A DNA stretch of 64,000 bases, taken from positions 62,001-126,000 of the forward strand of contig NZ_JACHBD010000011.1 of NCBI RefSeq assembly GCF_014200175.1. The letters are read 5' to 3'. Shown one piece after another: positions 1 to 64,000 of the stretch (the first letter of the stretch is position 1; the number at the start of each line of letters is the position of its first letter). Source of the stretch: Rhizobium lentis (GTDB taxonomy: Bacteria; Pseudomonadota; Alphaproteobacteria; Rhizobiales; Rhizobiaceae). The translations under genes and the position numbers were made by a program. Below the pieces are notes generated by a model. That model was given only the letters and a program-made list of their open reading frames with translations. It had not been told where the DNA came from and did not search any database.

Positions 1-708
1 ATTTCCCGGCGCGGCTTCCTGCCCCAGAGCCATACGCCGAATTCCGCCGATCCGGTGTTCCCGGCCGAAGCGCTGCCCGAGAGCCTGCCCGACATCGTGC
101 GCTTCATCCGCCAGGCCTGTCGCGAGGCGGAAGAAGAGGGGCGAAGCTGGCAATCGGTGATGAACGGGCTGAGGAAACATGCCCGCTCGCTTTGGAGATC
201 GCTGCCGGCCGGCGACAAGCGTCAGTTCAACCGCCATTTGCGGGCGATCTACGACAGTCACCGCAATCGCCTGCCGGAAGCCATACACCTGCGCCTGCAG
301 CGCGAGCTCGCCGAAGGCCGCACGGTGCTGCGCCGCGGCCGGGCCGGCCGCCGCGGCCTGAGCGGCCTGTTCTTCACGCCGGCCGGCTCCTCTGTCGAAG
401 AGATCATCCATGCCGAGCGCATTATCGATTGCCGCTGCCAGGCGCCGGATCTTTCCACGCCGCTGATGGAGAGCCTGTTTTCCTCAGGCCTCGCCATGCC
501 GGACGAACTGTCGCTCGGGCTGGCGGTCACTGCGCGCGGCGAGCCCTTCCTGGAGGACGGTTCGACGGTTGTCGGGCTCTTTGCCGTCGGCCCGCTCGGC
601 CTCGGCAGCCTGCCCGATATCGATCTCGTGCCCGAGATCGTCTCCCAGGCCTATGCGGCGGCCGAACGGATCGGCGAGCGCTTCTATCCCCAGGTCAAGG
701 CCGTCTGA
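1..708 (+). CDS. FAD/NAD(P)-binding protein, C-terminal part (5' end outside window)
   Basis: The reading frame is open from base 1, so the gene begins before the window; 235 residues remain. The visible start ISRRGFLPQSH followed by an arginine-rich helical stretch and a C-terminal PxPDIDLVPEI-like segment resembles the COG4529 (YdhS-type) FAD/NAD(P)-binding proteins, in which the Rossmann FAD-binding fold lies in the missing N-terminal half. Those proteins are predicted soluble oxidoreductases of unknown substrate. The next gene follows on the same strand after about 70 bases, and there is no clear terminator between them. Family assignment is from recognition of the C-terminal pattern only; the diagnostic GxGxxG is not in view. 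Confidence 0.6.
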   Translation: MSRRGFLPQSHTPNSADPVFPAEALPESLPDIVRFIRQACREAEEEGRSWQSVMNGLRKHARSLWRSLPAGDKRQFNRHLRAIYDSHRNRLPEAIHLRLQRELAEGRTVLRRGRAGRRGLSGLFFTPAGSSVEEIIHAERIIDCRCQAPDLSTPLMESLFSSGLAMPDELSLGLAVTARGEPFLEDGSTVVGLFAVGPLGLGSLPDIDLVPEIVSQAYAAAERIGERFYPQVKAV

Positions 709-777
709 AAAAGTGTGATCTTTTCGGAACCATCTCCGCCCCGCAGCGTTAACAGCGCTGGTGACCAAGAGGGGCAG

Positions 778-2703
778 ATGGAAGTGCTGGATCGACATGT
801 TACGTCTCTTAGCGAAGAGGGACGCTTTCGTCTTCTGGTCGATGCCATCACCGACTACGCCATCTACATGCTGAGCCCCGAAGGCATCGTCACCAGCTGG
901 AATACCGGCGCTCAGCGCTTCAAAGGCTACAAGCCTTCGGAAATTCTCGGCGAGCATTTTTCCCGTTTTTATGTCGAAGAAGATTGCGCGGCCGGGATTC
1001 CTGAGCGCGCGCTTGCCACGGCACTCGAGCAGGGACGGTTCGAGGGGGAGGGCTGGCGCCAGCGCAAGGACGGCAGCCGCTTCTGGGCGCATGTCGTCAT
1101 CGATCCGATCCGCCGCCCCTCCGGCGAGCTCATCGGCTTTGCCAAGATCACCCGCGATCTGACCGAACGCAGGGCAGCCGAAAACGCGATCCGTCAGAGT
1201 GAGGAACAGTTCCGCCGGCTTGTCCAGGGCGTCTCGGACTACGCGATCTACATGCTCGATCCCAATGGCAATGTCAGCAGCTGGAATTTCGGCGCCGAGC
1301 GGATCAAAGGCTATCGGCCGGATGAAATCATCGGCCGACATTTCTCGACCTTCTATACGCCGGAGGACCGCGCCGCCGGTCTGCCGGAGACCGCGCTCCG
1401 CATCGCCCGCGCCGAAGGACGGTTCGAGCGGGAAGGCTGGCGTGTCCGCAAGGACGGCACCCGCTTCTGGGCCAGCATCGTCGTCGACGTCATCCGCGGC
1501 GATGACGGAGACGTGCTCGGTTTTGCCAAGATCACCCGCGATATCACCGAGAAGATGGAGACGCAGCGGGCGCTGGAGCAGGCGCGCGAAGAGCTTTTCC
1601 AGTCGCAGAAGATGGAGGCGATCGGTCAGCTGACCGGCGGTATCGCCCATGATTTCAACAATCTGCTGATGGCCGTGCTCGGCAGCCTGGAAATCCTGAA
1701 GAAACGCATGCCGCAGGATCTCTCCCTGACATCGCTGGTCGACAATGCAATGCAGGGCGCCCAGCGCGGTGCTGCCTTGACCCAGCGCATGCTGGCCTTC
1801 TCCCGCCGGCAGGAATTGCACATGGAGCCGCTCGACGTCTCCGGTCTGGTGCGTGGGATGATGGATATTCTAAGCCGTTCGCTCGGGCCTCTCACCACCA
1901 TCGAGACCTCATTTCCCGTCAGGCTGCCGACCATCCTCACCGATCCGGCCCAGCTGGAAATGGCGATCCTCAACCTCGTCGTCAACGCGCGCGACGCAAT
2001 GCCGTCGGGCGGCCGCATCGTGCTGCGCGCCTCTGAGGAATCGATAGCCGCGGGCAAGGGGCCGCTGTCGGCCGGCCGCTATGTCAGGATCGCCATAATC
2101 GATGAAGGCGAGGGCATGGATACAAAAACGCTGGAGCAGGCGGTCACGCCGTTCTTCACCACCAAGGGCGTCGGCAAGGGCACCGGTCTCGGCCTTTCGA
2201 TGGTACAAGGTCTTGCCAGCCAATCCGGCGGCCGGCTCATCCTGAAAAGCCGCCCCGGCGAAGGAACGACCGCGGAATTATGGTTCCCGATCGCAGCCGT
2301 CGAGCAGCGGGTCGTGGCAACGGCCGACGTGCCGCAACCGGATAGCGATGCACAGCGCCGGCTGCGGATCGTCGCCGTAGATGACGACGGCCTGGTCCTG
2401 ATGAATACGACGCTGATGCTGGAGGATCTCGGCCACACCGTCTTCGAGGCGATGGCTGGTCCCGAGGCGCTTGACATCCTGCGTAAGGAGCCGGTCGATC
2501 TGGTCATCTGCGATCACGCCATGCCGCGCATGACCGGGGCGCAGCTCGCCGAGGCGATCCGCAGCGAGTGGCCCGAGATGCCGATAATCCTCGCCACCGG
2601 TTACGCCGAACTGCCCGACGGCGTCGGCGCCAATCTGCCCCGCCTGGGCAAGCCGTTCTCGCAGGCGCAGCTCGCGGAAGCGATCAGCCGGGTTGCTTGT
2701 TAG
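778..2703 (+). CDS. PAS-PAS hybrid sensor histidine kinase with C-terminal receiver domain
   Basis: 641 residues. Two PAS domains (about 15-130 and 145-255) are near copies of each other (DYAIYML, SWN.GA.R.KGY, RF.GEGWR.RKDG.RFWA), pointing to a tandem duplication. A HisKA domain follows with the phosphoacceptor His291 in GGIAHDFNN, then an HATPase domain with N-box (NLVVNARDAM) and GKGTGLGLS G-box, then a receiver domain with the phosphorylated Asp in LVICDHAMP. No transmembrane segment is seen, so it is probably cytoplasmic and reads a bound cofactor or small ligand. ATG 778 is preferred over the longer frame from 715 because of the AGAGGGGC ribosome site and because the extra 21 residues look non-coding. 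It is likely an orphan kinase: no response regulator gene is adjacent. Confidence 0.88.
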   Translation: MEVLDRHVTSLSEEGRFRLLVDAITDYAIYMLSPEGIVTSWNTGAQRFKGYKPSEILGEHFSRFYVEEDCAAGIPERALATALEQGRFEGEGWRQRKDGSRFWAHVVIDPIRRPSGELIGFAKITRDLTERRAAENAIRQSEEQFRRLVQGVSDYAIYMLDPNGNVSSWNFGAERIKGYRPDEIIGRHFSTFYTPEDRAAGLPETALRIARAEGRFEREGWRVRKDGTRFWASIVVDVIRGDDGDVLGFAKITRDITEKMETQRALEQAREELFQSQKMEAIGQLTGGIAHDFNNLLMAVLGSLEILKKRMPQDLSLTSLVDNAMQGAQRGAALTQRMLAFSRRQELHMEPLDVSGLVRGMMDILSRSLGPLTTIETSFPVRLPTILTDPAQLEMAILNLVVNARDAMPSGGRIVLRASEESIAAGKGPLSAGRYVRIAIIDEGEGMDTKTLEQAVTPFFTTKGVGKGTGLGLSMVQGLASQSGGRLILKSRPGEGTTAELWFPIAAVEQRVVATADVPQPDSDAQRRLRIVAVDDDGLVLMNTTLMLEDLGHTVFEAMAGPEALDILRKEPVDLVICDHAMPRMTGAQLAEAIRSEWPEMPIILATGYAELPDGVGANLPRLGKPFSQAQLAEAISRVAC

Positions 2704-2821
2704 CCGTGACTGACTGGTGCTACCGCATGTCGCCCGGAAGTGTGGGTCACCGGGATAACGGACATGCGTAAAAACAAAGAACCAAAGCGCGAGGAGCGAA
2801 TCTGAAAGATCGCGACGCGCT

Positions 2822-4021
2822 CTAGGCGCGAAGCTTCTCGTCGCCATTATCCCGGATGCCCGTGCGGCCGGCTCCCTCGCCTAGTTCCGATGTCCTCGGG
2901 ATTTGCTGTTCATCGGTCGCGGCCGCAGTTGCGCCGCCGAGCAGGCGCTTTTCGGTCTCTTGCAGATCGAGGATTGCCTGTTCGATCGTCTCAGCCGAAG
3001 TTTCGCGCGAGGCTGCGCGCCACCGATGATGCCGCCACCATGCGACGAGCAGGCGTCGGCTAGGAACTTCAATCGTCTCGTGAATGAACCATGCTCCTGC
3101 CGCCGCAACGAAAAGCGCCACCAGGATGAGCACCAGTTCCGGCATCAGAGCCTCGAAAGCCCGGCGTACAAGGAACATGATCGGGACGTGGAAAAGATAG
3201 AGCGAAAAACTGATCGTCCCCAAGAACCGCACGGGTGCCGCTGCCAGGACATGGGCTGCGATGGGAGGCTGTCGCGCGACGAGCGCCACAATCACGGCTG
3301 CGGCGGCCGCGCTTTGCAGGCTCCAGAATTCAGGGGAGAAACCAGGCAAGACATGCCTGTAGGTGAAGAACATCGCCAGAAGGAACAGCGTGAAAGCGCC
3401 CGTGGATGCGGATGGCCTCCACCTGTTCCAATAGGAATGCATCGCCCCGGCAAGAGCACCGAACAGGAAGTAGGGGAGCTTGGAAAGAAGCAGTATGCCT
3501 GGTCCTGGCAGCTCAAGCAGACCATCCACCACGACCAGCACCGCCAAACCTGCGATCACGCCGCTGTAGCGTTGCGGGCGCGTCAAGCAGAGCCAAAGGA
3601 TCGGGAAGAACAGATAGAATTGAATTTCCGGTGGAATTGACCAGAAAACCCCGCTCGAGCCCAGAAGAAAGACGTGGCGGAAAAACTCCGTGCCGCCGAT
3701 GATCGGCTGAACGAAGTTCAGACTTTGTATTCCGGACAGCATCGCCACGAGCAGGACAGCAGTCAGATAGACCGGATAGATGCGGGCAAAGCGGCTCACA
3801 AGAAAATCCAGGACGGTTTCCTTGGTGACCGGCCGCGAGCCGTAGAGATGGGCCATCAGAAATCCGCTGAGGGCAAAGAACAGGCCGACGGCTTCGCTGC
3901 CCATGGTCACGTCATGCAAGACCGTGTCCGGAAAGACGAGCCCGATATGCGCCTGCACCACCAGAAGCGCGGCGAGACCGCGCAGACCATCGAGACTGGG
4001 GATGTAATCCGGCCGGTTCAT
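2822..4021 (-). CDS. Acyltransferase 3 family membrane protein (OafA/ExoZ-like)
   Basis: 399 residues, close to the usual size. The N-terminus carries the family pattern PSLDGLRGLAALLVVQAHIG, with the conserved Arg and His, followed by about ten hydrophobic helices and a polar C-terminal tail of some 70 residues. Such proteins transfer acetyl or other acyl groups onto surface polysaccharides or lipids across the inner membrane. The gene stands alone, convergent with the histidine kinase and followed upstream by 140 bases of non-coding sequence before SURF1. The polysaccharide target cannot be told from sequence. The C-terminal region (ETEKRLLGGATAAATDEQ) looks disordered. Confidence 0.85.
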   Translation of the reverse strand: MNRPDYIPSLDGLRGLAALLVVQAHIGLVFPDTVLHDVTMGSEAVGLFFALSGFLMAHLYGSRPVTKETVLDFLVSRFARIYPVYLTAVLLVAMLSGIQSLNFVQPIIGGTEFFRHVFLLGSSGVFWSIPPEIQFYLFFPILWLCLTRPQRYSGVIAGLAVLVVVDGLLELPGPGILLLSKLPYFLFGALAGAMHSYWNRWRPSASTGAFTLFLLAMFFTYRHVLPGFSPEFWSLQSAAAAAVIVALVARQPPIAAHVLAAAPVRFLGTISFSLYLFHVPIMFLVRRAFEALMPELVLILVALFVAAAGAWFIHETIEVPSRRLLVAWWRHHRWRAASRETSAETIEQAILDLQETEKRLLGGATAAATDEQQIPRTSELGEGAGRTGIRDNGDEKLRA

Positions 4022-4163
4022 GTGCAGCTTTTAGATGTTCTGTTCAAGCAAGCAGTATCGGACATCGCTTTACAAGAGATTAAGCCGCCGAGCGCAAACT
4101 ACCGGCGTGCAACTGTTGCTTGCCGGAGAGCCGCACCGGTGCAAAGCGACAGCGAGTGCCAAC

Positions 4164-4919
4164 CTACGCTCGGCCTCTTCCGATCTCGCCGCGAACAACA
4201 AACACCAGCAATGCCAGCACCATCACCGCCAGCCCGTACCAGGTGATCGCATAGACGAGATGGTTGTTGGGAAAATGGATGACGGTCAGGCCGCCGACGG
4301 GCAGACCACCCGGGTTGGCGGTGGCATCCGCGTCGATGAAAAAGGGTGCGACCGCGCCGAGGCCGCGCTTCTGGGCAATCGCGGCGACATCGCGCGAATA
4401 CCAGCGGTCGGCGGCGACGTCGTTGGATTGCAGCAGCGATCCCTTGGGCTCCGTCATCCGCATGAGCCCGGTGATCTCGATCGGGCCTGATATCTGACCG
4501 TCGCGGCGCGAGGCCGGGTCGCGCCTGTCCGTGGGTACGAAGCCGCGATTGACGAGAATCGCGGCGCCGTCGGCGAGCATCAGTGGCGTCATCACCCAAT
4601 AGCCCGGACCGAGCACGGTCGAGGCATAGACCAGCGTCTCCTTGTCGTTTGCCAGCACTCCCTCGACTGTCACCCGGCGATATTCGTCGTTGCCGGCATC
4701 GACCTTGTCCCAGTCGGCGCGCGCCGGGGCCGGTAGGGGGGCTGAGTGCACGCGCTGGTCGACGCGGGCGATGAGGTCGCTTTTCCAGCCCAGGCGCTGA
4801 ACCTGCCAGGTGCCGAGACCAAAGAGGATGGCGGCAAGCAGCGTCAGACATACGGCGAAGAGCGCAGGTTTTGCCCGAAAATGCGCTCTTTCCGATGTTT
4901 CCTTGGAGGTTTCGCTCAT
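4164..4919 (-). CDS. SURF1 family cytochrome oxidase biogenesis protein
   Basis: 251 residues with one transmembrane helix near the N-terminus (FAVCLTLLAAILFGLGTWQVQRL), a periplasmic loop, and a second helix at the C-terminus (ITWYGLAVMVLALLVFVV). The GTWQVQRL segment and LVNRGFVP motif are characteristic of SURF1/Shy1. The family helps insert heme into heme-copper oxidase subunit I. It is the last gene of the cyo operon, 33 bases after cyoD, so here it probably serves the bo3 quinol oxidase; quinol-oxidase-linked SURF1 copies are common in rhizobia. Start ATG 4919 lies just downstream of cyoD. Confidence 0.92.
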   Translation of the reverse strand: MSETSKETSERAHFRAKPALFAVCLTLLAAILFGLGTWQVQRLGWKSDLIARVDQRVHSAPLPAPARADWDKVDAGNDEYRRVTVEGVLANDKETLVYASTVLGPGYWVMTPLMLADGAAILVNRGFVPTDRRDPASRRDGQISGPIEITGLMRMTEPKGSLLQSNDVAADRWYSRDVAAIAQKRGLGAVAPFFIDADATANPGGLPVGGLTVIHFPNNHLVYAITWYGLAVMVLALLVFVVRGEIGRGRA

Positions 4920-4952
4920 GGGCTTAGGGCGGCGCGGCGGCCGCCCCTTTCG

Positions 4953-5354
4953 TTACGGCATGTTCTTCATCATCTCCGGGCTCATCGGCATCATGTTGGT
5001 GTTGAGATGATGCATGACCCAGAGCGAACCGGAGAGCGCGATGGCGACGATGATGAGGGTGAAGATCAGCGCCATCATCGTCCAGCCGCCCTCGCTTCTC
5101 GGGTTCATGTGCAGGAAGAAGACCATATGGACGACGATTTGGACAGCCCCGATAGCCATCACCAGCACCGCCGTCACCGCCGGGCTTTCGAAGACATCAG
5201 CCATGACCAGCCAGAAGGGAATGGCGGTCAGAACGACGGAGAGCGCGAAGCCCGCCATGTAACTGCGGAAGGTGCCGTGGCCGGCCTGGTGGCCGTGGCT
5301 GTGGCCGTGATGCGCCTCGTGGGCGTCCTCATGAGCAGGGGCTTGCGAACTCAT
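4953..5354 (-). CDS. cyoD: Cytochrome o ubiquinol oxidase subunit IV
   Basis: 133 residues with three predicted transmembrane helices ([57 protein letters not shown]). The His-rich N-terminus ([19 protein letters not shown]) is followed by a CyoD core with the FFLHM segment. CyoD is a small structural subunit needed for assembly of the CuB site in the bo3 oxidase. ATG 5354 is chosen because its ATGA overlaps the stop of cyoC by four bases; the longer frame runs back into cyoC. The His-rich head is longer than in the enterobacterial protein and could bind metal, which is inference. Confidence 0.93.
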
Positions 5355-5971
5355 CCGACAACTCCGAGCAGATAGACGAAGGAAAAGACGCCGATCCAGA
5401 CGACGTCGAGGAAGTGCCAGAACATCGAAAGGCACATCAGGCGGCGGCGATTGGCCTCGATCAGCCCGTGCATCGACACCTGCACCATCAGCGTGATCAG
5501 CCAGATGATGCCGAAGGTGACGTGCAGTCCGTGCGTGCCGACGAGCGTGAAGAAGGAGGACAGGAAAGCGCTGCGCGTCGGCCCGGCGCCCTCGTGGATC
5601 AGGTGGATGAACTCATAGAGTTCCAACCCGATGAAAGCCGCGCCGAAGAGGCCGGTGACGGCAAGCCAGAACAGCGTTTCCGCCTTGGCGTTCCGCTCCA
5701 TCTGCAGCATGGCGAAGCCGTAGGTGATCGAGGAAAAGAGCAGCATCGATGTGTTGAGGGCGACGATCGGTAGATCGAAGAGATCGGCGGGCGACGGGCC
5801 CGCGGCATAGTTGCGGCCGAGCACGCCGTGCGTAGCAAACAGCACCGCAAAGATCAGGCAGTCGCTCATCAGGTAGAGCCAGAAGCCGAGATTGGTGCTC
5901 CCCTCCGGATGATGGTCTTCGGTCAGATAGAATTCAGGCTTTTCGGCCGTGTCGATGGTTTGATCGCTCAT
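5351..5971 (-). CDS. cyoC: Cytochrome o ubiquinol oxidase subunit III
   Basis: 206 residues with five transmembrane helices, matching the 204-residue enterobacterial CyoC. Family hallmarks include [21 protein letters not shown] near the N-terminus, GLELYEF in the middle and THGLHVTFG later. It is the heme-free subunit III of the proton-pumping quinol oxidase. Start: ATG 5971 (MSDQTID) or ATG 5977, the latter overlapping the cyoB stop as TAATG; the difference is only two residues and cannot be settled here. Co-transcribed between cyoB and cyoD. Confidence 0.94.
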
Positions 5972-5976
5972 GGTCA

Positions 5977-7980
5977 TTACACCTGCTCGGCAAGCAGCGC
6001 CGTGCGCTTGCCTTCCGTTTCGGTCACCTTGCCGGCGGGAATGTAGAAGTCGCGTTTGTAGTTGAAGGTATGGCCGATCGCCACGGCAAGCAGCGCGACG
6101 GCGGAAACGATCACCAGCCACCACATGTACCAGATCAGGCCGAAGGCGAGCGCGACGCTGATTGCCGACAGGACGGCGCCGGTGCCGGTATTCTTCGGCA
6201 TGTGGATCGGCTTGAAGCCGCCGAGCGGGCGCTCGTAGCCGCGCTTTTTCATGTCGTACCAGCTGTCATGGTCGTGAACCACGGGCGTGAAGGCGAAGTT
6301 GTAGTCCGGCGGCGGCGAGGAGGTCGACCATTCCAGCGTCCGGGCATCCCAGGGATCGCCGCTGTCGTCTCGCAATTCCTCGCGTTTCATGAAGCTGACG
6401 ACGATCTGGATCAGGAAGGCGGCGATGCCGAGCGCGATCAGGCCGACACCGAAGGCCGCGATGATGAACCAGATCCGCAGCGACGGATCCTCGAACTGGC
6501 TCATGCGGCGGGTGACGCCCATCAGGCCAAGCACGTAGAGCGGCATGAAGGCGAACCAGAAGCCAATCTGCCAGAACCAGAAGCTCATCTTGCCCCAGAA
6601 GGGATCGAGCTTGAAGCCGAAGGCCTTCGGGAACCAGTAGTTCACGCCGGCGAACATGCCGAAGAGAACGCCGCCGATGATAACGTTGTGGAAATGGGCG
6701 ATGAGGAACAGCGAATTGTGCAGCACGAAGTCGGCCGGCGGCACGGCCAGCATGACGCCGGTCATGCCGCCGATAACGAAGGTCACCATGAAACCGACCG
6801 TCCACAGCATCGGCACCTCGTAGCGGATGCGGCCGCGATACATGGTGAAGAGCCAGTTGAAGATCTTCGCTCCCGTGGGGATCGAGATGATCATCGTGGT
6901 GATGCCGAAGAAGGAGTTGACGGAAGCACCCGAGCCCATGGTGAAGAAGTGGTGCAGCCAGACGATGTAGGACAGGATCATGATCACGCAGGTTGCGTAG
7001 ACCATTGAGGCGTAGCCGAACAGGCGCTTGCCCGAGAAGGTGGCGACCACTTCCGAGAAGATGCCGAAGGCCGGCAGCACCAGGATGTAGACCTCCGGAT
7101 GACCCCAGATCCAGATGAGGTTGATGTACATCATCGGATTGCCGCCGAGGTCGTTGGTGAAGAAGTTCGTCCCGGCATAGCGATCGAGCGACAACAGGGC
7201 GAGCGTTGCCGTCAGGATCGGGAAGGAGGCGACGATCAGCACGTTGGTGCAGAGCGCCGTCCAGGTAAAGACCGGCATCTTCATGAAGGTCATGCCCGGC
7301 GCGCGCATCTTGACGATGGTGGCGATCAAGTTGATGCCCGAGAGCGTCGTGCCGACACCGGCCACCTGCAGGCCCCAGATATAATAGTCGACGCCGACGC
7401 CGGGACTGTAGGCGGCGCCCGACAGCGGCGGATAGGCGAGCCAACCGGTCTGGGCGAATTCGCCGATGAACAGCGACAGCATGATGATGATCGCGCCGGC
7501 GGTCGTCATCCAGAAGGAGAAGTTGTTGAGGAAGGGGAATGACACGTCGCGCGCGCCGATCTGCAGCGGCACCACGAAGTTCATCAGGCCGGTGACGAAG
7601 GGCATCGCCACGAAGAAGATCATGATGACGCCGTGGGCAGTGAAGATCTGATCGTAATGGTGCGGCGGCAGGTAGCCTTCCGACCCGTTGAAGGCGACCG
7701 CCTGCTGGACGCGCATCAGGATCGCATCGGAGAAGCCGCGCAGCAGCATGATGACGGCCAGGATCACATACATGATGCCGATCTTCTTGTGATCGACGCT
7801 GCAGATCCAGTCGTTCCAGAGCAGGCCCCAGAACTTGAAATAGGTGATGGCGCCAAGCACGGCGAGACCGCCGATGACGACGCCGATGAAGGTCACGACC
7901 AGAATCGGCTCGTGGTAGGGGATGGCATCGAGGGTCAACCGGCCGAAGATCAACTTCAGGAGGTCAGGATTGGAAAACAT
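5977..7980 (-). CDS. cyoB: Cytochrome o ubiquinol oxidase subunit I
   Basis: 667 residues, matching the usual 660-670. It carries the heme-copper oxidase core: [17 protein letters not shown] (low-spin heme His), [21 protein letters not shown] with the CuB His and its cross-linked Tyr, the HHFFTMG pair of CuB histidines, and [10 protein letters not shown] with the high-spin and low-spin heme histidines. Fifteen transmembrane helices are expected. The enzyme oxidises ubiquinol, reduces O2 to water and pumps protons. It follows cyoA by 42 bases in the operon cyoABCD-SURF1. High-aeration expression is usual for this enzyme. Confidence 0.97.
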
Positions 7981-8022
7981 GGAACAACCCGTTCATTATG
8001 TCTTGCGACGCAAAGCGCCAGG

Positions 8023-9177
8023 TTAATTGTTGTTGTTGAGCTGCGCAGGCGCCGGATCGGTGCCGTTGCTCATGCCGGGCATGGAATGGCCGTCGTGCTG
8101 CATGTCCATGCCGGGCATGTCATGCTGCATGTCGTTGCCATCAGAATTGCGCGGCGGTTCGGCCTTTGCCGGAACGCCCGTTGCAGGTACGGTTGCGCCC
8201 GGCTGGACGACGCCTTCGCCGGCATGGCGGTTGTCGTATTGCAGCTTTTCGCGGTTCTCGGTGCTTTCCTTGCCGCCGCCGCCCATCATGTCGATGTGCA
8301 TCATCTCGTTCATGCACATCTTGCCCGGCGTGGCGCACATGTTGAGGATGGCGGTGTAGAGATCGGCATCGGCGCCGGCATAATAGCGCACCGGCTCCTT
8401 CTCGCTCGGCTTCTCGAGCTTCAGGTAGGCGTCGCGGTTGAGCATCGTGCCCTGCTGCTTGACCTTGGCCACCCAGGCGTCAAACCCCTCGCGGTTGAGG
8501 CCATGGAACTTGAAGCGCATATGCGAGAAGCCGGCGCCGCTGTAATTGGCCGAGAAGCCCTCATATTCGCCTTCTTTGTTGATGACGGCGTGCAGCTTCG
8601 TTTCCATGCCGGGCATGGCGTAGATCTGGCCGGCGAGCGCCGGGATGTAGAAGGAGTTCATCACCGAGGAGGCGGTGATCTTGAAATTGATCGGCATGTC
8701 GACGGGCGCGGCGAGCTCGTTGACGGTGGCAATGCCGACTTCGGGATAGAAGAACAGCCATTTCCAGTCGAGCGCCACGACCTCGACGGTCAGCGGCTTG
8801 GTATCAGCCGGGATGGCGCGCTCGGCATCGAGCCGGTCGAGGGGGCGGTAGGGATCGAGCTTATGCGTGGAAATCCAGGTGACGGCGCCGAGCGCAATGA
8901 TGATCGCCAGGGGTGCCGCCCAGATGACGATTTCGAGGCGGGTCGAATGATGCCATTCCGGCGCGTAAGTCGCGGCCGTGTTGGAGCGGCGGTAGCGCCA
9001 GGCGAAGAGCAGCGTCAGGAAGATCACAGGAACGATGATCAGAAGCATCAGCACCGTCGAGATGACGATCAGATCGCGCTGTTGCGCGGCGATGTCGCCG
9101 GAGGGCGCCATGACCACCATGTTGCATCCTGCCAGGAAAAGCAGCGGCAAGACGGATAGAAGGCGGGAAAACTTCAT
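8023..9177 (-). CDS. cyoA: Cytochrome o ubiquinol oxidase subunit II, with long Met/His-rich tail
   Basis: 384 residues. Signal peptide with lipobox (LFLAGC, lipidated Cys18), two transmembrane helices, then a periplasmic cupredoxin-like domain without the CuA cysteines, as expected for a quinol oxidase (no CxxxC). ATG 9177 starts the lipoprotein signal; the frame upstream is non-coding. E. coli CyoA is 315 residues: here some 70-80 extra residues follow MCATPGKMCMNEMMHIDMMGG, ending in repeats such as MQHDMPGMDMQHDGHSMPGM. That composition is typical of periplasmic copper-binding tails. First gene of the cyo operon; its promoter must lie in 9178-9566. Confidence 0.95.
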   Translation of the reverse strand: MKFSRLLSVLPLLFLAGCNMVVMAPSGDIAAQQRDLIVISTVLMLLIIVPVIFLTLLFAWRYRRSNTAATYAPEWHHSTRLEIVIWAAPLAIIIALGAVTWISTHKLDPYRPLDRLDAERAIPADTKPLTVEVVALDWKWLFFYPEVGIATVNELAAPVDMPINFKITASSVMNSFYIPALAGQIYAMPGMETKLHAVINKEGEYEGFSANYSGAGFSHMRFKFHGLNREGFDAWVAKVKQQGTMLNRDAYLKLEKPSEKEPVRYYAGADADLYTAILNMCATPGKMCMNEMMHIDMMGGGGKESTENREKLQYDNRHAGEGVVQPGATVPATGVPAKAEPPRNSDGNDMQHDMPGMDMQHDGHSMPGMSNGTDPAPAQLNNNN

Positions 9178-9566
9178 GAGTTTTGGCACGTCTCTAAGCT
9201 CTTGTTGTTTCGTTTTGTCCACGACTAAAGCACTGAACCGAATAGCGACATGAGGCGGAAGGTCGCAGTGCAGCAAACATGCCGCACTGCGGCAAAAATC
9301 ATTGCGCGCTAGTGCTTTGAAATCCTGATGAAATCTAGAAGGATTTTAGCCCTGCGCATGTTTCAATCCAATATATCCCCAACTGCCGGTCAGGCCAGCA
9401 TTTGCAGGGGAAATCACACTCCGGATCACGCAATTTTTTCGGTCCGCGCTTCATTTGAGCCGTGATGATGAACTATTTCGGTCTTACGGACTTGATAAGC
9501 CTGCCGGTTTGATCAAGATCAGGCTTGAGGCGCCTTGCCGGAAGCGCCTTAACGAGGAGGCGTTTT
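9178..9566. promoter_or_regulatory. Divergent control region between cyoA and the MFS gene
   Basis: 389 bases without a gene, holding the promoters of the leftward cyo operon and the rightward transporter gene. Visible elements are an AAATCC...GGATTT inverted repeat near 9318-9347 and an FNR/FixK-like box at 9509-9522 (listed separately). No convincing sigma-70 hexamer pair could be assigned by eye for cyoA. Confidence 0.6.
9509..9522. promoter_or_regulatory. FNR/FixK-type box
   Basis: TTGATCAAGATCAG matches the FNR/FixK consensus TTGAT-N4-ATCAA at nine of ten defined positions. It lies 45 bases before the ATG of the MFS gene and about 330 bases before cyoA, so it is better placed to control the MFS gene; depending on the transcription start it could activate or block it. 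In rhizobia such boxes respond to low oxygen through FixK or FnrN. Binding is inference. Confidence 0.55.
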
Positions 9567-10898
9567 ATGGCAACAACATCGCATTACGGACCGTCGTCGT
9601 CGTCGCTTGAACGCGACGCACGGCGCATTCACGACGACAAGCCGGTGTCACCGGGCAGCATCGCCATCGGCGTGGTGATCGGCCGCATGTCGGAATTCTT
9701 CGATTTCTTCGTCTACGGCCTCGCCTCGGTCCTGGTCTTTCCGCAGCTCGTCTTTCCTTTCGCGCCCGACAGGCTGACCGGCACGCTCTATTCCTTCGCC
9801 ATCTTCTCGCTCGCTTTCCTCGCCCGTCCCGTCGGCTCCGTCGTCTTCATGACCATCGACCGGATGTATGGGCGCGGCACGAAGCTGACGATCGCGCTCT
9901 TCCTGCTCGGCGGCTCGACGGCCTCGATCGCCTTCCTTCCCGGTTACGCTGAGATCGGCGGCTGGTCGATCGCGCTGCTGGCGCTCTTCCGTCTCGGCCA
10001 GGGCTTCGCGCTCGGCGGCGCATGGGACGGCCTGGCATCACTGCTCGCACTCAACGCGCCGGCCAATCACCGCGGTTGGTACGCGATGATCCCGCAGCTC
10101 GGCGCGCCGATCGGTTTTGCGCTGGCAAGCACGCTGTTCGGTTATTTCGTCGCCAATCTTTCCAGTGAGGATTTCCTCTCCTGGGGCTGGCGCTATCCCT
10201 TCTTCGTCGCCTTCGCGATCAATGTCGTGGCGCTGTTTGCGCGGCTGCGCCTGGTCATGACCAAGGAATTCGGCACGCTGCTCGAACAACATGAGCTGGA
10301 GGCTGCGCCGATCCTCGAGGTGCTGCGCGTTCATGGCCGCGACATCCTGATCGGCGCCTTCGTGCCGCTCGCGAGCTTCGCCATGTTCCACCTGGTGACC
10401 ATCTTCCCACTCGGCTGGATGAGCCTCTACGGCAACCAACCGATCGGCACCTTCATGGTGGTGCAGGTGGTCGGCGCCATGGTCGGCGTCGTCGCCATCA
10501 TCGCCTCGGGCCTGATCGCCGACCGCATCGGGCGGCGCGCCCAGCTTGCCATCTGCGCCGTCATCATCGCCGTCTTCAGCTTTATCGGGCCGACCCTGAT
10601 CGCATCCGGCAATAACGGCCACGATGCCTTCGTCATTATCGGCTTCGGCGTGCTCGGCCTGTCCTTCGGTCAGGCGACCGGTTCGATCTCGTCGCGTTTC
10701 GGCCGCGGCTACCGTTATACCGGCGCTGCCTTCACCTCGGACCTCGCCTGGCTGGTCGGCGCCGGCTTCGCACCGCTGGTGGCGCTCAGCCTCTCCAGCC
10801 GCTTCGGCCTGACCTTCGTCGGTTACTACCTTCTTTCCGGCGCCATCTGCACGCTCGCCGCACTGGCCTTCAGCAAGGCGCTGGAACAGCGCGAATAG
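9567..10898 (+). CDS. MFS transporter, metabolite:H+ symporter type
   Basis: 443 residues with twelve predicted transmembrane helices. GRMSEFFDFFVYGLASVLVFP in helix 1, and RLGQGFALGGAWDG in helix 4-5, are typical of the MHS branch (ProP/KgtP/ShiA relatives), which takes up organic acids, betaines or related small molecules with protons. ATG 9567 is set by an excellent GAGGAGG ribosome site six bases upstream; the longer frame from 9525 is discarded. Divergent from the cyo operon and preceded by an FNR-like box, suggesting oxygen control. The substrate cannot be assigned. A perfect hairpin 30 bases after the stop may end transcription. Confidence 0.88.
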   Translation: MATTSHYGPSSSSLERDARRIHDDKPVSPGSIAIGVVIGRMSEFFDFFVYGLASVLVFPQLVFPFAPDRLTGTLYSFAIFSLAFLARPVGSVVFMTIDRMYGRGTKLTIALFLLGGSTASIAFLPGYAEIGGWSIALLALFRLGQGFALGGAWDGLASLLALNAPANHRGWYAMIPQLGAPIGFALASTLFGYFVANLSSEDFLSWGWRYPFFVAFAINVVALFARLRLVMTKEFGTLLEQHELEAAPILEVLRVHGRDILIGAFVPLASFAMFHLVTIFPLGWMSLYGNQPIGTFMVVQVVGAMVGVVAIIASGLIADRIGRRAQLAICAVIIAVFSFIGPTLIASGNNGHDAFVIIGFGVLGLSFGQATGSISSRFGRGYRYTGAAFTSDLAWLVGAGFAPLVALSLSSRFGLTFVGYYLLSGAICTLAALAFSKALEQRE

Positions 10899-10927
10899 AT
10901 GGGCTGCACCTCGTGCGCCCGCCGAGA

Positions 10928-10953
10928 CTTCTCCCCGCTCCGACGGGGAGAAG
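10928..10953. terminator. Perfect 10-bp hairpin downstream of the MFS gene
   Basis: Arms CTTCTCCCCG and CGGGGAGAAG enclose a six-base loop. There is no following T-run on either strand, so it is either a weak terminator between convergent genes or a short copy of the rhizobial palindromic repeat whose core (TTCTCCCC...GGGGAGA) also occurs at 26.0 and 39.9 kb. Confidence 0.5.
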
Positions 10954-11053
10954 GATATGACTGGCGATTCTCTCGCAGCCGTTCTTGCTGATCTATCGCA
11001 CTGCGCCTTCTGCAGCCGCAATGCGATGACCGCTGAAATCTTGATCTGAAATC

Positions 11054-11521
11054 TTATTGCGCCATCTGCGGCTGTTTCGCCGCTCGCGCCGCGGTCAGTT
11101 CCGCGGTGGTGTGGTTCAAGCGATCGGCGAGCACGCGCATGATTTCGACGGCCATTTCGGGGAAGTCGCTGAGCAGCTTCAGGAAGTGTTCCTTGCTGAT
11201 GCGCAGCACTTCCAGCGGCGATGTGGCGCGCACCGTTGCCGTGCGCGAGACGTCGCAGAGGATCGCGATTTCGCCGACGATGGAATTGAGCTCGACGTCG
11301 GCGACCTTGATCTCGCCGGCCGGCGAGGAGACGATGATGTCGGCGCTGCCGGAGAGAATGACATAGGCAGCGTCGCCGACATCACCCTGATGGAAGAGAT
11401 CCTGACCGGCCTTGTAGGTCATGCGGTCGGAGGTGAAGGCCAAAAGCTTGAGCTTTGCTGGCGCAATCCTTGAAAAGATCGGCACCCGTCGCAGCATTTC
11501 GACTTCGTCTCTCAACAGCAT
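11054..11521 (-). CDS. Single-domain cyclic-nucleotide-binding protein (Crp-like, no HTH)
   Basis: 155 residues consisting almost only of a cNMP-binding beta-barrel (FSRIAPAKLKLLAF, YKAGQDLFHQGDVGDAAYVILSG, VGEIAILCDVSRTATVRA). The phosphate-binding cassette has the GEIAILxxxxRTATVRA form with the key Arg, so cAMP or cGMP binding is plausible. No helix-turn-helix follows the C-helix, so it is not a transcription factor by itself; it resembles regulatory cNMP domains of channels or transporters. It lies about 100 bases downstream of the degenerate ABC protein on the same strand and probably is its partner. Start ATG 11521 fits the domain boundary. Confidence 0.85.
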   Translation of the reverse strand: MLLRDEVEMLRRVPIFSRIAPAKLKLLAFTSDRMTYKAGQDLFHQGDVGDAAYVILSGSADIIVSSPAGEIKVADVELNSIVGEIAILCDVSRTATVRATSPLEVLRISKEHFLKLLSDFPEMAVEIMRVLADRLNHTTAELTAARAAKQPQMAQ

Positions 11522-11622
11522 GAGCGTTTCAATCCCCTGGGCGCCAGGGTTCTTCGAACCAGACGCCTTAAATTCCCGGGCGTTCCCTAGGGAACGCCTA
11601 CCATCGCCGCTCCTATAGAATA

Positions 11623-14337
11623 TTACGATAACAGTTCCTTGAACATACCGTTTTTCTCGGAAAGTTCCGGATAGTTCCCGGCCTCGGCCAGGCCGCCGCG
11701 ATCGAAGAGGAGGATCCGGTCGAACATCTCGGCGAGCCGCGCATTGGAAAGCACCCAGATGATTGCCGGCCGCTCGCCTTCCTTATGCAGGTCTTCGATG
11801 ATGTTGCGAGTGATCTGGTCCTGGACGCGCTGATCGAGCGCTGACAACGGCCGGTTGAAGATAAAATAGTCCGAACGCTTCAGAAGCGCGCGGGCAAGGT
11901 TCAGCTTCTGCCGCTGCACCATGGTCAGCCGCTTGCCGCCCGAGCCGACGTCGAATTCCAGCCCGATCGACAGCACGTCATCATAAAGGTCGAGCGCGTC
12001 GAAGAGCTCGCCCATGACGGCGCGGATACGCTCGGAGGCGTCGGCCTGCTGATAGGCGATGCGGCCGAACAGCACATTGTCCATCAGGCTCGCCGACGGA
12101 GTGAAACGCTCGGCGTCGTAACGCTCGATCAGCTCGGCGAGATCGCCCGGAATATGCGCATGGAACTGTTTGCGGGCGCTGACGATCTTGTCCATCAGTT
12201 CGTTCGTCAACAGGCCGAAGCGGTGGCGCGGCTCGATATAGGCGAAACTCAGCCGGATGATCGCCGAACGCTCCTCCGGCGTGGCGTCCTCGAAGCGGCG
12301 GCTCTGCAGCTTCTGCAGCAATGCCTGATAGGTCGGAATGTCGTCCGCCGTCATGAAGGTCAGCTGCTGGAAGAAAGGATGGTCCGGCGGCAGGTCATGG
12401 AAGAGTTCGACGGCGTTTTCGGCGATCTCGAGGCCCATGGCGTAGAGATCGGTGCTGAGGCCCGTTTCGCGAAAGAGCTGCTGGAAATAGGGGTGCGCAG
12501 CCAGCCTGCGGTTGGTCATCAACGGCCGCTTCATCGTGCCGAACAGCAGGTTTTCGCCGACCGTCGCCTGGGCGTTGTAGGCATCGAAATCGAAAGGTAC
12601 GACGATGCCGTCGAGCCCCTCGTCACGCAGCCGGTCCCGGAGCGAAGCGCGCAGCGCGACGACATGGTCGCTGACGGCGACATGCACGTCGGTGTTGACG
12701 GTCGAGCGCAGCGCCAGATCGAGAATGTCTTGCGAGATTAGCACCGCGTCGAGCACCGGCCGGATCGCTTTCAGAAGGTCTTCCGGCCCGCTGGCGCCGG
12801 CCGCCTGGTAATCCACCCAGTCGCTGTTAAGGTCGAGGGTCGGATTGCCGGCCTTCACGGCCTCGGCCGAATGCCATTTATATTCGAGCGCTTCCTTCTC
12901 GTCGTAGACGGGATCGGTCATCGGCGCGTGCTTGAGGCCGTAGAGCAGATTGCTGGCGAGCGAGCCATGGAAGAAGAAGGTGTCGGCCGAGGCATAGGAG
13001 ATGCGCCGGCCGGTGATCGATTCCGGCATGCCCAAGAGGTCGCGTCCATCGATGGTGATGCGGCCGGAATCCGGCCAGATCATGCGGCCGAGCGCTTCGG
13101 CGAAGGCTTCCGCGCCGCTGCCGTTCGGGCCGACGATCGCCACCGTCTCATTCGGCTTGATTTCGACCGAGACGTGGTCGACGAGGCGGGCACCACTGTC
13201 GTCGGAAAGCGTCAGGTTGGTGACGACGAGCGCGCTCGTCAGCGCCCCGACCGGGGCGGTGGCGAGTTCCTGGATCTGGCTGTCGATCAGCGGTTCGACG
13301 TTGAACTGTTCGTAGACCTGCTGGTATTTCACCTGCACGTCCTGGCGCATCTGGTCCCAGTCGATCAGTTCCTTCAACGGCCCGGGCAGATCCTTGTAGG
13401 CCGATATGACGGCGACGAGCTGGCCGATGTCGAGACGGCCCTGCAATGCCAGATAGCCGCCGATCGCGTAAAACAGGAAAGGCGTGACCTGGGCGAGGAA
13501 GTTGTTGATGAACTTCACCAGGAATTTCCACTGGTAAAGGTCGTAACGGATCGAGAAGATGCGGCCGAGCCGCCAGGCGATGTCGGCACGTTCGAGGTTG
13601 GAGGTGTCGTTGCCGTGGATCGTGCCGATGCCCTCGACGATTTCGCCGACGCGGCCGGAAAGCTCGCGCGCCGTCAGCTGCCGCTGGCGGCCGAGGTCCA
13701 AGAGGCGTTTCCGCATGCGGGGGATGACGACCGCCTGGACGCCGACGATGCCGGCGGCGATCATGCCGAGCCAGAAATTCTGCACGATGATGAAGGCAAG
13801 CGCGGTGATCGCCTGGCCGCCGAGAAGGGCGGGCGAAACGAAGGCATCGCCGGTGAAGCCGCCCATCGGCTCAACCTCGTCCTTGATCATCGTGGCAATC
13901 TCGGCCGATTTCACACGCTTGAAATGGGCGGGCGGAAAACGCAGCACCCGGTCAATGAGCTCGAAGCGGATTCGCCGCAGCATGCGTTCGCCGAGCCGGC
14001 CCTTATAGGTGTTGATGTAGAATTTGAAGAGGCCGTTCAGCACCACAAGCGCCAGGAACACCAGGCTGAGCGCCATCAACATCTGGAAGCGATTGAGCTG
14101 CACGCCCTGGAAGAACTCGACATGGCCGATCAGCGGAATGTTGTAGGCGATGTGCATGAAGGTCTGGGTTGCGCCGGGGCCTTCGAAGCCGTCGCCCTGG
14201 ATCGGTCCGTTGACGATCTGCTTCGGCAGGTCGAAGGACAGGAAGTAGGGCACCATCGAGGCGGCGACGACAGCCAGAATCCACAGCTGCTGCAGCCGCG
14301 TGTTCTTCCAGATGTAGCGGGCGAGGCTTTTTTCCAT
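11623..14337 (-). CDS. ABC-exporter-like membrane protein with a degenerate, expanded nucleotide-binding domain
   Basis: 904 residues, far longer than a usual half-exporter (about 600). Residues 1-340 look like an ABC type-1 six-helix membrane domain (ERMLRRIRFELIDRVLRFP, LSGRVGEIVEGIGTI). The region from about 365 aligns with an ATPase domain but every catalytic motif is altered: Walker A reads GPNGSGAEA (Lys409 to Ala), the Q-loop reads YASA, the signature reads LTMVQ for LSGGQ, Walker B reads YFIFNRP (Asp to Asn, Glu to Arg) and the switch His is absent (VLSNARL). A 280-residue insertion (470-750) separates the halves. The frame is intact, with strong codon periodicity, so it is not decaying. 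Upstream lie glycosyltransferases, downstream the cNMP protein. Role unknown; ATP-independent scaffold or regulated flippase are possibilities. Confidence 0.85.
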   Translation of the reverse strand: MEKSLARYIWKNTRLQQLWILAVVAASMVPYFLSFDLPKQIVNGPIQGDGFEGPGATQTFMHIAYNIPLIGHVEFFQGVQLNRFQMLMALSLVFLALVVLNGLFKFYINTYKGRLGERMLRRIRFELIDRVLRFPPAHFKRVKSAEIATMIKDEVEPMGGFTGDAFVSPALLGGQAITALAFIIVQNFWLGMIAAGIVGVQAVVIPRMRKRLLDLGRQRQLTARELSGRVGEIVEGIGTIHGNDTSNLERADIAWRLGRIFSIRYDLYQWKFLVKFINNFLAQVTPFLFYAIGGYLALQGRLDIGQLVAVISAYKDLPGPLKELIDWDQMRQDVQVKYQQVYEQFNVEPLIDSQIQELATAPVGALTSALVVTNLTLSDDSGARLVDHVSVEIKPNETVAIVGPNGSGAEAFAEALGRMIWPDSGRITIDGRDLLGMPESITGRRISYASADTFFFHGSLASNLLYGLKHAPMTDPVYDEKEALEYKWHSAEAVKAGNPTLDLNSDWVDYQAAGASGPEDLLKAIRPVLDAVLISQDILDLALRSTVNTDVHVAVSDHVVALRASLRDRLRDEGLDGIVVPFDFDAYNAQATVGENLLFGTMKRPLMTNRRLAAHPYFQQLFRETGLSTDLYAMGLEIAENAVELFHDLPPDHPFFQQLTFMTADDIPTYQALLQKLQSRRFEDATPEERSAIIRLSFAYIEPRHRFGLLTNELMDKIVSARKQFHAHIPGDLAELIERYDAERFTPSASLMDNVLFGRIAYQQADASERIRAVMGELFDALDLYDDVLSIGLEFDVGSGGKRLTMVQRQKLNLARALLKRSDYFIFNRPLSALDQRVQDQITRNIIEDLHKEGERPAIIWVLSNARLAEMFDRILLFDRGGLAEAGNYPELSEKNGMFKELLS

Positions 14338-14518
14338 GGCTAACCGTCAGCTTGCAGGGAAAGTCCGGGGACGCGATCCGGACGCCGGAACGGGGAGAAT
14401 TTTGAGAACAGGACCATGCAGCCGGACCGCCGATATCGCAATGAAAACAAGGCGAAGGGAGCGGCTGCAGAAAGGCCGATTCTCGCCGGAACTCTGCTTA
14501 TATCACAGGATTTTTGAA

Positions 14519-15664
14519 TTAGGCGAGCGATTCGGCAATCATGGAGCGAATGATGCCGGCGGTCTTCTCCGCTCCGTCGAGATCGAGCAAGACCCTCCCG
14601 CGACGCGGTGCGGCGAGCGCCTTTTCGACGGCTTCCTTCACATGGCCCGGCGTCAGTCCCTCTTCCGGCAGGATATCGGCGAGGTCAAGTGCCTGCAGCC
14701 GTTCGGCGCGCACCGTCTGCTCGGTCTCGCCGCCGGCCACGAACGGGATCAGGATTGCCCGGCATTGACTGCGCAGGAGATCGCCGACCGTGTTGTAGCC
14801 AGCCTGCGAGATCGACACCTTGGCGCCGCGCAGCAGCGAGGGAAAATCCTTGCGGAAGCGCACCAGCGTCACATTCGCGGGCGCATCCTGCGACAGCGCG
14901 GCGAAATCGGCCTCCGGCAGGTTCGGCCCTGAGATCAGCAGCCAGCGAAGATCGGCCGGCAATAACGCCGCCGCCTCTTTCGCCGCGCCGATCAGCGCCG
15001 CGCCGACGGCGCCGCCGCCCACTGACGCGATGATGTCGAAGGTCTCATCCGGTTCCGGCGCCGGCGGCGCGGCGACGAGGCCGGTATAACGTACCCTGTC
15101 GGCAATCTCTGCCGTCAGCGGGAAGGTGTTCTCGAGCCTGACGAAGCCGGGATCGCCGTGCACGAGCACCGCGTCGAAATGGTCTCTGACCAGGGCTGCG
15201 GTTTCCGCGTCGCGGCCGGCCTTGCGATTCTCCTGCAGGATGTCGCGTACCGAGCTCAGCAGCTTCGGCCGCGGTTCAGCGGTTTCGATCGCCGCAAGCA
15301 AAGGCAGCAGTTCGAAGCGCATCTGCCGCCGGCCGAAGGGGAAGGCTTCGATGATGACGACGTCGGGCCTTGCGCTATGAAAGGCCTCGAGCAGCAGGTC
15401 CCGACGGGCATGGAGGAAGTCCTCGCCTACCGGCCGGCCGTCGGCATCGGCGAGGCCGGAAAAGCCGGCATTGCTGGCGACGACCGCCGGCAGCGCCACG
15501 GTCTTGACGCCCTCGCCGGGAAAGCCCGGTACCGGCAGGCCGCCGGTCACGACAGTGACGTCGAAGCGGTCCTTGACGAGGGCATTGGCGATGCGGCTGG
15601 CGCGGGCGATGTGGCCGATGCCGAGCAGGTGCTGGACGTAGAAGAAGATGCGCGCTGCCGTCAT
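14519..15664 (-). CDS. Glycosyltransferase, COG4671 / GT28-like
   Basis: 381 residues, two Rossmann-like halves. The N-terminal half begins RIFFYVQHLLGIGHIARASRIANAL, whose GxGH loop is the acceptor-side motif of the MurG/GT28 fold; the C-terminal half has SQAGYNTVGDLLRSQCRAILIPF, the nucleotide-sugar-binding region. Predicted to be a cytoplasmic or membrane-associated UDP-sugar-dependent transferase. ATG 15664 is chosen because its ATGA overlaps the stop of the upstream glycosyltransferase by four bases. It is the third gene in a run of three transferases and shares its family with the first, suggesting they build one glycan or glycolipid. Product unknown. Confidence 0.82.
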   Translation of the reverse strand: MTAARIFFYVQHLLGIGHIARASRIANALVKDRFDVTVVTGGLPVPGFPGEGVKTVALPAVVASNAGFSGLADADGRPVGEDFLHARRDLLLEAFHSARPDVVIIEAFPFGRRQMRFELLPLLAAIETAEPRPKLLSSVRDILQENRKAGRDAETAALVRDHFDAVLVHGDPGFVRLENTFPLTAEIADRVRYTGLVAAPPAPEPDETFDIIASVGGGAVGAALIGAAKEAAALLPADLRWLLISGPNLPEADFAALSQDAPANVTLVRFRKDFPSLLRGAKVSISQAGYNTVGDLLRSQCRAILIPFVAGGETEQTVRAERLQALDLADILPEEGLTPGHVKEAVEKALAAPRRGRVLLDLDGAEKTAGIIRSMIAESLA

Positions 15665-16908
15665 GACGCTTTCTGCCATTCGGCCTCGAATAGGCCGCTG
15701 AGCTGCCTGATGCTGGAGTGATAGTCGAAATCGTCGCGCACCCGCCTTTCGGCGGCGTCGCCGAGGCGCCTGCGCAAGGCCGGGTCGCGGATCGCCGCCG
15801 TGAGTGCCTTAGCCAGCAGCGCTGGATCTTCCGGCGGCACGACGAGGCCGTTTTCGCCGTCCCTCAGAAGTTCCGGCACGCCGGAGACTTCGGTCGAAAC
15901 GCAAACGAGCCGCTGGCTCGAGGCTTCCACAAGCACGTTCGGCAGGCCGTCGCGGTCGCCATTGGCGGCGATCCGGCAGGCGAGTGCGAAGAGGTCGGCG
16001 CGGCGATAGTGATCGAGCACGTCTTCCTGCGCCATGGCGCCTTTCCAGACAATGCGCTCGGAAAGGCCCAACTCGGCGGCGAGCGCCTTCAGCTTCGCCA
16101 GTGCCTCGCCGCCGCCGATATGCTCCATGCGCCAGTGCAGATTGGCGGGCAGCAGGGCCAGCGCGCGCAGCAGCACGTCGTAACCCTTCTTCTCGACGGC
16201 GCGGCCGACGCTCAAGATGAAGGCGGGATCGTTCGGATCATCGCCGGTCCGCTGCGAACGCTCGCCGGCAAAATGGTCGAAACGGGCTAGGTCCAGACCG
16301 TGGTAACTCAAGTGCACCGCATCCCTGCGGGATGTCAGCATGCGCATGTGCTCGTAGCCCGTCCGGGTGCAGGTGACGGTCCAGCGGGCGCTGTTCAGTT
16401 TTTCGGTGAGCTCCCAGTCGGGCGACGTCCATATGTCCTTGGCGTGCGCCGAACAGCTCCAGGGCGTGTCCGTCAGGATGCTTGCATATTCCGTCACCGA
16501 GGCCGGCGTGTGGATGAAATGGGCATGCAGCCACTCGCCTCCATCAGGCCATTCACGCCCCAGCACCAGCGCCTGGCCGAGGCGGCGGAAGCGGTTGCGC
16601 GAGAGGTCGCGTGGCAGATCGGCCAGGAAGCGTTTGATCAGCGCCTTGAAGCCGGGTCTGGAGAAGCCGGCGACCAGGCCTTTCAGCACCCGGATCGGTT
16701 CCTCATGCAGATATTCCGGCAGATAGACGACGCGCGCCTTGATCTCGTCATGGACGGGATGGCGCTTCTTGTCGGTCGGCCGGCGCATCGAAATCAGCGT
16801 CAGGTCGAAGCCGGCCTTTTCCAGGCCGAGCAGCTCCTGGGCGATGAAGGTTTCCGAAAGGCGGGGATAGCCTTTCAGGACGACGAGAATCTTGCGGCGT
16901 GGCGGCAA
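15661..16908 (-). CDS. GT4-family glycosyltransferase, TTG start
   Basis: 415 residues. The N-terminal RKILVVLKGYPRLSETFIAQEL is a standard GT-B start for colanic-acid-type transferases; the C-terminal half carries GRAVEKKGYDVLLRAL and the donor-binding ExxxxGLPxVLVEAxxxxxxVVST-like region with the EX7E spacing (LACRIAANGDRDGLPNVLVE). The long open frame to 17214 overlaps the upstream gene and reads as low-complexity Arg/Pro, so it was cut. TTG 16908 follows AGGA at good spacing and lies nine bases after the stop of the upstream gene. Middle member of the three-transferase operon. Confidence 0.82.
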   Translation of the reverse strand: MPPRRKILVVLKGYPRLSETFIAQELLGLEKAGFDLTLISMRRPTDKKRHPVHDEIKARVVYLPEYLHEEPIRVLKGLVAGFSRPGFKALIKRFLADLPRDLSRNRFRRLGQALVLGREWPDGGEWLHAHFIHTPASVTEYASILTDTPWSCSAHAKDIWTSPDWELTEKLNSARWTVTCTRTGYEHMRMLTSRRDAVHLSYHGLDLARFDHFAGERSQRTGDDPNDPAFILSVGRAVEKKGYDVLLRALALLPANLHWRMEHIGGGEALAKLKALAAELGLSERIVWKGAMAQEDVLDHYRRADLFALACRIAANGDRDGLPNVLVEASSQRLVCVSTEVSGVPELLRDGENGLVVPPEDPALLAKALTAAIRDPALRRRLGDAAERRVRDDFDYHSSIRQLSGLFEAEWQKAS

Positions 16909-16916
16909 GGCTGGTC

Positions 16917-18125
16917 CTATTCCGCGCCGACGAGGGCGAGGTGGCTGGCGCGGCCGTCGATCCACCGGCCGACGGTCTGCGAGATGTGGTCGAGCCCTTC
17001 GAGATGCATATTGCTGCCGCTCTTCGACGGCGGCAGGCGGGAGGGCAGGCGCTTCAGTGCCTCGGCCATGATGGTGGGATCGACCGATTGTTCCGGCAGC
17101 AGCATGTCGACGAGGCCGAGCTCGCTGGCCCGCTTGGCGCGCAGCAGCTGTTCCTGGCGCGGTTTGACCCGCGGCACGATAAGGGCCGGCTTGTCGAAGG
17201 AGAGGATCTCGCAATAGGTGTTGTAGCCGCCCATGGCGACGACACCGGTGGCGCCGTCGATCAGCTCTTCCATATGGTTGTCGAACTCGATCACCTCGAT
17301 ATAGGGAATGGCTTCGCCCTTCTGCACCAGCTTGGCGCGCTCGGCCGCCGGCATATAGGGCCCGAGCACGACGAGCGCCTTCTGTGTCAGCGTCGGATCG
17401 GCCTCGTAGGCGTTCATCACGTCGTGGACGAGATCGGAGCCGTCGCCGCCGCCGCCTGTGGTGACCAGCAGGTAATTGTCCTTGCGGGCGTTGATCGAGG
17501 TCTTGCCCTTGGAAACGCTGCGCTGCAGGAAGCCGACGAAATCCATCTTCCGGCGCAGGCTGGCCGGCACGTCGAGACCGATCAGCGGGTCGTAGAAATC
17601 AGGCGGGCCGTAGACCCAGACGCTGTCGTAATATTGGTCGATCTTCTGCATGATGCCGTTTCTTTTCCACTCGGCATCGAGCAGATGCGGCGCATCCATA
17701 ATCTCGCGCAGCCCAAGCACCAGCACGGTGCCGCGGGCCTTGAGGTAGGCGAGCGTATCCTCGACCTCACCCTTCAGCCCCATCGGCTCCTTGTCGACGA
17801 TGAAAATATCGGGCTGAAAGGTCTCGGCGGTGTGGCGAATGCTCGATTCGCGCATCTTCAGCGTCTCGTGCAGGTCGATGTGGCTGGCGAGCGACGTGTA
17901 TTCGCCATTGCGCAGCTTGATGACGCTCGGAATTTTCACGAAGTCGACGCGGGCGCGGTAGTCGAACGCGCCGGCGATCGTCGCACCCGAAATGATCAGG
18001 ATGTTGAGGCCGCGATAATCCTCGACCAGCGCATGGGCGATGGCGCGACAGCGGCGCAGATGGCCGAGGCCGAAGGTATCGTGACTGTACATGAGGATGC
18101 GTGCATCTTCGAGACGTCTGGCCAT
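16917..18125 (-). CDS. Glycosyltransferase, COG4671 family
   Basis: 402 residues. RILMYSHDTFGLGHLRRCRAIAHAL at the start and VVAMGGYNTYCEILSFDKPALIVP near residue 300 are the acceptor and donor motifs of predicted GT28-like transferases in COG4671. ATG 18125 follows GGAGGG at seven bases; the longer frame from 18152 begins inside the ribosome-site region. It opens the transferase operon, is followed after eight bases by the GT4 gene, and is a paralogue of the third transferase. No membrane helix is seen. The sugar and acceptor cannot be named. Confidence 0.82.
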   Translation of the reverse strand: MARRLEDARILMYSHDTFGLGHLRRCRAIAHALVEDYRGLNILIISGATIAGAFDYRARVDFVKIPSVIKLRNGEYTSLASHIDLHETLKMRESSIRHTAETFQPDIFIVDKEPMGLKGEVEDTLAYLKARGTVLVLGLREIMDAPHLLDAEWKRNGIMQKIDQYYDSVWVYGPPDFYDPLIGLDVPASLRRKMDFVGFLQRSVSKGKTSINARKDNYLLVTTGGGGDGSDLVHDVMNAYEADPTLTQKALVVLGPYMPAAERAKLVQKGEAIPYIEVIEFDNHMEELIDGATGVVAMGGYNTYCEILSFDKPALIVPRVKPRQEQLLRAKRASELGLVDMLLPEQSVDPTIMAEALKRLPSRLPPSKSGSNMHLEGLDHISQTVGRWIDGRASHLALVGAE

Positions 18126-18222
18126 GGGTGTTCCCTCCGGGGTGAACAACATGAATTAGTACCCCCACCGTCCGGAGGCCATGAGGCGGGGGCGGTGCCG
18201 TGAGGCGCCGCCGGCTTTCCTG

Positions 18223-19395
18223 CTATTTGTAGGGATCTGCCGCATCACGCAAGCCGTCTCCCAGAAAGTTGAACGCCAAAATGACAAGAACAACAGGAAT
18301 GATCGGAAAGAGCAGCCAAGGGTAGAAGGCGATGACGCTGACGCTTTTTGCTTCGGTCAGCAGAATGCCCCAGCTGGTGATCGGCGGGCGAAGGCCGAGG
18401 CCGAGGAAGGAAAGCGCGGTCTCGCCGAGGATCATGCCGGGGATCGAAATCGTCGCCGAGGCGATGAGATGCGACATGAAGCCCGGCACCAGATGCCGGC
18501 CGATGATGCGCGGCGTGCTGGCGCCCATCAGCTGTGCCGCCTGGACGTAATCCTCCTCGCGCAGCGCCAGCAGCTTCGAGCGCACGGCACGCGCTAGCCC
18601 CGTCCAGTCGATGATGCCGAGGATGACGGTGATGCCGAAATAGATGACGATCGGGCTCCAGGTCACCGGCATGATGGCGGCAAGCGCCATCCACAGCGGC
18701 AGGCTCGGCAGCGATTGCAGCACCTCGATCAGGCGCTGGACGATGAGATCGAAAACGCCGCCCCAATAGCCGGCAAGCCCGCCGATGACGATGCCGAGCA
18801 CGAAACTGATCGCGATTCCGATCAGGCCGATCGTCAGCGAGATCCGCGCGCCGTAGAGGATGCGCGAGAGCACGTCGCGGCCGAGCCGGTCGGTTCCGAG
18901 CAGGAACATCTGGCCGCCGATTGCCGGGCAGACGAGATGGTAGTTCGAGGCGACGAGGCCCCAGAATTTATAGGAATCGCCGCGGCAGAAGAAGCGGATC
19001 GGCTGCACGTCGTTCGGCCGGTCGGTATAGACACGGTGCAGCGTGTCGAGATCGAGCGTCATCGTGCGGCCGTAGACGAAGGGGCCGACGAACTCTCCCT
19101 TGTCGAAGAAATGGACGCGCTGCGGCGGCGCATGAATGAAATCGACATTGCGGGTGTGCAGGCCGTAGGGCGCCAGGAACTCGACGATCAGGATCATCAG
19201 GTAGACGGCGGCGAGAAAGATGCCGGAGACCAAGGCCAGCCTGTGCTGCTTGAACTTCCACCACATGAGACGCTTCTGCGAAGCGAGATGGATGCGCGAT
19301 TGCGCCGCCATCATGGTTTCGGTCGCGAGCGGATCGAAAGGTGCCGTCGAGACGTAGTGCGGAAGCGGCGCGCCGGGTGCGGGAAGGGGCGACAT
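18223..19395 (-). CDS. Peptide-type ABC transporter permease (DppC/YejE-like)
   Basis: 390 residues with six main transmembrane helices and the permease EAA loop (EEDYVQAAQLMGASTPRIIGRHLVPG). The N-terminal 45 residues before the first helix are longer than usual, and a 100-residue periplasmic loop (HTRNVDFIHAPPQRVHFF... LGTDRLGRDVLSRILYGAR) is of the DppC/OppC kind. Forms the channel with the adjacent DppB-type permease. Its start overlaps the stop of that gene by one base (TAATG). Last gene of the four-gene importer operon. Confidence 0.9.
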   Translation of the reverse strand: MSPLPAPGAPLPHYVSTAPFDPLATETMMAAQSRIHLASQKRLMWWKFKQHRLALVSGIFLAAVYLMILIVEFLAPYGLHTRNVDFIHAPPQRVHFFDKGEFVGPFVYGRTMTLDLDTLHRVYTDRPNDVQPIRFFCRGDSYKFWGLVASNYHLVCPAIGGQMFLLGTDRLGRDVLSRILYGARISLTIGLIGIAISFVLGIVIGGLAGYWGGVFDLIVQRLIEVLQSLPSLPLWMALAAIMPVTWSPIVIYFGITVILGIIDWTGLARAVRSKLLALREEDYVQAAQLMGASTPRIIGRHLVPGFMSHLIASATISIPGMILGETALSFLGLGLRPPITSWGILLTEAKSVSVIAFYPWLLFPIIPVVLVILAFNFLGDGLRDAADPYK

Positions 19396-20393
19396 TATTT
19401 GGTGCTCCTGCCTTGCAGACGGATGCGGGGATCGAGGAAGCCGAGGGCGATATCGGAAATCAGCACGCCGATGACGTTGAGGAAGGCGAGGAACATCAGG
19501 AAGGAGCCGGCGAGATACATATCCTGGCTCTGCAGCGCCTTGATCAGCATCGGACCGGTCGTTTCCAGCGACAGCACGATGGCGACGATCTCAGCACCCG
19601 AGATGATCGACGGCAGGATCGAGCCGATATCGGCGACGAAGAAGTTGAGCGCCATGCGTAACGGATATTTGACCAGCGCCCGCATCGGATGCAGGCCCTT
19701 GGCGCGTGCCGTCGTCACATATTGCTTCTGCATCTCGTCGAGCAGGTTGGCGCGTAAGCGACGGATCATGCCGGCGGTACCCGCCGTGCCGACGATGATC
19801 ACGGGAATCCACAGGTGGGAGAGGATCGAGCGCGCCTTCTCCCAGCTCATCGGCGCCGAGATATATTGCTGGTCCATCAGATGGCCGATCGAGATGCCGA
19901 ACCAGATATTGGCGAAATACATCAGGATCAGCGCCAGCATGAAGTTCGGGATGGCGATGCCGAGCAGGCCGAGGAAGGTCAGGCCGTAATCACTCCAGCT
20001 GTACTGGTGCGTGGCCGAATAGATGCCGATCGGGAAGGCGATCAGCCAAGTGAGCAGGATCGTCGTGAAGGAGACGAGGATGGTCAGCCACAAGCGGTCG
20101 CCGACGACGTCGGACACCGGCAGCTGATATTCGAAGGAATAGCCGAAATCGCCGTGCAGCATGCCGCCGACCCAGTAGAAATAACGCACGATCTCCGGCT
20201 TGTCGAAGCCGTATTGCTGGCGCATCTCCTCGATTTCCTGGAGATTGGCGGTCTCGCCGGAGGCGCGCAGCTCGGCGATCTGGCTCTCGAAAAAGTCGCC
20301 GGGCGGCAGTTCGATGATGGTGAAAACCAGCGCCGAAATGACGAAGAGCGTCGGTACCATGGCGGCAATGCGCCAGAGAATGTATCTGAGCAC
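19395..20393 (-). CDS. Peptide-type ABC transporter permease (DppB/YejB-like)
   Basis: 332 residues, six transmembrane helices, with LRYILWRIAAMVPTLFVISALVFTII at the start, a feature of DppB/OppB permeases, and an EAA loop near KQYVTTARAKGLHPMRALVKYPLR. It pairs with the 18.2 kb permease. It begins three bases after the stop of the substrate-binding protein gene and is translationally coupled to the next permease. Substrates of this family include peptides, microcin C-like compounds and sugars conjugates, so the cargo is open. Confidence 0.91.
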   Translation of the reverse strand: MLRYILWRIAAMVPTLFVISALVFTIIELPPGDFFESQIAELRASGETANLQEIEEMRQQYGFDKPEIVRYFYWVGGMLHGDFGYSFEYQLPVSDVVGDRLWLTILVSFTTILLTWLIAFPIGIYSATHQYSWSDYGLTFLGLLGIAIPNFMLALILMYFANIWFGISIGHLMDQQYISAPMSWEKARSILSHLWIPVIIVGTAGTAGMIRRLRANLLDEMQKQYVTTARAKGLHPMRALVKYPLRMALNFFVADIGSILPSIISGAEIVAIVLSLETTGPMLIKALQSQDMYLAGSFLMFLAFLNVIGVLISDIALGFLDPRIRLQGRSTK

Positions 20394-20396
20394 GCC

Positions 20397-22297
20397 TCAG
20401 GCCTCCTTGTACCAGAATGCATCCGGCATGTAGATGCCGAGATAGGAGGTGGGATCGAAGCCGTAGAGGGCTTTTTCCGGCAGGTTCTGCAGCTTGGCGG
20501 CGCGAAGGATCGGCTGCAGCGTGCTGTTGATCAGGCCGATCGAAAACACCTGCTGCGTATAGAGCGACAGCATCCTGTGCCAGATCGCCTGGCGCTCCTC
20601 GAACTTCGCTGTCGAGCCCCATTGTTTGAGCAGATCGATCAGTTCGGCCGCCTCCGGCAGGTCAGGCGCCACACCCTCCTGGCCAGCGGAGAGATAGTGC
20701 ATGCCCCAGAGCGGCCATTGCAGCTGATCGTCGAGCGTCGGCGCCAGGCCCGAGGGCGACATGTCGGCTGTTGGCACGCCATTGTCGAGGCCGTACCAGA
20801 TCGACATCATGATCGTGCCGCTCATGGCGCGGTTGCGGAAGACGTCGCGCTGCGAGGTGCGGGTATAGAGCGCGAGGCCGATATTGGCCCAGTGATCGTG
20901 CACCAGCTCCAGCACGTCGGTATCGAGGTTGCTTTCGCCGGCCGTCTCGACGGTGATCTCGGCGCGCCGGCCGTCCGGCAGCAGCCTGATGCCGTCGTCG
21001 CCGTGCCTGGTCAGGCCGAGTTCGTCGAGCAGGCGATTGGCCTCGTCGGGATCGAACTTGACGAAGGCGTCGGCATATTCCTGCTTGAACAGCGGGCTGT
21101 CGGGCAGCACTGTATCGGCGCTCGGCGTGCCCAGGCCGTAGAAGGCGACCATGTTGATCTCGTGCCGGTCGATCGCTAAGGACAGCGCCCGGCGCAGGCG
21201 AACGTCGCGGAACAGGCCGCGCCAGACCTCGTCGGCGCAGTTGAGGTTCGGCAAGAGCGTGATGCGCGAGCCGCGCGCCACCTTCCAGAGATTGACCTTC
21301 ACCGGAAAGCGCTTTTCGGCCTCCTTCAGGAAGGTGTAGTCGTTGAAATCGATGCCGGTCGCCTGCAGATCGGCTTCGCCCGCGCCCGCCTTGGCGGCTA
21401 TGATCGACGAGGAGGAGACGTTGAGGACGAAACGGTCGAGATAGGGCAGCTGCCGGCCGGTCTCGTCGACCCGGTGGAAGAACGGGTTGCGCTCGAAGAC
21501 GAACTGGTCGGCCGGCAGCGCCGTCGTGTTGCGCCAGGGATCGAGCGTCGGCAGGTTGGGATTTTCCGGCCGGTAGGAACGCGCCATCTTGATGTGCAGA
21601 TCCTGCCACTTCTTGACGCGGCTGGTCTTCATCATCTGTTCCATTTTCGCCTCATCGGGCTGGAACTTCTTATGAAACTGCTTGAGGTAATGCGCCGGCC
21701 CAAAGATGACGAGCGGCTGGGGACCTGCCAAGCTCGGAAGGAACATCGGATTGGGTTTTTCCCACGTATAGCGCACCGTCAGCGGATCGAGCATCTCGAA
21801 GCGCGGCAGGCTGCCGTGCGGGCGAAGCTCGAGCGCGCCGCCGCCCGGTGTCAGCTTGTCGTTCAGGATGACGTCTTCCCACCAATAGCGGAAATCGTCG
21901 GCGGTGAACGGCTCTCCGTCGGACCATTTATGGCCTTCGCGCAGCATGAAGGTGAAGACCTTCTCGTCCTCGGCGTAGAAATCGGCGAGGATGTCCGGCT
22001 GGAACTGCAGGTGCTTGTTGTAGCCGATCAGGCGGGAATAGCCGTAGATCGTCATGAAGCGGATGTCGCGCTGGCTGCCGATGATGGTGCGCACCGTGCC
22101 GCCATAGGCGCCGGGTTCGAGTCCCATCTCCTTCAGATTGACGATGCGCGGACGGGCGGGAATGCGCTCGGCCATGGCAGGCAGGCTGCCTGCGGCCAGC
22201 CGCTCCTTGAGGAATTCCGGCTCGACTGCCTGCTCGGCGCGAAGCACCGCCGGTGCGATCGCAGCACCGACAAGGCCGCCGAGAAAGGTGCGACGCG

Positions 22298-22304
<7 letters not shown>
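20397..22304 (-). CDS. ABC transporter substrate-binding protein, family 5, Tat-type signal
   Basis: 635 residues, at the long end of the family. The N-terminus TRRTFLGGLVGAAIAPAVLRA is a twin-arginine signal, implying export in a folded state to the periplasm. The body has the SBP_bac_5 pattern with LREGHKWSDGEPFTADDFRYWW and DPDEANRLLDELGL. It overlaps the ATPase gene by seven bases and precedes the permeases by three, so all four genes are one operon. The size and Tat signal suggest a cargo larger than a dipeptide, but that is inference. Confidence 0.9.
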
Positions 22305-24193
<1,889 letters not shown>

Positions 24194-24348
24194 ACCAATG
24201 AAATTCCCCAGTCTTCTATGTTCCCTTTAAGGCACACTATCGTACCGCAAACGGGGTGTCTAGCTGATGACAATCAAGGGGATATCGCCGCCTTTCGCCG
24301 TGGTCGTCCGGACGAAACACGCAGTTTTATCGGTGCCGGCCTGGCGTT

Positions 24349-25692
24349 TTACTGGATGAACTTCTCCATGCTGGTGCGCTTGACCTGTTTTTTGGCGTCC
24401 CGGTGCAGCAGAATGACCTGCTCGGCTTCGGAAAGTCCGTTCTGCACGGCCTCGCGGAAATGTTCGTCGACAAGGATCTCCGGGGCCGGCGCGCGCGGCT
24501 GCAGCACCGTCACCTTCTGGCGGATGCCGCGCAGCTTCTCTTCGCCGAGCCGCGTCCACTCGCCGCCGCAATACCCGGCGAAGGCCTGGCTGGCGACGAC
24601 CTCGCGGCCATATTTCTTGGTCAGGATCTGCAGACGCTGCACCTCGTTGACCGCCGATCCGAAGGCGGAGAAGGTCAGGCGGTCTTTCAGGCCGACATTG
24701 CCGAACATGACGTTGCCGACATGCAGGCCAATGCCGTAGCCGATCTTGCTGAGACCCTTCTGTTGGCGGTCGTTGTTAAGCTCGGCCACCCGCGCCTGCG
24801 CCTGGTGGACGGCCGAAAGTGCTGCCTCGCAGGCAATTTTCGACGGGTCCTTGTGGCGCCCGCAGGGATAGACGGCGAGGAAACCGTCGCCGAGGAAGCT
24901 CAATATTTCGCCGCCATTACGGTTGAAGGGGGCGGCGATCGCGTCGAAGAACTGGTTCAGCGTGTCGATATAGGCCTGGCGGCCCTCCTTTTCGGCATAT
25001 ATGGTGGATTCGCGCATGTCGCCCATGACGAGGGCCGCACGAATCGTCTCGCCGTCGCCGCGGCGGATCTGGCCGTTCAGCACCCGCTTGCCGGCGTCGC
25101 CGCCGAGATAGGTGGTCAGCATATTGTTGGCGAGCTTGCCGAGCACGGCCATCTTGGCGGCGACCGCCAGATGGTTCTGCATTCGCAGCAGCGCATCGAT
25201 CATGTCGTCGGAAAAGCCGTTATTGTGGTCGGTCGACCACGAGCCCATCATGCCCTGCACGGAGCCGTCGCCGAAGGGCTGCACGAAGGCAAGGTAGTCG
25301 GTGATCTTGTCCTTGCGCAGATCCTCGAAGATCGGGAATTCGGCCGGCCCTTCCTGCGACAGCCGGCGGCGGATGTGCTGCAGGTTGTTGTCGAGCAGGT
25401 AATAATAGGGGCTCTGCAGGAAGCGGTCCGGCTTCTGCCCGGCCGGCATGCGGAAGCCTTCGATGGTCACGCCGCTGGCGCGCCGCCAGGTGAAGCTCAG
25501 CGCATCGTAGAGCGGATGCAGCATCGAGAACGTCAGGTGCACGCGGGCGATCGGCAGGCCGGCGGAGGCAAGCCTTTCGCAGAAGCCGCGCACGATGTTT
25601 TCGAGGTCATCGCCTGCCAGCGAGGAATTCGTCAGCCATTCGGCGACCCGGTCCAACAGGATGGAGGACACGCTGGATTCGATCGTGCTCAT
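24349..25692 (-). CDS. Class III adenylate/guanylate cyclase domain protein
   Basis: 447 residues. The N-terminal 200 residues form a GAF-like sensory region (PIARVHLTFSMLHPLYDALSFTW, YYLLDNNLQHIRRRL) and residues from about 225 on form a class III cyclase homology domain. Both metal-binding Asp residues are visible (LVMGDMRES and LSFLGDGFLAVYP), as is the GLHVGNVMFGNVG segment. It is probably soluble. ATG 25692 (MSTIESS) is preferred; ATG 25710 is an alternative. cAMP is the likely product, but the substrate-selecting residues were not resolved by eye. Confidence 0.85.
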   Translation of the reverse strand: MSTIESSVSSILLDRVAEWLTNSSLAGDDLENIVRGFCERLASAGLPIARVHLTFSMLHPLYDALSFTWRRASGVTIEGFRMPAGQKPDRFLQSPYYYLLDNNLQHIRRRLSQEGPAEFPIFEDLRKDKITDYLAFVQPFGDGSVQGMMGSWSTDHNNGFSDDMIDALLRMQNHLAVAAKMAVLGKLANNMLTTYLGGDAGKRVLNGQIRRGDGETIRAALVMGDMRESTIYAEKEGRQAYIDTLNQFFDAIAAPFNRNGGEILSFLGDGFLAVYPCGRHKDPSKIACEAALSAVHQAQARVAELNNDRQQKGLSKIGYGIGLHVGNVMFGNVGLKDRLTFSAFGSAVNEVQRLQILTKKYGREVVASQAFAGYCGGEWTRLGEEKLRGIRQKVTVLQPRAPAPEILVDEHFREAVQNGLSEAEQVILLHRDAKKQVKRTSMEKFIQ

Positions 25693-26273
25693 TCTCGGTA
25701 TGGTCCTCATAAGGCACGCCATCCCCAAGAGGCAAAAATCCCTCGGCCGGCACATTTCATGAGCAGGTCGCAGGGAAATCAGGATGTACGAGCGGTATTA
25801 TTGTGTCAACGATCTGCCTAAAAGCCCGCAGCCGCGCGCCTCAGCTCCCCTAACGGAGGGCCGGACGGGTGGTCCTTTCACGGTGGTTCATTATCAAAAG
25901 TCCAAATAGGGATGCTGCATATGCGAAACAATGGGAGCGAGATTCTTTTGTGCTCCAAAGTTGCATCGGGTGACCCGGCCGGGACATTTCGGCCACACCT
26001 GTATCGACATATGTCGATGAGGCCGGTCCCTCATCCGCCTACCGGCACTTTCTCCCCGACGCGGGGCGAAGGGGCAAGCGGCGAAATTTCCGTCCCCATA
26101 GATCTTTCGCAGGGCACGTCCCCTCTCCCGGTCAGAACGGGGAGAGGGCTAGGGTGAGGGGCAACCTTTGGGGTCCGAATCGGACAGCAATGCCGCCCAC
26201 GAGAAGAGGAGAACCCGCTCCCGGGTTTAATTCGCCGCGATCATGCATTAGATCAGCTTCCTGAATTCCCCGT
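25693..26273. other. Gene-free interval between the cyclase and nucleotide-sugar dehydrogenase genes
   Basis: 581 bases containing the divergent promoters of the two flanking genes and one RIME-like palindromic repeat (26028-26161, listed separately). The remaining open frames here run through the repeat and have no ribosome site. TCGACATATGTCGA near 26004-26017 is a perfect 14-bp palindrome that could be an operator. Confidence 0.6.
26028..26161. repeat. Rhizobial palindromic intergenic repeat (RIME-like), copy 1
   Basis: A 134-base element opening CCCTCATCCG and closing AGGGTGAGGGG, with two internal hairpins (TTCTCCCCG..CGGGGCGAA and CCTCTCCC..GGGAGAGG). The same layout, in the same orientation, recurs at 39880-40007. 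It matches the general description of Rhizobium-specific intergenic mosaic elements; the exact subfamily was not checked. Confidence 0.7.
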
Positions 26274-27620
26274 TTGAAAGATCCCGCCTTGGCCACCTCC
26301 ACCTTCGATACGCTGTTGCACAAAATCGAAACCCGCGCGGCGCGCGCCGGCGTCATCGGTCTCGGCTATGTCGGCCTGCCGTTGGCGATTGCCGTGGCGC
26401 GCAGCGGTTTTGCGGTCACCGGCTTCGACATCGACCCTTCCAAGATGGTGGCGCTCGAGGCCCGCCGCTCCTATATCGACGCCGTCAGCGACGCAGCCCT
26501 TGCCGCCGAGATCGATGCGGGCCGTTTCGAGGCGACTACCGATTTCGCCGGTCTGGCCACCTGCGACGTCATCATCATCTGCGTGCCGACGCCACTCACC
26601 AAACACCGTGATCCCGACCTTTCCTTCGTCGAGGCGACGTCGCGCTCGATCGCCCAGCATCTGCGCCCCGGTCAGCTCGTCGTGCTGGAATCGACCACCT
26701 ATCCCGGCACCACCGACGATATCGTCAAGGTCATTCTCGAAGGCACCGGGTTGAGAGCCGGCGCGGATTTCTTCGTCGGCTTCTCGCCGGAGCGCGAGGA
26801 TCCCGGCAACCAGCATTATCACACCGCCACCATTCCGAAGGTCGTCGCCGGCGACGGGCCGGAGGCGCTGTCGCTGATGAAGGCGTTTTATGGTGCGGCG
26901 GTATCGACGGTCGTGCCTGTTTCCTCGAATGCGACGGCCGAGGCGGTCAAGCTCACCGAAAACATCTTTCGTTCGGTCAACATCGCCCTCGTCAACGAGT
27001 TGAAGACCGTCTATGCGGCGATGGGCATCGACGTCTGGGAAGTGATCGATGCGGCCAAGACCAAGCCCTTCGGCTACATGCCCTTTTATCCTGGCCCCGG
27101 CCTCGGCGGTCATTGCATCCCGATCGATCCCTTCTACCTCACTTGGAAATCGCGCGAATACGAATTGCCAACCCGCTTCATCGAGCTTGCCGGCGAGATC
27201 AATTCGGCGATGCCGCGCTATGTCGTCGGCAAACTGGCCGAAGCGCTCGACATGCGCGCCGGCAAGGCGCTGAGCCGCAGCCGTGTGCTGGGGCTCGCCT
27301 ATAAGAAGAACGTCGCTGATATAAGAGAGAGCCCGTCGCTGCGGCTGATCGAGATCATCGAGGAGCGCGGCGGCCGGGCCGACTATCACGATCCCTTCGT
27401 CGCCGAGATCCCGCCAACGCGCGAACACCAGGCGCTGAAGGGCCGCCGATCAGTGGCGCTGACGCCGGACGTCGTTTCCGACTACGATGCGGTGCTGGTA
27501 GCAACCGACCATGACAGCGTGGATTATGCGGCGCTTGCAAAAAGCGCGACGCTGATCATCGACACCCGCAACGTCTTCAACCGGCTCGGCCTTTCGGCCG
27601 ATCACGTCATCAAGGCGTGA
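26274..27620 (+). CDS. Nucleotide-sugar dehydrogenase (UDP-GlcNAc/UDP-ManNAc 6-dehydrogenase type)
   Basis: 448 residues. NAD-binding GVIGLGYVGLPLAIAVARSGF lies at about 26-46 and the catalytic Cys in GPGLGGHCIPIDPFYL; the closing motif GLAYKKNVADIRESPS is that of the UDP-N-acetylhexosamine (WbpA/TviB) branch rather than UDP-glucose dehydrogenase. It oxidises C6 of the sugar to a uronic acid with two NAD+, feeding surface-polysaccharide synthesis. The start is uncertain: TTG 26274 or TTG 26289, both weak; no ATG fits. It is monocistronic, converging with and overlapping the DUF3095 gene by 11 bases. Confidence 0.87.
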   Translation: MKDPALATSTFDTLLHKIETRAARAGVIGLGYVGLPLAIAVARSGFAVTGFDIDPSKMVALEARRSYIDAVSDAALAAEIDAGRFEATTDFAGLATCDVIIICVPTPLTKHRDPDLSFVEATSRSIAQHLRPGQLVVLESTTYPGTTDDIVKVILEGTGLRAGADFFVGFSPEREDPGNQHYHTATIPKVVAGDGPEALSLMKAFYGAAVSTVVPVSSNATAEAVKLTENIFRSVNIALVNELKTVYAAMGIDVWEVIDAAKTKPFGYMPFYPGPGLGGHCIPIDPFYLTWKSREYELPTRFIELAGEINSAMPRYVVGKLAEALDMRAGKALSRSRVLGLAYKKNVADIRESPSLRLIEIIEERGGRADYHDPFVAEIPPTREHQALKGRRSVALTPDVVSDYDAVLVATDHDSVDYAALAKSATLIIDTRNVFNRLGLSADHVIKA

Positions 27621-28785
27621 CGGCAACGCCGGAAAGCGCCTTGCCGGTCATCCGGCTCGCAGCCACCGCATAACCGCCCGATGCGCCATCGATGAAATGC
27701 ATATGGTCGCGCGAAATCGGCGTCGGCACGAAGCAGGTCATCAGCGCCGAGGCCTGCCGATGCAGACCATAGCGGGCGATGCCCTTTGCCCGCGCTGCCT
27801 CCAGCAGCGTCTCGATGCGTTTCAGGTGCTCGGCATCGACATCGACCGTCATCTTCAGCCCGTCGTCGAACTTGCGGAAATCGGAATTGCCGGCGACGTC
27901 GCGCTTGTAGCGGCGGGCATCGAACCTGCCGAGCGGAATGCCAAGCTTGTAGCAGACGACGACGATGGCGAGCTGCAGCAAGATGAAGAGCTTTTGCCGC
28001 AGGCGCCGGCCGGCCGGCGCTGTGGCCTTGGCCTCGCGATTGATGCCGTGCAGCGAGAAGGCGAAGTCCGGGCCGCCGGCCGGCACCGGATGGCTGCCGC
28101 GGTTCTGCTCGCCGGTGATGGCGACGATGCCGTTGACGAGGTCGCGGAATTCTTCGCCCGGCCGGCCTTCGCCGGGAACCGCGATGATCGAGACAATCTC
28201 GCCGTTCTGCGCGTCGATCGGGCTCCAGCGGCAGGAAAGGCCGGCGAGATCGGGCCGTGTTCCCGGGGCCGCGCGCTCTATACCGTAATGGCCCTGCTTC
28301 ATCTGCCGTTCCGCCCAGCTGGTGCCGCCGCCCCAGAACATCGCATAGGTGACATAGGGGCTTGCCGAATAACGCGCGACGCGCACGTCGAGCCCCTCGG
28401 CGCGGGTGTCGGCGACCGGAACGATGGCGACGCGCAGCATCAGGCCGAGATCCTCCTCGACCCAGATCTGCACGGCGGCAAGCGCTTCGCGGGCTGTCTG
28501 CTCGAGCGCGCCCGGCAGCGCGATCAGCGCGCCGTCGCCGCCGAAGACGAAGGGATAGTCGCCCTTGCCGACGGCGTTCAACACCGCCGAAATGACGCTG
28601 GCGCCCGCCATGTTGACGTCCTTGTAACGGCCGCCGGCGATCGCCTGCGTCGAGCCGACGATATCGGCGAGCGCCAGCACCCATCCGTCGGGCAGCGGCC
28701 GGTAGTTGGCGGGATCCGTCACGCCCTCGAAGGCGCTGAAGAGCGGCACGGCGGCAAAGAATTCTTCGTCGTTCACGGTTTCCAT
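27610..28785 (-). CDS. DUF3095 family protein, class III cyclase-like
   Basis: 391 residues. The N-terminal half has a nucleotidyl-cyclase fold signature: LALADIVGSTQAI (first metal Asp) and FVFGGDGALIALPG (second metal Asp), 50 residues apart as in class III cyclases. The C-terminal half is specific to DUF3095, with FILLQLAIVVVCYKLGIPLG as a possible membrane-facing hydrophobic segment. No activity is known to me for this family. ATG 28785 (METVNDEEF) is preferred over the longer frame. It converges with the nucleotide-sugar dehydrogenase gene. Confidence 0.78.
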   Translation of the reverse strand: METVNDEEFFAAVPLFSAFEGVTDPANYRPLPDGWVLALADIVGSTQAIAGGRYKDVNMAGASVISAVLNAVGKGDYPFVFGGDGALIALPGALEQTAREALAAVQIWVEEDLGLMLRVAIVPVADTRAEGLDVRVARYSASPYVTYAMFWGGGTSWAERQMKQGHYGIERAAPGTRPDLAGLSCRWSPIDAQNGEIVSIIAVPGEGRPGEEFRDLVNGIVAITGEQNRGSHPVPAGGPDFAFSLHGINREAKATAPAGRRLRQKLFILLQLAIVVVCYKLGIPLGRFDARRYKRDVAGNSDFRKFDDGLKMTVDVDAEHLKRIETLLEAARAKGIARYGLHRQASALMTCFVPTPISRDHMHFIDGASGGYAVAASRMTGKALSGVAVTP

Positions 28786-28908
28786 GTCATTGATCCTAGC
28801 ACAGACCCGCGTTGGTGCTGCAATGCCAATTCCCATTTACGGCAATCGACTTGGCAAGGTTTCAGTGATAGCACGCGCTCACGATTTTCATCACGGATAC
28901 GGATTTAG

Positions 28909-29388
28909 ATGAGCCGCCTCGACAGCTTCATTCGCCGGTTGACGGCCCAACGCGATATTTTGAACGCGATCACCGATCTGGTCGCCGAAATCGAGGGGCC
29001 GGTGCTGGAATTCGGCCTCGGCAACGGCCGCACCTATGACCATCTGCGCGAGCATTTCCCCGGCCGCCGCATCATCGCCTTCGATTGGGAGGTCCGCTCC
29101 TATTCGGCCTCGACGCCGGAGCCGCAAGACATGGTGACCGGCAATATCCGCGACTCCGGCCAAGCCTTCCTCGGCATCGGCGCGGCGCTCGCCCATGCCG
29201 ATATCGGCACCGGCCACGACGAGATCGACGCCGTGACGCTGACCTGGCTGCCGCAGCTGATCGCCGGCGTGCTCGCTCATAACGGCATCGCCGTCAGCGG
29301 CCTGCCGCTTGAGCATCCGGAGTTGGTGGCGCTGCCGCTGCCGGAGGGGATCAAGGAAGGGCGGTATTTCCTCTATCGGAGGACGTAA
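28909..29388 (+). CDS. Small class I SAM-dependent methyltransferase (Methyltransf_17-like)
   Basis: 159 residues. VLEFGLGNGRTYDHLREHFPGRRIIAFDWE is a typical motif I to motif II stretch of a class I methyltransferase (GxGxGRT-like loop and acidic residue). The length and the RLTAQRDILNAI opening match the short Methyltransf_17 family, common in rhizobia, with no known substrate. It is preceded by 120 bases, with no neighbour in the same operon. Substrate unknown. Confidence 0.75.
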   Translation: MSRLDSFIRRLTAQRDILNAITDLVAEIEGPVLEFGLGNGRTYDHLREHFPGRRIIAFDWEVRSYSASTPEPQDMVTGNIRDSGQAFLGIGAALAHADIGTGHDEIDAVTLTWLPQLIAGVLAHNGIAVSGLPLEHPELVALPLPEGIKEGRYFLYRRT

Positions 29389-29468
29389 GCGATTGGGCGG
29401 GGACTGCGGCATCGGCCGCTGTCGCGATTTGCAGTGGCAGTTATTCCTCTTTTGGAGGACTTAATCCC

Positions 29469-29924
29469 TCACGAGGCGCAGGAATAAGTCGCTGCCGGGC
29501 GGGCTTCCAGTTTTGCCTCGAACTCGTCCGCGATCTGTTTGAGAGTCACACTGCCCAGCCGCCTCAGCAGCAGCGCCTCGGCCTCCTGCATCGCATCTGC
29601 CAGCGCGCTATTGACGGCCTGCTCTACCAGACATTGCGGCTGGTCGTCGGCGGGGCTGATGGCGAAGACGTGAGGCTCGCCAAGGGCGTTGTAGACATCG
29701 AGCAGGGTGATCTCAGACAAGGGACGCACCAAGGTCCAGCCGCCGCCGTGGCCCTTTTCGGAGCTGACATAACCCCGTTCGCGAAGGCCGGCCATGGTGC
29801 GGCGGACGACGACGGGATTGGTGTTCAGCATCTTCGCAATCATTTCGGAGGTCGCCGAATGCTCGTGCCGATCCATGTGGATCAGCACGTGCAGCATGCG
29901 GGAAAGGCGGCTGTCGTTGCGCAT
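29469..29924 (-). CDS. Rrf2-family transcriptional regulator
   Basis: 151 residues. A winged-helix N-terminus (SRMLHVLIHMDRHEHSATSEMIAKML, with NTNPVVVRRTMAGLRERGYV as the recognition helix) followed by GHGGGWTLVRPLSEITLLDVYNALGE, the Rrf2 wing. The three-Cys Fe-S cluster loop of IscR/NsrR is absent: only one Cys (QPQCLVE) lies in that region, so sensing could be through a single thiol. Divergent from the thioredoxin-reductase-like gene, which it most likely represses. Start MRNDSRL at 29924; METMRND at 29933 is an alternative. Confidence 0.85.
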   Translation of the reverse strand: MRNDSRLSRMLHVLIHMDRHEHSATSEMIAKMLNTNPVVVRRTMAGLRERGYVSSEKGHGGGWTLVRPLSEITLLDVYNALGEPHVFAISPADDQPQCLVEQAVNSALADAMQEAEALLLRRLGSVTLKQIADEFEAKLEARPAATYSCAS

Positions 29925-30058
29925 TGTTTCCATCCTGTCGAACGAGCGGGTGATTATCGCAGGCCATCTGTAACAACACAAGTGACATGACGCTTGACTG
30001 GGCTATTTCATGTAACTTATGTTGATTCATGAAAATGAGACACCGAGGGAGTGACAGC
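29925..30058. promoter_or_regulatory. Divergent promoter region, Rrf2 regulator / oxidoreductase
   Basis: 134 bases. AACACAAGTGACATGACGCTTGACTGGGC includes TTGACT, a plausible -35 for the rightward gene, with CATGTAACTTATGTTG following at the -10 region. ATGTAACTTATGT is an imperfect repeat that could be the Rrf2 operator. All assignments are by eye. Confidence 0.4.
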
Positions 30059-30964
30059 ATGTCTTACGAAGTCATCGTCATCGGCGGCAATTTTGCCGGC
30101 CTGTCGGCCGCCATGCAGCTTGCCCGGGCGCGGCGGCGGGTTCTGCTCGTCGATGCGGGCATGCCGCGAAACCGATTTTCGCAGGCCGCGCACGGTTTTC
30201 TCGGTCAGGACGGCCGGGCACCGGCGGCGATCATGGAGGAGGGGAAGAGACAGCTTTCGCTTTATCCGAACATCACGCTGCGCGACGGCAAGGTCGTCCA
30301 CGCGCAGAAGCAGGATGACCAATTCATCGTCGGCATCGAAGGCGGCGGCGAAGAACGCGCTCGCCGACTCATTCTCGCAACCGGCGTCAGCGACACGCTG
30401 CCCGAGATTGCCGGCCTCGGAGACCGCTGGGGGCGCTCGGTGCTGCACTGCCCCTATTGCCATGGTTATGAGGTGAGCGGCGGCGAGCTTGGTGTCCTTG
30501 CAAACCATCAGCACTCGGCGCATTCGGCCATGATGATCCCGGACTGGGGCGCGACCACCTTTTTCACCCAGGCGCAGTTCGAGCCCGATGAAGAGCAGCT
30601 GGCGCGGCTGACGGCCCGCGGGGTGCGCATCGAACACACCCCGGTCGTGGAATTGCTGGGCGATACTCCGGAGCTCGAGGCGGTGCGCCTCGCCGATGGC
30701 CGGATCGTGCCGCTCGACGCCATCTTCGTCGCGCCGAAGACGGCGATGGCGAGCCCCGTTGCCGAGCAACTCGGCTGCGCTTTCGATGACGGTGCCTTCG
30801 GGCCGGTCATCCGGATCGGCGAAAACAAGGAGACCAGCATCACGGGCGTCTTCGCCGCCGGCGATGCGGCAAGCTCCATGCATAGCGGCACGCTTGCCTC
30901 GGCATCCGGCGTGCTCGCCGGCGTGCATTGCCATCAGTCGCTGGTGATGCAGTCTGCCGGATAG
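30059..30964 (+). CDS. NAD(P)/FAD-dependent oxidoreductase, thioredoxin-reductase-like
   Basis: 301 residues, the size of bacterial thioredoxin reductase. FAD-binding VIVIGGNFAGLSAAMQLARA at the start, the redox motif CPYC at 131-134 (HCPYCHGYE), and the closing TGVFAAGDAAS flavin motif. The NADP-binding loop in the middle lacks a clean GGGxxA, so the electron donor is unclear. ATG 30059 follows GAGGGA. Divergent from the Rrf2 regulator, a common pairing in thiol or electrophile stress. A 70-base remnant of a second copy of this gene is present at 31439-31510. Confidence 0.87.
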   Translation: MSYEVIVIGGNFAGLSAAMQLARARRRVLLVDAGMPRNRFSQAAHGFLGQDGRAPAAIMEEGKRQLSLYPNITLRDGKVVHAQKQDDQFIVGIEGGGEERARRLILATGVSDTLPEIAGLGDRWGRSVLHCPYCHGYEVSGGELGVLANHQHSAHSAMMIPDWGATTFFTQAQFEPDEEQLARLTARGVRIEHTPVVELLGDTPELEAVRLADGRIVPLDAIFVAPKTAMASPVAEQLGCAFDDGAFGPVIRIGENKETSITGVFAAGDAASSMHSGTLASASGVLAGVHCHQSLVMQSAG

Positions 30965-31106
30965 GTGCTACGGCGGCGCGTCGGTTGACCGAGTGCGCCC
31001 AGGCAGATCCCGCAGCGTCCCCTCGGTTCCGCCGCCTGATGGGTACGGGAGCTTCAGAATTCGCAGGTTTGTATTGCACCGCAGATTCTAAATTAGGGAT
31101 ATTGCA

Positions 31107-31436
31107 ATGAAATTACGGATTTTAGGTGCATTGGCGCTTATTCTTTCTGCTACAGGTCACGCTCAGGCCGGAGATCGCATGGCCGCAGCCATGTTCTTTC
31201 GTGAGGTGTCGAAATCTTCATGCGGTTTCAAGATGACGCCAGAATGGGCAATCAAAGCTGCAACCATTCTTGGAATGTCGGATCCTATCCACGAGCCAGT
31301 GCTCTCGGCGGTGTTTGCAGTTTGTGAAGCGGTAAAAAAGGGAAAGAAAGGCAAAACTATTGAGATCCGGGCTCCCGACAAACATAAAGTGATGCGGAAG
31401 GTCATTTTGGAAAAAGCCGAGTGGTGGCAAGCATGA
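31107..31436 (+). CDS. Small secreted protein of unknown function, low G+C
   Basis: 109 residues beginning with a clear signal peptide (LRILGALALILSATGHAQA, cleavage near residue 22). The mature part is about 87 residues, basic at the end (KKGKKGKTIEIRAPDKHK), with two cysteines that could pair. I do not recognise the family. Its G+C content is visibly lower than that of its neighbours, with AT-rich codons (AAA, ATT, TTT, TCT) rare elsewhere in the window. It sits between the oxidoreductase gene and a broken fragment of that same gene, so it was probably brought in by recombination. Confidence 0.65.
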   Translation: MKLRILGALALILSATGHAQAGDRMAAAMFFREVSKSSCGFKMTPEWAIKAATILGMSDPIHEPVLSAVFAVCEAVKKGKKGKTIEIRAPDKHKVMRKVILEKAEWWQA

Positions 31437-31438
31437 TG

Positions 31439-31510
31439 CGGAATTCACGTCCGCATCGAAGCCGGTGGAGAAGAAGGTGGCCGGCGCCTCATTCTTGCAG
31501 CCGGCGTCAG
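31439..31510 (+). pseudogene. Remnant of a paralogue of the thioredoxin-reductase-like gene
   Basis: In the frame from 31456 this reads IEAGGEEGGRRLILAAGV, against IEGGGEERARRLILATGV in the intact gene (residues 93-110). The match continues upstream at DNA level (AATTCA-CGTCCGCATCGAAG against AATTCATCGTCGGCATCGAAG) with a one-base deletion, so the frame is broken. It begins directly after the stop of the low-G+C gene. Downstream similarity is lost within a few codons. Confidence 0.75.
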
Positions 31511-31579
31511 GTTGAGAACGCCGGCTGACGCCAGACTCCGCTCTCGTGCAATGGAAGGCGTGCCCGCACAAGGCTGCCT

Positions 31580-32458
31580 TTACGGCAAAAACAGCACGTT
31601 ATACTGATCGATGTCCCCTGGCAGATCCCGCACCTTCATCTCCTCCTCGCGGTCCTCGAAGAGGACGAGGCAATCCTCATAATAACCGGCAAGCATTGAG
31701 ATGAAGGCTCTCGTGCCCTCAGGTCCATAGAACAGCGGCGTGAACTCCATGTGGAGCGGCACGCGGCGGGCAAGCAGCGGCTGCATCGAGCGGCAGGCGA
31801 CCGGCTCGTAACCCTCGATATCCATCCAGACGAGGCCGATGGCGGCCGGGTCGATCACCAGGTCGGCAAGGATTTCGGAAACCGGCTTCACCGGCACGCG
31901 GATCTTCGTGTCGGTCGCACTTTGGCGGATGGCGCTGCTCTTGCCGTGATTGTTGCGATTGAGGAAAAAATCGATCTCGCCCGCGTGCTCGCCGGCGGCG
32001 CAGTTGACGAGCCGAACTTTCTCCTCCAGCCGGTTCTGGCGGATGTTGAGGGCGAGGAGTGGGAAATTGCGTGGGTCCGGCTCGATGCTAACGATCCGGG
32101 CGTAAGTGTTGCTCATTGCGAAATAGACGGTCTGTGTGCCGATATTGCCGCCGATTTCGAGCAGCGTCGCGTCCTTTCTGAGCAGGCCGCGCTCGCGCAA
32201 TATGACGATCAGCCGGTCGACGGCGTCGCGCTCGAAATGGCCCTTCCGGAAGACCTTGCGGCCGATATAGTCGGCGGGCGAGAAGGTCATCAGATGATCG
32301 CCGGCGTCGACCGTCATCGAGACGACGCGCGGGCCGATATTCTCGATCACCAGGCGGCGGCCGAGGCGGGTGTCGAAGAGGCGCGAGGCGGCTCTATTGC
32401 GCGCCTTGCGCAGGCGGCGGCTCCAATATTTGGCGGTGAGCCAGGGCTTGCCGGGCAT
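31580..32458 (-). CDS. FkbM-family methyltransferase
   Basis: 292 residues. LLEIGGNIGTQTVYFAMSN is motif I of the SAM-binding fold, followed by RIVSIEPDPRNFPLLALNI and WMDIEGYEP, the pattern of FkbM-type O-methyltransferases. Such proteins often methylate sugars or polyketides. The start ATG 32458 overlaps the stop of the CyaC gene by one base (TGATG), so the two genes are translated together; why a methyltransferase is coupled to a membrane cyclase is unknown. The N-terminal 40 basic residues precede the fold. Confidence 0.83.
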   Translation of the reverse strand: MPGKPWLTAKYWSRRLRKARNRAASRLFDTRLGRRLVIENIGPRVVSMTVDAGDHLMTFSPADYIGRKVFRKGHFERDAVDRLIVILRERGLLRKDATLLEIGGNIGTQTVYFAMSNTYARIVSIEPDPRNFPLLALNIRQNRLEEKVRLVNCAAGEHAGEIDFFLNRNNHGKSSAIRQSATDTKIRVPVKPVSEILADLVIDPAAIGLVWMDIEGYEPVACRSMQPLLARRVPLHMEFTPLFYGPEGTRAFISMLAGYYEDCLVLFEDREEEMKVRDLPGDIDQYNVLFLP

Positions 32459-34170
32459 CAGTCTTTTCCTTCGAGCGGTTCTGCCGCTTTCTCTCTCGGA
32501 ATGACATAGACTTTCAAGGGTAGCGCCCGCCCGCGCACGCTGATTTCACGGCTTTCGATGCCGGAAAGGTCGGCGCCGGAACGGGCCGCCACTGGTTCGG
32601 AGATGACGATCGCCGCTTCGAATTCCTTGGCGGCACTTTCCAGCCGGCTTGCGACGTTTACGGTATCGCCTATCGCCGTCATGCTGCGCACCCGGCCGTA
32701 GCCCATCGTTCCGACGACGGCCGGGCCGGTGTGGATGCCGATCGCGATGCGCAGCGGCAGCGCCAGCTCGTCGGCCAGTTCGGCGGCGAGTTTCTCGATT
32801 TCCGTGACGATCGCCGCAGCCGCCTTGAGCGCCTGGTAGCAGGCCTCCTCCGGCGCTGTGTTGAGGCCGAAGAGCGCCATGGCGCCGTCGCCGATGAACT
32901 TGTCGAGCCGCCCGCCCGCCTGCTCCACCGCCTTGCCGATGATGGCGAAATAGCGGTTCAGCAGGAAGACGACGTCGAAGGGCAGGCGCGTTTCTGTCAG
33001 CGTGGTGAAATGGCGGATATCGACGAACAGCACCGCGATTTCGCGCTCGCGGCCTGGGCTCGTCTCCTGGCTGTTTGCCGGCAGGGCGGTTTCGACCGCC
33101 GGCACCAGAAGCGGTGCGACCGCAACGTCGCGGTCCGGGCGCAGCTGGCAGGCAAGGCGAACGTCGGGGCCGGCATTGATGCGCTTGAGCGTCGTCTGCT
33201 CCATCTTGTCCGGCGCGGGCAGGCTTTCGTAATCGCCGAGGATCTGCACGCGGCAGGTGGAGCATTGGCCCTTGCCGCCGCAGACGGAATAATGCGGCAG
33301 GCCACCGAGCCGGCTTGCTTCCAGCACCGTAAAGCCGCGCGGCACGCGGATCACCTCGCCACCCGGATAATGCACCGCCACCTGGTCGAGGCGCTCCTTC
33401 AGCCGGCGCCGGGCGCGGGCGACGACGACGATGAGCAGCGAGGCCGAGAAAGCGGCGTAGAGTCCGGCGCGAACCGCGGCGGTCCTGGCGCGGACCTCAG
33501 GGTCGTGGAGATAGTGAGCGTTGAGGTTCACCTCGTACGGATTGGTCGCCAGCTGATAGGAGGGATCGGCAAGCGTGCGGCCCATCTGCACGAAGCCGAG
33601 AACCGAGAGCACCGGCACGAGGATCGCCAGCGCCAGCAGCAACGGCGCGGCGCTTGTATACCACGGGCGGTAACGCAACCAAAAATGGATCCCGATGCAG
33701 CCGTGAAACCAGACGGCGACGACGCCGAGCACCTGGCGGGCACCATTCGCGGGGTTCTTAATCCACAGCTGCTCGACGACCGTCTCGTAGTCGTCGATGT
33801 AGCCATAGAGGTCATGGGCGATGCGCGTGCCGATAACATGATCGATCAGAAGCAGCGGGATCAGCAGGCCGAGCACGATCTGCGCAGTTTCGCCCTTCGG
33901 TATGACTAGGCTTCGGCGCATGTAGATGGCGCGCAGCACCAGCGTCATGTGGATCACGACTGATGAATAGAACACCGCCGTGCCGACGGGATTGCGCCAG
34001 ATGGCGAGGAAGAGGTGACGGGCCTTGTCGGCGGCGGCGAGCGAAATCAGCCCGAGCGCATGGTTGGACAAATGCAGCAGGACGAAAATGAAAATGACGA
34101 GGCCGGAACCAAGCCTTGCCCGTCTGATCGCGCGTTCCGAAAAAATCCCTGTGGCTGAGGCCGTCGTCAT
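32458..34170 (-). CDS. cyaC: Membrane diheme/2Fe-2S adenylate cyclase, CyaC-like
   Basis: 570 residues in three parts. Residues 1-250 form a six-helix membrane anchor with histidines at 33, 37, 74, 111, 119, 156 and 162, resembling diheme succinate dehydrogenase anchors. Residues 262-350 form a plant-type 2Fe-2S ferredoxin domain with Cys297, Cys303, Cys306 and Cys341. Residues 375-570 form a class III cyclase with metal Asp384 (VLFVDIRHF) and FIGDGAMALFG. This is the architecture reported for Sinorhizobium meliloti CyaC, a quinone-responsive redox-controlled adenylate cyclase. It presumably links respiratory-chain redox state to cAMP. The symbol is by architecture, not by alignment. Coupled to an FkbM methyltransferase gene. 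Confidence 0.85.
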   Translation of the reverse strand: MTTASATGIFSERAIRRARLGSGLVIFIFVLLHLSNHALGLISLAAADKARHLFLAIWRNPVGTAVFYSSVVIHMTLVLRAIYMRRSLVIPKGETAQIVLGLLIPLLLIDHVIGTRIAHDLYGYIDDYETVVEQLWIKNPANGARQVLGVVAVWFHGCIGIHFWLRYRPWYTSAAPLLLALAILVPVLSVLGFVQMGRTLADPSYQLATNPYEVNLNAHYLHDPEVRARTAAVRAGLYAAFSASLLIVVVARARRRLKERLDQVAVHYPGGEVIRVPRGFTVLEASRLGGLPHYSVCGGKGQCSTCRVQILGDYESLPAPDKMEQTTLKRINAGPDVRLACQLRPDRDVAVAPLLVPAVETALPANSQETSPGREREIAVLFVDIRHFTTLTETRLPFDVVFLLNRYFAIIGKAVEQAGGRLDKFIGDGAMALFGLNTAPEEACYQALKAAAAIVTEIEKLAAELADELALPLRIAIGIHTGPAVVGTMGYGRVRSMTAIGDTVNVASRLESAAKEFEAAIVISEPVAARSGADLSGIESREISVRGRALPLKVYVIPREKAAEPLEGKD

Positions 34171-34442
34171 TCATTCCCGTTCTTGTCGATAAATCCGAGG
34201 CCCATAGAGATTGGGAAAGAGGCGGAATTGCTTCGACCGCGATCACATTCCATATGTGTATGCGCAACTTTTTAGGAAGGCGGCAATAAGGGAATTTTTT
34301 AGGCGCGAGCATGAGGCCGCAAAGCATGCAACTTTCCGCCCGCCATCATGCTCTATCGCTTTGATTCGGCTATATGTTCTGATAAACCCTTGATCACCCG
34401 CAAACACCATTTGGAAACAGTGTGTCTATGAGGAATGCAGGG

Positions 34443-35531
34443 ATGCGGGTCGCCTTCTATGCGCCGATGAAATCGCCGAACCATCCGGTACCCTCGGGCG
34501 ACCGGCTGATGGCGCGGCTGTTGATCCGCGCATTGGAGCTTGCCGGTCATCAGGTCGAGGTCGTCTCCGAATTCCGCACCCATGCGGCGACGCCGGAGGC
34601 AGCCGCGGCGCTCGAACCCGCTATCTCAGCCGAATTGGCGCGGCTGCGGGCGAAATGGCAAGGTCTACCACGGCCGGATCTCTGGTTCTGCTACCATCCC
34701 TATTACAAATCGCCCGATCCTTTCGGGCCGGTGATCTCGGCCGCATTCGCCATTCCCTATGTCACCGCGGAGGCCTCCTATGCGGCAAAACGCGACCGGG
34801 CCGGTTGGGCGGCCCGGCAGAAGCGCGTGGGCGAGGCGATCATGCAGGCGGCCGTCAATATCGGTTTCACCGAACGGGACCGGGCCGGGCTTTCCGCCGC
34901 CTTTCCGCAGGCGCGGCTTGCGGCGTTCAAACCCTTCATCGATCCGGCGCTGTTCGAGGTGGTGGCGCCGGCACCCGATCCCAGTCGGCTGATGACGGTC
35001 GCGATGATGAGGGCCGGCGACAAGATGGAAAGCTACGCGATGCTCGCAAAAGCATTGCGGCTGCTTGAAAACAGGCCATGGACCCTTGCGATCATCGGCG
35101 ATGGGCCGATGCGCCGGGAGGTGGAGGCACTGTTTGGCCGCTTTCCCGGCCGCATCGAATGGCTGGGCGAGCAAGGTGAGCCTGAGATCGCCGGCCTGCT
35201 CGCGCGCGGCGGCATCTATGTCTGGCCCGGCTGCGGCGAGGCCTATGGCCTTGCCTATCTGGAGGCTCAGGCAGCCGGCCTGCCCGTCGTGGCGCAGCAA
35301 ACGGCGGGTGTGCCCGCCGTGGTCGAGGCCGGCGTCACCGGCCTGCTGACGCCGGAGGGCGATGTCGTCGCCTATGCCGGGGCCATCGCGGCCCTCCTCG
35401 GCGACCAGCAGAAGCGAGACGCGATGGGGCAGGCGGCGCGGCGTTTCGTGCTCGAGGAGCGCTCGCTCGCGACGGCTGCCCGCGCCCTGGATGAGATTTT
35501 GCGCAACAGCGCACGAACAGGAGTGAGGTGA
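34443..35531 (+). CDS. GT4-family glycosyltransferase
   Basis: 362 residues. MRVAFYAPMKSPNHPVPSGDRLMARLL is a GT-B start; the donor-binding half has YVWPGCGEAYGLAYLEAQAAGLPVVAQ with the EX7E pair typical of GT4. ATG 34443 follows GAGGA at eight bases; ATG 34428 and GTG 34422 are upstream alternatives. The stop overlaps the following deacetylase-like gene (TGATG), so both act together on the same polysaccharide or glycolipid. Divergent from the CyaC gene across 272 bases. Confidence 0.85.
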   Translation: MRVAFYAPMKSPNHPVPSGDRLMARLLIRALELAGHQVEVVSEFRTHAATPEAAAALEPAISAELARLRAKWQGLPRPDLWFCYHPYYKSPDPFGPVISAAFAIPYVTAEASYAAKRDRAGWAARQKRVGEAIMQAAVNIGFTERDRAGLSAAFPQARLAAFKPFIDPALFEVVAPAPDPSRLMTVAMMRAGDKMESYAMLAKALRLLENRPWTLAIIGDGPMRREVEALFGRFPGRIEWLGEQGEPEIAGLLARGGIYVWPGCGEAYGLAYLEAQAAGLPVVAQQTAGVPAVVEAGVTGLLTPEGDVVAYAGAIAALLGDQQKRDAMGQAARRFVLEERSLATAARALDEILRNSARTGVR

Positions 35532-36283
35532 TGAGCGAAGGGATGAGCTGGGAACCGCTGCGCCGCGAGCTCGACCGCTGGCGAGCCGCCGACCGCGTGG
35601 CGCGGCTCTGGCTGCGCGACGACGATGCCGTCGAGCCGACGCCTGATCTGGAGCGGCTGTTAGCGCTGGCCGGCGAGAACGGGATTCCGCTGACCCTTGC
35701 CGTTATTCCTGCCCTGACCGGCGAGGCGTTGGCGGCGCGGCTGGCGGCGGAAGAAGGCGTCGCCGTTGCCGTGCATGGCTGGTCGCATACCAACCATGCC
35801 GGGCCGGAACGCAAGAAACAGGAACTCGGCGGCGAACGGCCGGCCGAGGTGGTGCTGGGCGAGCTGCGTGCAGGATGGCAGCTCCTGAAGCGGCTGCATC
35901 CCGCCCGTTTCCTGCCGGCGCTGGTGCCGCCGTGGAACCGGATCGACGCCGCGCTCATCCCGGCGTTGCCCCAACTCGCCTTTGCGGCGCTTTCAGTTTA
36001 CGGGCGGGCAAGAGAGGGCGGGCCGATCCCGCTTCTCAACACCCATGTCGACATTATCGACTGGCACGGCCCGCGAGGCGGCCGCAGCAAGGAGGAGCTG
36101 GTGGCCGAATTGGTCGCCGAACTCCGCGACCGGTTTGCCGGCAATGATGAGCCGATCGGCGTGCTCACCCATCATCTGGTGCACGATGATGCAGCCTGGG
36201 ATTTCCTGGCGGACTTGTTTGCGGTGACGGCCGATCACCCTGCCGTCTCCTGGTCGTCGGCGGCCACACTCCTCAAACTTTAA
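35531..36283 (+). CDS. Polysaccharide deacetylase-like protein (NodB fold)
   Basis: 250 residues. LWLRDDDAVEPTPDLERLL carries the acidic motif 1, and VAVHGWSHTNHA has the HxxxH zinc motif 2 of carbohydrate esterase family 4-like proteins; LVPPWNRIDAALIPAL resembles motif 3. Such enzymes remove N-acetyl groups from glycans. No signal peptide is visible, so it should be cytoplasmic, which suits action on a lipid- or nucleotide-linked intermediate made by the coupled glycosyltransferase. ATG 35531 overlaps the preceding stop; GTG 35528 is possible. Confidence 0.78.
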   Translation: MSEGMSWEPLRRELDRWRAADRVARLWLRDDDAVEPTPDLERLLALAGENGIPLTLAVIPALTGEALAARLAAEEGVAVAVHGWSHTNHAGPERKKQELGGERPAEVVLGELRAGWQLLKRLHPARFLPALVPPWNRIDAALIPALPQLAFAALSVYGRAREGGPIPLLNTHVDIIDWHGPRGGRSKEELVAELVAELRDRFAGNDEPIGVLTHHLVHDDAAWDFLADLFAVTADHPAVSWSSAATLLKL

Positions 36284-36292
36284 GCTTGGCGA

Positions 36293-37168
36293 TTATGCGG
36301 CATGAAAGCGCCCGAGGAAGTCCCGCATCAGTGCTGCGACCTCATCCAGATGCGTCTCGAGCAGCCAGTGCCCGCCGTCGAGAAGATGCAGTTCGGCATC
36401 CGGCAGATCACGGAGATAGGCCCGCGCCGATTGTTCCGGCATATAGTGGTCGTTCGGCCCCCAAACGATCAGGGTCGGCGGCCGGTATTGCCTGAGATAT
36501 TTCCGGTGCTCGGGAAACCAGGCGCGGTTCTCCTTCAATCCGGCGATCAGGTCGATGGCGATTTCCTTGCGCTGCGGCGTGATCATTGACCAGTGCAGCC
36601 TCCAGAGATCCGGCGGGATCGCGTCGGCCAGAGGCGACGGCAGGTCGTTGAGGAATTCCTCCCGGAACGTCTCCTCGCTGATTGCTTGCGCCAGCGCCTT
36701 CCTCATCTCCGCGCGCGGGAGCGCCCACGTCACTTCGATATCGGCATATTTCGGCCCGAGCGCATCCTCATAGGGAATATCGCCATTCTGGATGATCAGC
36801 GCCACGATGCGGCTGGGGTGTTTGATCGCCAGCCGCGCTCCGATCGGCGAGCCGAAATCGTGGAGGTAGAGGGCGAAGCGGTCGACATCGAGCACGCCGA
36901 TAAAAGCCTCCAGCCAAGCGGCATAGCCATCGAAGCTGTAGTCGAAATCGTCGGGCGTGCCGCTGTAGCCCGCGCCGGGGAAATCCGGGGCGATCAAGCG
37001 CCAGCGGTCGGCAAGGCGCGGCATGAGATTGCGAAATTCGTAAGACGAGCATGGATAGCCGTGCGGCAGCAGCAGGACCGGCGCCTCCTTCGGACCCGCC
37101 TCACGGTAAAAAATCTCGATACCTGCAACGGTGGTGATGTGATGTCGGACGAGCATGGCGAGATTCAC
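36293..37168 (-). CDS. Alpha/beta hydrolase, epoxide-hydrolase/haloalkane-dehalogenase-like, GTG start
   Basis: 291 residues. Oxyanion segment LLLPHGYPCSSYEFRNL, nucleophile elbow at LYLHDFGSPIGARLA, where Asp replaces the usual Ser (HDFGSP), and the closing His in DGGHWLLETH. The Asp nucleophile points to an epoxide hydrolase or dehalogenase rather than an esterase. GTG 37168 is chosen: AGGAGG lies seven bases upstream and the GTGA overlaps the stop of the GFA-family gene by four bases. ATG 37156 has no ribosome site. Substrate unknown. Confidence 0.83.
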   Translation of the reverse strand: MNLAMLVRHHITTVAGIEIFYREAGPKEAPVLLLPHGYPCSSYEFRNLMPRLADRWRLIAPDFPGAGYSGTPDDFDYSFDGYAAWLEAFIGVLDVDRFALYLHDFGSPIGARLAIKHPSRIVALIIQNGDIPYEDALGPKYADIEVTWALPRAEMRKALAQAISEETFREEFLNDLPSPLADAIPPDLWRLHWSMITPQRKEIAIDLIAGLKENRAWFPEHRKYLRQYRPPTLIVWGPNDHYMPEQSARAYLRDLPDAELHLLDGGHWLLETHLDEVAALMRDFLGRFHAA

Positions 37169-37539
37169 GTTCGGTCCTCCTGATACTGCTCGGCGCCCTC
37201 CACGGGCCGCAGCCATGCCTCGCGGCGTTTGATCCAGAGTTCGTAGCGCGGCGTGAGCGGCGTCGGCGCCTCCTTGAGGATGCCGAGCTTGATCTCCGCC
37301 TCCTGTTCATCGGCGGAAAACAGACGCGAACCGCAGCCGGTGCAGAAGCGTCGGCCATGGAATTCACCTGTTTCGCCGGAATGTTCAAATTGGCCGGCGG
37401 GCCAGACGCCGTAAAAGGTAAAGGCCGAACCGCTTTCCTTTCGGCAGTCGGTGCAGTGACAAATGCCGACGCGCAGCGGTTCGCCACGAACAGAAAGTTT
37501 CACCTGCCCGCAAAGGCATTGTCCGGTAAGCACGGTCAT
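37165..37539 (-). CDS. GFA-family (Mss4-like fold) zinc protein
   Basis: 124 residues with the zinc-binding cysteine pattern of the family: CLCGQVKL, CHCTDCRKESGS and CTGCGS. Founding members were described as glutathione-dependent formaldehyde-activating enzymes, but most homologues have no proven activity. It is translationally coupled to the alpha/beta hydrolase downstream, suggesting a shared detoxification role. The start ATG 37539 is well placed. Confidence 0.85.
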   Translation of the reverse strand: MTVLTGQCLCGQVKLSVRGEPLRVGICHCTDCRKESGSAFTFYGVWPAGQFEHSGETGEFHGRRFCTGCGSRLFSADEQEAEIKLGILKEAPTPLTPRYELWIKRREAWLRPVEGAEQYQEDRT

Positions 37540-37654
37540 GGCTGATACCCCGTTTCATCGATCTTGCGCTGCCGAGGAAACGGTCGGACCCGGCATCTGT
37601 TCCGTCAGCAAGGCGCGAACGGCCGGCGTCTTGCGCGGCGCGGAGGCCGGTGTT

Positions 37655-38485
37655 CTAGATCACCACGGTCTGGTTGTCGCGAGCGGCGAAGGCGCCGGGG
37701 AAAGCCGCCTCAGCCTGCGCTTCCATATCGGCCAGCTGTTCGTCCGTGCGGGAAGGGGCGTGGTGGAACAGGGCGAAGCGCTTGGCGCCTGCCATTTTGG
37801 CCAGCTCGGTGCCGTGCTCCCAGGTCGAATGGCCGAAGCCCTTGAAGCGCTGCATCTCGTCTTCATTGTAGGTGCAATCGTAGACGACGAGATCGGCCCC
37901 CTGCATCATCTCCAGTGAGACCGGATCATAGCTGCCGGGGATATGCTCGATATCGTAGATGAGAGCGATCGAACGGCCCTGCCATTCGATGCGGTAGCCG
38001 ATGGCGCCGCCCGGATGGTTCAGCGTGAAAGTCTTGATCTCGATGCCCTCACGCGGGGTCAGAACCTGACCGGCGTGGAAATCGCGGAAATTCATCGTCG
38101 CCTGGCAGATGTCGGTCTTCACCGGGAACCAGGGCGGGCTGATGAACTGCTCGACCATTTCCCGCGTGCTCATCTTGCCGTCGAGATGACCGGACCAGAT
38201 GTTGACGTTGATCGAGGGATAGTAGATCGCCTTGAAGAAGGGCAGGCCGATGATGTGGTCGTAGTGGCAGTGGCTGAAGAACAGATCGACGTCGCTGACG
38301 CCGTCGGCAAGCAGCGACAGTCCTGCCTCGCGCAGGCCGGAACCTGCGTCGAAAAGCAACCGATGTTTTCCGCAGCGAATCTCGATGCAGGAAGTGTTAC
38401 CGCCGTAGCGATCGAACTCGGGGCCCGATACGGGAATACTGCCGCGGACGCCCCAAAATTTTATCTGAAACAGTTCTGTCGTCAT
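37655..38485 (-). CDS. MBL-fold metallo-hydrolase
   Basis: 276 residues. FFSHCHYDHIIGLPFF is the HxHxDH di-metal motif; later ligands are TLNHPGGAIGY, VYDCTYNEDE (Asp) and FHHAPSR (His). The start KFWGVRGSIPVSGPEFDRYGGNTSCIEI is typical of the RNase Z/PhnP-like branch that includes phosphodiesterases. The substrate cannot be read from sequence; a cyclic-nucleotide phosphodiesterase role is possible but unproven. It stands alone. Confidence 0.88.
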   Translation of the reverse strand: MTTELFQIKFWGVRGSIPVSGPEFDRYGGNTSCIEIRCGKHRLLFDAGSGLREAGLSLLADGVSDVDLFFSHCHYDHIIGLPFFKAIYYPSINVNIWSGHLDGKMSTREMVEQFISPPWFPVKTDICQATMNFRDFHAGQVLTPREGIEIKTFTLNHPGGAIGYRIEWQGRSIALIYDIEHIPGSYDPVSLEMMQGADLVVYDCTYNEDEMQRFKGFGHSTWEHGTELAKMAGAKRFALFHHAPSRTDEQLADMEAQAEAAFPGAFAARDNQTVVI

Positions 38486-38808
38486 CGTTTTTCAAACCGG
38501 CCTTCCCGCATCGCCATCGTAATCATAGTTTATCCCGATGCGAAGCAGCAGAATTCCACGGGTTTGCCTGCGCCCCCTTTCATTCTCCTAACCGCTAGCG
38601 GAAGAAGAAGTATATTCTCCTAAGCAATCGGCTTTCGCTTCGGAAAGCAACCCAGTATGGTTGGTTTTCGGTAAATGGGCTGCTCGGGCGGGGCGTTTTC
38701 CGCAAGTCATGCCTATTAGATGGTTGCGCACGATTGAAAAAGCAAATCGCTTGCTTGTGGCCATCCCGCCGCATTCCTTTGCTGGCGGGCCGGCCTTCAG
38801 CTGCGGCC
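38486..38808. other. Gene-free interval between MBL hydrolase and pcaB
   Basis: 323 bases. The stretch ATTCTCCTAA occurs twice (near 38581 and 38613). Open frames here on the minus strand lack ribosome sites and have the composition of shadows. It contains the promoter of the MBL-fold gene; no terminator with a T-run for the pca operon was found. Confidence 0.5.
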
Positions 38809-39855
38809 TCAGCCCGTACCAAGCCGCTTGATATTTCCGGTCAGTTCTCGGGCAAGCCGCAAGCTCGCAGCGGTTCCCATCGTCATTTGCGGCAGCAGCA
38901 GCCATTCGAGCGTCCAGGCCGCTCCGGAGCGTTCCTGTTCATGGACGAGGGACTGGTGGATGCCGGAGAGCGCCGTGGCGTTGAAGCGGGCAAGCGAGAC
39001 CAGAACTTCGGCGGCGACGGGATTCTGCTTGTGCGCCATAGCCGAAGAAGTCCCCCCGCCTGCCATTTCGATTTCATCACCAGCCTGCGCGAGCAGCGCG
39101 ATATCCTGGCCGATCTTGCCGAGGCTGCCGGAGATCGAGGCAAACAGGCCGGATATATCGGCGATTACAAGGCGGGCGCTCTGCCATTGCGCGATGTCGG
39201 TGAGGCCCAGTTCCTGAGCGAGCGAGGCACGGATGGCTGCGGCCCGCGACCCGAGCTTGTCGAGGGTGCCGGCCGCGCCCCCGAACTGAACGGGGAAATT
39301 TTGCTCGGTCAGGCGGTCGCGATAGATCGCCAGCGGCGCGCGCCAGGCAGCGAGACGGTCGGCGACGGTGATCGGGATCGCCGCCTGCATGCGGGTATGG
39401 CCCATCAGCCGATTGCCGCCGAACCGGCGGTCGAGCGCATCGAGTCGGGAGACGATGGCGGAAAGCCGTCCGGCAAACAGAAAGGCGATCGCCTTCAAAC
39501 GGATCATCAGGCTGGTGTCGATGACATCCTGGCTGGTGGCGCCGAGATGCAGGCTTTTGGCCGCTTCCTCCCCGACCGCGGCGCGCAGCTGCTTGACGAG
39601 GTCGGGAACGACTACGCCGTCGCGCGCCGTTGCCGCGCGAAGACTGGCGAGATCGGGGGAAAAGCCGGCGCAGGCTTCCGCGATCTTTCTTGCCGCTTCT
39701 TCGGGAATGACGGCGTGATCGGCTTCGGCCCTGGCAAGCGCGGCCTCGAAGGCGGCCATGGCGCGGAGATCGGCTTCGGCGGAAAAATAAGGCGCGATTT
39801 CATCGTCGCCGACGAGGCCGGATAGGAAAGGGTGGTCGAAGGGGGATGCGGTCAT
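38809..39855 (-). CDS. pcaB: 3-carboxy-cis,cis-muconate cycloisomerase
   Basis: 348 residues, fumarase/aspartase superfamily. The signature GGGTSSAMAHKQNPVAAEVL carries the mobile catalytic loop; HLGATSQDVIDTSL and HTRMQAAIPIT are the other conserved regions. It converts 3-carboxymuconate to 4-carboxymuconolactone in protocatechuate breakdown. ATG 39855 (MTASPFDHPF) is chosen; the longer frame runs through the repeat element. Last gene of pcaDCHGB, separated from pcaG by 194 bases that carry a RIME-like repeat. The chain is shorter than many PcaB proteins (about 450). Confidence 0.93.
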   Translation of the reverse strand: MTASPFDHPFLSGLVGDDEIAPYFSAEADLRAMAAFEAALARAEADHAVIPEEAARKIAEACAGFSPDLASLRAATARDGVVVPDLVKQLRAAVGEEAAKSLHLGATSQDVIDTSLMIRLKAIAFLFAGRLSAIVSRLDALDRRFGGNRLMGHTRMQAAIPITVADRLAAWRAPLAIYRDRLTEQNFPVQFGGAAGTLDKLGSRAAAIRASLAQELGLTDIAQWQSARLVIADISGLFASISGSLGKIGQDIALLAQAGDEIEMAGGGTSSAMAHKQNPVAAEVLVSLARFNATALSGIHQSLVHEQERSGAAWTLEWLLLPQMTMGTAASLRLARELTGNIKRLGTG

Positions 39856-39879
39856 GGTCTGCTCGTTTGTGGCTGCGGC

Positions 39880-40007
39880 CCCCTCATCCGGCTGCCGCCA
39901 CCTTCTCCCCAGGGGCAGAAGGGGTGTGAGGCAGCGCCAGCGCCCAGGGCATGTCATCTCGTATGGCACATCCCCTCTCCCCCACGGGAGAGGGTAGGGT
40001 GAGGGGG
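39880..40007. repeat. Rhizobial palindromic intergenic repeat (RIME-like), copy 2
   Basis: Same organisation and orientation as copy 1 at 26.0 kb: CCCTCATCCG at the start, a TTCTCCCC..GGGG arm pair, a CCCTCTCCC..GGGAGAGGG hairpin and GGGTGAGGGG at the end. It lies inside the pca operon between pcaG and pcaB, where its hairpins could affect mRNA stability or readthrough. Confidence 0.72.
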
Positions 40008-40049
40008 CTACTTGCACTGAACCTCATGGATAAGCCATTTGCCAAGCCC

Positions 40050-40661
40050 TCAAATATCCAAAAACACCGTTTCGTCAGGACCCTGCAAATGGATGTCGAA
40101 ATGGCAGATGGCGCCGTCGCGGGTGGCGACCATCGTCGCGACACGTTCGCGATGTTCGATGCGCGATAGCAGCGGATCGGCGGCGTTGGCTTCCGTCTCC
40201 TCAGGGAAATACATGCGCGTCTGCAGGCCGATATTGATGCCGCGGGCGACGATCCAGACGGTGATGTGCGGGGCTTGTCTGCGGCCGTCCGTGAACGGGA
40301 CTCGACCGGGCTTGACGGTCTCGAAACTGTAGACGCCGTCCTCGGCGCGGGTCGGGCAGCGGCCCCAGCCGGTGAAATTTGGGTCGGCGGCGCCGCGCAT
40401 TTCCGAGGGGCTGTTGTAGAGGCCGGCGCTGTCGGCCTGCCAGATCTCGACGACAGCGTCGCGCACCAGGGCGCCGGCGCCGTCGAAGATGCGGCCGGTG
40501 ACGGTGATGCGTTCGCCGAGCGTCTTGTCGTTGACCATCGCCACGCCGAGATCGCTGTCGTAGACGCCTGTTATGTCACAGAAATTCGGTGTCAGGCCGA
40601 TATGGACATAGGGGCCGGCCGTCTGCGACGGGGTTTCCTTGAGATAGCCGAGCTGCTGCAT
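40050..40661 (-). CDS. pcaG: Protocatechuate 3,4-dioxygenase alpha subunit
   Basis: 203 residues. Intradiol dioxygenase fold with ETPSQTAGPYVHIGL at the start, VVEIWQADSAGLYNS in the middle and QAPHITVWIVARGIN late; the iron-binding Tyr/His set is incomplete, as expected for the alpha subunit. ATG 40661 is chosen for its distance of nine bases from GGAGGG; TTG 40667 is too close. With PcaH it cleaves protocatechuate to 3-carboxy-cis,cis-muconate. It begins just after the pcaH stop. Confidence 0.95.
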   Translation of the reverse strand: MQQLGYLKETPSQTAGPYVHIGLTPNFCDITGVYDSDLGVAMVNDKTLGERITVTGRIFDGAGALVRDAVVEIWQADSAGLYNSPSEMRGAADPNFTGWGRCPTRAEDGVYSFETVKPGRVPFTDGRRQAPHITVWIVARGINIGLQTRMYFPEETEANAADPLLSRIEHRERVATMVATRDGAICHFDIHLQGPDETVFLDI

Positions 40662-40663
40662 GG

Positions 40664-41413
40664 TCAATTGCCCTCCAGCCTGTTTTCGAACATCGTCGAG
40701 CGGCGGCCGCGCAGCACGATATCGAATTTATAGGCGCGTGAATCCATCGGAATGGTGTTTCCCCAGTCCAGCGGCGCGATCAGCTGCTCGATCGCCGCCT
40801 TATCCGGGATCGTGCCGACGATCGGACATTTCCAGATCATCGGATCGCCCTCGAAATACATCTGGGTGATCAGCCGCTGGGCAAAGCCGTGGCCGAAGAT
40901 CGAGAAATGGATATGGGCGGGGCGCCAGTCGTTGACGCCGTTCGGCCAGGGATAGGCGCCGGGCCGCACTGTGCGGAAATGATAGCGGCCTTCCTCGTCG
41001 GTGATGGCGCGGCCGCAGCCGCCGAAATTCGGGTCGATCGCCGCCAGATAGCTTTCCTTCTTGTGGCGATAGCGCCCGCCGGCATTAGCCTGCCAGAACT
41101 CGACCAAGGCGCCGGCAACCGGCTTTGCCCGCTCGTCGAGCACGCGCCCATGGACGATAATGCGTTCGCCGATGGCGCTTTCGCCGGGCCGCGCGTAATT
41201 CAGGATCAGGTCGTTGTCGAGCTCGCCGATCATCGAATGGCCGAAGACCGGACCTGTGGTTTCGGAGATCGTGCCGTCGAGCGACAGCAGCGCGCGCTGC
41301 GGCGCGCGCAGCACCGAGGTCTTGTAGCCGGGCGTCAGCGCCGGCGCATGCCAGGCGCGGTCCCGGGCGAAGAAGGCGCCGGTCTCCGGCTTGCTGTTTG
41401 CTCTTTCAGTCAT
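40664..41413 (-). CDS. pcaH: Protocatechuate 3,4-dioxygenase beta subunit
   Basis: 249 residues. It carries the non-heme Fe(III) ligands of the intradiol family: Tyr in [11 protein letters not shown], Tyr in PGAYPWPNG and the two His in [12 protein letters not shown]. The [13 protein letters not shown] stretch is the dioxygenase signature. It is the catalytic subunit that opens the protocatechuate ring between the hydroxyl groups. Third gene of pcaDCHGB, nine bases after pcaC. Confidence 0.97.
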
Positions 41414-41422
41414 GTTTCCCCC

Positions 41423-41821
41423 TCAGGCCGCCTTTTCGGCGTCCATTTGCGCAAAGGTCTGCTTGGCGATCTTGATCGCATGATTGGCGGCGGGAACGCC
41501 GGCATAGATCGCCACATGCAGGAGCGCCTCGCAGACATCCTCGCGGGATGCCCCGGTATTGGCGGTGGCGCGCACATGCATGGCGACCTCCTCGTCCTGG
41601 CCGAGCGCTGCCAGCAGGGCAATGGTGACGATCGAGCGCTCGCGCTTGGTCAGGACAGGACGCGACCAGACATGGCCCCAGGCAGCTTCGGTGATCAGCT
41701 CCTGAAAGGGACGGTCGAACTCCGTGGCGGTCGCGGCGGCACGGTCGACATGGGCATCGCCGAGCACGGCGCGGCGGGTCGCCATGCCCTGCCGGTAGCG
41801 TTCGGAGGGGGTCTCGTTCAT
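41423..41821 (-). CDS. pcaC: 4-carboxymuconolactone decarboxylase
   Basis: 132 residues, the usual size. RERSIVTIALLAALGQDEEVAMHVRATANTGAS holds the conserved Glu and His of the AhpD-like CMD fold and EALLHVAIYAGVPAAN the C-terminal helix. It removes CO2 from 4-carboxymuconolactone to give beta-ketoadipate enol-lactone. The ATG at 41821 overlaps the pcaD stop by four bases (ATGA); the longer open frame to 42118 lies inside pcaD and is a shadow. Confidence 0.95.
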   Translation of the reverse strand: MNETPSERYRQGMATRRAVLGDAHVDRAAATATEFDRPFQELITEAAWGHVWSRPVLTKRERSIVTIALLAALGQDEEVAMHVRATANTGASREDVCEALLHVAIYAGVPAANHAIKIAKQTFAQMDAEKAA

Positions 41822-42627
41822 GGGCTGCTTTCTCCAGGCGAAATCGATGTGAGGAAGGCGCGGATGATCGCCGTCAGCGCTTCCGGCTGCTCGACGCAGG
41901 GGATATGGGCACAGTCTGGGATGACCTCGTAACGGGCGCCCGGGATCAGCCTGGCGGTCGCAAGCACGAGATCCGGCGGCGTCGAGCCGTCCTGGTCGCC
42001 GACGATGCAGATGGTCGGAACCGCGATCCTCTTGGCCGCTTCGGTGAAATCGGCATCCCGGATCGCTTCGCAGGTGGCGATATAACCTTCGACCGGCTGG
42101 CGCGTCAGCATGTTGCAATAGCCGGCATAAGCGGTGTTTTCGGGCCGGCGGAAGGCAGGCGTGAACCAGCGCTCCATGATGGTGTCGACGATGCTGCCGA
42201 TGCCGTTTTTCTCAACCGCGGCGATGCGGGCATTCCAGCTTTCCGCTGTACCGATCTTAAGGGCTGTGTCGCTGAGGATGAGGGCGCGCACGAGATCCGG
42301 CCGCCGCGGATAGAGCGACTGGGCAATGAGACCGCCCACGGAGAGGCCGCAAATGACAGCGTCCTTCACCGAGAGCAAATCGAGCAGGCCGGCGAGATCA
42401 GTCGCATGGTCCTCGATCGACGCGGGGAGCTGGCCGACATCGGAAAGGCCGTGGCCGCGCTTGTCGTAAAGCAGAATGGCGAAGTCGCCTGCAAGCCGCA
42501 CCACGACATCGCGCCAAATGCGGAAATCCGTTCCGAGCGAATTGATGAAGACGATCACCGGCCGATCGGCGGGCGCGCCGATGACCTGATAGTGGATCGT
42601 CACGTCGTTTATGCGGGCGAACTGCAC
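41818..42627 (-). CDS. pcaD: 3-oxoadipate enol-lactonase
   Basis: 269 residues, alpha/beta hydrolase. Nucleophile elbow CGLSVGGLIAQSLYP with the catalytic Ser, FINSLGTDFRIW oxyanion segment, IVGDQDGSTPP with the acid and PDCAHIPCVEQP with the His. Hydrolyses the enol-lactone to 3-oxoadipate. First gene of the operon; the start has an AAGGAG ribosome site. The promoter must lie within the 525-base interval to pcaQ. Confidence 0.95.
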   Translation of the reverse strand: MQFARINDVTIHYQVIGAPADRPVIVFINSLGTDFRIWRDVVVRLAGDFAILLYDKRGHGLSDVGQLPASIEDHATDLAGLLDLLSVKDAVICGLSVGGLIAQSLYPRRPDLVRALILSDTALKIGTAESWNARIAAVEKNGIGSIVDTIMERWFTPAFRRPENTAYAGYCNMLTRQPVEGYIATCEAIRDADFTEAAKRIAVPTICIVGDQDGSTPPDLVLATARLIPGARYEVIPDCAHIPCVEQPEALTAIIRAFLTSISPGESSP

Positions 42628-42724
42628 TTCAATCTCCTTAATTCATCAAGTCAGCTCAGCCGGGAAGCGCAGGCACCGTTTGGTTCCGCTGGCGAAGCGT
42701 TTTCGACACGAATACCCACGCCGA

Positions 42725-42840
42725 GAATGGCTCCGTCCGTCTCTTCACCCTCCGTCATGCTCGGCCTTGTGCCGAGCATCCACACGGCATTCACCAACAG
42801 CCGCGCCATGGATCCTCGGGTCAAGCCCGAGGATGACGGA
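42725..42840. repeat. Dispersed hairpin repeat, copy 1
   Basis: About 116 bases from GAATGGCTCCGTC to GAGGATGACGGA. Outer arms TCCGTCATGCTCGG and CCGAGGATGACGGA are near inverted repeats, and CTCGGGTCAAGCCCGAG forms an inner hairpin. This GTCATCCTCGGGCTTG-type element is one of the repeats scattered through rhizobial genomes (recalled, not searched). Confidence 0.7.
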
Positions 42841-42967
42841 GGAGTGGGGTTGGCCGCCCCTTATCTGCCCTGTCGGAATCGAGCCACGCGTCTCGAACCC
42901 TCGTTCGGACCCCGCAGTCCGGGCGCAGGGGGATATTCCGCACCTTGCCCCTCAACCTCGACGCGGC

Positions 42968-43066
42968 GAATGGCTCCGTTCGCCTACCCATCGTCCGTCA
43001 TGCTCGGGCTTGACCATCCACGCGGCATCCACCAGCAGCCACGGCATGGATCCTCGGCTCAAGGCC
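42968..43066. repeat. Dispersed hairpin repeat, copy 2 (diverged, truncated)
   Basis: Same orientation as copy 1, about 240 bases away. Shared blocks are GAATGGCTCCGT, CCGTCATGCTCGG, CATCCAC.CGGCAT and CATGGATCCTCGG. It has lost part of the inner hairpin arm, so it is an older or partly deleted copy. Confidence 0.7.
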
Positions 43067-43129
43067 ACTCCTAATAATAAAACTGACCGGTTGATCCGGT
43101 TAAGTAAAATGATATTTTCTGGCTTTTCG

Positions 43130-43145
43130 ATAACCCAGGAGTTAT
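43130..43145. promoter_or_regulatory. Candidate PcaQ operator
   Basis: ATAACCCAGGAGTTAT is a perfect ATAAC-N6-GTTAT dyad and is close to the ATAACC-N4-GGTTAA site described for PcaQ in Sinorhizobium. It abuts the pcaQ start (ATG 43144 lies within it, ATG 43153 just after), which would fit autorepression. Binding is inferred. Confidence 0.5.
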
Positions 43146-43152
43146 GCGGGCG

Positions 43153-44070
43153 ATGATCGACAGCCGTGTGAAGTTCCGTCATCTGCAGACCTTTGTCGAG
43201 GTCGCGCGGCAGAAGAGCGTGATGAAGGCGGCCGAATTGCTGCATGTCAGCCAACCGGCGGTGACGAAGACGATCCGGGAACTGGAAGAGGTGCTGGGCG
43301 TCGATGTCTTCGAACGGGACGGCCGCGGCATTAAGATCACCCGCTACGGTGAAGTCTTCCTGCGCCACGCCGGTGCGGCGCTGACGGCACTGCGCCAGGG
43401 TCTCGATTCAGTCTCGCAGGAGCAGTTCGCCGATGCGCCGCCGATCCGCATCGGGGCCCTGCCGACGGTCTCGTCGCGGATCATGCCGCGGGCGATGGAG
43501 CTCTTCCTCAGGGAGAAGACGTGGAGCCGGGTCAAGATCGTCACCGGCGAGAACGCCGTGCTGCTGGAAGAGTTGCGCGTCGGCGACCTCGATCTGGTGG
43601 TCGGGCGCCTGGCAGGCGCCGAAAAAATGGCGGGCTTCTCGTTCGAGCATCTCTATTCCGAACAGGTGGTGTTTGCCGTGCGCGTCGGCCATCCGCTGCT
43701 GAACGGCCGGCAATCGCTGTTTTCAGGCCTCGGCAATTACACGGTGTTGATGCCGACGCGCGGCTCGATCATCCGGCCGGTCGTCGAAAATTTCCTCATC
43801 GCCAACGGCGTTTCCAACCTGCCGGACCAGATCGAGACGGTTTCAGACTCCTTCGGCCGCGCCTTCCTTCGGTCCAGCGACGCGATTTGGATCATTTCCA
43901 ATGGCGTGGTTGCCGGCGAGGTCGCGGATGGGCGGCTCGCGCTTCTGCCGATCGACACCGTCGAAACCAAGGGGCCGGTGGGGCTGACGATGCGCACCGA
44001 TGCCGTGCCGTCGGCGTCGCAAACTATCCTGATGCAGACGATCCGCGAGGCGGCGCGGAAGCTTTCCTGA
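43153..44070 (+). CDS. pcaQ: LysR-type activator of the pca operon
   Basis: 305 residues. N-terminal winged HTH (KFRHLQTFVEVARQKSVMKAAELLHVSQPAVTKTIRELE) and a periplasmic-binding-like effector domain. The divergent position next to pcaDCHGB and the opening MIDSRVKFRHLQTF fit PcaQ, which activates pca genes in response to beta-carboxymuconate-type intermediates. ATG 43153 is preferred over ATG 43144, which is only two bases after AGGAG. The neighbouring dyad suggests it controls its own synthesis. Confidence 0.92.
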   Translation: MIDSRVKFRHLQTFVEVARQKSVMKAAELLHVSQPAVTKTIRELEEVLGVDVFERDGRGIKITRYGEVFLRHAGAALTALRQGLDSVSQEQFADAPPIRIGALPTVSSRIMPRAMELFLREKTWSRVKIVTGENAVLLEELRVGDLDLVVGRLAGAEKMAGFSFEHLYSEQVVFAVRVGHPLLNGRQSLFSGLGNYTVLMPTRGSIIRPVVENFLIANGVSNLPDQIETVSDSFGRAFLRSSDAIWIISNGVVAGEVADGRLALLPIDTVETKGPVGLTMRTDAVPSASQTILMQTIREAARKLS

Positions 44071-44141
44071 CCTTACCTCTTCAAATTCGCTTGCTGAATG
44101 CCCAGATTTGGACTAACTCTAGTTCAGGACAGGAGAACACA

Positions 44142-44654
44142 ATGCAGCAGGCGCGACGCAGAGAGCAGGAGCCTGAGCGGCTGGAAACGGAGCGGTTTGC
44201 ACCGGCAAACCGACGGCGGCTGAGCCCGCCGGCTTTGCGTACCTTTCTGGCGATCGCCGATTTCTGGGGGTTGAGCGAAGAGCAGCGTCTGCTCGTGCTC
44301 GGCTACCCCTCCCGTTCGACCTATCACAGCTGGGCCAAGCAGGCGCGCGAGCACGGGGCCTTCACGCTGGATGTCGATACGCTGACCCGGATCTCCGCCG
44401 TGCTCGGCATCCATCAGGCGCTCGGCGTGCTGTTTGCCGACGAACGGTCTGGCGTCGCTTGGCTGCGCACACCGCATCAGGCGCCGGTTTTCGGCGGCCA
44501 GCCGCCGCTTGACATCGTCACGAGCGGAACCCAGGACGGGCTGATGACCGTGCGCCGCTTTCTCGACGGTGCGCGCGGCGGTCTTTACATGCCGCCCAAT
44601 AGTCTGGACGAGGCCTTTACGCCTTACGAAGATACGGACATCGTCGTCCGGTGA
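44142..44654 (+). CDS. Xre/MbcA/ParS-type antitoxin
   Basis: 170 residues. The C-terminal part (LTRISAVLGIHQALGVLFADERSGVAWLRTPHQAPVFGGQPPLDIV) is the MbcA/ParS/Xre toxin-binding domain (DUF2384-like), and LSEEQRLLVLGYPSRSTYHSWAKQ is a helix-turn-helix-like N-terminal region. ATG 44142 follows AGGAGA; the longer frame runs back into pcaQ. Its stop overlaps the toxin's GTG start by four bases, the usual antitoxin-first layout. It neutralises the RES toxin and probably autoregulates. Confidence 0.87.
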   Translation: MQQARRREQEPERLETERFAPANRRRLSPPALRTFLAIADFWGLSEEQRLLVLGYPSRSTYHSWAKQAREHGAFTLDVDTLTRISAVLGIHQALGVLFADERSGVAWLRTPHQAPVFGGQPPLDIVTSGTQDGLMTVRRFLDGARGGLYMPPNSLDEAFTPYEDTDIVVR

Positions 44655-45349
44655 GCGGCCGTTTTGCCGAGGCGCCGCGGCCGTCCTACCGGCTGATCCC
44701 GTCGCAATTTCCGCCGATCGGTCTCTTCGATACGGTGGCGAGGGCTGCCGATCTCGAAGCGGTGATGGAGCTTGTCGGTTGGACCAATGACCGTCTCGTC
44801 GCCGACCGCATCCGGCGGCTTCCCGAAAACGAGTGGGTCTACGGCAGTCCGAATGCCAGCATCGTGATGGCGGCGTTCCTGCATGTCGCGCCGGGCGGCA
44901 TGCGTTTCAACGGCCCCGATCTCGGCGCCTGGTATGCCGCCGACAATCTAAAGACAGCCGCCGCCGAGGTCGGCCATCACCTCCGGCGCGAGACTGTCGC
45001 CCGCGGGGTGGCGACGATGGCGCGCACTTACCGAAGCTATGCGGCCGCTCTGATCGGCGACTATCTCGATATTCGCGGCGAGCAGACATTGCGGCCCGAT
45101 GTCTATGACGGCGCGAGTTATGCGGCCTCGCAGGTACTCGGAGAACAGGTGCGTTCGAGCGGCGGCGCCGGCATTCTCTATGACAGTGTCCGGCTGAGAG
45201 GCGGCGTCAACATAGCAGCGCACCGGCCGCGCAACATTCGCGACGTGGTGCAGGCCGATCATTTCGAAATCACCGTTTTCGCGGCCGATCGGCACATCGA
45301 CGTCAGGAAGCTTGCAACCCGGCGACGGCAGCCGAAAGCCGGTGCTTAA
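44651..45349 (+). CDS. RES-domain toxin (NAD+-degrading)
   Basis: 232 residues. The RES domain shows its conserved Arg near the start (SYRLIPSQFPP), FNGPDLGAWYAADNLKTAAAEVGHH, with the Tyr and Glu of the active site, and SSGGAGILYDSVR with the Ser. RES toxins deplete NAD+ and stop growth. GTG 44651 overlaps the antitoxin gene. The pair is intact. The C-terminus is extended and basic (RKLATRRRQPKAGA). Confidence 0.87.
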   Translation: MSGRFAEAPRPSYRLIPSQFPPIGLFDTVARAADLEAVMELVGWTNDRLVADRIRRLPENEWVYGSPNASIVMAAFLHVAPGGMRFNGPDLGAWYAADNLKTAAAEVGHHLRRETVARGVATMARTYRSYAAALIGDYLDIRGEQTLRPDVYDGASYAASQVLGEQVRSSGGAGILYDSVRLRGGVNIAAHRPRNIRDVVQADHFEITVFAADRHIDVRKLATRRRQPKAGA

Positions 45350-45984
45350 ACTGGCAACCGTTCGGCCCAGGCCTTGGCCGCCTGCGCCATCGTGGCGAGG
45401 TGATCGGCAGCCGAGAAGCCGGAGATTTTCTTGCGCGGCTTGAGGTCGTGGTCGCCGTCCTCGAGCCAGAGGATTTCGATCCGGTCGGAGAGATCGTAGC
45501 CCGGCACCTCGTCGCGCGTGCCGAATTCGTCGCGCGTGCCCTGGCAGATCAGCGCGGGTGTCGCCAGCTGCTTGAGATGGCCCGTGCGCAGCTTGTCCGG
45601 CTGGCCGGGCGGATGGAAGGGATAACCGAGGCAGAGGAGGCCGGCGATCTTCCCCTTGTCATGGAGATCGTCGGCGACCATGCTGGCGACCCGGCCGCCC
45701 ATCGACTTGCCGCCGATGATGAGGGGGCTCTCTGCGCCGAGCGCGGCAATCGCCGCCTCATATTCGGGATTGAGCGTTTCGGCGCGCGGCGGCGGCTTGC
45801 GGATTCCGCTGCGGCGGGCGGCCATATAGGCGAACTCAAAACGAGCGACGCGGAAACCGGCGTCGGCAAGCGCTTTCGCCGCTGCCGTCATCGACGCCGA
45901 ATCCATCGGCGCCCCGGCGCCATGCGCAAGCAGGATCGTGAAGCGCGCATCCTCGGGGCCTTGCAGCAGAAACCCGTCCAGCAT
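45346..45984 (-). CDS. Alpha/beta-family hydrolase (KANL3/Tex30-like)
   Basis: 212 residues. LAHGAGAPMDSASM near the start, nucleophile elbow IIGGKSMGGRVASM with catalytic Ser, LGYPFHPPGQPDKLR and GDHDLKPRK with the His, all typical of the Tex30/KANL3-like dienelactone-hydrolase-related group. ATG 45984 has GGAGGA six bases upstream; starts further up have none and would run into the region of the divergent small gene. Converges with the RES gene, overlapping by four bases. Confidence 0.83.
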   Translation of the reverse strand: MLDGFLLQGPEDARFTILLAHGAGAPMDSASMTAAAKALADAGFRVARFEFAYMAARRSGIRKPPPRAETLNPEYEAAIAALGAESPLIIGGKSMGGRVASMVADDLHDKGKIAGLLCLGYPFHPPGQPDKLRTGHLKQLATPALICQGTRDEFGTRDEVPGYDLSDRIEILWLEDGDHDLKPRKKISGFSAADHLATMAQAAKAWAERLPV

Positions 45985-46052
45985 CGGCAATCCTCCATTC
46001 GCCATCGGAACCATGTCGACGGCCGTGACTTGTTCCTGAAAGGAGACAGACA

Positions 46053-46235
46053 ATGTCAACGAACGACGAAAACGTAAAGCCGGAGCAGCGCCGTCCCAAA
46101 GATGTCGCCGCCATTCCCGAGAAACCTGAGCCTGCTGACGCGGAATCGATCGCGCCGCCGGCCGTGCAGCCGGCCGGGGAAGGGGACAAAAGCGAACGGC
46201 CGGTGGTCAACCCCGTGACCGGCGTCGCCTTTTAG
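46053..46235 (+). CDS. Small hydrophilic protein of unknown function
   Basis: 60 residues, rich in Pro, Glu and Lys, no hydrophobic segment, ending NPVTGVAF. A ribosome site (GGAG) lies seven bases before the ATG, and coding composition is normal, so it is probably real. It is divergent from the hydrolase. I do not recognise the family; it looks intrinsically disordered. Confidence 0.6.
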   Translation: MSTNDENVKPEQRRPKDVAAIPEKPEPADAESIAPPAVQPAGEGDKSERPVVNPVTGVAF

Positions 46236-46266
46236 GGGATCGCAAAATTATCATGCAGATCGGCCC

Positions 46267-46296
46267 TTGAAACGGCGACGCAAAGGGCGCATATAC
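46267..46296 (+). promoter_or_regulatory. Candidate sigma-70 promoter of an intergenic sRNA
   Basis: TTGAAA at 46267-46272 and ATATAC at 46291-46296, spaced by 18 bases, pointing to a start near 46303. It lies 30 bases after the small hydrophilic gene and about 95 bases before a strong terminator. Confidence 0.45.
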
Positions 46297-46302
46297 CAGC
46301 CC

Positions 46303-46398
46303 TGCCTGAAAAATGGATGCCCGGGGTATCGACGTCGTCGAACCCTTTGCTGTCCGACAGGATAAGGGCGCTCCCCGCAAGGGTCGAGCGCCCTTTTT
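46303..46398 (+). ncRNA. Candidate small RNA, about 96 nt
   Basis: Bounded by a promoter-like pair and a rho-independent terminator. A hairpin at 46324-46345 (GGG..CGACGT/CGTCG..CCC) and the terminator hairpin would fold most of it. No ORF with a ribosome site fits. Alternatively the terminator simply ends the 60-residue gene's mRNA. I do not recognise a named sRNA family. Confidence 0.45.
46366..46398 (+). terminator. Rho-independent terminator
   Basis: Arms GGGCGCTC and GAGCGCCC, with an inner CCC-GCAA-GGG stem-loop, followed by TTTTT. It is the clearest intrinsic terminator in the window. Confidence 0.85.
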
Positions 46399-46474
46399 GC
46401 TTTCGGACATTCTCGAGACTTCGCTTTCGAAGCTGGGCGATCTTGAGGAACTCCCACCAAAATCTATATAGCAC

Positions 46475-46488
46475 TTCGGAATCCCGAA
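46475..46488. promoter_or_regulatory. Operator-like palindrome, copy 1 of 3
   Basis: TTCGGAATCCCGAA, a 14-base near-perfect palindrome (TTCGG-N4-CCGAA). Two more copies lie 78 and 102 bases downstream. It is 222 bases before the DUF899 gene start. Confidence 0.6.
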
Positions 46489-46552
46489 ATGGCTGCGGGA
46501 CTGAAATCATTACATATTTTTTCGCCGCAGCGGGGCAAAAAAGCCCACGCAT

Positions 46553-46590
46553 TTCGGAATCCCGAAGCGGGCGAATTTCGGGATTCCGAA
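46553..46590. promoter_or_regulatory. Operator-like palindromes, copies 2 and 3 in inverted pair
   Basis: TTCGGAATCCCGAA at 46553-46566 and its exact reverse complement TTCGGGATTCCGAA at 46577-46590, centres 24 bases apart. The flanks (CCCAC before, GTGGG after) extend the inverted repeat. A spacing near two helical turns suits cooperative binding of a dimeric regulator. They lie about 120-157 bases before the DUF899 gene. Confidence 0.65.
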
Positions 46591-46709
46591 GTGGGATATT
46601 TTCTTGGCGTTCTTTTACGCCGTGCTGTCGATTTTAACATCAGCCGATCGTCATCTTAACGATGTGCTGCAGTTCAGCATGTTCTCAGGCAATTGTAGGA
46701 GATATGAAT

Positions 46710-47411
46710 ATGAATAATCAGAATCTCGTACCCGCCGCCGTGCTTGCGGCAAAGAACGGCGTTCGGTTCCCCAACGAGAGCGAGGAATATCGCATCGCCC
46801 GTGATGCGCTGCTCGCCGAAGAGATCGAATTGCGCCGCCACATCGAACGCGTGGCGGTACAGCGCCGGGCGCTGCCGCCGGGCGGCGCGGTGACGAAAGA
46901 CTACCGCTTCGAAGGCGTCGACGGACCGATAAGCTTCAGCGAACTCTTCGCCAACAAGGAAACGCTGGTCGTCTACAGCTACATGTTCGGTCCGGAGCGC
47001 GAGCGCCCGTGCCCGATGTGCACTTCACTGCTGTCGGCCTGGGATGGCGAGGTGCCAGATATCCAGCAGCGCGTCGCACTTGCGGTCGTCGCGCTTTCGC
47101 CGATCGGCAGGCTGCTCGCCTTCAAGAAGGAGCGCGGCTGGCACCACCTGCCGCTCTATTCCGATCCGACCGGCGATTACAGCCGCGACTATCACGCCAT
47201 CGGCAGGGGCGGCGGCGATGACGCGGCCTTCAACGTCTTTACCCGGCGCGATGGCACCATCCGCCATTTCTGGAGCGGGGAGATGGGCGAGGTGACGGCC
47301 GATCCGGGTGAGGATCCGCGTGGCGCGCCCGATCTGATGCCGCTCTGGACCGTGCTCGATTGCACCCCCGAAGGTCGGGCACCGGATTGGTATCCGAAGC
47401 TCTCCTATTGA
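46710..47411 (+). CDS. DUF899 thioredoxin-like protein
   Basis: 233 residues. FGPERERPCPMCTSLLSAWDG has the CPMC motif in a thioredoxin-like fold; YSDPTGDYSRDYHAIGRGGGDDAAFNVFTRRDGTIRHFW is typical of DUF899. The family has no established function, though the CxxC suggests redox work. ATG 46710 has GGAG seven bases upstream; ATG 46704 is too close to it. The upstream region carries three copies of a palindrome, so it is probably tightly regulated. Confidence 0.85.
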   Translation: MNNQNLVPAAVLAAKNGVRFPNESEEYRIARDALLAEEIELRRHIERVAVQRRALPPGGAVTKDYRFEGVDGPISFSELFANKETLVVYSYMFGPERERPCPMCTSLLSAWDGEVPDIQQRVALAVVALSPIGRLLAFKKERGWHHLPLYSDPTGDYSRDYHAIGRGGGDDAAFNVFTRRDGTIRHFWSGEMGEVTADPGEDPRGAPDLMPLWTVLDCTPEGRAPDWYPKLSY

Positions 47412-47423
47412 GGCTGCAGGCCA

Positions 47424-48053
47424 TCAGCCGATGGAACGGTTTCTCGGTGCCTCGGCCCATTCGATGTTGGTGACCGCGGCCTCCGGCAGCGGTGTCGGGT
47501 CGATATCATAGACATAGCCGCTCAGCATGTCAGCGGCGCGTTCCGTCGCCTTGATCTTGGCTTCGGTTTCGGCCACCGCCTTGCCAATCGCCTCGATGCG
47601 GGCGCGGAACATGTGCGCAAGCACATCCCGGCCCGAATCCTTGGCGAGCCGCTCCAGATGGAGCCCGATTCGCGAGGCATGGCGCTCCAGCTCGCTCTTG
47701 CTGAACCGGGCTTTCCGTAGCTCCTCGGAAAGGCTGTCCTGCATGACGGCGACAGGGTCGAAGCTTCCCGGCGCACGCTCGTCCAGCACTGCATCGGTAA
47801 CGAGCTTCTCGATCATGACAAGCGCCTGCAACTCGGCGGCGTCGGCGAATTCGACGTCGTAGCCGGTGTCGTCGTAAACCTTGCGGCGGACCGGATCGAG
47901 GAGCAGTGCATAGGCCTTCTGCAGATTATCGAAGGCTTGCGAATCGCCTCCCGAATCCGGGTGGGCGACCTTCGCGAGCTTGCGATAGGCTGTCTTCAAT
48001 TGCGCTTCGTCCGCATCGCGTTCAACGCCGAGAATATCGTATGGATCCGTCAC
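47424..48053 (-). CDS. J-domain (DnaJ-like) protein
   Basis: 209 residues. N-terminal J domain, PYDILGVERDADEAQLKTAYRKLAKVAHPDSGGD, with the HPD motif that stimulates DnaK ATPase. The remaining 140 residues lack the Gly/Phe and zinc-finger regions of DnaJ and form a predicted helical, charged segment. It is a class C J-protein with unknown client. It converges with the DUF899 gene and stands upstream of nothing in its own operon. Confidence 0.85.
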   Translation of the reverse strand: MTDPYDILGVERDADEAQLKTAYRKLAKVAHPDSGGDSQAFDNLQKAYALLLDPVRRKVYDDTGYDVEFADAAELQALVMIEKLVTDAVLDERAPGSFDPVAVMQDSLSEELRKARFSKSELERHASRIGLHLERLAKDSGRDVLAHMFRARIEAIGKAVAETEAKIKATERAADMLSGYVYDIDPTPLPEAAVTNIEWAEAPRNRSIG

Positions 48054-48228
48054 GCCTGCTCCCCTGCTGCCCCTGGTCTCGCGGGCAGTCTAGGCCTTTT
48101 TCTGCATCAGAAAGGCGAAGTTTAGACCGAAAGTGCGAATGACGTCCATGGCCCGACATGGAAATAGCCGCTGCGAACGCCGGGACTATTCCACGATTAT
48201 CAAATCTTTCCAGTCCGTTGCGTCGGGA

Positions 48229-48804
48229 TCAGCGTGTGGCGATCGAGACGAGATAACATTCGGCTTCGCCGTCGATTTCAAGCGCGCTTTGCGCTTGATT
48301 CTCGATCAGCAGCGCATCGCCGGCCGCGAGCGCGCCGGTCTCGTCGCCGTGGCGGAATGACAGGGTGCTGCGGTGGCAGAGCAACAGGCATGTCGGCGAC
48401 GTCAGCGGCAAGGCCTTGCCGCCAGCGAGTTCAATGCGGACCAGCCTGTGGGTAATGCCGTCGCGGTGGGTCATGACGTTGAGATCGGTGATCGCGCCGT
48501 CCTCGAGTTTGGCCGTGACCGGGATATCGGCCGGGAAGGCCAGCGGATCGCTCGCCGTTGTCAACAGCACCGGCGTGCCGCCTTCGATGTCGAGCTCCAT
48601 GCCGTTGCCGTCGAGAATCGCCAGCGTGCGGTCTATGCCGGGAAAGATCGAGAACGGCCCGTCGGCTGCGACGGTCGCCATGCTGACGCGCCAGTCGAAG
48701 CCGGCAAGGCCGGCCTCTTCCGGCGAAACGGCGATCTCCACCGTTTCGCCGCCGCCGTTTTTCCACGGCATGCGCTTGTGATCGGCAGCGCGCAGGATCC
48801 TCAC
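48229..48804 (-). CDS. hutD: HutD family protein, GTG start
   Basis: 191 residues, bicupin fold. HKRMPWKNGGGETVEIAVSP is the family's opening signature, with FSIFPGIDRTLAILDG next. HutD is a conserved member of hut loci; in Pseudomonas it limits hut expression, probably by binding a pathway intermediate such as formylglutamate or urocanate. GTG 48804 starts five bases after the hutU stop. Last gene of the leftward hut operon. Confidence 0.9.
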   Translation of the reverse strand: MRILRAADHKRMPWKNGGGETVEIAVSPEEAGLAGFDWRVSMATVAADGPFSIFPGIDRTLAILDGNGMELDIEGGTPVLLTTASDPLAFPADIPVTAKLEDGAITDLNVMTHRDGITHRLVRIELAGGKALPLTSPTCLLLCHRSTLSFRHGDETGALAAGDALLIENQAQSALEIDGEAECYLVSIATR

Positions 48805-48809
48805 CGGGC

Positions 48810-50483
48810 TCAGTTCCCGAGAATGCCGGGCAGGCGCAGGCCCTTTTCCCGGGCGCAGTCGAGGGCGATGTCGTAACCGGCATCGGCGTGGCGCATGACG
48901 CCGGTCGCCGGATCGTTCCAGAGCACCCGCTCGAGACGCTTGGCCGCATCATCCGTGCCGTCGGCGCAGATGACGACGCCGGAATGCTGGGAGAAGCCCA
49001 TGCCGACGCCGCCGCCATGATGCAGCGACACCCACGTGGCGCCCGACGCGGTGTTGAGCAGGGCGTTCAGCAGTGGCCAGTCAGAGACCGCATCCGAGCC
49101 GTCCTTCATCGCCTCGGTTTCGCGGTTCGGCGAGGCGACGGAGCCGGAGTCCAGATGATCGCGGCCGATGACGATCGGCGCGGAAAGCTCGCCGGTTCTA
49201 ACCATCTCATTGAAGGCCAGTGCCAGGCGGTGGCGGTCGCCGAGGCCGACCCAGCAGATGCGCGCCGGCAGGCCCTGGAAGGCGATGCGTTCTCTCGCCA
49301 TGTCGAGCCAGTTGTGCAGGTGCTTGTTGTCGGGCAGCAGTTCCTTCACCTTGGCGTCGGTCTTGTAGATATCCTCGGGATTGCCCGACAGGGCCGCCCA
49401 GCGGAACGGGCCGATGCCGCGGCAGAACAGCGGCCGGATATAGGCCGGCACGAAGCCCGGGAAGGCGAAGGCGTTTTCCAGGCCCTCGTCCTTGGCGACC
49501 TGGCGGATGTTGTTGCCGTAGTCGAGCGTCGGAATGCCGGCGTTCCAGAAGGCGATCATCGCCTCGACATGCTCGCGCATCGAGGCGCGCGCCGCCTTTT
49601 CCACCGCCTTCGGATCGCTTTCGCGCTTGGCCTTCCACTCGGCCATCGTCCAGCCCTTCGGCAGGTAGCCGTTGATCGGGTCGTGCGCCGAGGTCTGGTC
49701 CGTGACGATATCGGGCCTGATGCCGCGGCGGACCATTTCCGGCAGGATTTCGGCGGCATTGCCGAGCAGGCCGACGGACTTGGCTTCCCCTGATTTGGTC
49801 CAGGCATCGATCATCGCAAGCGCTTCATCGAGCGTTTCGGCCTTGGCGTCGAGATAGCGGGTGCGCAGGCGGAAATCGATCGAATCGGGATTGCATTCGA
49901 CGGCGAGGCAGCAGGCGCCGGCCATGACGGCGGCGAGCGGCTGTGCGCCGCCCATGCCGCCGAGACCGCCGGTCAGGATCCACTTACCCTTGAGATTGCC
50001 GCCGTAATGCTGGCGGCCGGCCTCGACGAAGGTCTCGTAGGTGCCCTGCACGATGCCCTGCGTGCCGATATAGATCCACGAACCGGCCGTCATCTGGCCG
50101 TACATCGCAAGGCCCTTTTTATCCAGCTCGTTGAAATGATCCCAGGTCGCCCAGTGCGGCACGAGGTTGGAGTTGGCGATCAGCACGCGCGGCGCATCCT
50201 TGTGGGTGCGGAACACGCCGACCGGCTTGCCGGACTGCACGAGCAGCGTTTCTTCTTCCGTCAACGTCTTCAGCGTCGCGACGATGCGGTCGAAATCCTC
50301 CCAGGTGCGGGCGGCGCGGCCGATGCCGCCATAGACGACGAGCTCGTTCGGATTTTCCGCGACATCGGGATCGAGATTGTTCATCAGCATGCGCAGTGGC
50401 GCTTCGGTCATCCAGCTCTGGGCATTGAGCTCGTTGCCGCGGGGCGCGCGGATTTCACGGATATTGTGGCGTGGATTGCTCAT
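48810..50483 (-). CDS. hutU: Urocanate hydratase
   Basis: 557 residues, matching the family. [13 protein letters not shown] is the NAD-binding stretch, and [21 protein letters not shown] carries the conserved Cys near residue 410. Converts urocanate to imidazolonepropionate using tightly bound NAD+ as an electrophile. It follows hutG by 24 bases in the hutIHGUD operon. Confidence 0.97.
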
Positions 50484-50507
50484 GGCGGTTCCCCTGTCGA
50501 GTGATCG

Positions 50508-51311
50508 TTATCGTTTCAGGCCCGGTGCGATCTGCTCGATGCGCACCAGAATGTCTCTGAGATGGACGCGAAGCCTGTCCGCCTTCGCGGTGTCGTAGGC
50601 AAAGGGTGGTGCCTCGGTCTCAAGATGAGTCGACTGCGCGAGCTCCATCTGAATCGCATGCACGCCGGTTTCCGGCCGGCCATAATGGCGGGTCGTCCAG
50701 CCGCCCTTGAAGCGGCCGTTGAGCACGCTGTCATAGCCTTCTGCGACTTCGACAACGGTGAGCGTTGCCTGCTCTATGGCGCCGTCGCATGTCCGGCCCA
50801 AATCGGTGCCGATATTGAAATCCGGCAGCTTGCCTTCGAAGAGGAAGGGAATATGCGAGCGGATCGAGTGGCAATCATAGAGGATCGCCACACCATGGAT
50901 TGATCTGACACGCTCGATCTCGGCCGCAAGGGCGGCATGATAGGGCGAATGAAAGTCACTCAGCCGCGCCGCTATATCGGCTTCGTCAGGCGCCTGCCCA
51001 TCCTTCCAGATCGGCTTGCCGTCGAAATCCGTCTCCGGGACGAGGCCGGTGGTGTTCTGGCCGGGGTAGAGGCTGACGCCTTGGGGATCGCGGTTGGCGT
51101 CGATCACATAGCGGTGGAAGGTGGCGCGCACGGTCGTGGCGTCATCGAGCAGGCCGTCATAGAGCCGGTGGATGTACCAGTCGGTATCGGCGAGGATCCG
51201 GCCATTGTCGTTGAGCCGGTCGTAGATCGCGGGGGGCACCTCGGTGCCGGTATGGGGGAAAGCGAGGATGACGGCGGAGGTGCCCCGATGAATTTCGTAT
51301 GGTGTGGTCAT
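50508..51311 (-). CDS. hutG: N-formylglutamate deformylase
   Basis: 267 residues. AFPHTGTEVPPAIYDRL at the start and ILYDCHSIRSHIPFLFEG in the middle are the conserved zinc-site regions of this amidohydrolase family. It releases formate from N-formylglutamate, the last step of the five-step histidine route used together with hutF. ATG 51311 (MTTPYEIHRG) is chosen; the longer frame runs through the palindromic repeat between hutH and hutG. Confidence 0.94.
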   Translation of the reverse strand: MTTPYEIHRGTSAVILAFPHTGTEVPPAIYDRLNDNGRILADTDWYIHRLYDGLLDDATTVRATFHRYVIDANRDPQGVSLYPGQNTTGLVPETDFDGKPIWKDGQAPDEADIAARLSDFHSPYHAALAAEIERVRSIHGVAILYDCHSIRSHIPFLFEGKLPDFNIGTDLGRTCDGAIEQATLTVVEVAEGYDSVLNGRFKGGWTTRHYGRPETGVHAIQMELAQSTHLETEAPPFAYDTAKADRLRVHLRDILVRIEQIAPGLKR

Positions 51312-51319
51312 TGCAGAAA

Positions 51320-51473
51320 CCCCTCCCCAACCCCTCCCCACAAGGGGGAGGGGCTAAGCTGTGGCACCGGCTCGCAAAACAACAAGCCGGCTGCATATGC
51401 TACGCTCAAGAGTGAATACGGCGAGGGCCGCAGGTTAAGCCCCTCCCCCTTGTGGGGAGGGGTTGGGGAGGGG
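51320..51473. repeat. Long near-perfect inverted repeat between hutH and hutG
   Basis: Left arm 51320-51357 and right arm 51435-51473 are reverse complements over about 37 bases with one or two differences; each arm is itself a hairpin (CCCCTCCCC..AAGGGGGAGGGG). The 77-base spacer is unrelated. It differs from the RIME-like elements and resembles a MITE. Transcribed in the hut operon it would form a very stable stem. Confidence 0.85.
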
Positions 51474-51494
51474 ACTTTCTTCTTCATTATCATT

Positions 51495-53030
51495 TCAGCC
51501 CTCCAGAACCGGCAAGATGCCGGATGAAACCGAGGCGTTCAGCGCCCCTGTTGCCACCAGTTCAGCGGCGGCGGCGAGGTCGCCCGCCATGTAACGATCG
51601 CTCTCGAGGCTCGGCACTTTGCTGCGGATAGCGGCGATCGCCTTCAAAAGCTCCGGACTCGTCGAAAGCGGCGCGCGCAGTTCAACGCCTTGCGCGGCGG
51701 TCAGAGCCTCGATGCCGATGATGGCAAACAGGTTTTCGGTCATCTGCAGAAGGCGCCGGGCGCCGTGGCAGGCCATCGAGACATGGTCTTCCTGGTTGGC
51801 CGAGGTCGGGGTCGAATCGACCGAGGCCGGGTGCGACATCTGCTTGTTCTCGGACATCAGCGCTGCCGAGGTCACTTCGGCGATCATCAGGCCAGAATTC
51901 AGGCCCGGCTTCTTGGCGAGGAAGGCCGGCAGACCGTAGGAAAGCGTGGGATCAACCAGCAATGCGATGCGGCGCTGCGAGATGGCGCCGATCTCGCAGA
52001 CGGCAAGGGCGATCTGATCGGCGGCGAAGGCGACGGGTTCGGCGTGGAAATTGCCGCCCGAGACGACGGAATTGTCCGACAGAACCAGCGGATTATCTGT
52101 GACGGCGTTGGCTTCGATTTCGAGGGTGCGGGCAACCGAACGCAAGAGATCGAGGCAGGCGCCGTCGACCTGCGGTTGGCAACGGATGCAATAGGGATCC
52201 TGAACGCGCTCATCACCCTCGATATGGCTCTGGCGGATGACGGAGCTTTCGAGTAGGGCGCGAAGCGCGGCCGCGGTGTCGATCTGTCCCTTGTGGCCGC
52301 GCAATGTGTGGATATCGGAATGGAAAGGCGCGGAGGAGCCCATCGCCGCATCGGTCGACATGGCGCCGGTGATGAGCGCCGACCGTGCGGCGCGATGCGC
52401 GCGGAAAAGGCCGGCGAGCGCCAGCGCCGTCGACGTCTGCGTGCCGTTGATCAGCGCCAGGCCTTCCTTGGCGGCGAGCACGACAGGTTTCAGCCCGGCC
52501 CTTTCGAGCGCTGTGGCGCCCGAAAGACGTTCGCCGGCGAAGAAGGCTTCGGCCTCGCCTATCATCACGGCCGCCATATGGGCGAGCGGCGCAAGATCGC
52601 CGGAGGCGCCGACCGAGCCCTTTTCCGGGATCAGCGGGATGACGCCCTTTTCAAGCATGCCTTCGATCAGCCGTACCAGCTCCAGCCGCACGCCGGAGGC
52701 GCCGCGGCCGAGCGAGACCAGCTTCAGCGCCATGATCAGCCGGACGATGTTCTCCGGCAGCGGCGCGCCGATACCGCAGCAATGCGACAGGATGAGATTG
52801 CGCTGCAGCGTAGCGACGTCGGCGCTGTCGATCTTGATCGAGGCGAGTTTTCCAAAGCCGGTATTGATGCCATAGACCGGCGCGTTGCCGGCGGCGATCT
52901 CGGCGATGCGGGCGGCAGCCTTGGCGATGCCGGCGTCGAAAGAGGGGGCAAGCCTTGCCGGCTCCCCGGTCCAATAGATGGTTTCCAGATCCCTGAGAGA
53001 GACGGAGCCCGGGTGGAGCGTGATAGTCAT
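51495..53030 (-). CDS. hutH: Histidine ammonia-lyase
   Basis: 511 residues, full length. [16 protein letters not shown] contains the Ala142-Ser143-Gly144 triad that cyclises to the MIO electrophile; Tyr53 ([10 protein letters not shown]), LINGTQ with the Asn, [11 protein letters not shown] and NQEDHVSM (Glu) complete the active site. It releases ammonia from histidine to give urocanate. Second gene of the hut operon; its ATG overlaps the hutI stop by four bases. It should be compared with the MIO-less paralogue at 60.7 kb. Confidence 0.97.
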
Positions 53031-54289
53031 CGACCGTTCCTTTCGCCTTTGAAGACGCGTGTATGAAGCGGGTTGAAGCCGATGCGGTAGACGAGCTCGG
53101 CGAGGCTGTCGACATTCCAGACGGCAAGATCGGCCGATTTGCCGGCTTCAATCGTTCCTGTCTCGCTGAGCAGCCCGAGCGCGCGCGCGCCTTCGCGGGT
53201 GGCGCCGGCGATGCATTCCTCGACAGTGAGGCCGAACAGTGTCGCCGACATGTTCATGGTGAGCAGCATCGAGGTGAGCGGCGAGGTGCCGGGATTGCAG
53301 TCGGTAGCGATGGCGATCGGCACGCCGGCCTGGCGCAGTGCCTCCACAGGCGGCTTCTGCTTCTCATGGATGGCGTAGAAGGCGCCGGGCAGGAGAACGG
53401 CAACAGTGCCAGAGGCAGCCATCGCGGCAACGCCTTCGGCGTCGAGATATTCCAAATGATCGGCCGATAGCGCCCCATAACTGGCAGCAAGTTTGGCGCC
53501 GCCGAGATTGGAAAGCTGCTCGGCATGCAGCTTGACCGGCAGGCCCAGCGCCTTGGCCTTGTCGAAGACCCGAGCGATCTCTGCCGTTGAAAAGGCGATG
53601 CCCTCGCAAAAGCCGTCGACCGCGTCGGCAAGGCCGAGATTATACATGTCGTCGAGGCCGGGCAGCACGACATCGTCGAGATAGTCGCCATTGCGGCCCT
53701 TATATTCCACCGGCGTTGCATGGGCGCCGAGATAGCTGGTGGCGACACGGACCGGCCTGATATGGCCGAGCAGACGGGCGCTCTGCAGCATCTTCACTTC
53801 GCCGCTCCGGTTGAGGCCATAGCCGGATTTGATCTCGACCGTGGTCACGCCTTCGGCAAGCAGCGTATCGAGCCTCGGCAGCGCCTCGGCGACGAGTTCC
53901 TCGACCGACAGCGCATTGGTCGCCTGAACGGAGGAGACGATGCCGCCGCCCGCTCGTGCGATTTCCTCATAGGTCGCGCCTTCAAGCCGCATCTCGAACT
54001 CGCGGGCGCGATTGCCGCCGTGAACAATATGGGTGTGGCAGTCGACGAGGCCGGGCGTTACCCAACGGCCTTCGAGATCGACGATTTCGGAATGTTCGAT
54101 GGCTGACGCCGCCAGCTCGCTTTCGGCGCCAGCAAAGGCGATGAGGCCGTTTTCGGTGAGCACGGCGCCCTTCTCGACGATGCCGAGCCCCGGACGATCG
54201 GCCGGGAGCGTCGCCAGCCGCGCGTTGCGCCACAGCACCGGCCTGGTATCAACGGATGGGGTTCCTTCAGAAAAATTGTTCCCGGTCAT
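53027..54289 (-). CDS. hutI: Imidazolonepropionase
   Basis: 420 residues, amidohydrolase superfamily. Metal ligands in [14 protein letters not shown] (HxH), KLHAEQLSN (His) and [10 protein letters not shown] (Asp). Opens the imidazolone ring to form formiminoglutamate. ATG 54289 (MTGNNFSEG) is chosen; the frame upstream passes through the operator. First gene of the leftward hut operon and divergent from hutF across 122 bases holding the HutC box. Confidence 0.96.
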
Positions 54290-54318
54290 CAGCTTTGCGC
54301 CTTTCCTTATGCTGAAAC

Positions 54319-54330
54319 ATGTATATACAT
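54319..54330. promoter_or_regulatory. HutC operator
   Basis: ATGTATATACAT is a perfect 12-base palindrome containing GTATATAC, which fits the GTMTAKAC consensus described for the HutC subfamily of GntR regulators. It is placed 30 bases before hutI and 82 before hutF, so one dimer could repress both directions until urocanate is present. Confidence 0.7.
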
Positions 54331-54411
54331 AATAGGCAGGTGACAAGAGAAATTTTGCGCGCTCTTCTGGAAAAGAAAGATCGGCGGCGCGGCAGAAGGG
54401 GAGAAAAGGTC

Positions 54412-55758
54412 ATGACCACAGTTCACGCAGGCACGGCCCTGATGCCGCAAGGCTGGCAGAAGGACGTGCGGCTGACGCTCGATGCCGGGCGCATTGCGCG
54501 GGTCGAGGCCGGCGTTGCCGCCGCGCCCGGCGATGAGCGCCATGCTCTGATCGTTCCCGCCATGGGCAATCTGCACAGCCATGCCTTCCAAAGGGCGATG
54601 GCCGGTCTTGCCGAAGTGCGCGGTCCGGCCAACGACAGCTTCTGGAGCTGGCGCACAGTCATGTACAAGTTCGCGCTGGCGATGACGCCGGAGCATGTCG
54701 AGGCGGTTGCGGCCAAGCTTTATACGGAGATGCTGGAGGCAGGCTTTTCCCGGGTCGGTGAATTCCACTATCTCCATCACGACAAGGATGGCGGTGCCTA
54801 TGCCAATATCGCCGAGCTCGCTGAACGCATTGGTGCGGCGAGCCAGCAGACCGGCATCGGTCTGACCCTGCTACCCGTCTTCTATGCCCATTCCGGTTTC
54901 GGTGGCGCGGCGCCGATCGACGGCCAGCGGCGCTTCATCAATTCGCTCGAAAGCTTCGAAAGGCTGATGGAGGGATGCCGCGGCGTGACCGGCCGGCTCG
55001 ACGGCGCCGAGCTCGGGCTCGCGCCGCACAGCCTGCGCGCCGCAACACCGGAGGAATTGATGAAGCTTGTGCCGATGGCAGGCGACGGCCCGATCCATAT
55101 CCATGTCGCCGAGCAGGTGAAGGAGGTCGAGGACTGCATCGCCTGGTCGGGAGCGCGGCCCGTGCATTGGCTGCTGGATCATATGCCTGTGGATAAGCGC
55201 TGGTGCCTGATCCATGCGACGCATATGACCGAGGATGAGACGCGGCGGATGGCGAAAAGCGGTGCGATCGCCGGTCTCTGCCCGATCACCGAAGCCAATC
55301 TCGGCGACGGCGCTTTTGCCGCGCCGCTTTTCGTGGAAGAGGGTGGGCGGTACGGCATCGGTTCGGATTCCAACGTGCGGATCTCGCTGTCGGAGGAACT
55401 GCGCCAGCTCGAATATTCGCAGCGTCTGGCGCTACGCGCCCGCAACGTCGTTGCAGCGCCCGGCGGTTCGACGGCGCTTGCGCTGTTCAGCCAGGCGCTC
55501 GCCGGCGGCGGGGAGGCGCTCAAAGCCCCGGCCGTTCTCGCCGAAGGCCATCATGCCGATCTCGTTTCGCTCGATGTCGCGGCTGTTCCTTATCTTTCCG
55601 GCGACCAGATCCTCGATCACTGGCTGTTTGCCGGAGGCGTCTCCGTCGATTGCGTCTGGGCGCGCGGCCGCAAGCAGGTGGAAGGCGGCCGCCATTTCAA
55701 GCGTGACGCCATCGACCGTCGCTTCCTTGCTGCGATGGGTGAGTTGCTGGCTGCCTGA
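54412..55758 (+). CDS. hutF: Formimidoylglutamate deiminase
   Basis: 448 residues, amidohydrolase superfamily. PAMGNLHSHAFQRAM carries the HxH metal site, HIHVAEQVKEVEDC the third His, IHATHMTEDE and GIGSDSNVRISL the remaining ligands. It hydrolyses formiminoglutamate to N-formylglutamate plus ammonia, which HutG then deformylates. ATG 54412 has GGGGAG upstream. First gene of the rightward hutF-hutC unit. Confidence 0.95.
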   Translation: MTTVHAGTALMPQGWQKDVRLTLDAGRIARVEAGVAAAPGDERHALIVPAMGNLHSHAFQRAMAGLAEVRGPANDSFWSWRTVMYKFALAMTPEHVEAVAAKLYTEMLEAGFSRVGEFHYLHHDKDGGAYANIAELAERIGAASQQTGIGLTLLPVFYAHSGFGGAAPIDGQRRFINSLESFERLMEGCRGVTGRLDGAELGLAPHSLRAATPEELMKLVPMAGDGPIHIHVAEQVKEVEDCIAWSGARPVHWLLDHMPVDKRWCLIHATHMTEDETRRMAKSGAIAGLCPITEANLGDGAFAAPLFVEEGGRYGIGSDSNVRISLSEELRQLEYSQRLALRARNVVAAPGGSTALALFSQALAGGGEALKAPAVLAEGHHADLVSLDVAAVPYLSGDQILDHWLFAGGVSVDCVWARGRKQVEGGRHFKRDAIDRRFLAAMGELLAA

Positions 55759-55819
55759 AAAAGCACTTTTCACGGTGGAACATTCGATCTAGATCGGGAA
55801 ACCAAATCGGAACGTGGCG

Positions 55820-56542
55820 ATGAATCAAAGCAGGGATCCTACCTTGCATCAGCGCATCCTGGGCGACATCGAGGGCCGTATCGTCTCGGGCGAATGGCCG
55901 CCGGGGCATCGCATTCCCTTCGAGGTCGATCTAGCCACCCAGTATGATGTCTCGCGCATGACGGTGAACAAGGTGCTGACCCAGCTCGCCAAGGCCGGCT
56001 TGATCGAGCGCCGCAAGAAATCCGGCAGCTTCGTCACCCAGCCGCAGGCGCAATCGGCGGTTCTCGAAATCCACGACATCAAGGCCGAGGTGCAGTCGCT
56101 GAACCTACCCTATTCCTACGCAGTGTCGAAGAAGACGAGCCGCAAGGCCAAGGCGGAAGACAGCCGCCGGTTGGAACTGCCGGTCGCTTCCTCGGTCGTC
56201 GAGGTCGTCTGCATCCACAATGCCGGCCCACGTCCTTTCTGCCTGGAAGAGCGGCTGATCAGTCTTGCGACCGTCCCGGAGGCGGCCGATGCCGATTTCC
56301 TCACGATGGCGCCGGGGCCCTGGCTACTCAACCAGGTGCCGTGGAGCGCCGCCGAGCACAGGATCCACGCCGTCTCCGCCAATGCCGAGGTGGCGGCGGC
56401 CCTCGACATCGCGCGCAACGCCGCCTGCCTGGTGGTCGAGCGCCGCACCTGGAGCGGCGCCGGCCCGGTGACCCACGTGCGCTTCACATATCCCGGCGAT
56501 CGCCACGCGCTGGTGGCGCGGTTCACGCCGGCGTCGCAATAG
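55820..56542 (+). CDS. hutC: Histidine utilisation repressor, GntR/HutC family
   Basis: 240 residues. N-terminal GntR winged helix (LHQRILGDIEGRIVSGEWPPGHRIPFEVDLATQYDVSRMTVNKVL) and a C-terminal UTRA effector domain (VVCIHNAGPRPFCLEERLISL). It represses hut genes, with urocanate the usual inducer. ATG 55820 is chosen over GTG 55814. CGATCTAGATCG at 55785-55796, a perfect palindrome just upstream, may be an additional control site of hutC alone. It follows hutF by 61 bases. Confidence 0.94.
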   Translation: MNQSRDPTLHQRILGDIEGRIVSGEWPPGHRIPFEVDLATQYDVSRMTVNKVLTQLAKAGLIERRKKSGSFVTQPQAQSAVLEIHDIKAEVQSLNLPYSYAVSKKTSRKAKAEDSRRLELPVASSVVEVVCIHNAGPRPFCLEERLISLATVPEAADADFLTMAPGPWLLNQVPWSAAEHRIHAVSANAEVAAALDIARNAACLVVERRTWSGAGPVTHVRFTYPGDRHALVARFTPASQ

Positions 56543-56573
56543 CGAGGTTCCATATACAAGATAAGGGGTGTTT

Positions 56574-57329
56574 TTACTCTTCGAACATCTTGCCGCTGCG
56601 CGCCTCGAGCCGGTAGCGATAGCCGGGATAGACGAGGCGAGCGGTCGAGACCACCTGTTTTGCCGACCAGGTGCGTCGGCGGATCGTCAGGCAGGGCTCG
56701 CTCTTCAGGATGGTCAGGAGCTTGCATTCCCAGGCCTGCGGCATTGCCGCCTCGACGACGTGCTCGGAGCCGCTGAGCGGGGCGGCCGCCGTCAGATAGG
56801 CGTTCGGCGTCAGCGTCGTGAAATCCTGCTCGAGATATTCGGGAGCGGCCTGCGGATGGACGAACCGGTCCTCGATCTGCACCGGAACGCCGTTTTCGCT
56901 GTGGACGATCAGCGAGTGGAAAACGGGAGCGCCGATTGCCAGTTCCAAGGCGTCGGCGATCTCGGGAGAGGCGGTTTCCTGGGCCAGAATGACGACGGAG
57001 GCCTCATGGATATGGCCGCGTTCGGCAATCTCCTCGGCAATGTTTCGCACCTCGAACAGCGCCGAATAGCCCTTGCGCTCGGCGACGAAAGAACCAACGC
57101 CCTGAATGCGGACGAGCTCGCCCTCATTGGCGAGTTCGCGCAGCGCCCGATTGGCGGTCATCTTGCTGACACCGAGTTCGACGACCAGCTCGTTTTCCGA
57201 CGGCACCCGGTACTTTGGCGGCCATTCGCCACTGTGGATCCGATCGAGAATGACCTGCTTGACGCCGGCATAAAGCGGCGTGCTGTCATTCCCAACCAGG
57301 TCGCGCTTCATCTCGTCGGAACGCTTCAT
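56574..57329 (-). CDS. Second GntR/HutC-family regulator
   Basis: 251 residues with the same layout as HutC: GntR HTH (LYAGVKQVILDRIHSGEWPPKYRVPSENELVVELGVSKMTANRAL) and a UTRA domain ending in RRRTWSAKQVVSTARLVYPG. It is clearly paralogous to hutC. It is divergent from the amino-acid importer operon and is probably its repressor, sensing a histidine-related ligand; HutC cross-regulation is possible. Start ATG 57329, with ATG 57311 as an alternative. Confidence 0.87.
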   Translation of the reverse strand: MKRSDEMKRDLVGNDSTPLYAGVKQVILDRIHSGEWPPKYRVPSENELVVELGVSKMTANRALRELANEGELVRIQGVGSFVAERKGYSALFEVRNIAEEIAERGHIHEASVVILAQETASPEIADALELAIGAPVFHSLIVHSENGVPVQIEDRFVHPQAAPEYLEQDFTTLTPNAYLTAAAPLSGSEHVVEAAMPQAWECKLLTILKSEPCLTIRRRTWSAKQVVSTARLVYPGYRYRLEARSGKMFEE

Positions 57330-57400
57330 TGCCTATTCCTTATGCACGGATGCAACTTGCCACATAATCGACTTTCCTCTTGCATATCACAAAATTTCTC

Positions 57401-57414
57401 ATATGGTACCATAT
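57401..57414. promoter_or_regulatory. Palindromic operator of the importer/regulator pair
   Basis: ATATGGTACCATAT is a perfect 14-base palindrome in the 190-base divergent region, 119 bases before the binding-protein gene. A half copy with its flank, GGTTCCATATACAA, occurs at 56547-56560 in the convergent gap next to the same regulator gene (GGTACCATATACAA here). Likely bound by the adjacent GntR/HutC-type regulator. Confidence 0.55.
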
Positions 57415-57519
57415 ACAACCTCCCAATCGGTCCTCCTTGCAGAAATAGGACGGAAAGGGCAAGCCGGCGGAGATCGGCGGTGCGCAAGGTCTGTTTCAAC
57501 TTCAGAGGAGAATTCATCA

Positions 57520-58362
57520 ATGAAATTCAGCACAATCCTGCTTTGCGGCGTCGCCGCTCTTTCCGCCTTCGCAGCACCCGCATTTGCCAAGGACTGGACG
57601 AAGGCGACCATCACGCTTGAAGGCGCCTATGCGCCGTGGAACCTCACCAATGCCGACGGCACGCTCGGCGGCTTCGAGCCGGAACTCGCCAAGGTGCTTT
57701 GCGAACGCGCCAAGATCGAATGCACGCTCGTCGCCTCCGATTGGGACGGCATGATCCCGGCTCTCAACGCCGGCAAGTTCGACGTCATCATGGATGCGCT
57801 GTCGATCACCGACGAGCGCAAGCAGGTCATCGATTTTACCATTCCCTATGCCGCGACGCCCGCCGCCTTCGCCACCGCCAAGGACAGCCCGCTGGCGAAA
57901 GCCGCCGGCACCGGCGCCACGATCAAGATGACCCCCGGCCAGACCGGCGTGAAGGAGATCGACGCGCTGAAGGAGGCCTTCAAAGGCAAGACGATCGGCA
58001 TTCAGGCGGCGACCGTCTATGCCAAATTCGTCTACGACAATTTCGGCGACATTGCCGAGATCCGCGAGTACAAGACCGGCGCCGACCGCGACCTCGACCT
58101 GCAGAACGGCCGCATCGACCTCGGCTTCGATGACGCCGTCTATTTCGCCAATGCCTTCCAGGCCGCCAACGGCGCGCTCGACTTCACCGGCCCCGAGATC
58201 ATCGGACCGATCTGGGGCGAGGGCGAGGGTCTCGGCATCCGCAAGGCCGATACCGACCTGCGCGACAAGTTCAACGTGGCGATCAAGTCGGCGCTTGCCG
58301 ATGGCACCGTCAAGGACCTTTCGATGAAGTGGTTCAAGGTCGACGTCAGCCCGCAGCAGTAA
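57520..58362 (+). CDS. Polar amino-acid ABC transporter substrate-binding protein
   Basis: 280 residues. Sec signal peptide MKFSTILLCGVAALSAFAAPAFA, then the SBP_bac_3 fold with LEGAYAPWNLTNADGTLGGFEPELAKVLC and DWDGMIPALNAGKFDVIMDALSIT, the ligand-binding start shared with HisJ/ArgT/LAO proteins. ATG 57520 follows GAGGAG. First gene of a five-gene unit with two permeases, an ATPase and a HutH-like gene, so histidine or a related amino acid is the likely cargo. Confidence 0.9.
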   Translation: MKFSTILLCGVAALSAFAAPAFAKDWTKATITLEGAYAPWNLTNADGTLGGFEPELAKVLCERAKIECTLVASDWDGMIPALNAGKFDVIMDALSITDERKQVIDFTIPYAATPAAFATAKDSPLAKAAGTGATIKMTPGQTGVKEIDALKEAFKGKTIGIQAATVYAKFVYDNFGDIAEIREYKTGADRDLDLQNGRIDLGFDDAVYFANAFQAANGALDFTGPEIIGPIWGEGEGLGIRKADTDLRDKFNVAIKSALADGTVKDLSMKWFKVDVSPQQ

Positions 58363-58467
58363 GCGCTTCGGCTGTTTGGCCGCAGGCGCCGGTCTCCGGC
58401 TTTATCGCCGGAGACCGCGTGCTATTCTCGATCGACAAAACACTGCCACGGACGGGGAACGGACGCT

Positions 58468-59193
58468 ATGGCAAGCTTGGAACTGCTTGGCTTCGGCTCG
58501 ACGGGATGGGGCGCGCTGCTCATTCTCGCTGCCTTGATGACGCTGGCCGTCACCGCGACGGCGCTTGCAATCGGCGCGGTGCTCGGCGCCATCGTGGCGG
58601 GTGCGAAGCTTTCCGGCAATCCTCTCCTCGTCGCCTTCGGCAATGTCTATACCACCGTCTTTCGCGGCGTGCCGGAACTGCTGATCATCTATCTCATCTA
58701 TTTCGGCGGCTCTTCGGCCGTCACCTCGATCGGCAAGGCTATGGGCTACGAGGGTTTCCTCGGCCTGCCCTCCTTCGCCGCCGGGGCGCTTGCCGTCGGC
58801 ATCATCTCCGGCTCCTATCAGGCGGAGGTGTTCCGCGGCGCTTATCTGGCGATCGCCAAGGGTGAGCTCGAAGCCGCTTCGGCGATCGGTATGCACCGCG
58901 GCATGCGCTTCCGCCGCATCATCATCCCGCAGGTGCTTCGCTTCGCCATTCCCGGCCTCGGCAATGTCTGGCAGCTCAGCCTCAAGGATTCGGCGCTGGT
59001 ATCGGTCACCGGTCTTGCCGAGCTGATGCGAACCAGCCAGGTCGCGGCGGGTTCGACCCGGCAATATTTCCTGTTCTTCATCGTCGGCGGCTGTCTCTAC
59101 CTGATCCTGACCAGCCTTTCTGACCGTATCTTCAACGGCGCGGAGCGCCGCGCCAATCGCAGCATGCCGGCCTCCGCCATGGGCCAGGCGTAA
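58468..59193 (+). CDS. Amino-acid ABC transporter permease (HisQ-type)
   Basis: 241 residues, five transmembrane helices, with the EAA loop GELEAASAIGMHRGMRFRRIIIPQVLR and VFRGVPELLIIYLIYFGG, typical of HisQ/GlnP permeases. It forms a heterodimer with the next gene's product. It begins 106 bases after the binding-protein gene and is seven bases from the second permease. Confidence 0.92.
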   Translation: MASLELLGFGSTGWGALLILAALMTLAVTATALAIGAVLGAIVAGAKLSGNPLLVAFGNVYTTVFRGVPELLIIYLIYFGGSSAVTSIGKAMGYEGFLGLPSFAAGALAVGIISGSYQAEVFRGAYLAIAKGELEAASAIGMHRGMRFRRIIIPQVLRFAIPGLGNVWQLSLKDSALVSVTGLAELMRTSQVAAGSTRQYFLFFIVGGCLYLILTSLSDRIFNGAERRANRSMPASAMGQA

Positions 59194-59200
59194 GGAGGCG

Positions 59201-59908
59201 ATGATGGATTTCACCTTTCTCGCCTCGACCATGCTGACGCTGCTGAAAGCCGTGCCGACGACGCTGATCCTGTTTTCACTGTCGATCTTCTTCGGCGGCC
59301 TGCTGGCGCTCGTCATCGTCACGATGCGGGTCAGCGGCAACCGCTATCTATCGGGTTTTGCCAAGGGCTATATCTTCGTCTTTCGCGGCTCGCCGCTCTT
59401 GATCCAGATGTTCCTGGTGTTCTACGGCCTCGGCCAGTTCGGCGTCATCCGCTATTCCTTCCTCTGGCCGTTCCTGCGCGAGCCGATGGTCTGCGCCGTT
59501 CTGTCGCTGGCGCTCTGCACCGCCGGCTACACGGCGGAAATTTTTCGCGGCGGCATTCGCGCGGTTTCGCCGAAGGAGATCGAGGCGGCGCGCTCGATCG
59601 GCATGTCCGGCTTCCTGATGGTGCGCCGGATCCTGGCGCCGATCGCCTTCCGCCATGCGCTGCCGGCCTATTCCACCGAGATCGTGCTGATGATGAAATC
59701 GACGGCGCTCGCCAGCCTCGTCACCGTCTGGGAGGTCACCGGCGTCGCCCAGCGCCTGATCTCGCAGACCTACCGCACGATGGAAGTCTTCCTCTGCGCG
59801 GCGATCATCTATCTCGTTCTCAACTTCATCATCCTGCAGGGCATGGCCCTGCTGGAATATTCGCTGTCCCGACACCGCCGCGCGGCCCCGCAGCCGCTGA
59901 AGGCGTAA
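59201..59908 (+). CDS. Amino-acid ABC transporter permease (HisM-type)
   Basis: 235 residues with five transmembrane helices and the EAA loop [53 protein letters not shown] is the HisM/GlnP signature. The start is ATG 59201 or the adjacent ATG 59204; a GGAGG site precedes both. Partner of the HisQ-type permease. Confidence 0.92.
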
Positions 59909-59933
59909 GCGATTTGACCTGATTGGAGCTACC

Positions 59934-60710
59934 ATGCCAGGCGTAACCCGACTTTCGGTCCGCAATATCCGCAAGAGCTTCGGCACGCACGAAGTGCTGC
60001 GCGGCATTTCCCTCGATGCCGAGGATGGCGACGTGATTTCGCTGCTCGGCGCCTCCGGCTCCGGCAAATCGACCTTTCTGCGCTGCATCAACCTGCTCGA
60101 AACCGCAAGCGACGGCGAGATCTGGGTCGATGGCGAGCATATCGAGATGGTTCACAAGAACGGCAAGACAAGGCCGGCGAGCCAGAAGCAGGTCGACCAT
60201 ATCCGCTCCGAGCTCGGCATGGTGTTCCAGTCCTTCAATCTCTGGTCCCACATGACCATCCTGCAGAACGTCATCGAAGGGCCGATCCACGTGCTGAAGC
60301 GGCCGCGCGCCGACTGCGTCGCCGAGGCCGAGGCGCTGCTCGAAAAGGTCGGCATCGCAGACAAACGTCACGCCTATCCCGCCCATCTCTCCGGCGGCCA
60401 GCAGCAGCGCGCCGCAATCGCCCGCGCTTTGGCGATGAAACCGAAGGTGATGCTTTTCGACGAGCCGACTTCGGCGCTCGATCCGGAACTCGTCGGCGAG
60501 GTGCTGCGTGTCATGCGCGCGCTTGCCGAGGAAGGCATGACCATGCTCGTCGTCACCCACGAGATGAGCTTTGCCCGCAATGTCTCCAACCGCGTCGTCT
60601 TCATGCGCGAAGGGCTGGTTGAAAGCAGCGGCAAGCCGGACGAGATGTTCGGCAGCGGCACCTCGCCGGCCTTCCGCCAGTTCATCGGCCATTTCGGAAC
60701 AGGGCAATGA
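59934..60710 (+). CDS. Amino-acid ABC transporter ATP-binding protein (HisP-type)
   Basis: 258 residues, complete. Walker [12 protein letters not shown]-loop VFQSFNLW, signature [12 protein letters not shown], Walker [13 protein letters not shown] and switch VVTHEMSF. The insert after Walker A ([21 protein letters not shown]) is the HisP-type one. Its stop overlaps the ATG of the HutH-like gene by four bases, so the enzyme-like protein is made together with the transporter. Confidence 0.95.
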
Positions 60711-62197
60711 CGGTCATCATCGATCAAATGCTGACCTGGCGCGACGTCGCGCGCGTCGGGGCGGGCGAAGCACTTGTGCTGTCGGCGGCCGCCTGGGCGC
60801 GCATCGAACAGGCAAGCCGCATCGTCGAGCGTATCGTCGAGACCGGCGTGCGCGCCTATGGCGTCAACACCGGTGTCGGCGCGCTCGCCGATACCGTCGT
60901 CGACCGGGCCTCGCAGAGCCTGTTGTCGCGCAGCATCGTGCTCAGCCATGCCTGCGGCGTCGGGCCGCTGCTAGCCGGGCGCGAAGTGCGCGCCATCATC
61001 GCCGCCCAAATCGCCAATTTTGCCCATGGTCATTCCGGCGTGCGCCGCGAGATCGTCCAGCACCTCACAGCCTTGCTGGAGCATGATTGCATTCCCGACG
61101 TGCCGTCGAAAGGCTCGGCCGGTTATCTCACCCACAATGCCCACACCGCGCTCGTGCTGATCGGCGAAGGCAGCGCCAATGTGGCCGGCCGGCGCATGAG
61201 CGGCCGTGAGGCGCTGGCGGCGATCGGCCTTCAGCCGTTGCTGCTCGGCGCCAAGGAGGGCCTGAGCCTCGTCAACGGCACGGCCTGCGCCACCGGGCTC
61301 ACCGCCACGGGACTTTTGCGCGCCGAACGGCTGCTCGACTGGGCCGATGCCATCGCGGCGCTGACGCTGGAGGCGGCAGGCTGCCAGATCGCTGCCTTCG
61401 ACAAGGCGGTGCTGTCGTTGCGCCCGTCGACGGGAATTGAAAAGGTCGGCGCCGCGCTCCGCGCACGCCTTGCCGGCAGCGGCCTCGTCGCCGCCTCCTT
61501 GGGTCGGCGCACGCAGGATGCGCTCAGCCTGCGTTCGGTGCCGCATGCCCATGGCGCCGCCCGCGATGTCTTCGACAATTCCGCCCGCATCACCGATCAG
61601 GAACTTGCCTCGGTGACGGACAATCCGGCTGTGTCAGGCACGCCGGAGCAGCCTGTCGTCTCCTCAGAGGCGCATGCCGTCGCCCCGGCGCTCGGGCAGG
61701 CCGCCGACAGCCTCGCAATTGCGCTGGCGCAGATCGGCGCGATCAGCGAACGGCGTATGGACCGGCTGGTCAACCCGCTGGTCAGCGGCTTGCCGCCGTT
61801 CCTGGCAAGCGATGCCGGCAGTCACTCCGGCTTCATGATCGCCCAATATACCGCCGCCGCGCTCAGCAACGAAAACCGCCGGCTCGCCGCGCCGGCAGCC
61901 CTGGACGGTGGCCTGACCTCCGCTCTGCAGGAGGATTTCCTCGCCCATCCGACAGCCGCCGCCGACAAGCTGCTCGCCGTCATCGACAATGCCGAATATA
62001 TCCTGGCGATCGAGCTGATGGCCGCGGCCCAGGCGCATGATTTCCTCGCGGCGACGGCGCCGCGGGCAGCGGGCACGGATATCCTCTACCGGGCAGTGCG
62101 GCAGCGCATCTCCCATTATGACGACCAGCGGCCGCTGAACGGTGATATCGAGGCCGTGCGCAGCCTGATCCGCGAGACCGCGCCGCCGGCTATCTAG
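60707..62197 (+). CDS. HutH-like aromatic amino-acid lyase homologue lacking the MIO triad
   Basis: 496 residues, full length for the HAL/PAL/TAL superfamily. The fold signatures remain: Tyr51 (AYGVNTGVG), [22 protein letters not shown] with Asn190, and DNPAVSG. But where hutH reads [15 protein letters not shown] this gene reads [12 protein letters not shown] (135-146): exactly the Ala-Ser-Gly that forms the MIO cofactor is deleted, in frame. The [14 protein letters not shown] segment also replaces the Tyr and Gln of [10 protein letters not shown]. Normal lyase chemistry should be impossible. The frame is intact and coupled to the importer ATPase, implying selection. Possible roles: ligand-binding or sensing, or another reaction. 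Confidence 0.88.
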
Positions 62198-62207
62198 GCG
62201 AGGGCTG

Positions 62208-62750
62208 TCAGAAGGGTTTACTCGTTGCCGAATCCTGCTTGGCCGGCCCGCTGGCCTCGAGCCGTTTGAGGCACTGGGCGAAGGTCGGATAGAGCTGGTC
62301 CACCCGCGAAAGCGGCAGCGTCCAGTCGCCTTCGTCGCCGGCAAAGGTCAATTGCACGTCAGGCGTTCCGGCAAAGGAATTCTTGATGATCTTCTTCAGA
62401 CCGCCGCTTCCTTTGCTGCCTTTGGGCCAGAGGCGAAGCGTGGTCTTGTCGAAGAATTCGGCGGCGACCACTTTGGTTGCCGCCCGATCGGTCAGCGTCA
62501 CCTCGGTCGTGGTGCCGGCCGGAATGTCCCATGTGTTCTTCGAGACCAGCCAGAAGGTTTCGGTGGCGCTCTGACGGAATTCCATCGTCTTGCCCAGTTC
62601 GCTGTCCCACACCAGCCGGCAGTAGGCAGGATGTTCGCTGGCAAAACCGACCGACCATTGTCTCGCCTCGCCCATCCATTCGGTCTCGCCGAAGGCCGAG
62701 ACTGGCGGCAGGACGGCTGCCATCAGAACCATCGCGGTCAGAATTTTCAT
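62208..62750 (-). CDS. Secreted protein of unknown function
   Basis: 180 residues. Sec signal peptide MKILTAMVLMAAVLPPVSAFG, then a beta-rich body (WSVGFASEHPAYCRLVWDSELGKTMEFRQ, FWLVSKNTWDIPAGTTTEVTLTDR) with two cysteines (near residues 44 and 164) able to form one disulfide. I do not recognise a named family with certainty; it resembles small periplasmic DUF proteins common in Rhizobiales. ATG 62750 follows GGAGAGG. It converges with the HutH-like gene, ten bases apart. Confidence 0.68.
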   Translation of the reverse strand: MKILTAMVLMAAVLPPVSAFGETEWMGEARQWSVGFASEHPAYCRLVWDSELGKTMEFRQSATETFWLVSKNTWDIPAGTTTEVTLTDRAATKVVAAEFFDKTTLRLWPKGSKGSGGLKKIIKNSFAGTPDVQLTFAGDEGDWTLPLSRVDQLYPTFAQCLKRLEASGPAKQDSATSKPF

Positions 62751-62941
62751 CGCCGAAACCTCTCCAGATCGATCGCTCCAACGATAGCAAAAGAAGGTTG
62801 AGCTTTTGCTACCGAGCCGCCGGGACGGGCGCCGCATGCCTTCATGTACGGCTCTCAAAATGTCGCAAGGGCTTGAATTTGCGGCTGACCTTGCCGATCT
62901 GGCGGGGAATGGCATGATCAGAAGGGAGTTCGACCTCAGGG

Positions 62942-63679
62942 ATGAGCGAGGTTCAACGACGCGGATTTTGGGCGAGACTCAGCGCATATGAGCCGCTGAC
63001 ATTGATTACCATGGCATCGATCGCCGGCGGGCTGTTCGTGCTGCAGCGGCTGACGAGCGAGGTGCTCGAAGGCGAAACCTTTCGTTTCGACGAGACGATC
63101 CTGCTGGCGCTGCGGCGGGCGAACGATCTCGCCGTGCCGATCGGTCCCGCCTGGCTGACGCATGCCGTCGACGACATCACCAGTCTCGGCGGCGTCACCG
63201 TTCTCTCGCTGTTGACGGGGCTCATCACCATCTATCTCCTTCTCGACCGCCGTTGGCCGATCGCGCTCTTCATCTTTTCCTCGGTGCTAACAGGATGGCT
63301 GGCGAGCACGACGCTGAAAATCCTGATCGCCAGGCCGCGTCCGGATGTCGTGCCGCATCTCGTCGAGGTGAGCGACCTCAGTTTTCCCTCAGGTCATGCG
63401 ATGGTTTCGGCGGTCACCTACCTGACGCTCGGCGCGCTTTTGGCCCGCACGCAGCGTTACCGCTCGACGCGGATCTTCGTCATGGCCGCCGGCGTTTTTC
63501 TCGCCGTCATCATCGGCTTGAGCCGAATCTATCTGGGCGTTCACTATCCCACCGACGTCTTCGCCGGGTGGTGCGCGGGCGCGATCTGGGCGCTCGGCTG
63601 CTGGCTGATCTCGAAACGCTTCGTCCCGAGCAGAGCCCCGGGCGATGGCCTCGAAAACGGCAGCGGCGACGGTGACTAA
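62942..63679 (+). CDS. PAP2-family membrane phosphatase
   Basis: 245 residues, six transmembrane helices. The three acid-phosphatase motifs are complete: KILIARPRPD, SFPSGHAMVS and SRIYLGVHYPTDVFAGW. Such enzymes dephosphorylate lipid phosphates (undecaprenyl-PP, phosphatidic or PG phosphate) on the periplasmic face. An N-terminal 20-residue cytoplasmic segment and a charged C-terminal tail are present. It stands alone and converges with the GcvT-domain gene. Confidence 0.88.
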   Translation: MSEVQRRGFWARLSAYEPLTLITMASIAGGLFVLQRLTSEVLEGETFRFDETILLALRRANDLAVPIGPAWLTHAVDDITSLGGVTVLSLLTGLITIYLLLDRRWPIALFIFSSVLTGWLASTTLKILIARPRPDVVPHLVEVSDLSFPSGHAMVSAVTYLTLGALLARTQRYRSTRIFVMAAGVFLAVIIGLSRIYLGVHYPTDVFAGWCAGAIWALGCWLISKRFVPSRAPGDGLENGSGDGD

Positions 63680-63734
63680 AGCATAGGCGTAGAACGACTG
63701 TGGCGCCCGCATGGGCGCCACAAGGATTTGGCGC

Positions 63735-64000
63735 TTAGGTGCGCGGCTTCAGGTTTTCCGGGTCGTAGATCGGCTTGTAGCCAACGCCGACAACCTCCAC
63801 CGGATAGGTCTCGGCAAAGTACTCGACATTCAGCTTGCGTCCGACCTGGCAATAAGACCAGGGCAGGTAGGCCAGTGCAATGTTCTTGCCGACCGTCGGG
63901 CCGTAGGCGATCGAGGTCGTGTAGGAGCGGCGGCCGAGCTCGTCGATCAGGACCTCGCCGGTGGCGGGATCGACGACCGGCAGGTTGCCGACGGGATAAC
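63735..64000 (-). CDS. GcvT-domain FAD-dependent oxidoreductase, C-terminal part (cut by window end)
   Basis: 88 residues before a TAA stop at 63735-63737. The end reads NIALAYLPWSYCQVG and VGYKPIYDPENLKPRT, with RRSYTTSIAYGP and PVVDPATGEVLIDELG before it. This is the C-terminal beta-barrel of aminomethyltransferase (GcvT)-like domains as found in dimethylglycine/sarcosine dehydrogenases, which pass a one-carbon unit to folate. The FAD domain would be outside the window. The reading is by eye from the complement strand. Confidence 0.72.
   Translation of the reverse strand, partial: YPVGNLPVVDPATGEVLIDELGRRSYTTSIAYGPTVGKNIALAYLPWSYCQVGRKLNVEYFAETYPVEVVGVGYKPIYDPENLKPRT

Follow-up and report, generated by a model that had tools for sequence, protein, structure and literature searches.

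A conserved HutH paralogue of Rhizobium lentis without the MIO triad, a putative hercynine trimethylamine-lyase

Genes at the locus

The stretch of DNA analysed here, referred to as the window, comprises 64,000 nucleotides of Rhizobium lentis contig NZ_JACHBD010000011.1. It carries a set of hut genes followed by importer genes and a second HutH-like lyase gene. The order is hutU, hutG, hutH, and hutI on the minus strand, hutF and a regulator on the plus strand, a HutC-type regulator on the minus strand, and genes for a solute-binding protein (SBP), two permeases, an ATPase, and the lyase on the plus strand. The individual features are listed below.

48229..48804, minus strand: gene adjoining hutU, presumably HutD-like
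48810..50483, minus strand: hutU, urocanase, which would take up urocanate, the product proposed for the lyase
50508..51341, minus strand: open reading frame taken to be hutG, with related genes at other loci
51495..53030, minus strand: canonical hutH with GSVGASGD; TIGR01225 723.3 bits, cut-off 539.15
53027..54346, minus strand: open reading frame taken to be hutI, with related genes at other loci
54319..55758, plus strand: hutF, formimidoylglutamate deiminase, 55% identical to a HutF_N-bearing protein of locus L086
55814..56542, plus strand: probable second regulator of the GntR type, following hutF, the name assigned by similarity
56574..57329, minus strand: GntR regulator of the HutC type (TIGR02018 295.9 bits, cut-off 220), transcribed divergently from the importer and lyase genes
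57520..58362, plus strand: ABC importer solute-binding protein, SBP_bac_3; the nearest NCBIfam model is of the lysine/arginine/ornithine type, below its cut-off
58468..59193, plus strand: ABC importer permease 1, by likeness and position
59201..59908, plus strand: ABC importer permease 2, by likeness and position
59934..60710, plus strand: amino-acid-type ABC importer ATPase, its stop overlapping the lyase start (ATGA)
60707..62197, plus strand: MIO-less HutH paralogue, proposed as a putative hercynine trimethylamine-lyase; 496 aa, one intact frame
61109..61144, plus strand: codons of the motif (residues 135-146), with Gly139-Tyr140-Leu141 where histidine ammonia-lyase (HAL) has Gly-Ala-Ser-Gly-Asp-Leu

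The lyase gene and its missing MIO site

The protein encoded at 60707-62197 was aligned with the window HutH and with Pseudomonas putida HAL (PDB 1b8f), in which the MIO triad is residues 142-144, using MAFFT. A single Tyr was found in place of Ala-Ser-Gly-Asp, a net loss of exactly three residues, and MIO therefore cannot form in this protein. The placement of the gap is ambiguous (either Ala-Ser-Gly was lost and Asp changed to Tyr, or Ser-Gly-Asp was lost and Ala changed to Tyr), and the triad is gone either way. The preliminary description of the locus had proposed a HutH paralogue with an in-frame loss of the MIO triad; this was confirmed by the alignment, with the exact three residues depending on the gap placement. 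Its reports of a clean frame, of the retention of Tyr51 and Asn190 (HAL Y53 and N195 in the alignment), and of an overlap of the lyase start with the importer ATPase stop were likewise reproduced: 60707-62197 is a single open frame, and the ATG at 60707 lies within ATGA, giving a 4-bp overlap. The same description held that all active members of the superfamily need MIO, which is contradicted by ergothionase, an enzyme without MIO according to the available text of PMC13405746 and without Ala-Ser-Gly in its sequence. MIO-less members of the superfamily are already known, and the proteins with the three-residue gap, called gapped lyases below, are a variant that goes by the name HutH.

The window lyase is 37% identical to the HutH of its own genome, 38% to P. 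putida HAL, 28% to the ergothionase of T. denticola, and 25% to the other MIO-less lyase of its own genome. Comparison of the window gene with six homologues gave dN/dS values of 0.096-0.129, and purifying selection on the gapped lyase is strong. A sequencing error or a decaying pseudogene was ruled out on the basis of dN/dS of about 0.1 and of the identical gap in all loci of two sets (80/80 and 30/30), which are described in the following section.

Distribution, phylogeny and annotation

A scan with one genome per species confirmed 562 relatives, of which the best 80, with identities of 69-93%, were kept. These best 80 of 562 came from records of Rhizobium, Agrobacterium, Mesorhizobium, Phyllobacterium, Aminobacter, and similar, and each of them carried the motif GS[AV]GYL.H. 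The same gap was present in 30 of 30 further loci, 3 from plasmids and 27 from other genomes; one of these (L134) appears to be the contig of one of the 80 (L019), each being 204,240 bases long. Matches were obtained in 9 of 385 genomes in a class-level draw at E 1e-105 and in 23 of 398 genomes in a phylum-level draw at E 1e-100, both counts including the window's own genome and G037. The 27 loci were derived from 29 matched genomes besides the window's own, leaving out two of the window's genus (G417 and G611), and one family (f194) supplied nine of them.

The alignment contained 111 gapped rows, which are non-identical; the window gene itself is present at least twice (in the window and in L002). 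A tree was constructed from 50 of 157 rows with the motif columns excluded, rows that were at least 80% identical or shorter than 460 aa having been dropped. The 35 gapped rows formed one clade (support 100/99), which adjoined 11 of the 12 ASG rows with support that is not firm (90/75). Two ergothionase rows, both long branches, were placed apart from the gapped clade. The gapped lyases constitute an intact, conserved, MIO-less clade near HAL, and most members are accompanied by their own genes for transport and regulation. Since a canonical ASG HutH is also present in 13 of 14 genomes checked among the 27, a second lyase is unnecessary for histidine in them.

The window lyase scored 457 bits on TIGR01225, the HutH equivalog model, which is below the cut-off of 539.15. 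Gapped proteins of three genomes (G509, G436, and G495) exceeded this value with 546.4-549.5 bits, so the cut-off fails to separate gapped from canonical proteins. Scores on the NCBIfam models for MIO aminomutases, PAL, and TAL were far under the cut-offs, and the triad common to such enzymes is missing. Among the annotated Rhizobium plasmid records listed, most label the lyase histidine ammonia-lyase.

Active site and structural model

The active-site residues of HAL hold the imidazole ring, bind the carboxylate, and serve in acid/base catalysis. All 111 gapped rows retain the HAL residue at six such positions (Y53, H83, N195, Q277, R283, and E414, HAL numbering), and a histidine-like substrate is therefore probably still held. 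Two other positions differ from HAL. Y280 is replaced by Leu in every one of the 111 gapped rows (Leu273 of the window lyase), as in both ergothionase rows, and F329 is lost, with Ala in 88 and Pro in 23 gapped rows in the MAFFT alignment. Pairwise alignment places the invariant Ala322 at HAL F329; the loop aligns in two ways, and the window protein has no Phe there. These two changes would enlarge the amine side of the pocket, which we read as open at that end with the imidazole and the carboxylate still held.

The AlphaFold2 model of the window lyase, generated with 30 aligned homologues, had a mean pLDDT of 85.9 and a pTM of 0.89. Stretches of low pLDDT (322-324, 361-364, 366-372, and 398-408) correspond to loops that touch active-site positions, and for this reason the model leaves the substrate undecided. 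The top Foldseek matches to the model were HAL structures (TMq 0.88-0.89), followed by ergothionase at TMq 0.86-0.88. With VIA-align, HAL, tyrosine aminomutase, and ergothionase were about tied at Z 40-42 (40.3 for ergothionase 6s7j, 40.5-42.3 for HAL). The window lyase thus resembles P. putida HAL in fold (TMq 0.88-0.89, Z about 41), sequence (38% identity), the six binding and catalytic residues, and its hut neighbourhood, and differs from it in the single Tyr at the MIO site, the change of Y280 to Leu, and the loss of F329.

A histidase that works without MIO, or with an electrophile built otherwise, would account for the intact histidine-binding residues, and the transporter HutXWV takes part in histidine uptake in P. 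fluorescens (PMC8871633, available text). This explanation is very improbable given that Ala-Ser-Gly-Asp is absent, that Y280 is changed and F329 lost in every gapped row, and that canonical HutH accompanies the gapped lyase in 13 of the 14 genomes checked.

Gene neighbourhoods of gapped lyases

The preliminary description had raised the matter of whether the gap is common to a clade beside the same transporter. The single clade agrees with this, and so does the window-type amino-acid importer found upstream of the lyase in 57 of the best 80 of 562 relatives; elsewhere other importers or none occur. In the same 80 loci, a HutC-like gene was near the lyase in 67 and any hut gene in only 29, an OpuAC-type SBP was located within 6 kb in 9 (mostly Agrobacterium), and none of importer, regulator, oxidase, or hut gene was found near the lyase in 10 (Mesorhizobium and Aminobacter). 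An oxidase gene was directly downstream in 39 of these best 80 of 562, with a median of 23 bp between BLAST matches. The sole copy scanned, that of L020, scored 412.7 bits on the N-methyl-L-tryptophan oxidase model (cut-off 257). The genome of the window lacks the oxidase gene, its best match having an E value of 2e-9.

The oxidase raises the alternative that the lyase acts, together with this neighbour, on another N-methylated amino acid such as mono- or dimethylhistidine or tryptophan betaine. Rhizobia do encounter plant betaines, and the gene downstream of the lyase in 39/80 loci has a relative that scores above the cut-off of the N-methyl-L-tryptophan oxidase model. We consider this unlikely, however, since H83 and E414 on the imidazole side are invariant and hut genes and HutC-type regulators are near the lyase in several families. 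Less methylated amines are also poor leaving groups without MIO, and on general chemical grounds would be expected to leave poorly here.

In several families the gapped lyase stands among hut genes. The order hutU-ProX-ProW-ProV-gapped lyase-hutH-hutI-hutG was observed in five loci of family f194 (L140-L144), and a BCCT transporter is located between hutU and the gapped lyase in L151 and L152. Betaine transporters near gapped lyases are of three kinds, i.e. ProU, OpuC-type, and BCCT. For comparison, 20 control loci with canonical hutH were hand-picked across 16 families, from genomes that exceed the TIGR01225 cut-off and have no match to the gapped lyase. Of the 27 gapped loci, 15 had a betaine-type transporter (OpuAC-family SBP or BCCT) at a distance of up to about 9 kb, compared with 0 of 20 control loci (Fisher p 2.5e-5). 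When only loci with two or more hut genes were counted, the figures were 12/17 and 0/18, and counting by family gave 5/9 and 0/16 (p about 0.002). The BLAST queries of this comparison came from gapped loci, and a check with Pfam models PF04069 and PF02028 was therefore added, which gave at least 15/27 gapped loci versus 0/20 controls. The remaining 12 of the 27 comprise seven loci with an amino-acid-type SBP and five (L109-L112 and L135) with neither type.

These neighbourhoods bear on whether the protein is an enzyme. The preliminary description had left a choice between a binding or sensing protein and an enzyme of different mechanism. The first would be a catalytically dead HutH paralogue with a binding, sensing, or regulatory role, perhaps in mixed tetramers with HutH. 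The lost triad and the adjoining importer speak for it, as does the dispensability of hutH1 for growth of P. fluorescens on histidine (PMC8871633, available text). It is nevertheless judged improbable: six other binding and catalytic positions are invariant in 111/111 rows, dN/dS is about 0.1, many copies have no hutH near (any hut gene in 29/80 loci), and the linkage to betaine transporters was absent from all 20 control hutH loci. The second option, an enzyme of different mechanism, is favoured by the invariant residues, by the strong purifying selection, and by the importers and HutC-type regulators near the lyase in many loci.

At locus L084 (A. tumefaciens pAt15955, 1-10482) a gapped lyase lies beside genes for a ProU-type importer and for urocanase-like, hydantoinase-like, carbamoylase-like, and Zn hydrolase proteins, and the cluster also carries a molybdopterin S/N-oxide reductase. 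No S-Me-THD match was found in the L084 locus. This gene content points to a different substrate at L084, perhaps ergothioneine or a related compound. A cluster like that of L084 occurs on a Lichenihabitans plasmid (L183, 6920-14712) with an ordinary ASG HutH that is 77.6% identical to the window hutH product, and the urocanase-like genes of the two clusters are 82% identical. Because the L183 counterpart has an ordinary HutH, clusters of this type do not settle the chemistry of the lyase; L183 possibly represents a variant histidine-type pathway in a lichen bacterium.

Comparison with ergothionase

A third lyase of the same genome, located on contig C2, is ergothionase-like (GSIGC-ADIG) and has both ergothionase lysines. 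Its gene belongs to a minus-strand run (L089, 7152-14660) in which S-Me-THD, a second urocanase-like protein, an amidohydrolase, and an M20 hydrolase are also encoded. We take this run to resemble the five-step ergothioneine degradation pathway, and by analogy the C2 cluster probably handles ergothioneine. The division within the genome would then be ergothioneine at the C2 locus and hercynine at the window locus, where the product urocanate would arise beside the ordinary hutU.

The window lyase could itself be an ergothionase that releases trimethylamine from ergothioneine and yields thiourocanate. Like the T. denticola enzyme (PDB 6s7j), it lacks the MIO triad, has Leu at HAL 280, and has the same fold, its model giving a VIA Z of 40.3 with 6s7j and 40.5-42.3 with HAL, about a tie; the elimination of trimethylamine proposed here would also be alike, and the L084 member has a ProU-type transporter beside it and gene neighbours reminiscent of ergothioneine degradation. 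Other features speak against this assignment. Lysines 63 and 383 are catalytic in ergothionase (numbering of the 6s7j chain). They are Ala and Tyr in the window lyase, and in 111/111 gapped rows these places hold Ser, Ala, or Cys and Tyr or Leu, never Lys, whereas the third lyase of the genome has both. HAL 195 is Asn in gapped lyases and Ser in both ergothionase rows, and the MIO-site gap of ergothionase is one residue (SIGE-GD) instead of three. The gapped lyases form a separate clade in a tree in which the ergothionase rows are long branches, and the identity to the window lyase is 28%. The genome also has what is probably a dedicated cluster for this purpose, and the window lyase sits with a true hutU, not with the second urocanase. 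An ergothionase is thus an unlikely explanation, and it was set aside as the main reading on the missing lysines, Asn195, and the separate tree placement.

Proposed reaction

The reading we favour, with a confidence somewhat better than even, is that the window protein is no histidase but an enzyme of the aromatic amino acid lyase fold that works without MIO. Its substrate would be a histidine trimethylated at the alpha nitrogen, most probably hercynine (histidine betaine), from which it would release trimethylamine and form urocanate. In ordinary HAL, MIO makes the amino group a leaving group. With a betaine substrate MIO would be dispensable, because the quaternary trimethylammonium is already a leaving group, as in ergothionase. 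To judge from the transporter families, the importer would bring in the betaine. The HAL-type pocket, whose residues are conserved, would hold the imidazole and the carboxylate, and acid/base residues would take the beta proton as trimethylamine leaves. Urocanate would enter the hut pathway, be degraded by the neighbouring enzymes, and relieve HutC repression. The N-methyl amino acid oxidase encoded by the next gene in 39/80 loci might handle less methylated relatives.

Hercynine as the substrate is inferred from several features. Those that count for it are the loss of the MIO triad without replacement in one clade that keeps six HAL pocket residues, the nearby betaine transporters, hut genes, HutC-like regulators, and oxidase, and the separate ergothionase-like cluster in the genome. 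Counting against it are the window importer, which is of the SBP_bac_3 amino-acid type and not of the betaine type, the 12/27 loci without a nearby betaine transporter, the 10/80 loci without any found partner gene, the presence of hut genes in only 29/80, the absence of the oxidase from the genome, and the L084 context, as well as the reported role of HutXWV in histidine uptake (PMC8871633) and, if PA5093 is a gapped lyase, the reported phenotype of its deletion (PMC12772324).

On a broader scale, the chances are just above even that a family of 'hercynases' is hidden under the HutH name, i.e. MIO-less histidine-betaine trimethylamine-lyases across Alphaproteobacteria and other Pseudomonadota, with hut as a hercynine route that supplies trimethylamine to soil and the root zone. 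The loss of MIO in this family would apparently be separate from that in ergothionase, with Tyr280 changed to Leu in both cases. Hercynine is made by fungi and actinobacteria. If this is true, a common HutH annotation would be corrected, a route for histidine betaine would be added, and the superfamily would have a second, apparently independent case of working without the MIO cofactor.

In the open-access literature, no paper was found that links hercynine to MIO and ammonia-lyases or to the formation of trimethylamine and urocanate, and none on thiourocanate. The hercynine-lyase reading was not found stated there and may be in print elsewhere.

Comparison with Pseudomonas hut loci

In P. fluorescens, HutXWV takes part in histidine uptake and hutH1 is dispensable for growth on histidine (PMC8871633, available text). 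In L140-L144 the gapped lyase occupies the place of hutH1 of strain SBW25 in the hutXWV-hutH1 module of that paper; the importer there is ProU-type, whereas that of the window is amino-acid-type. The hercynine reading, if true and if SBW25 HutH1 has the gap, would be a likely reason for the dispensability of hutH1. The reading would also suggest a substrate for the ProU-type transporters near hut, such as PA5096 and PA5103 of P. aeruginosa, proteins that are not needed for growth on glycine betaine and whose substrates were not yet known in 2013 (available text of PMC3691474).

The locus tag PA5093 presumably belongs to the second lyase of P. aeruginosa. According to the available text of PMC12772324, in which the gene is named hutG, a strain deleted for PA5093 grows poorly on histidine and urocanate. 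If PA5093 is a gapped lyase, this phenotype speaks against the hercynine reading, or the locus tag is a slip. PA5093 is merely listed in the available text of PMC4412052; that of PMC9002059 has nothing on the loss of MIO, and that of PMC7653990 gives no lead for the lyase reading.

Further lyase variants

Among the 14 genomes checked for a canonical HutH, only G663 (L152 and L166) yielded no ASG lyase other than a diverged one, so that the gapped lyase may be the main entry to the hut pathway there. A second lyase of L152 (5010-6545) has a one-residue gap at the MIO site (GSLGA-ADLAQ), with Lys at the place of ergothionase 383 but not 63. It adjoins an OpuAC-type SBP (4078-4965), and the gapped lyase, hut genes, and BCCT transporter are in the same locus. 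Genomes of the genus coded g278 contained extra TIGR01225 matches of 346-390 bits, one of which (G532 C13) has an internal TGA.
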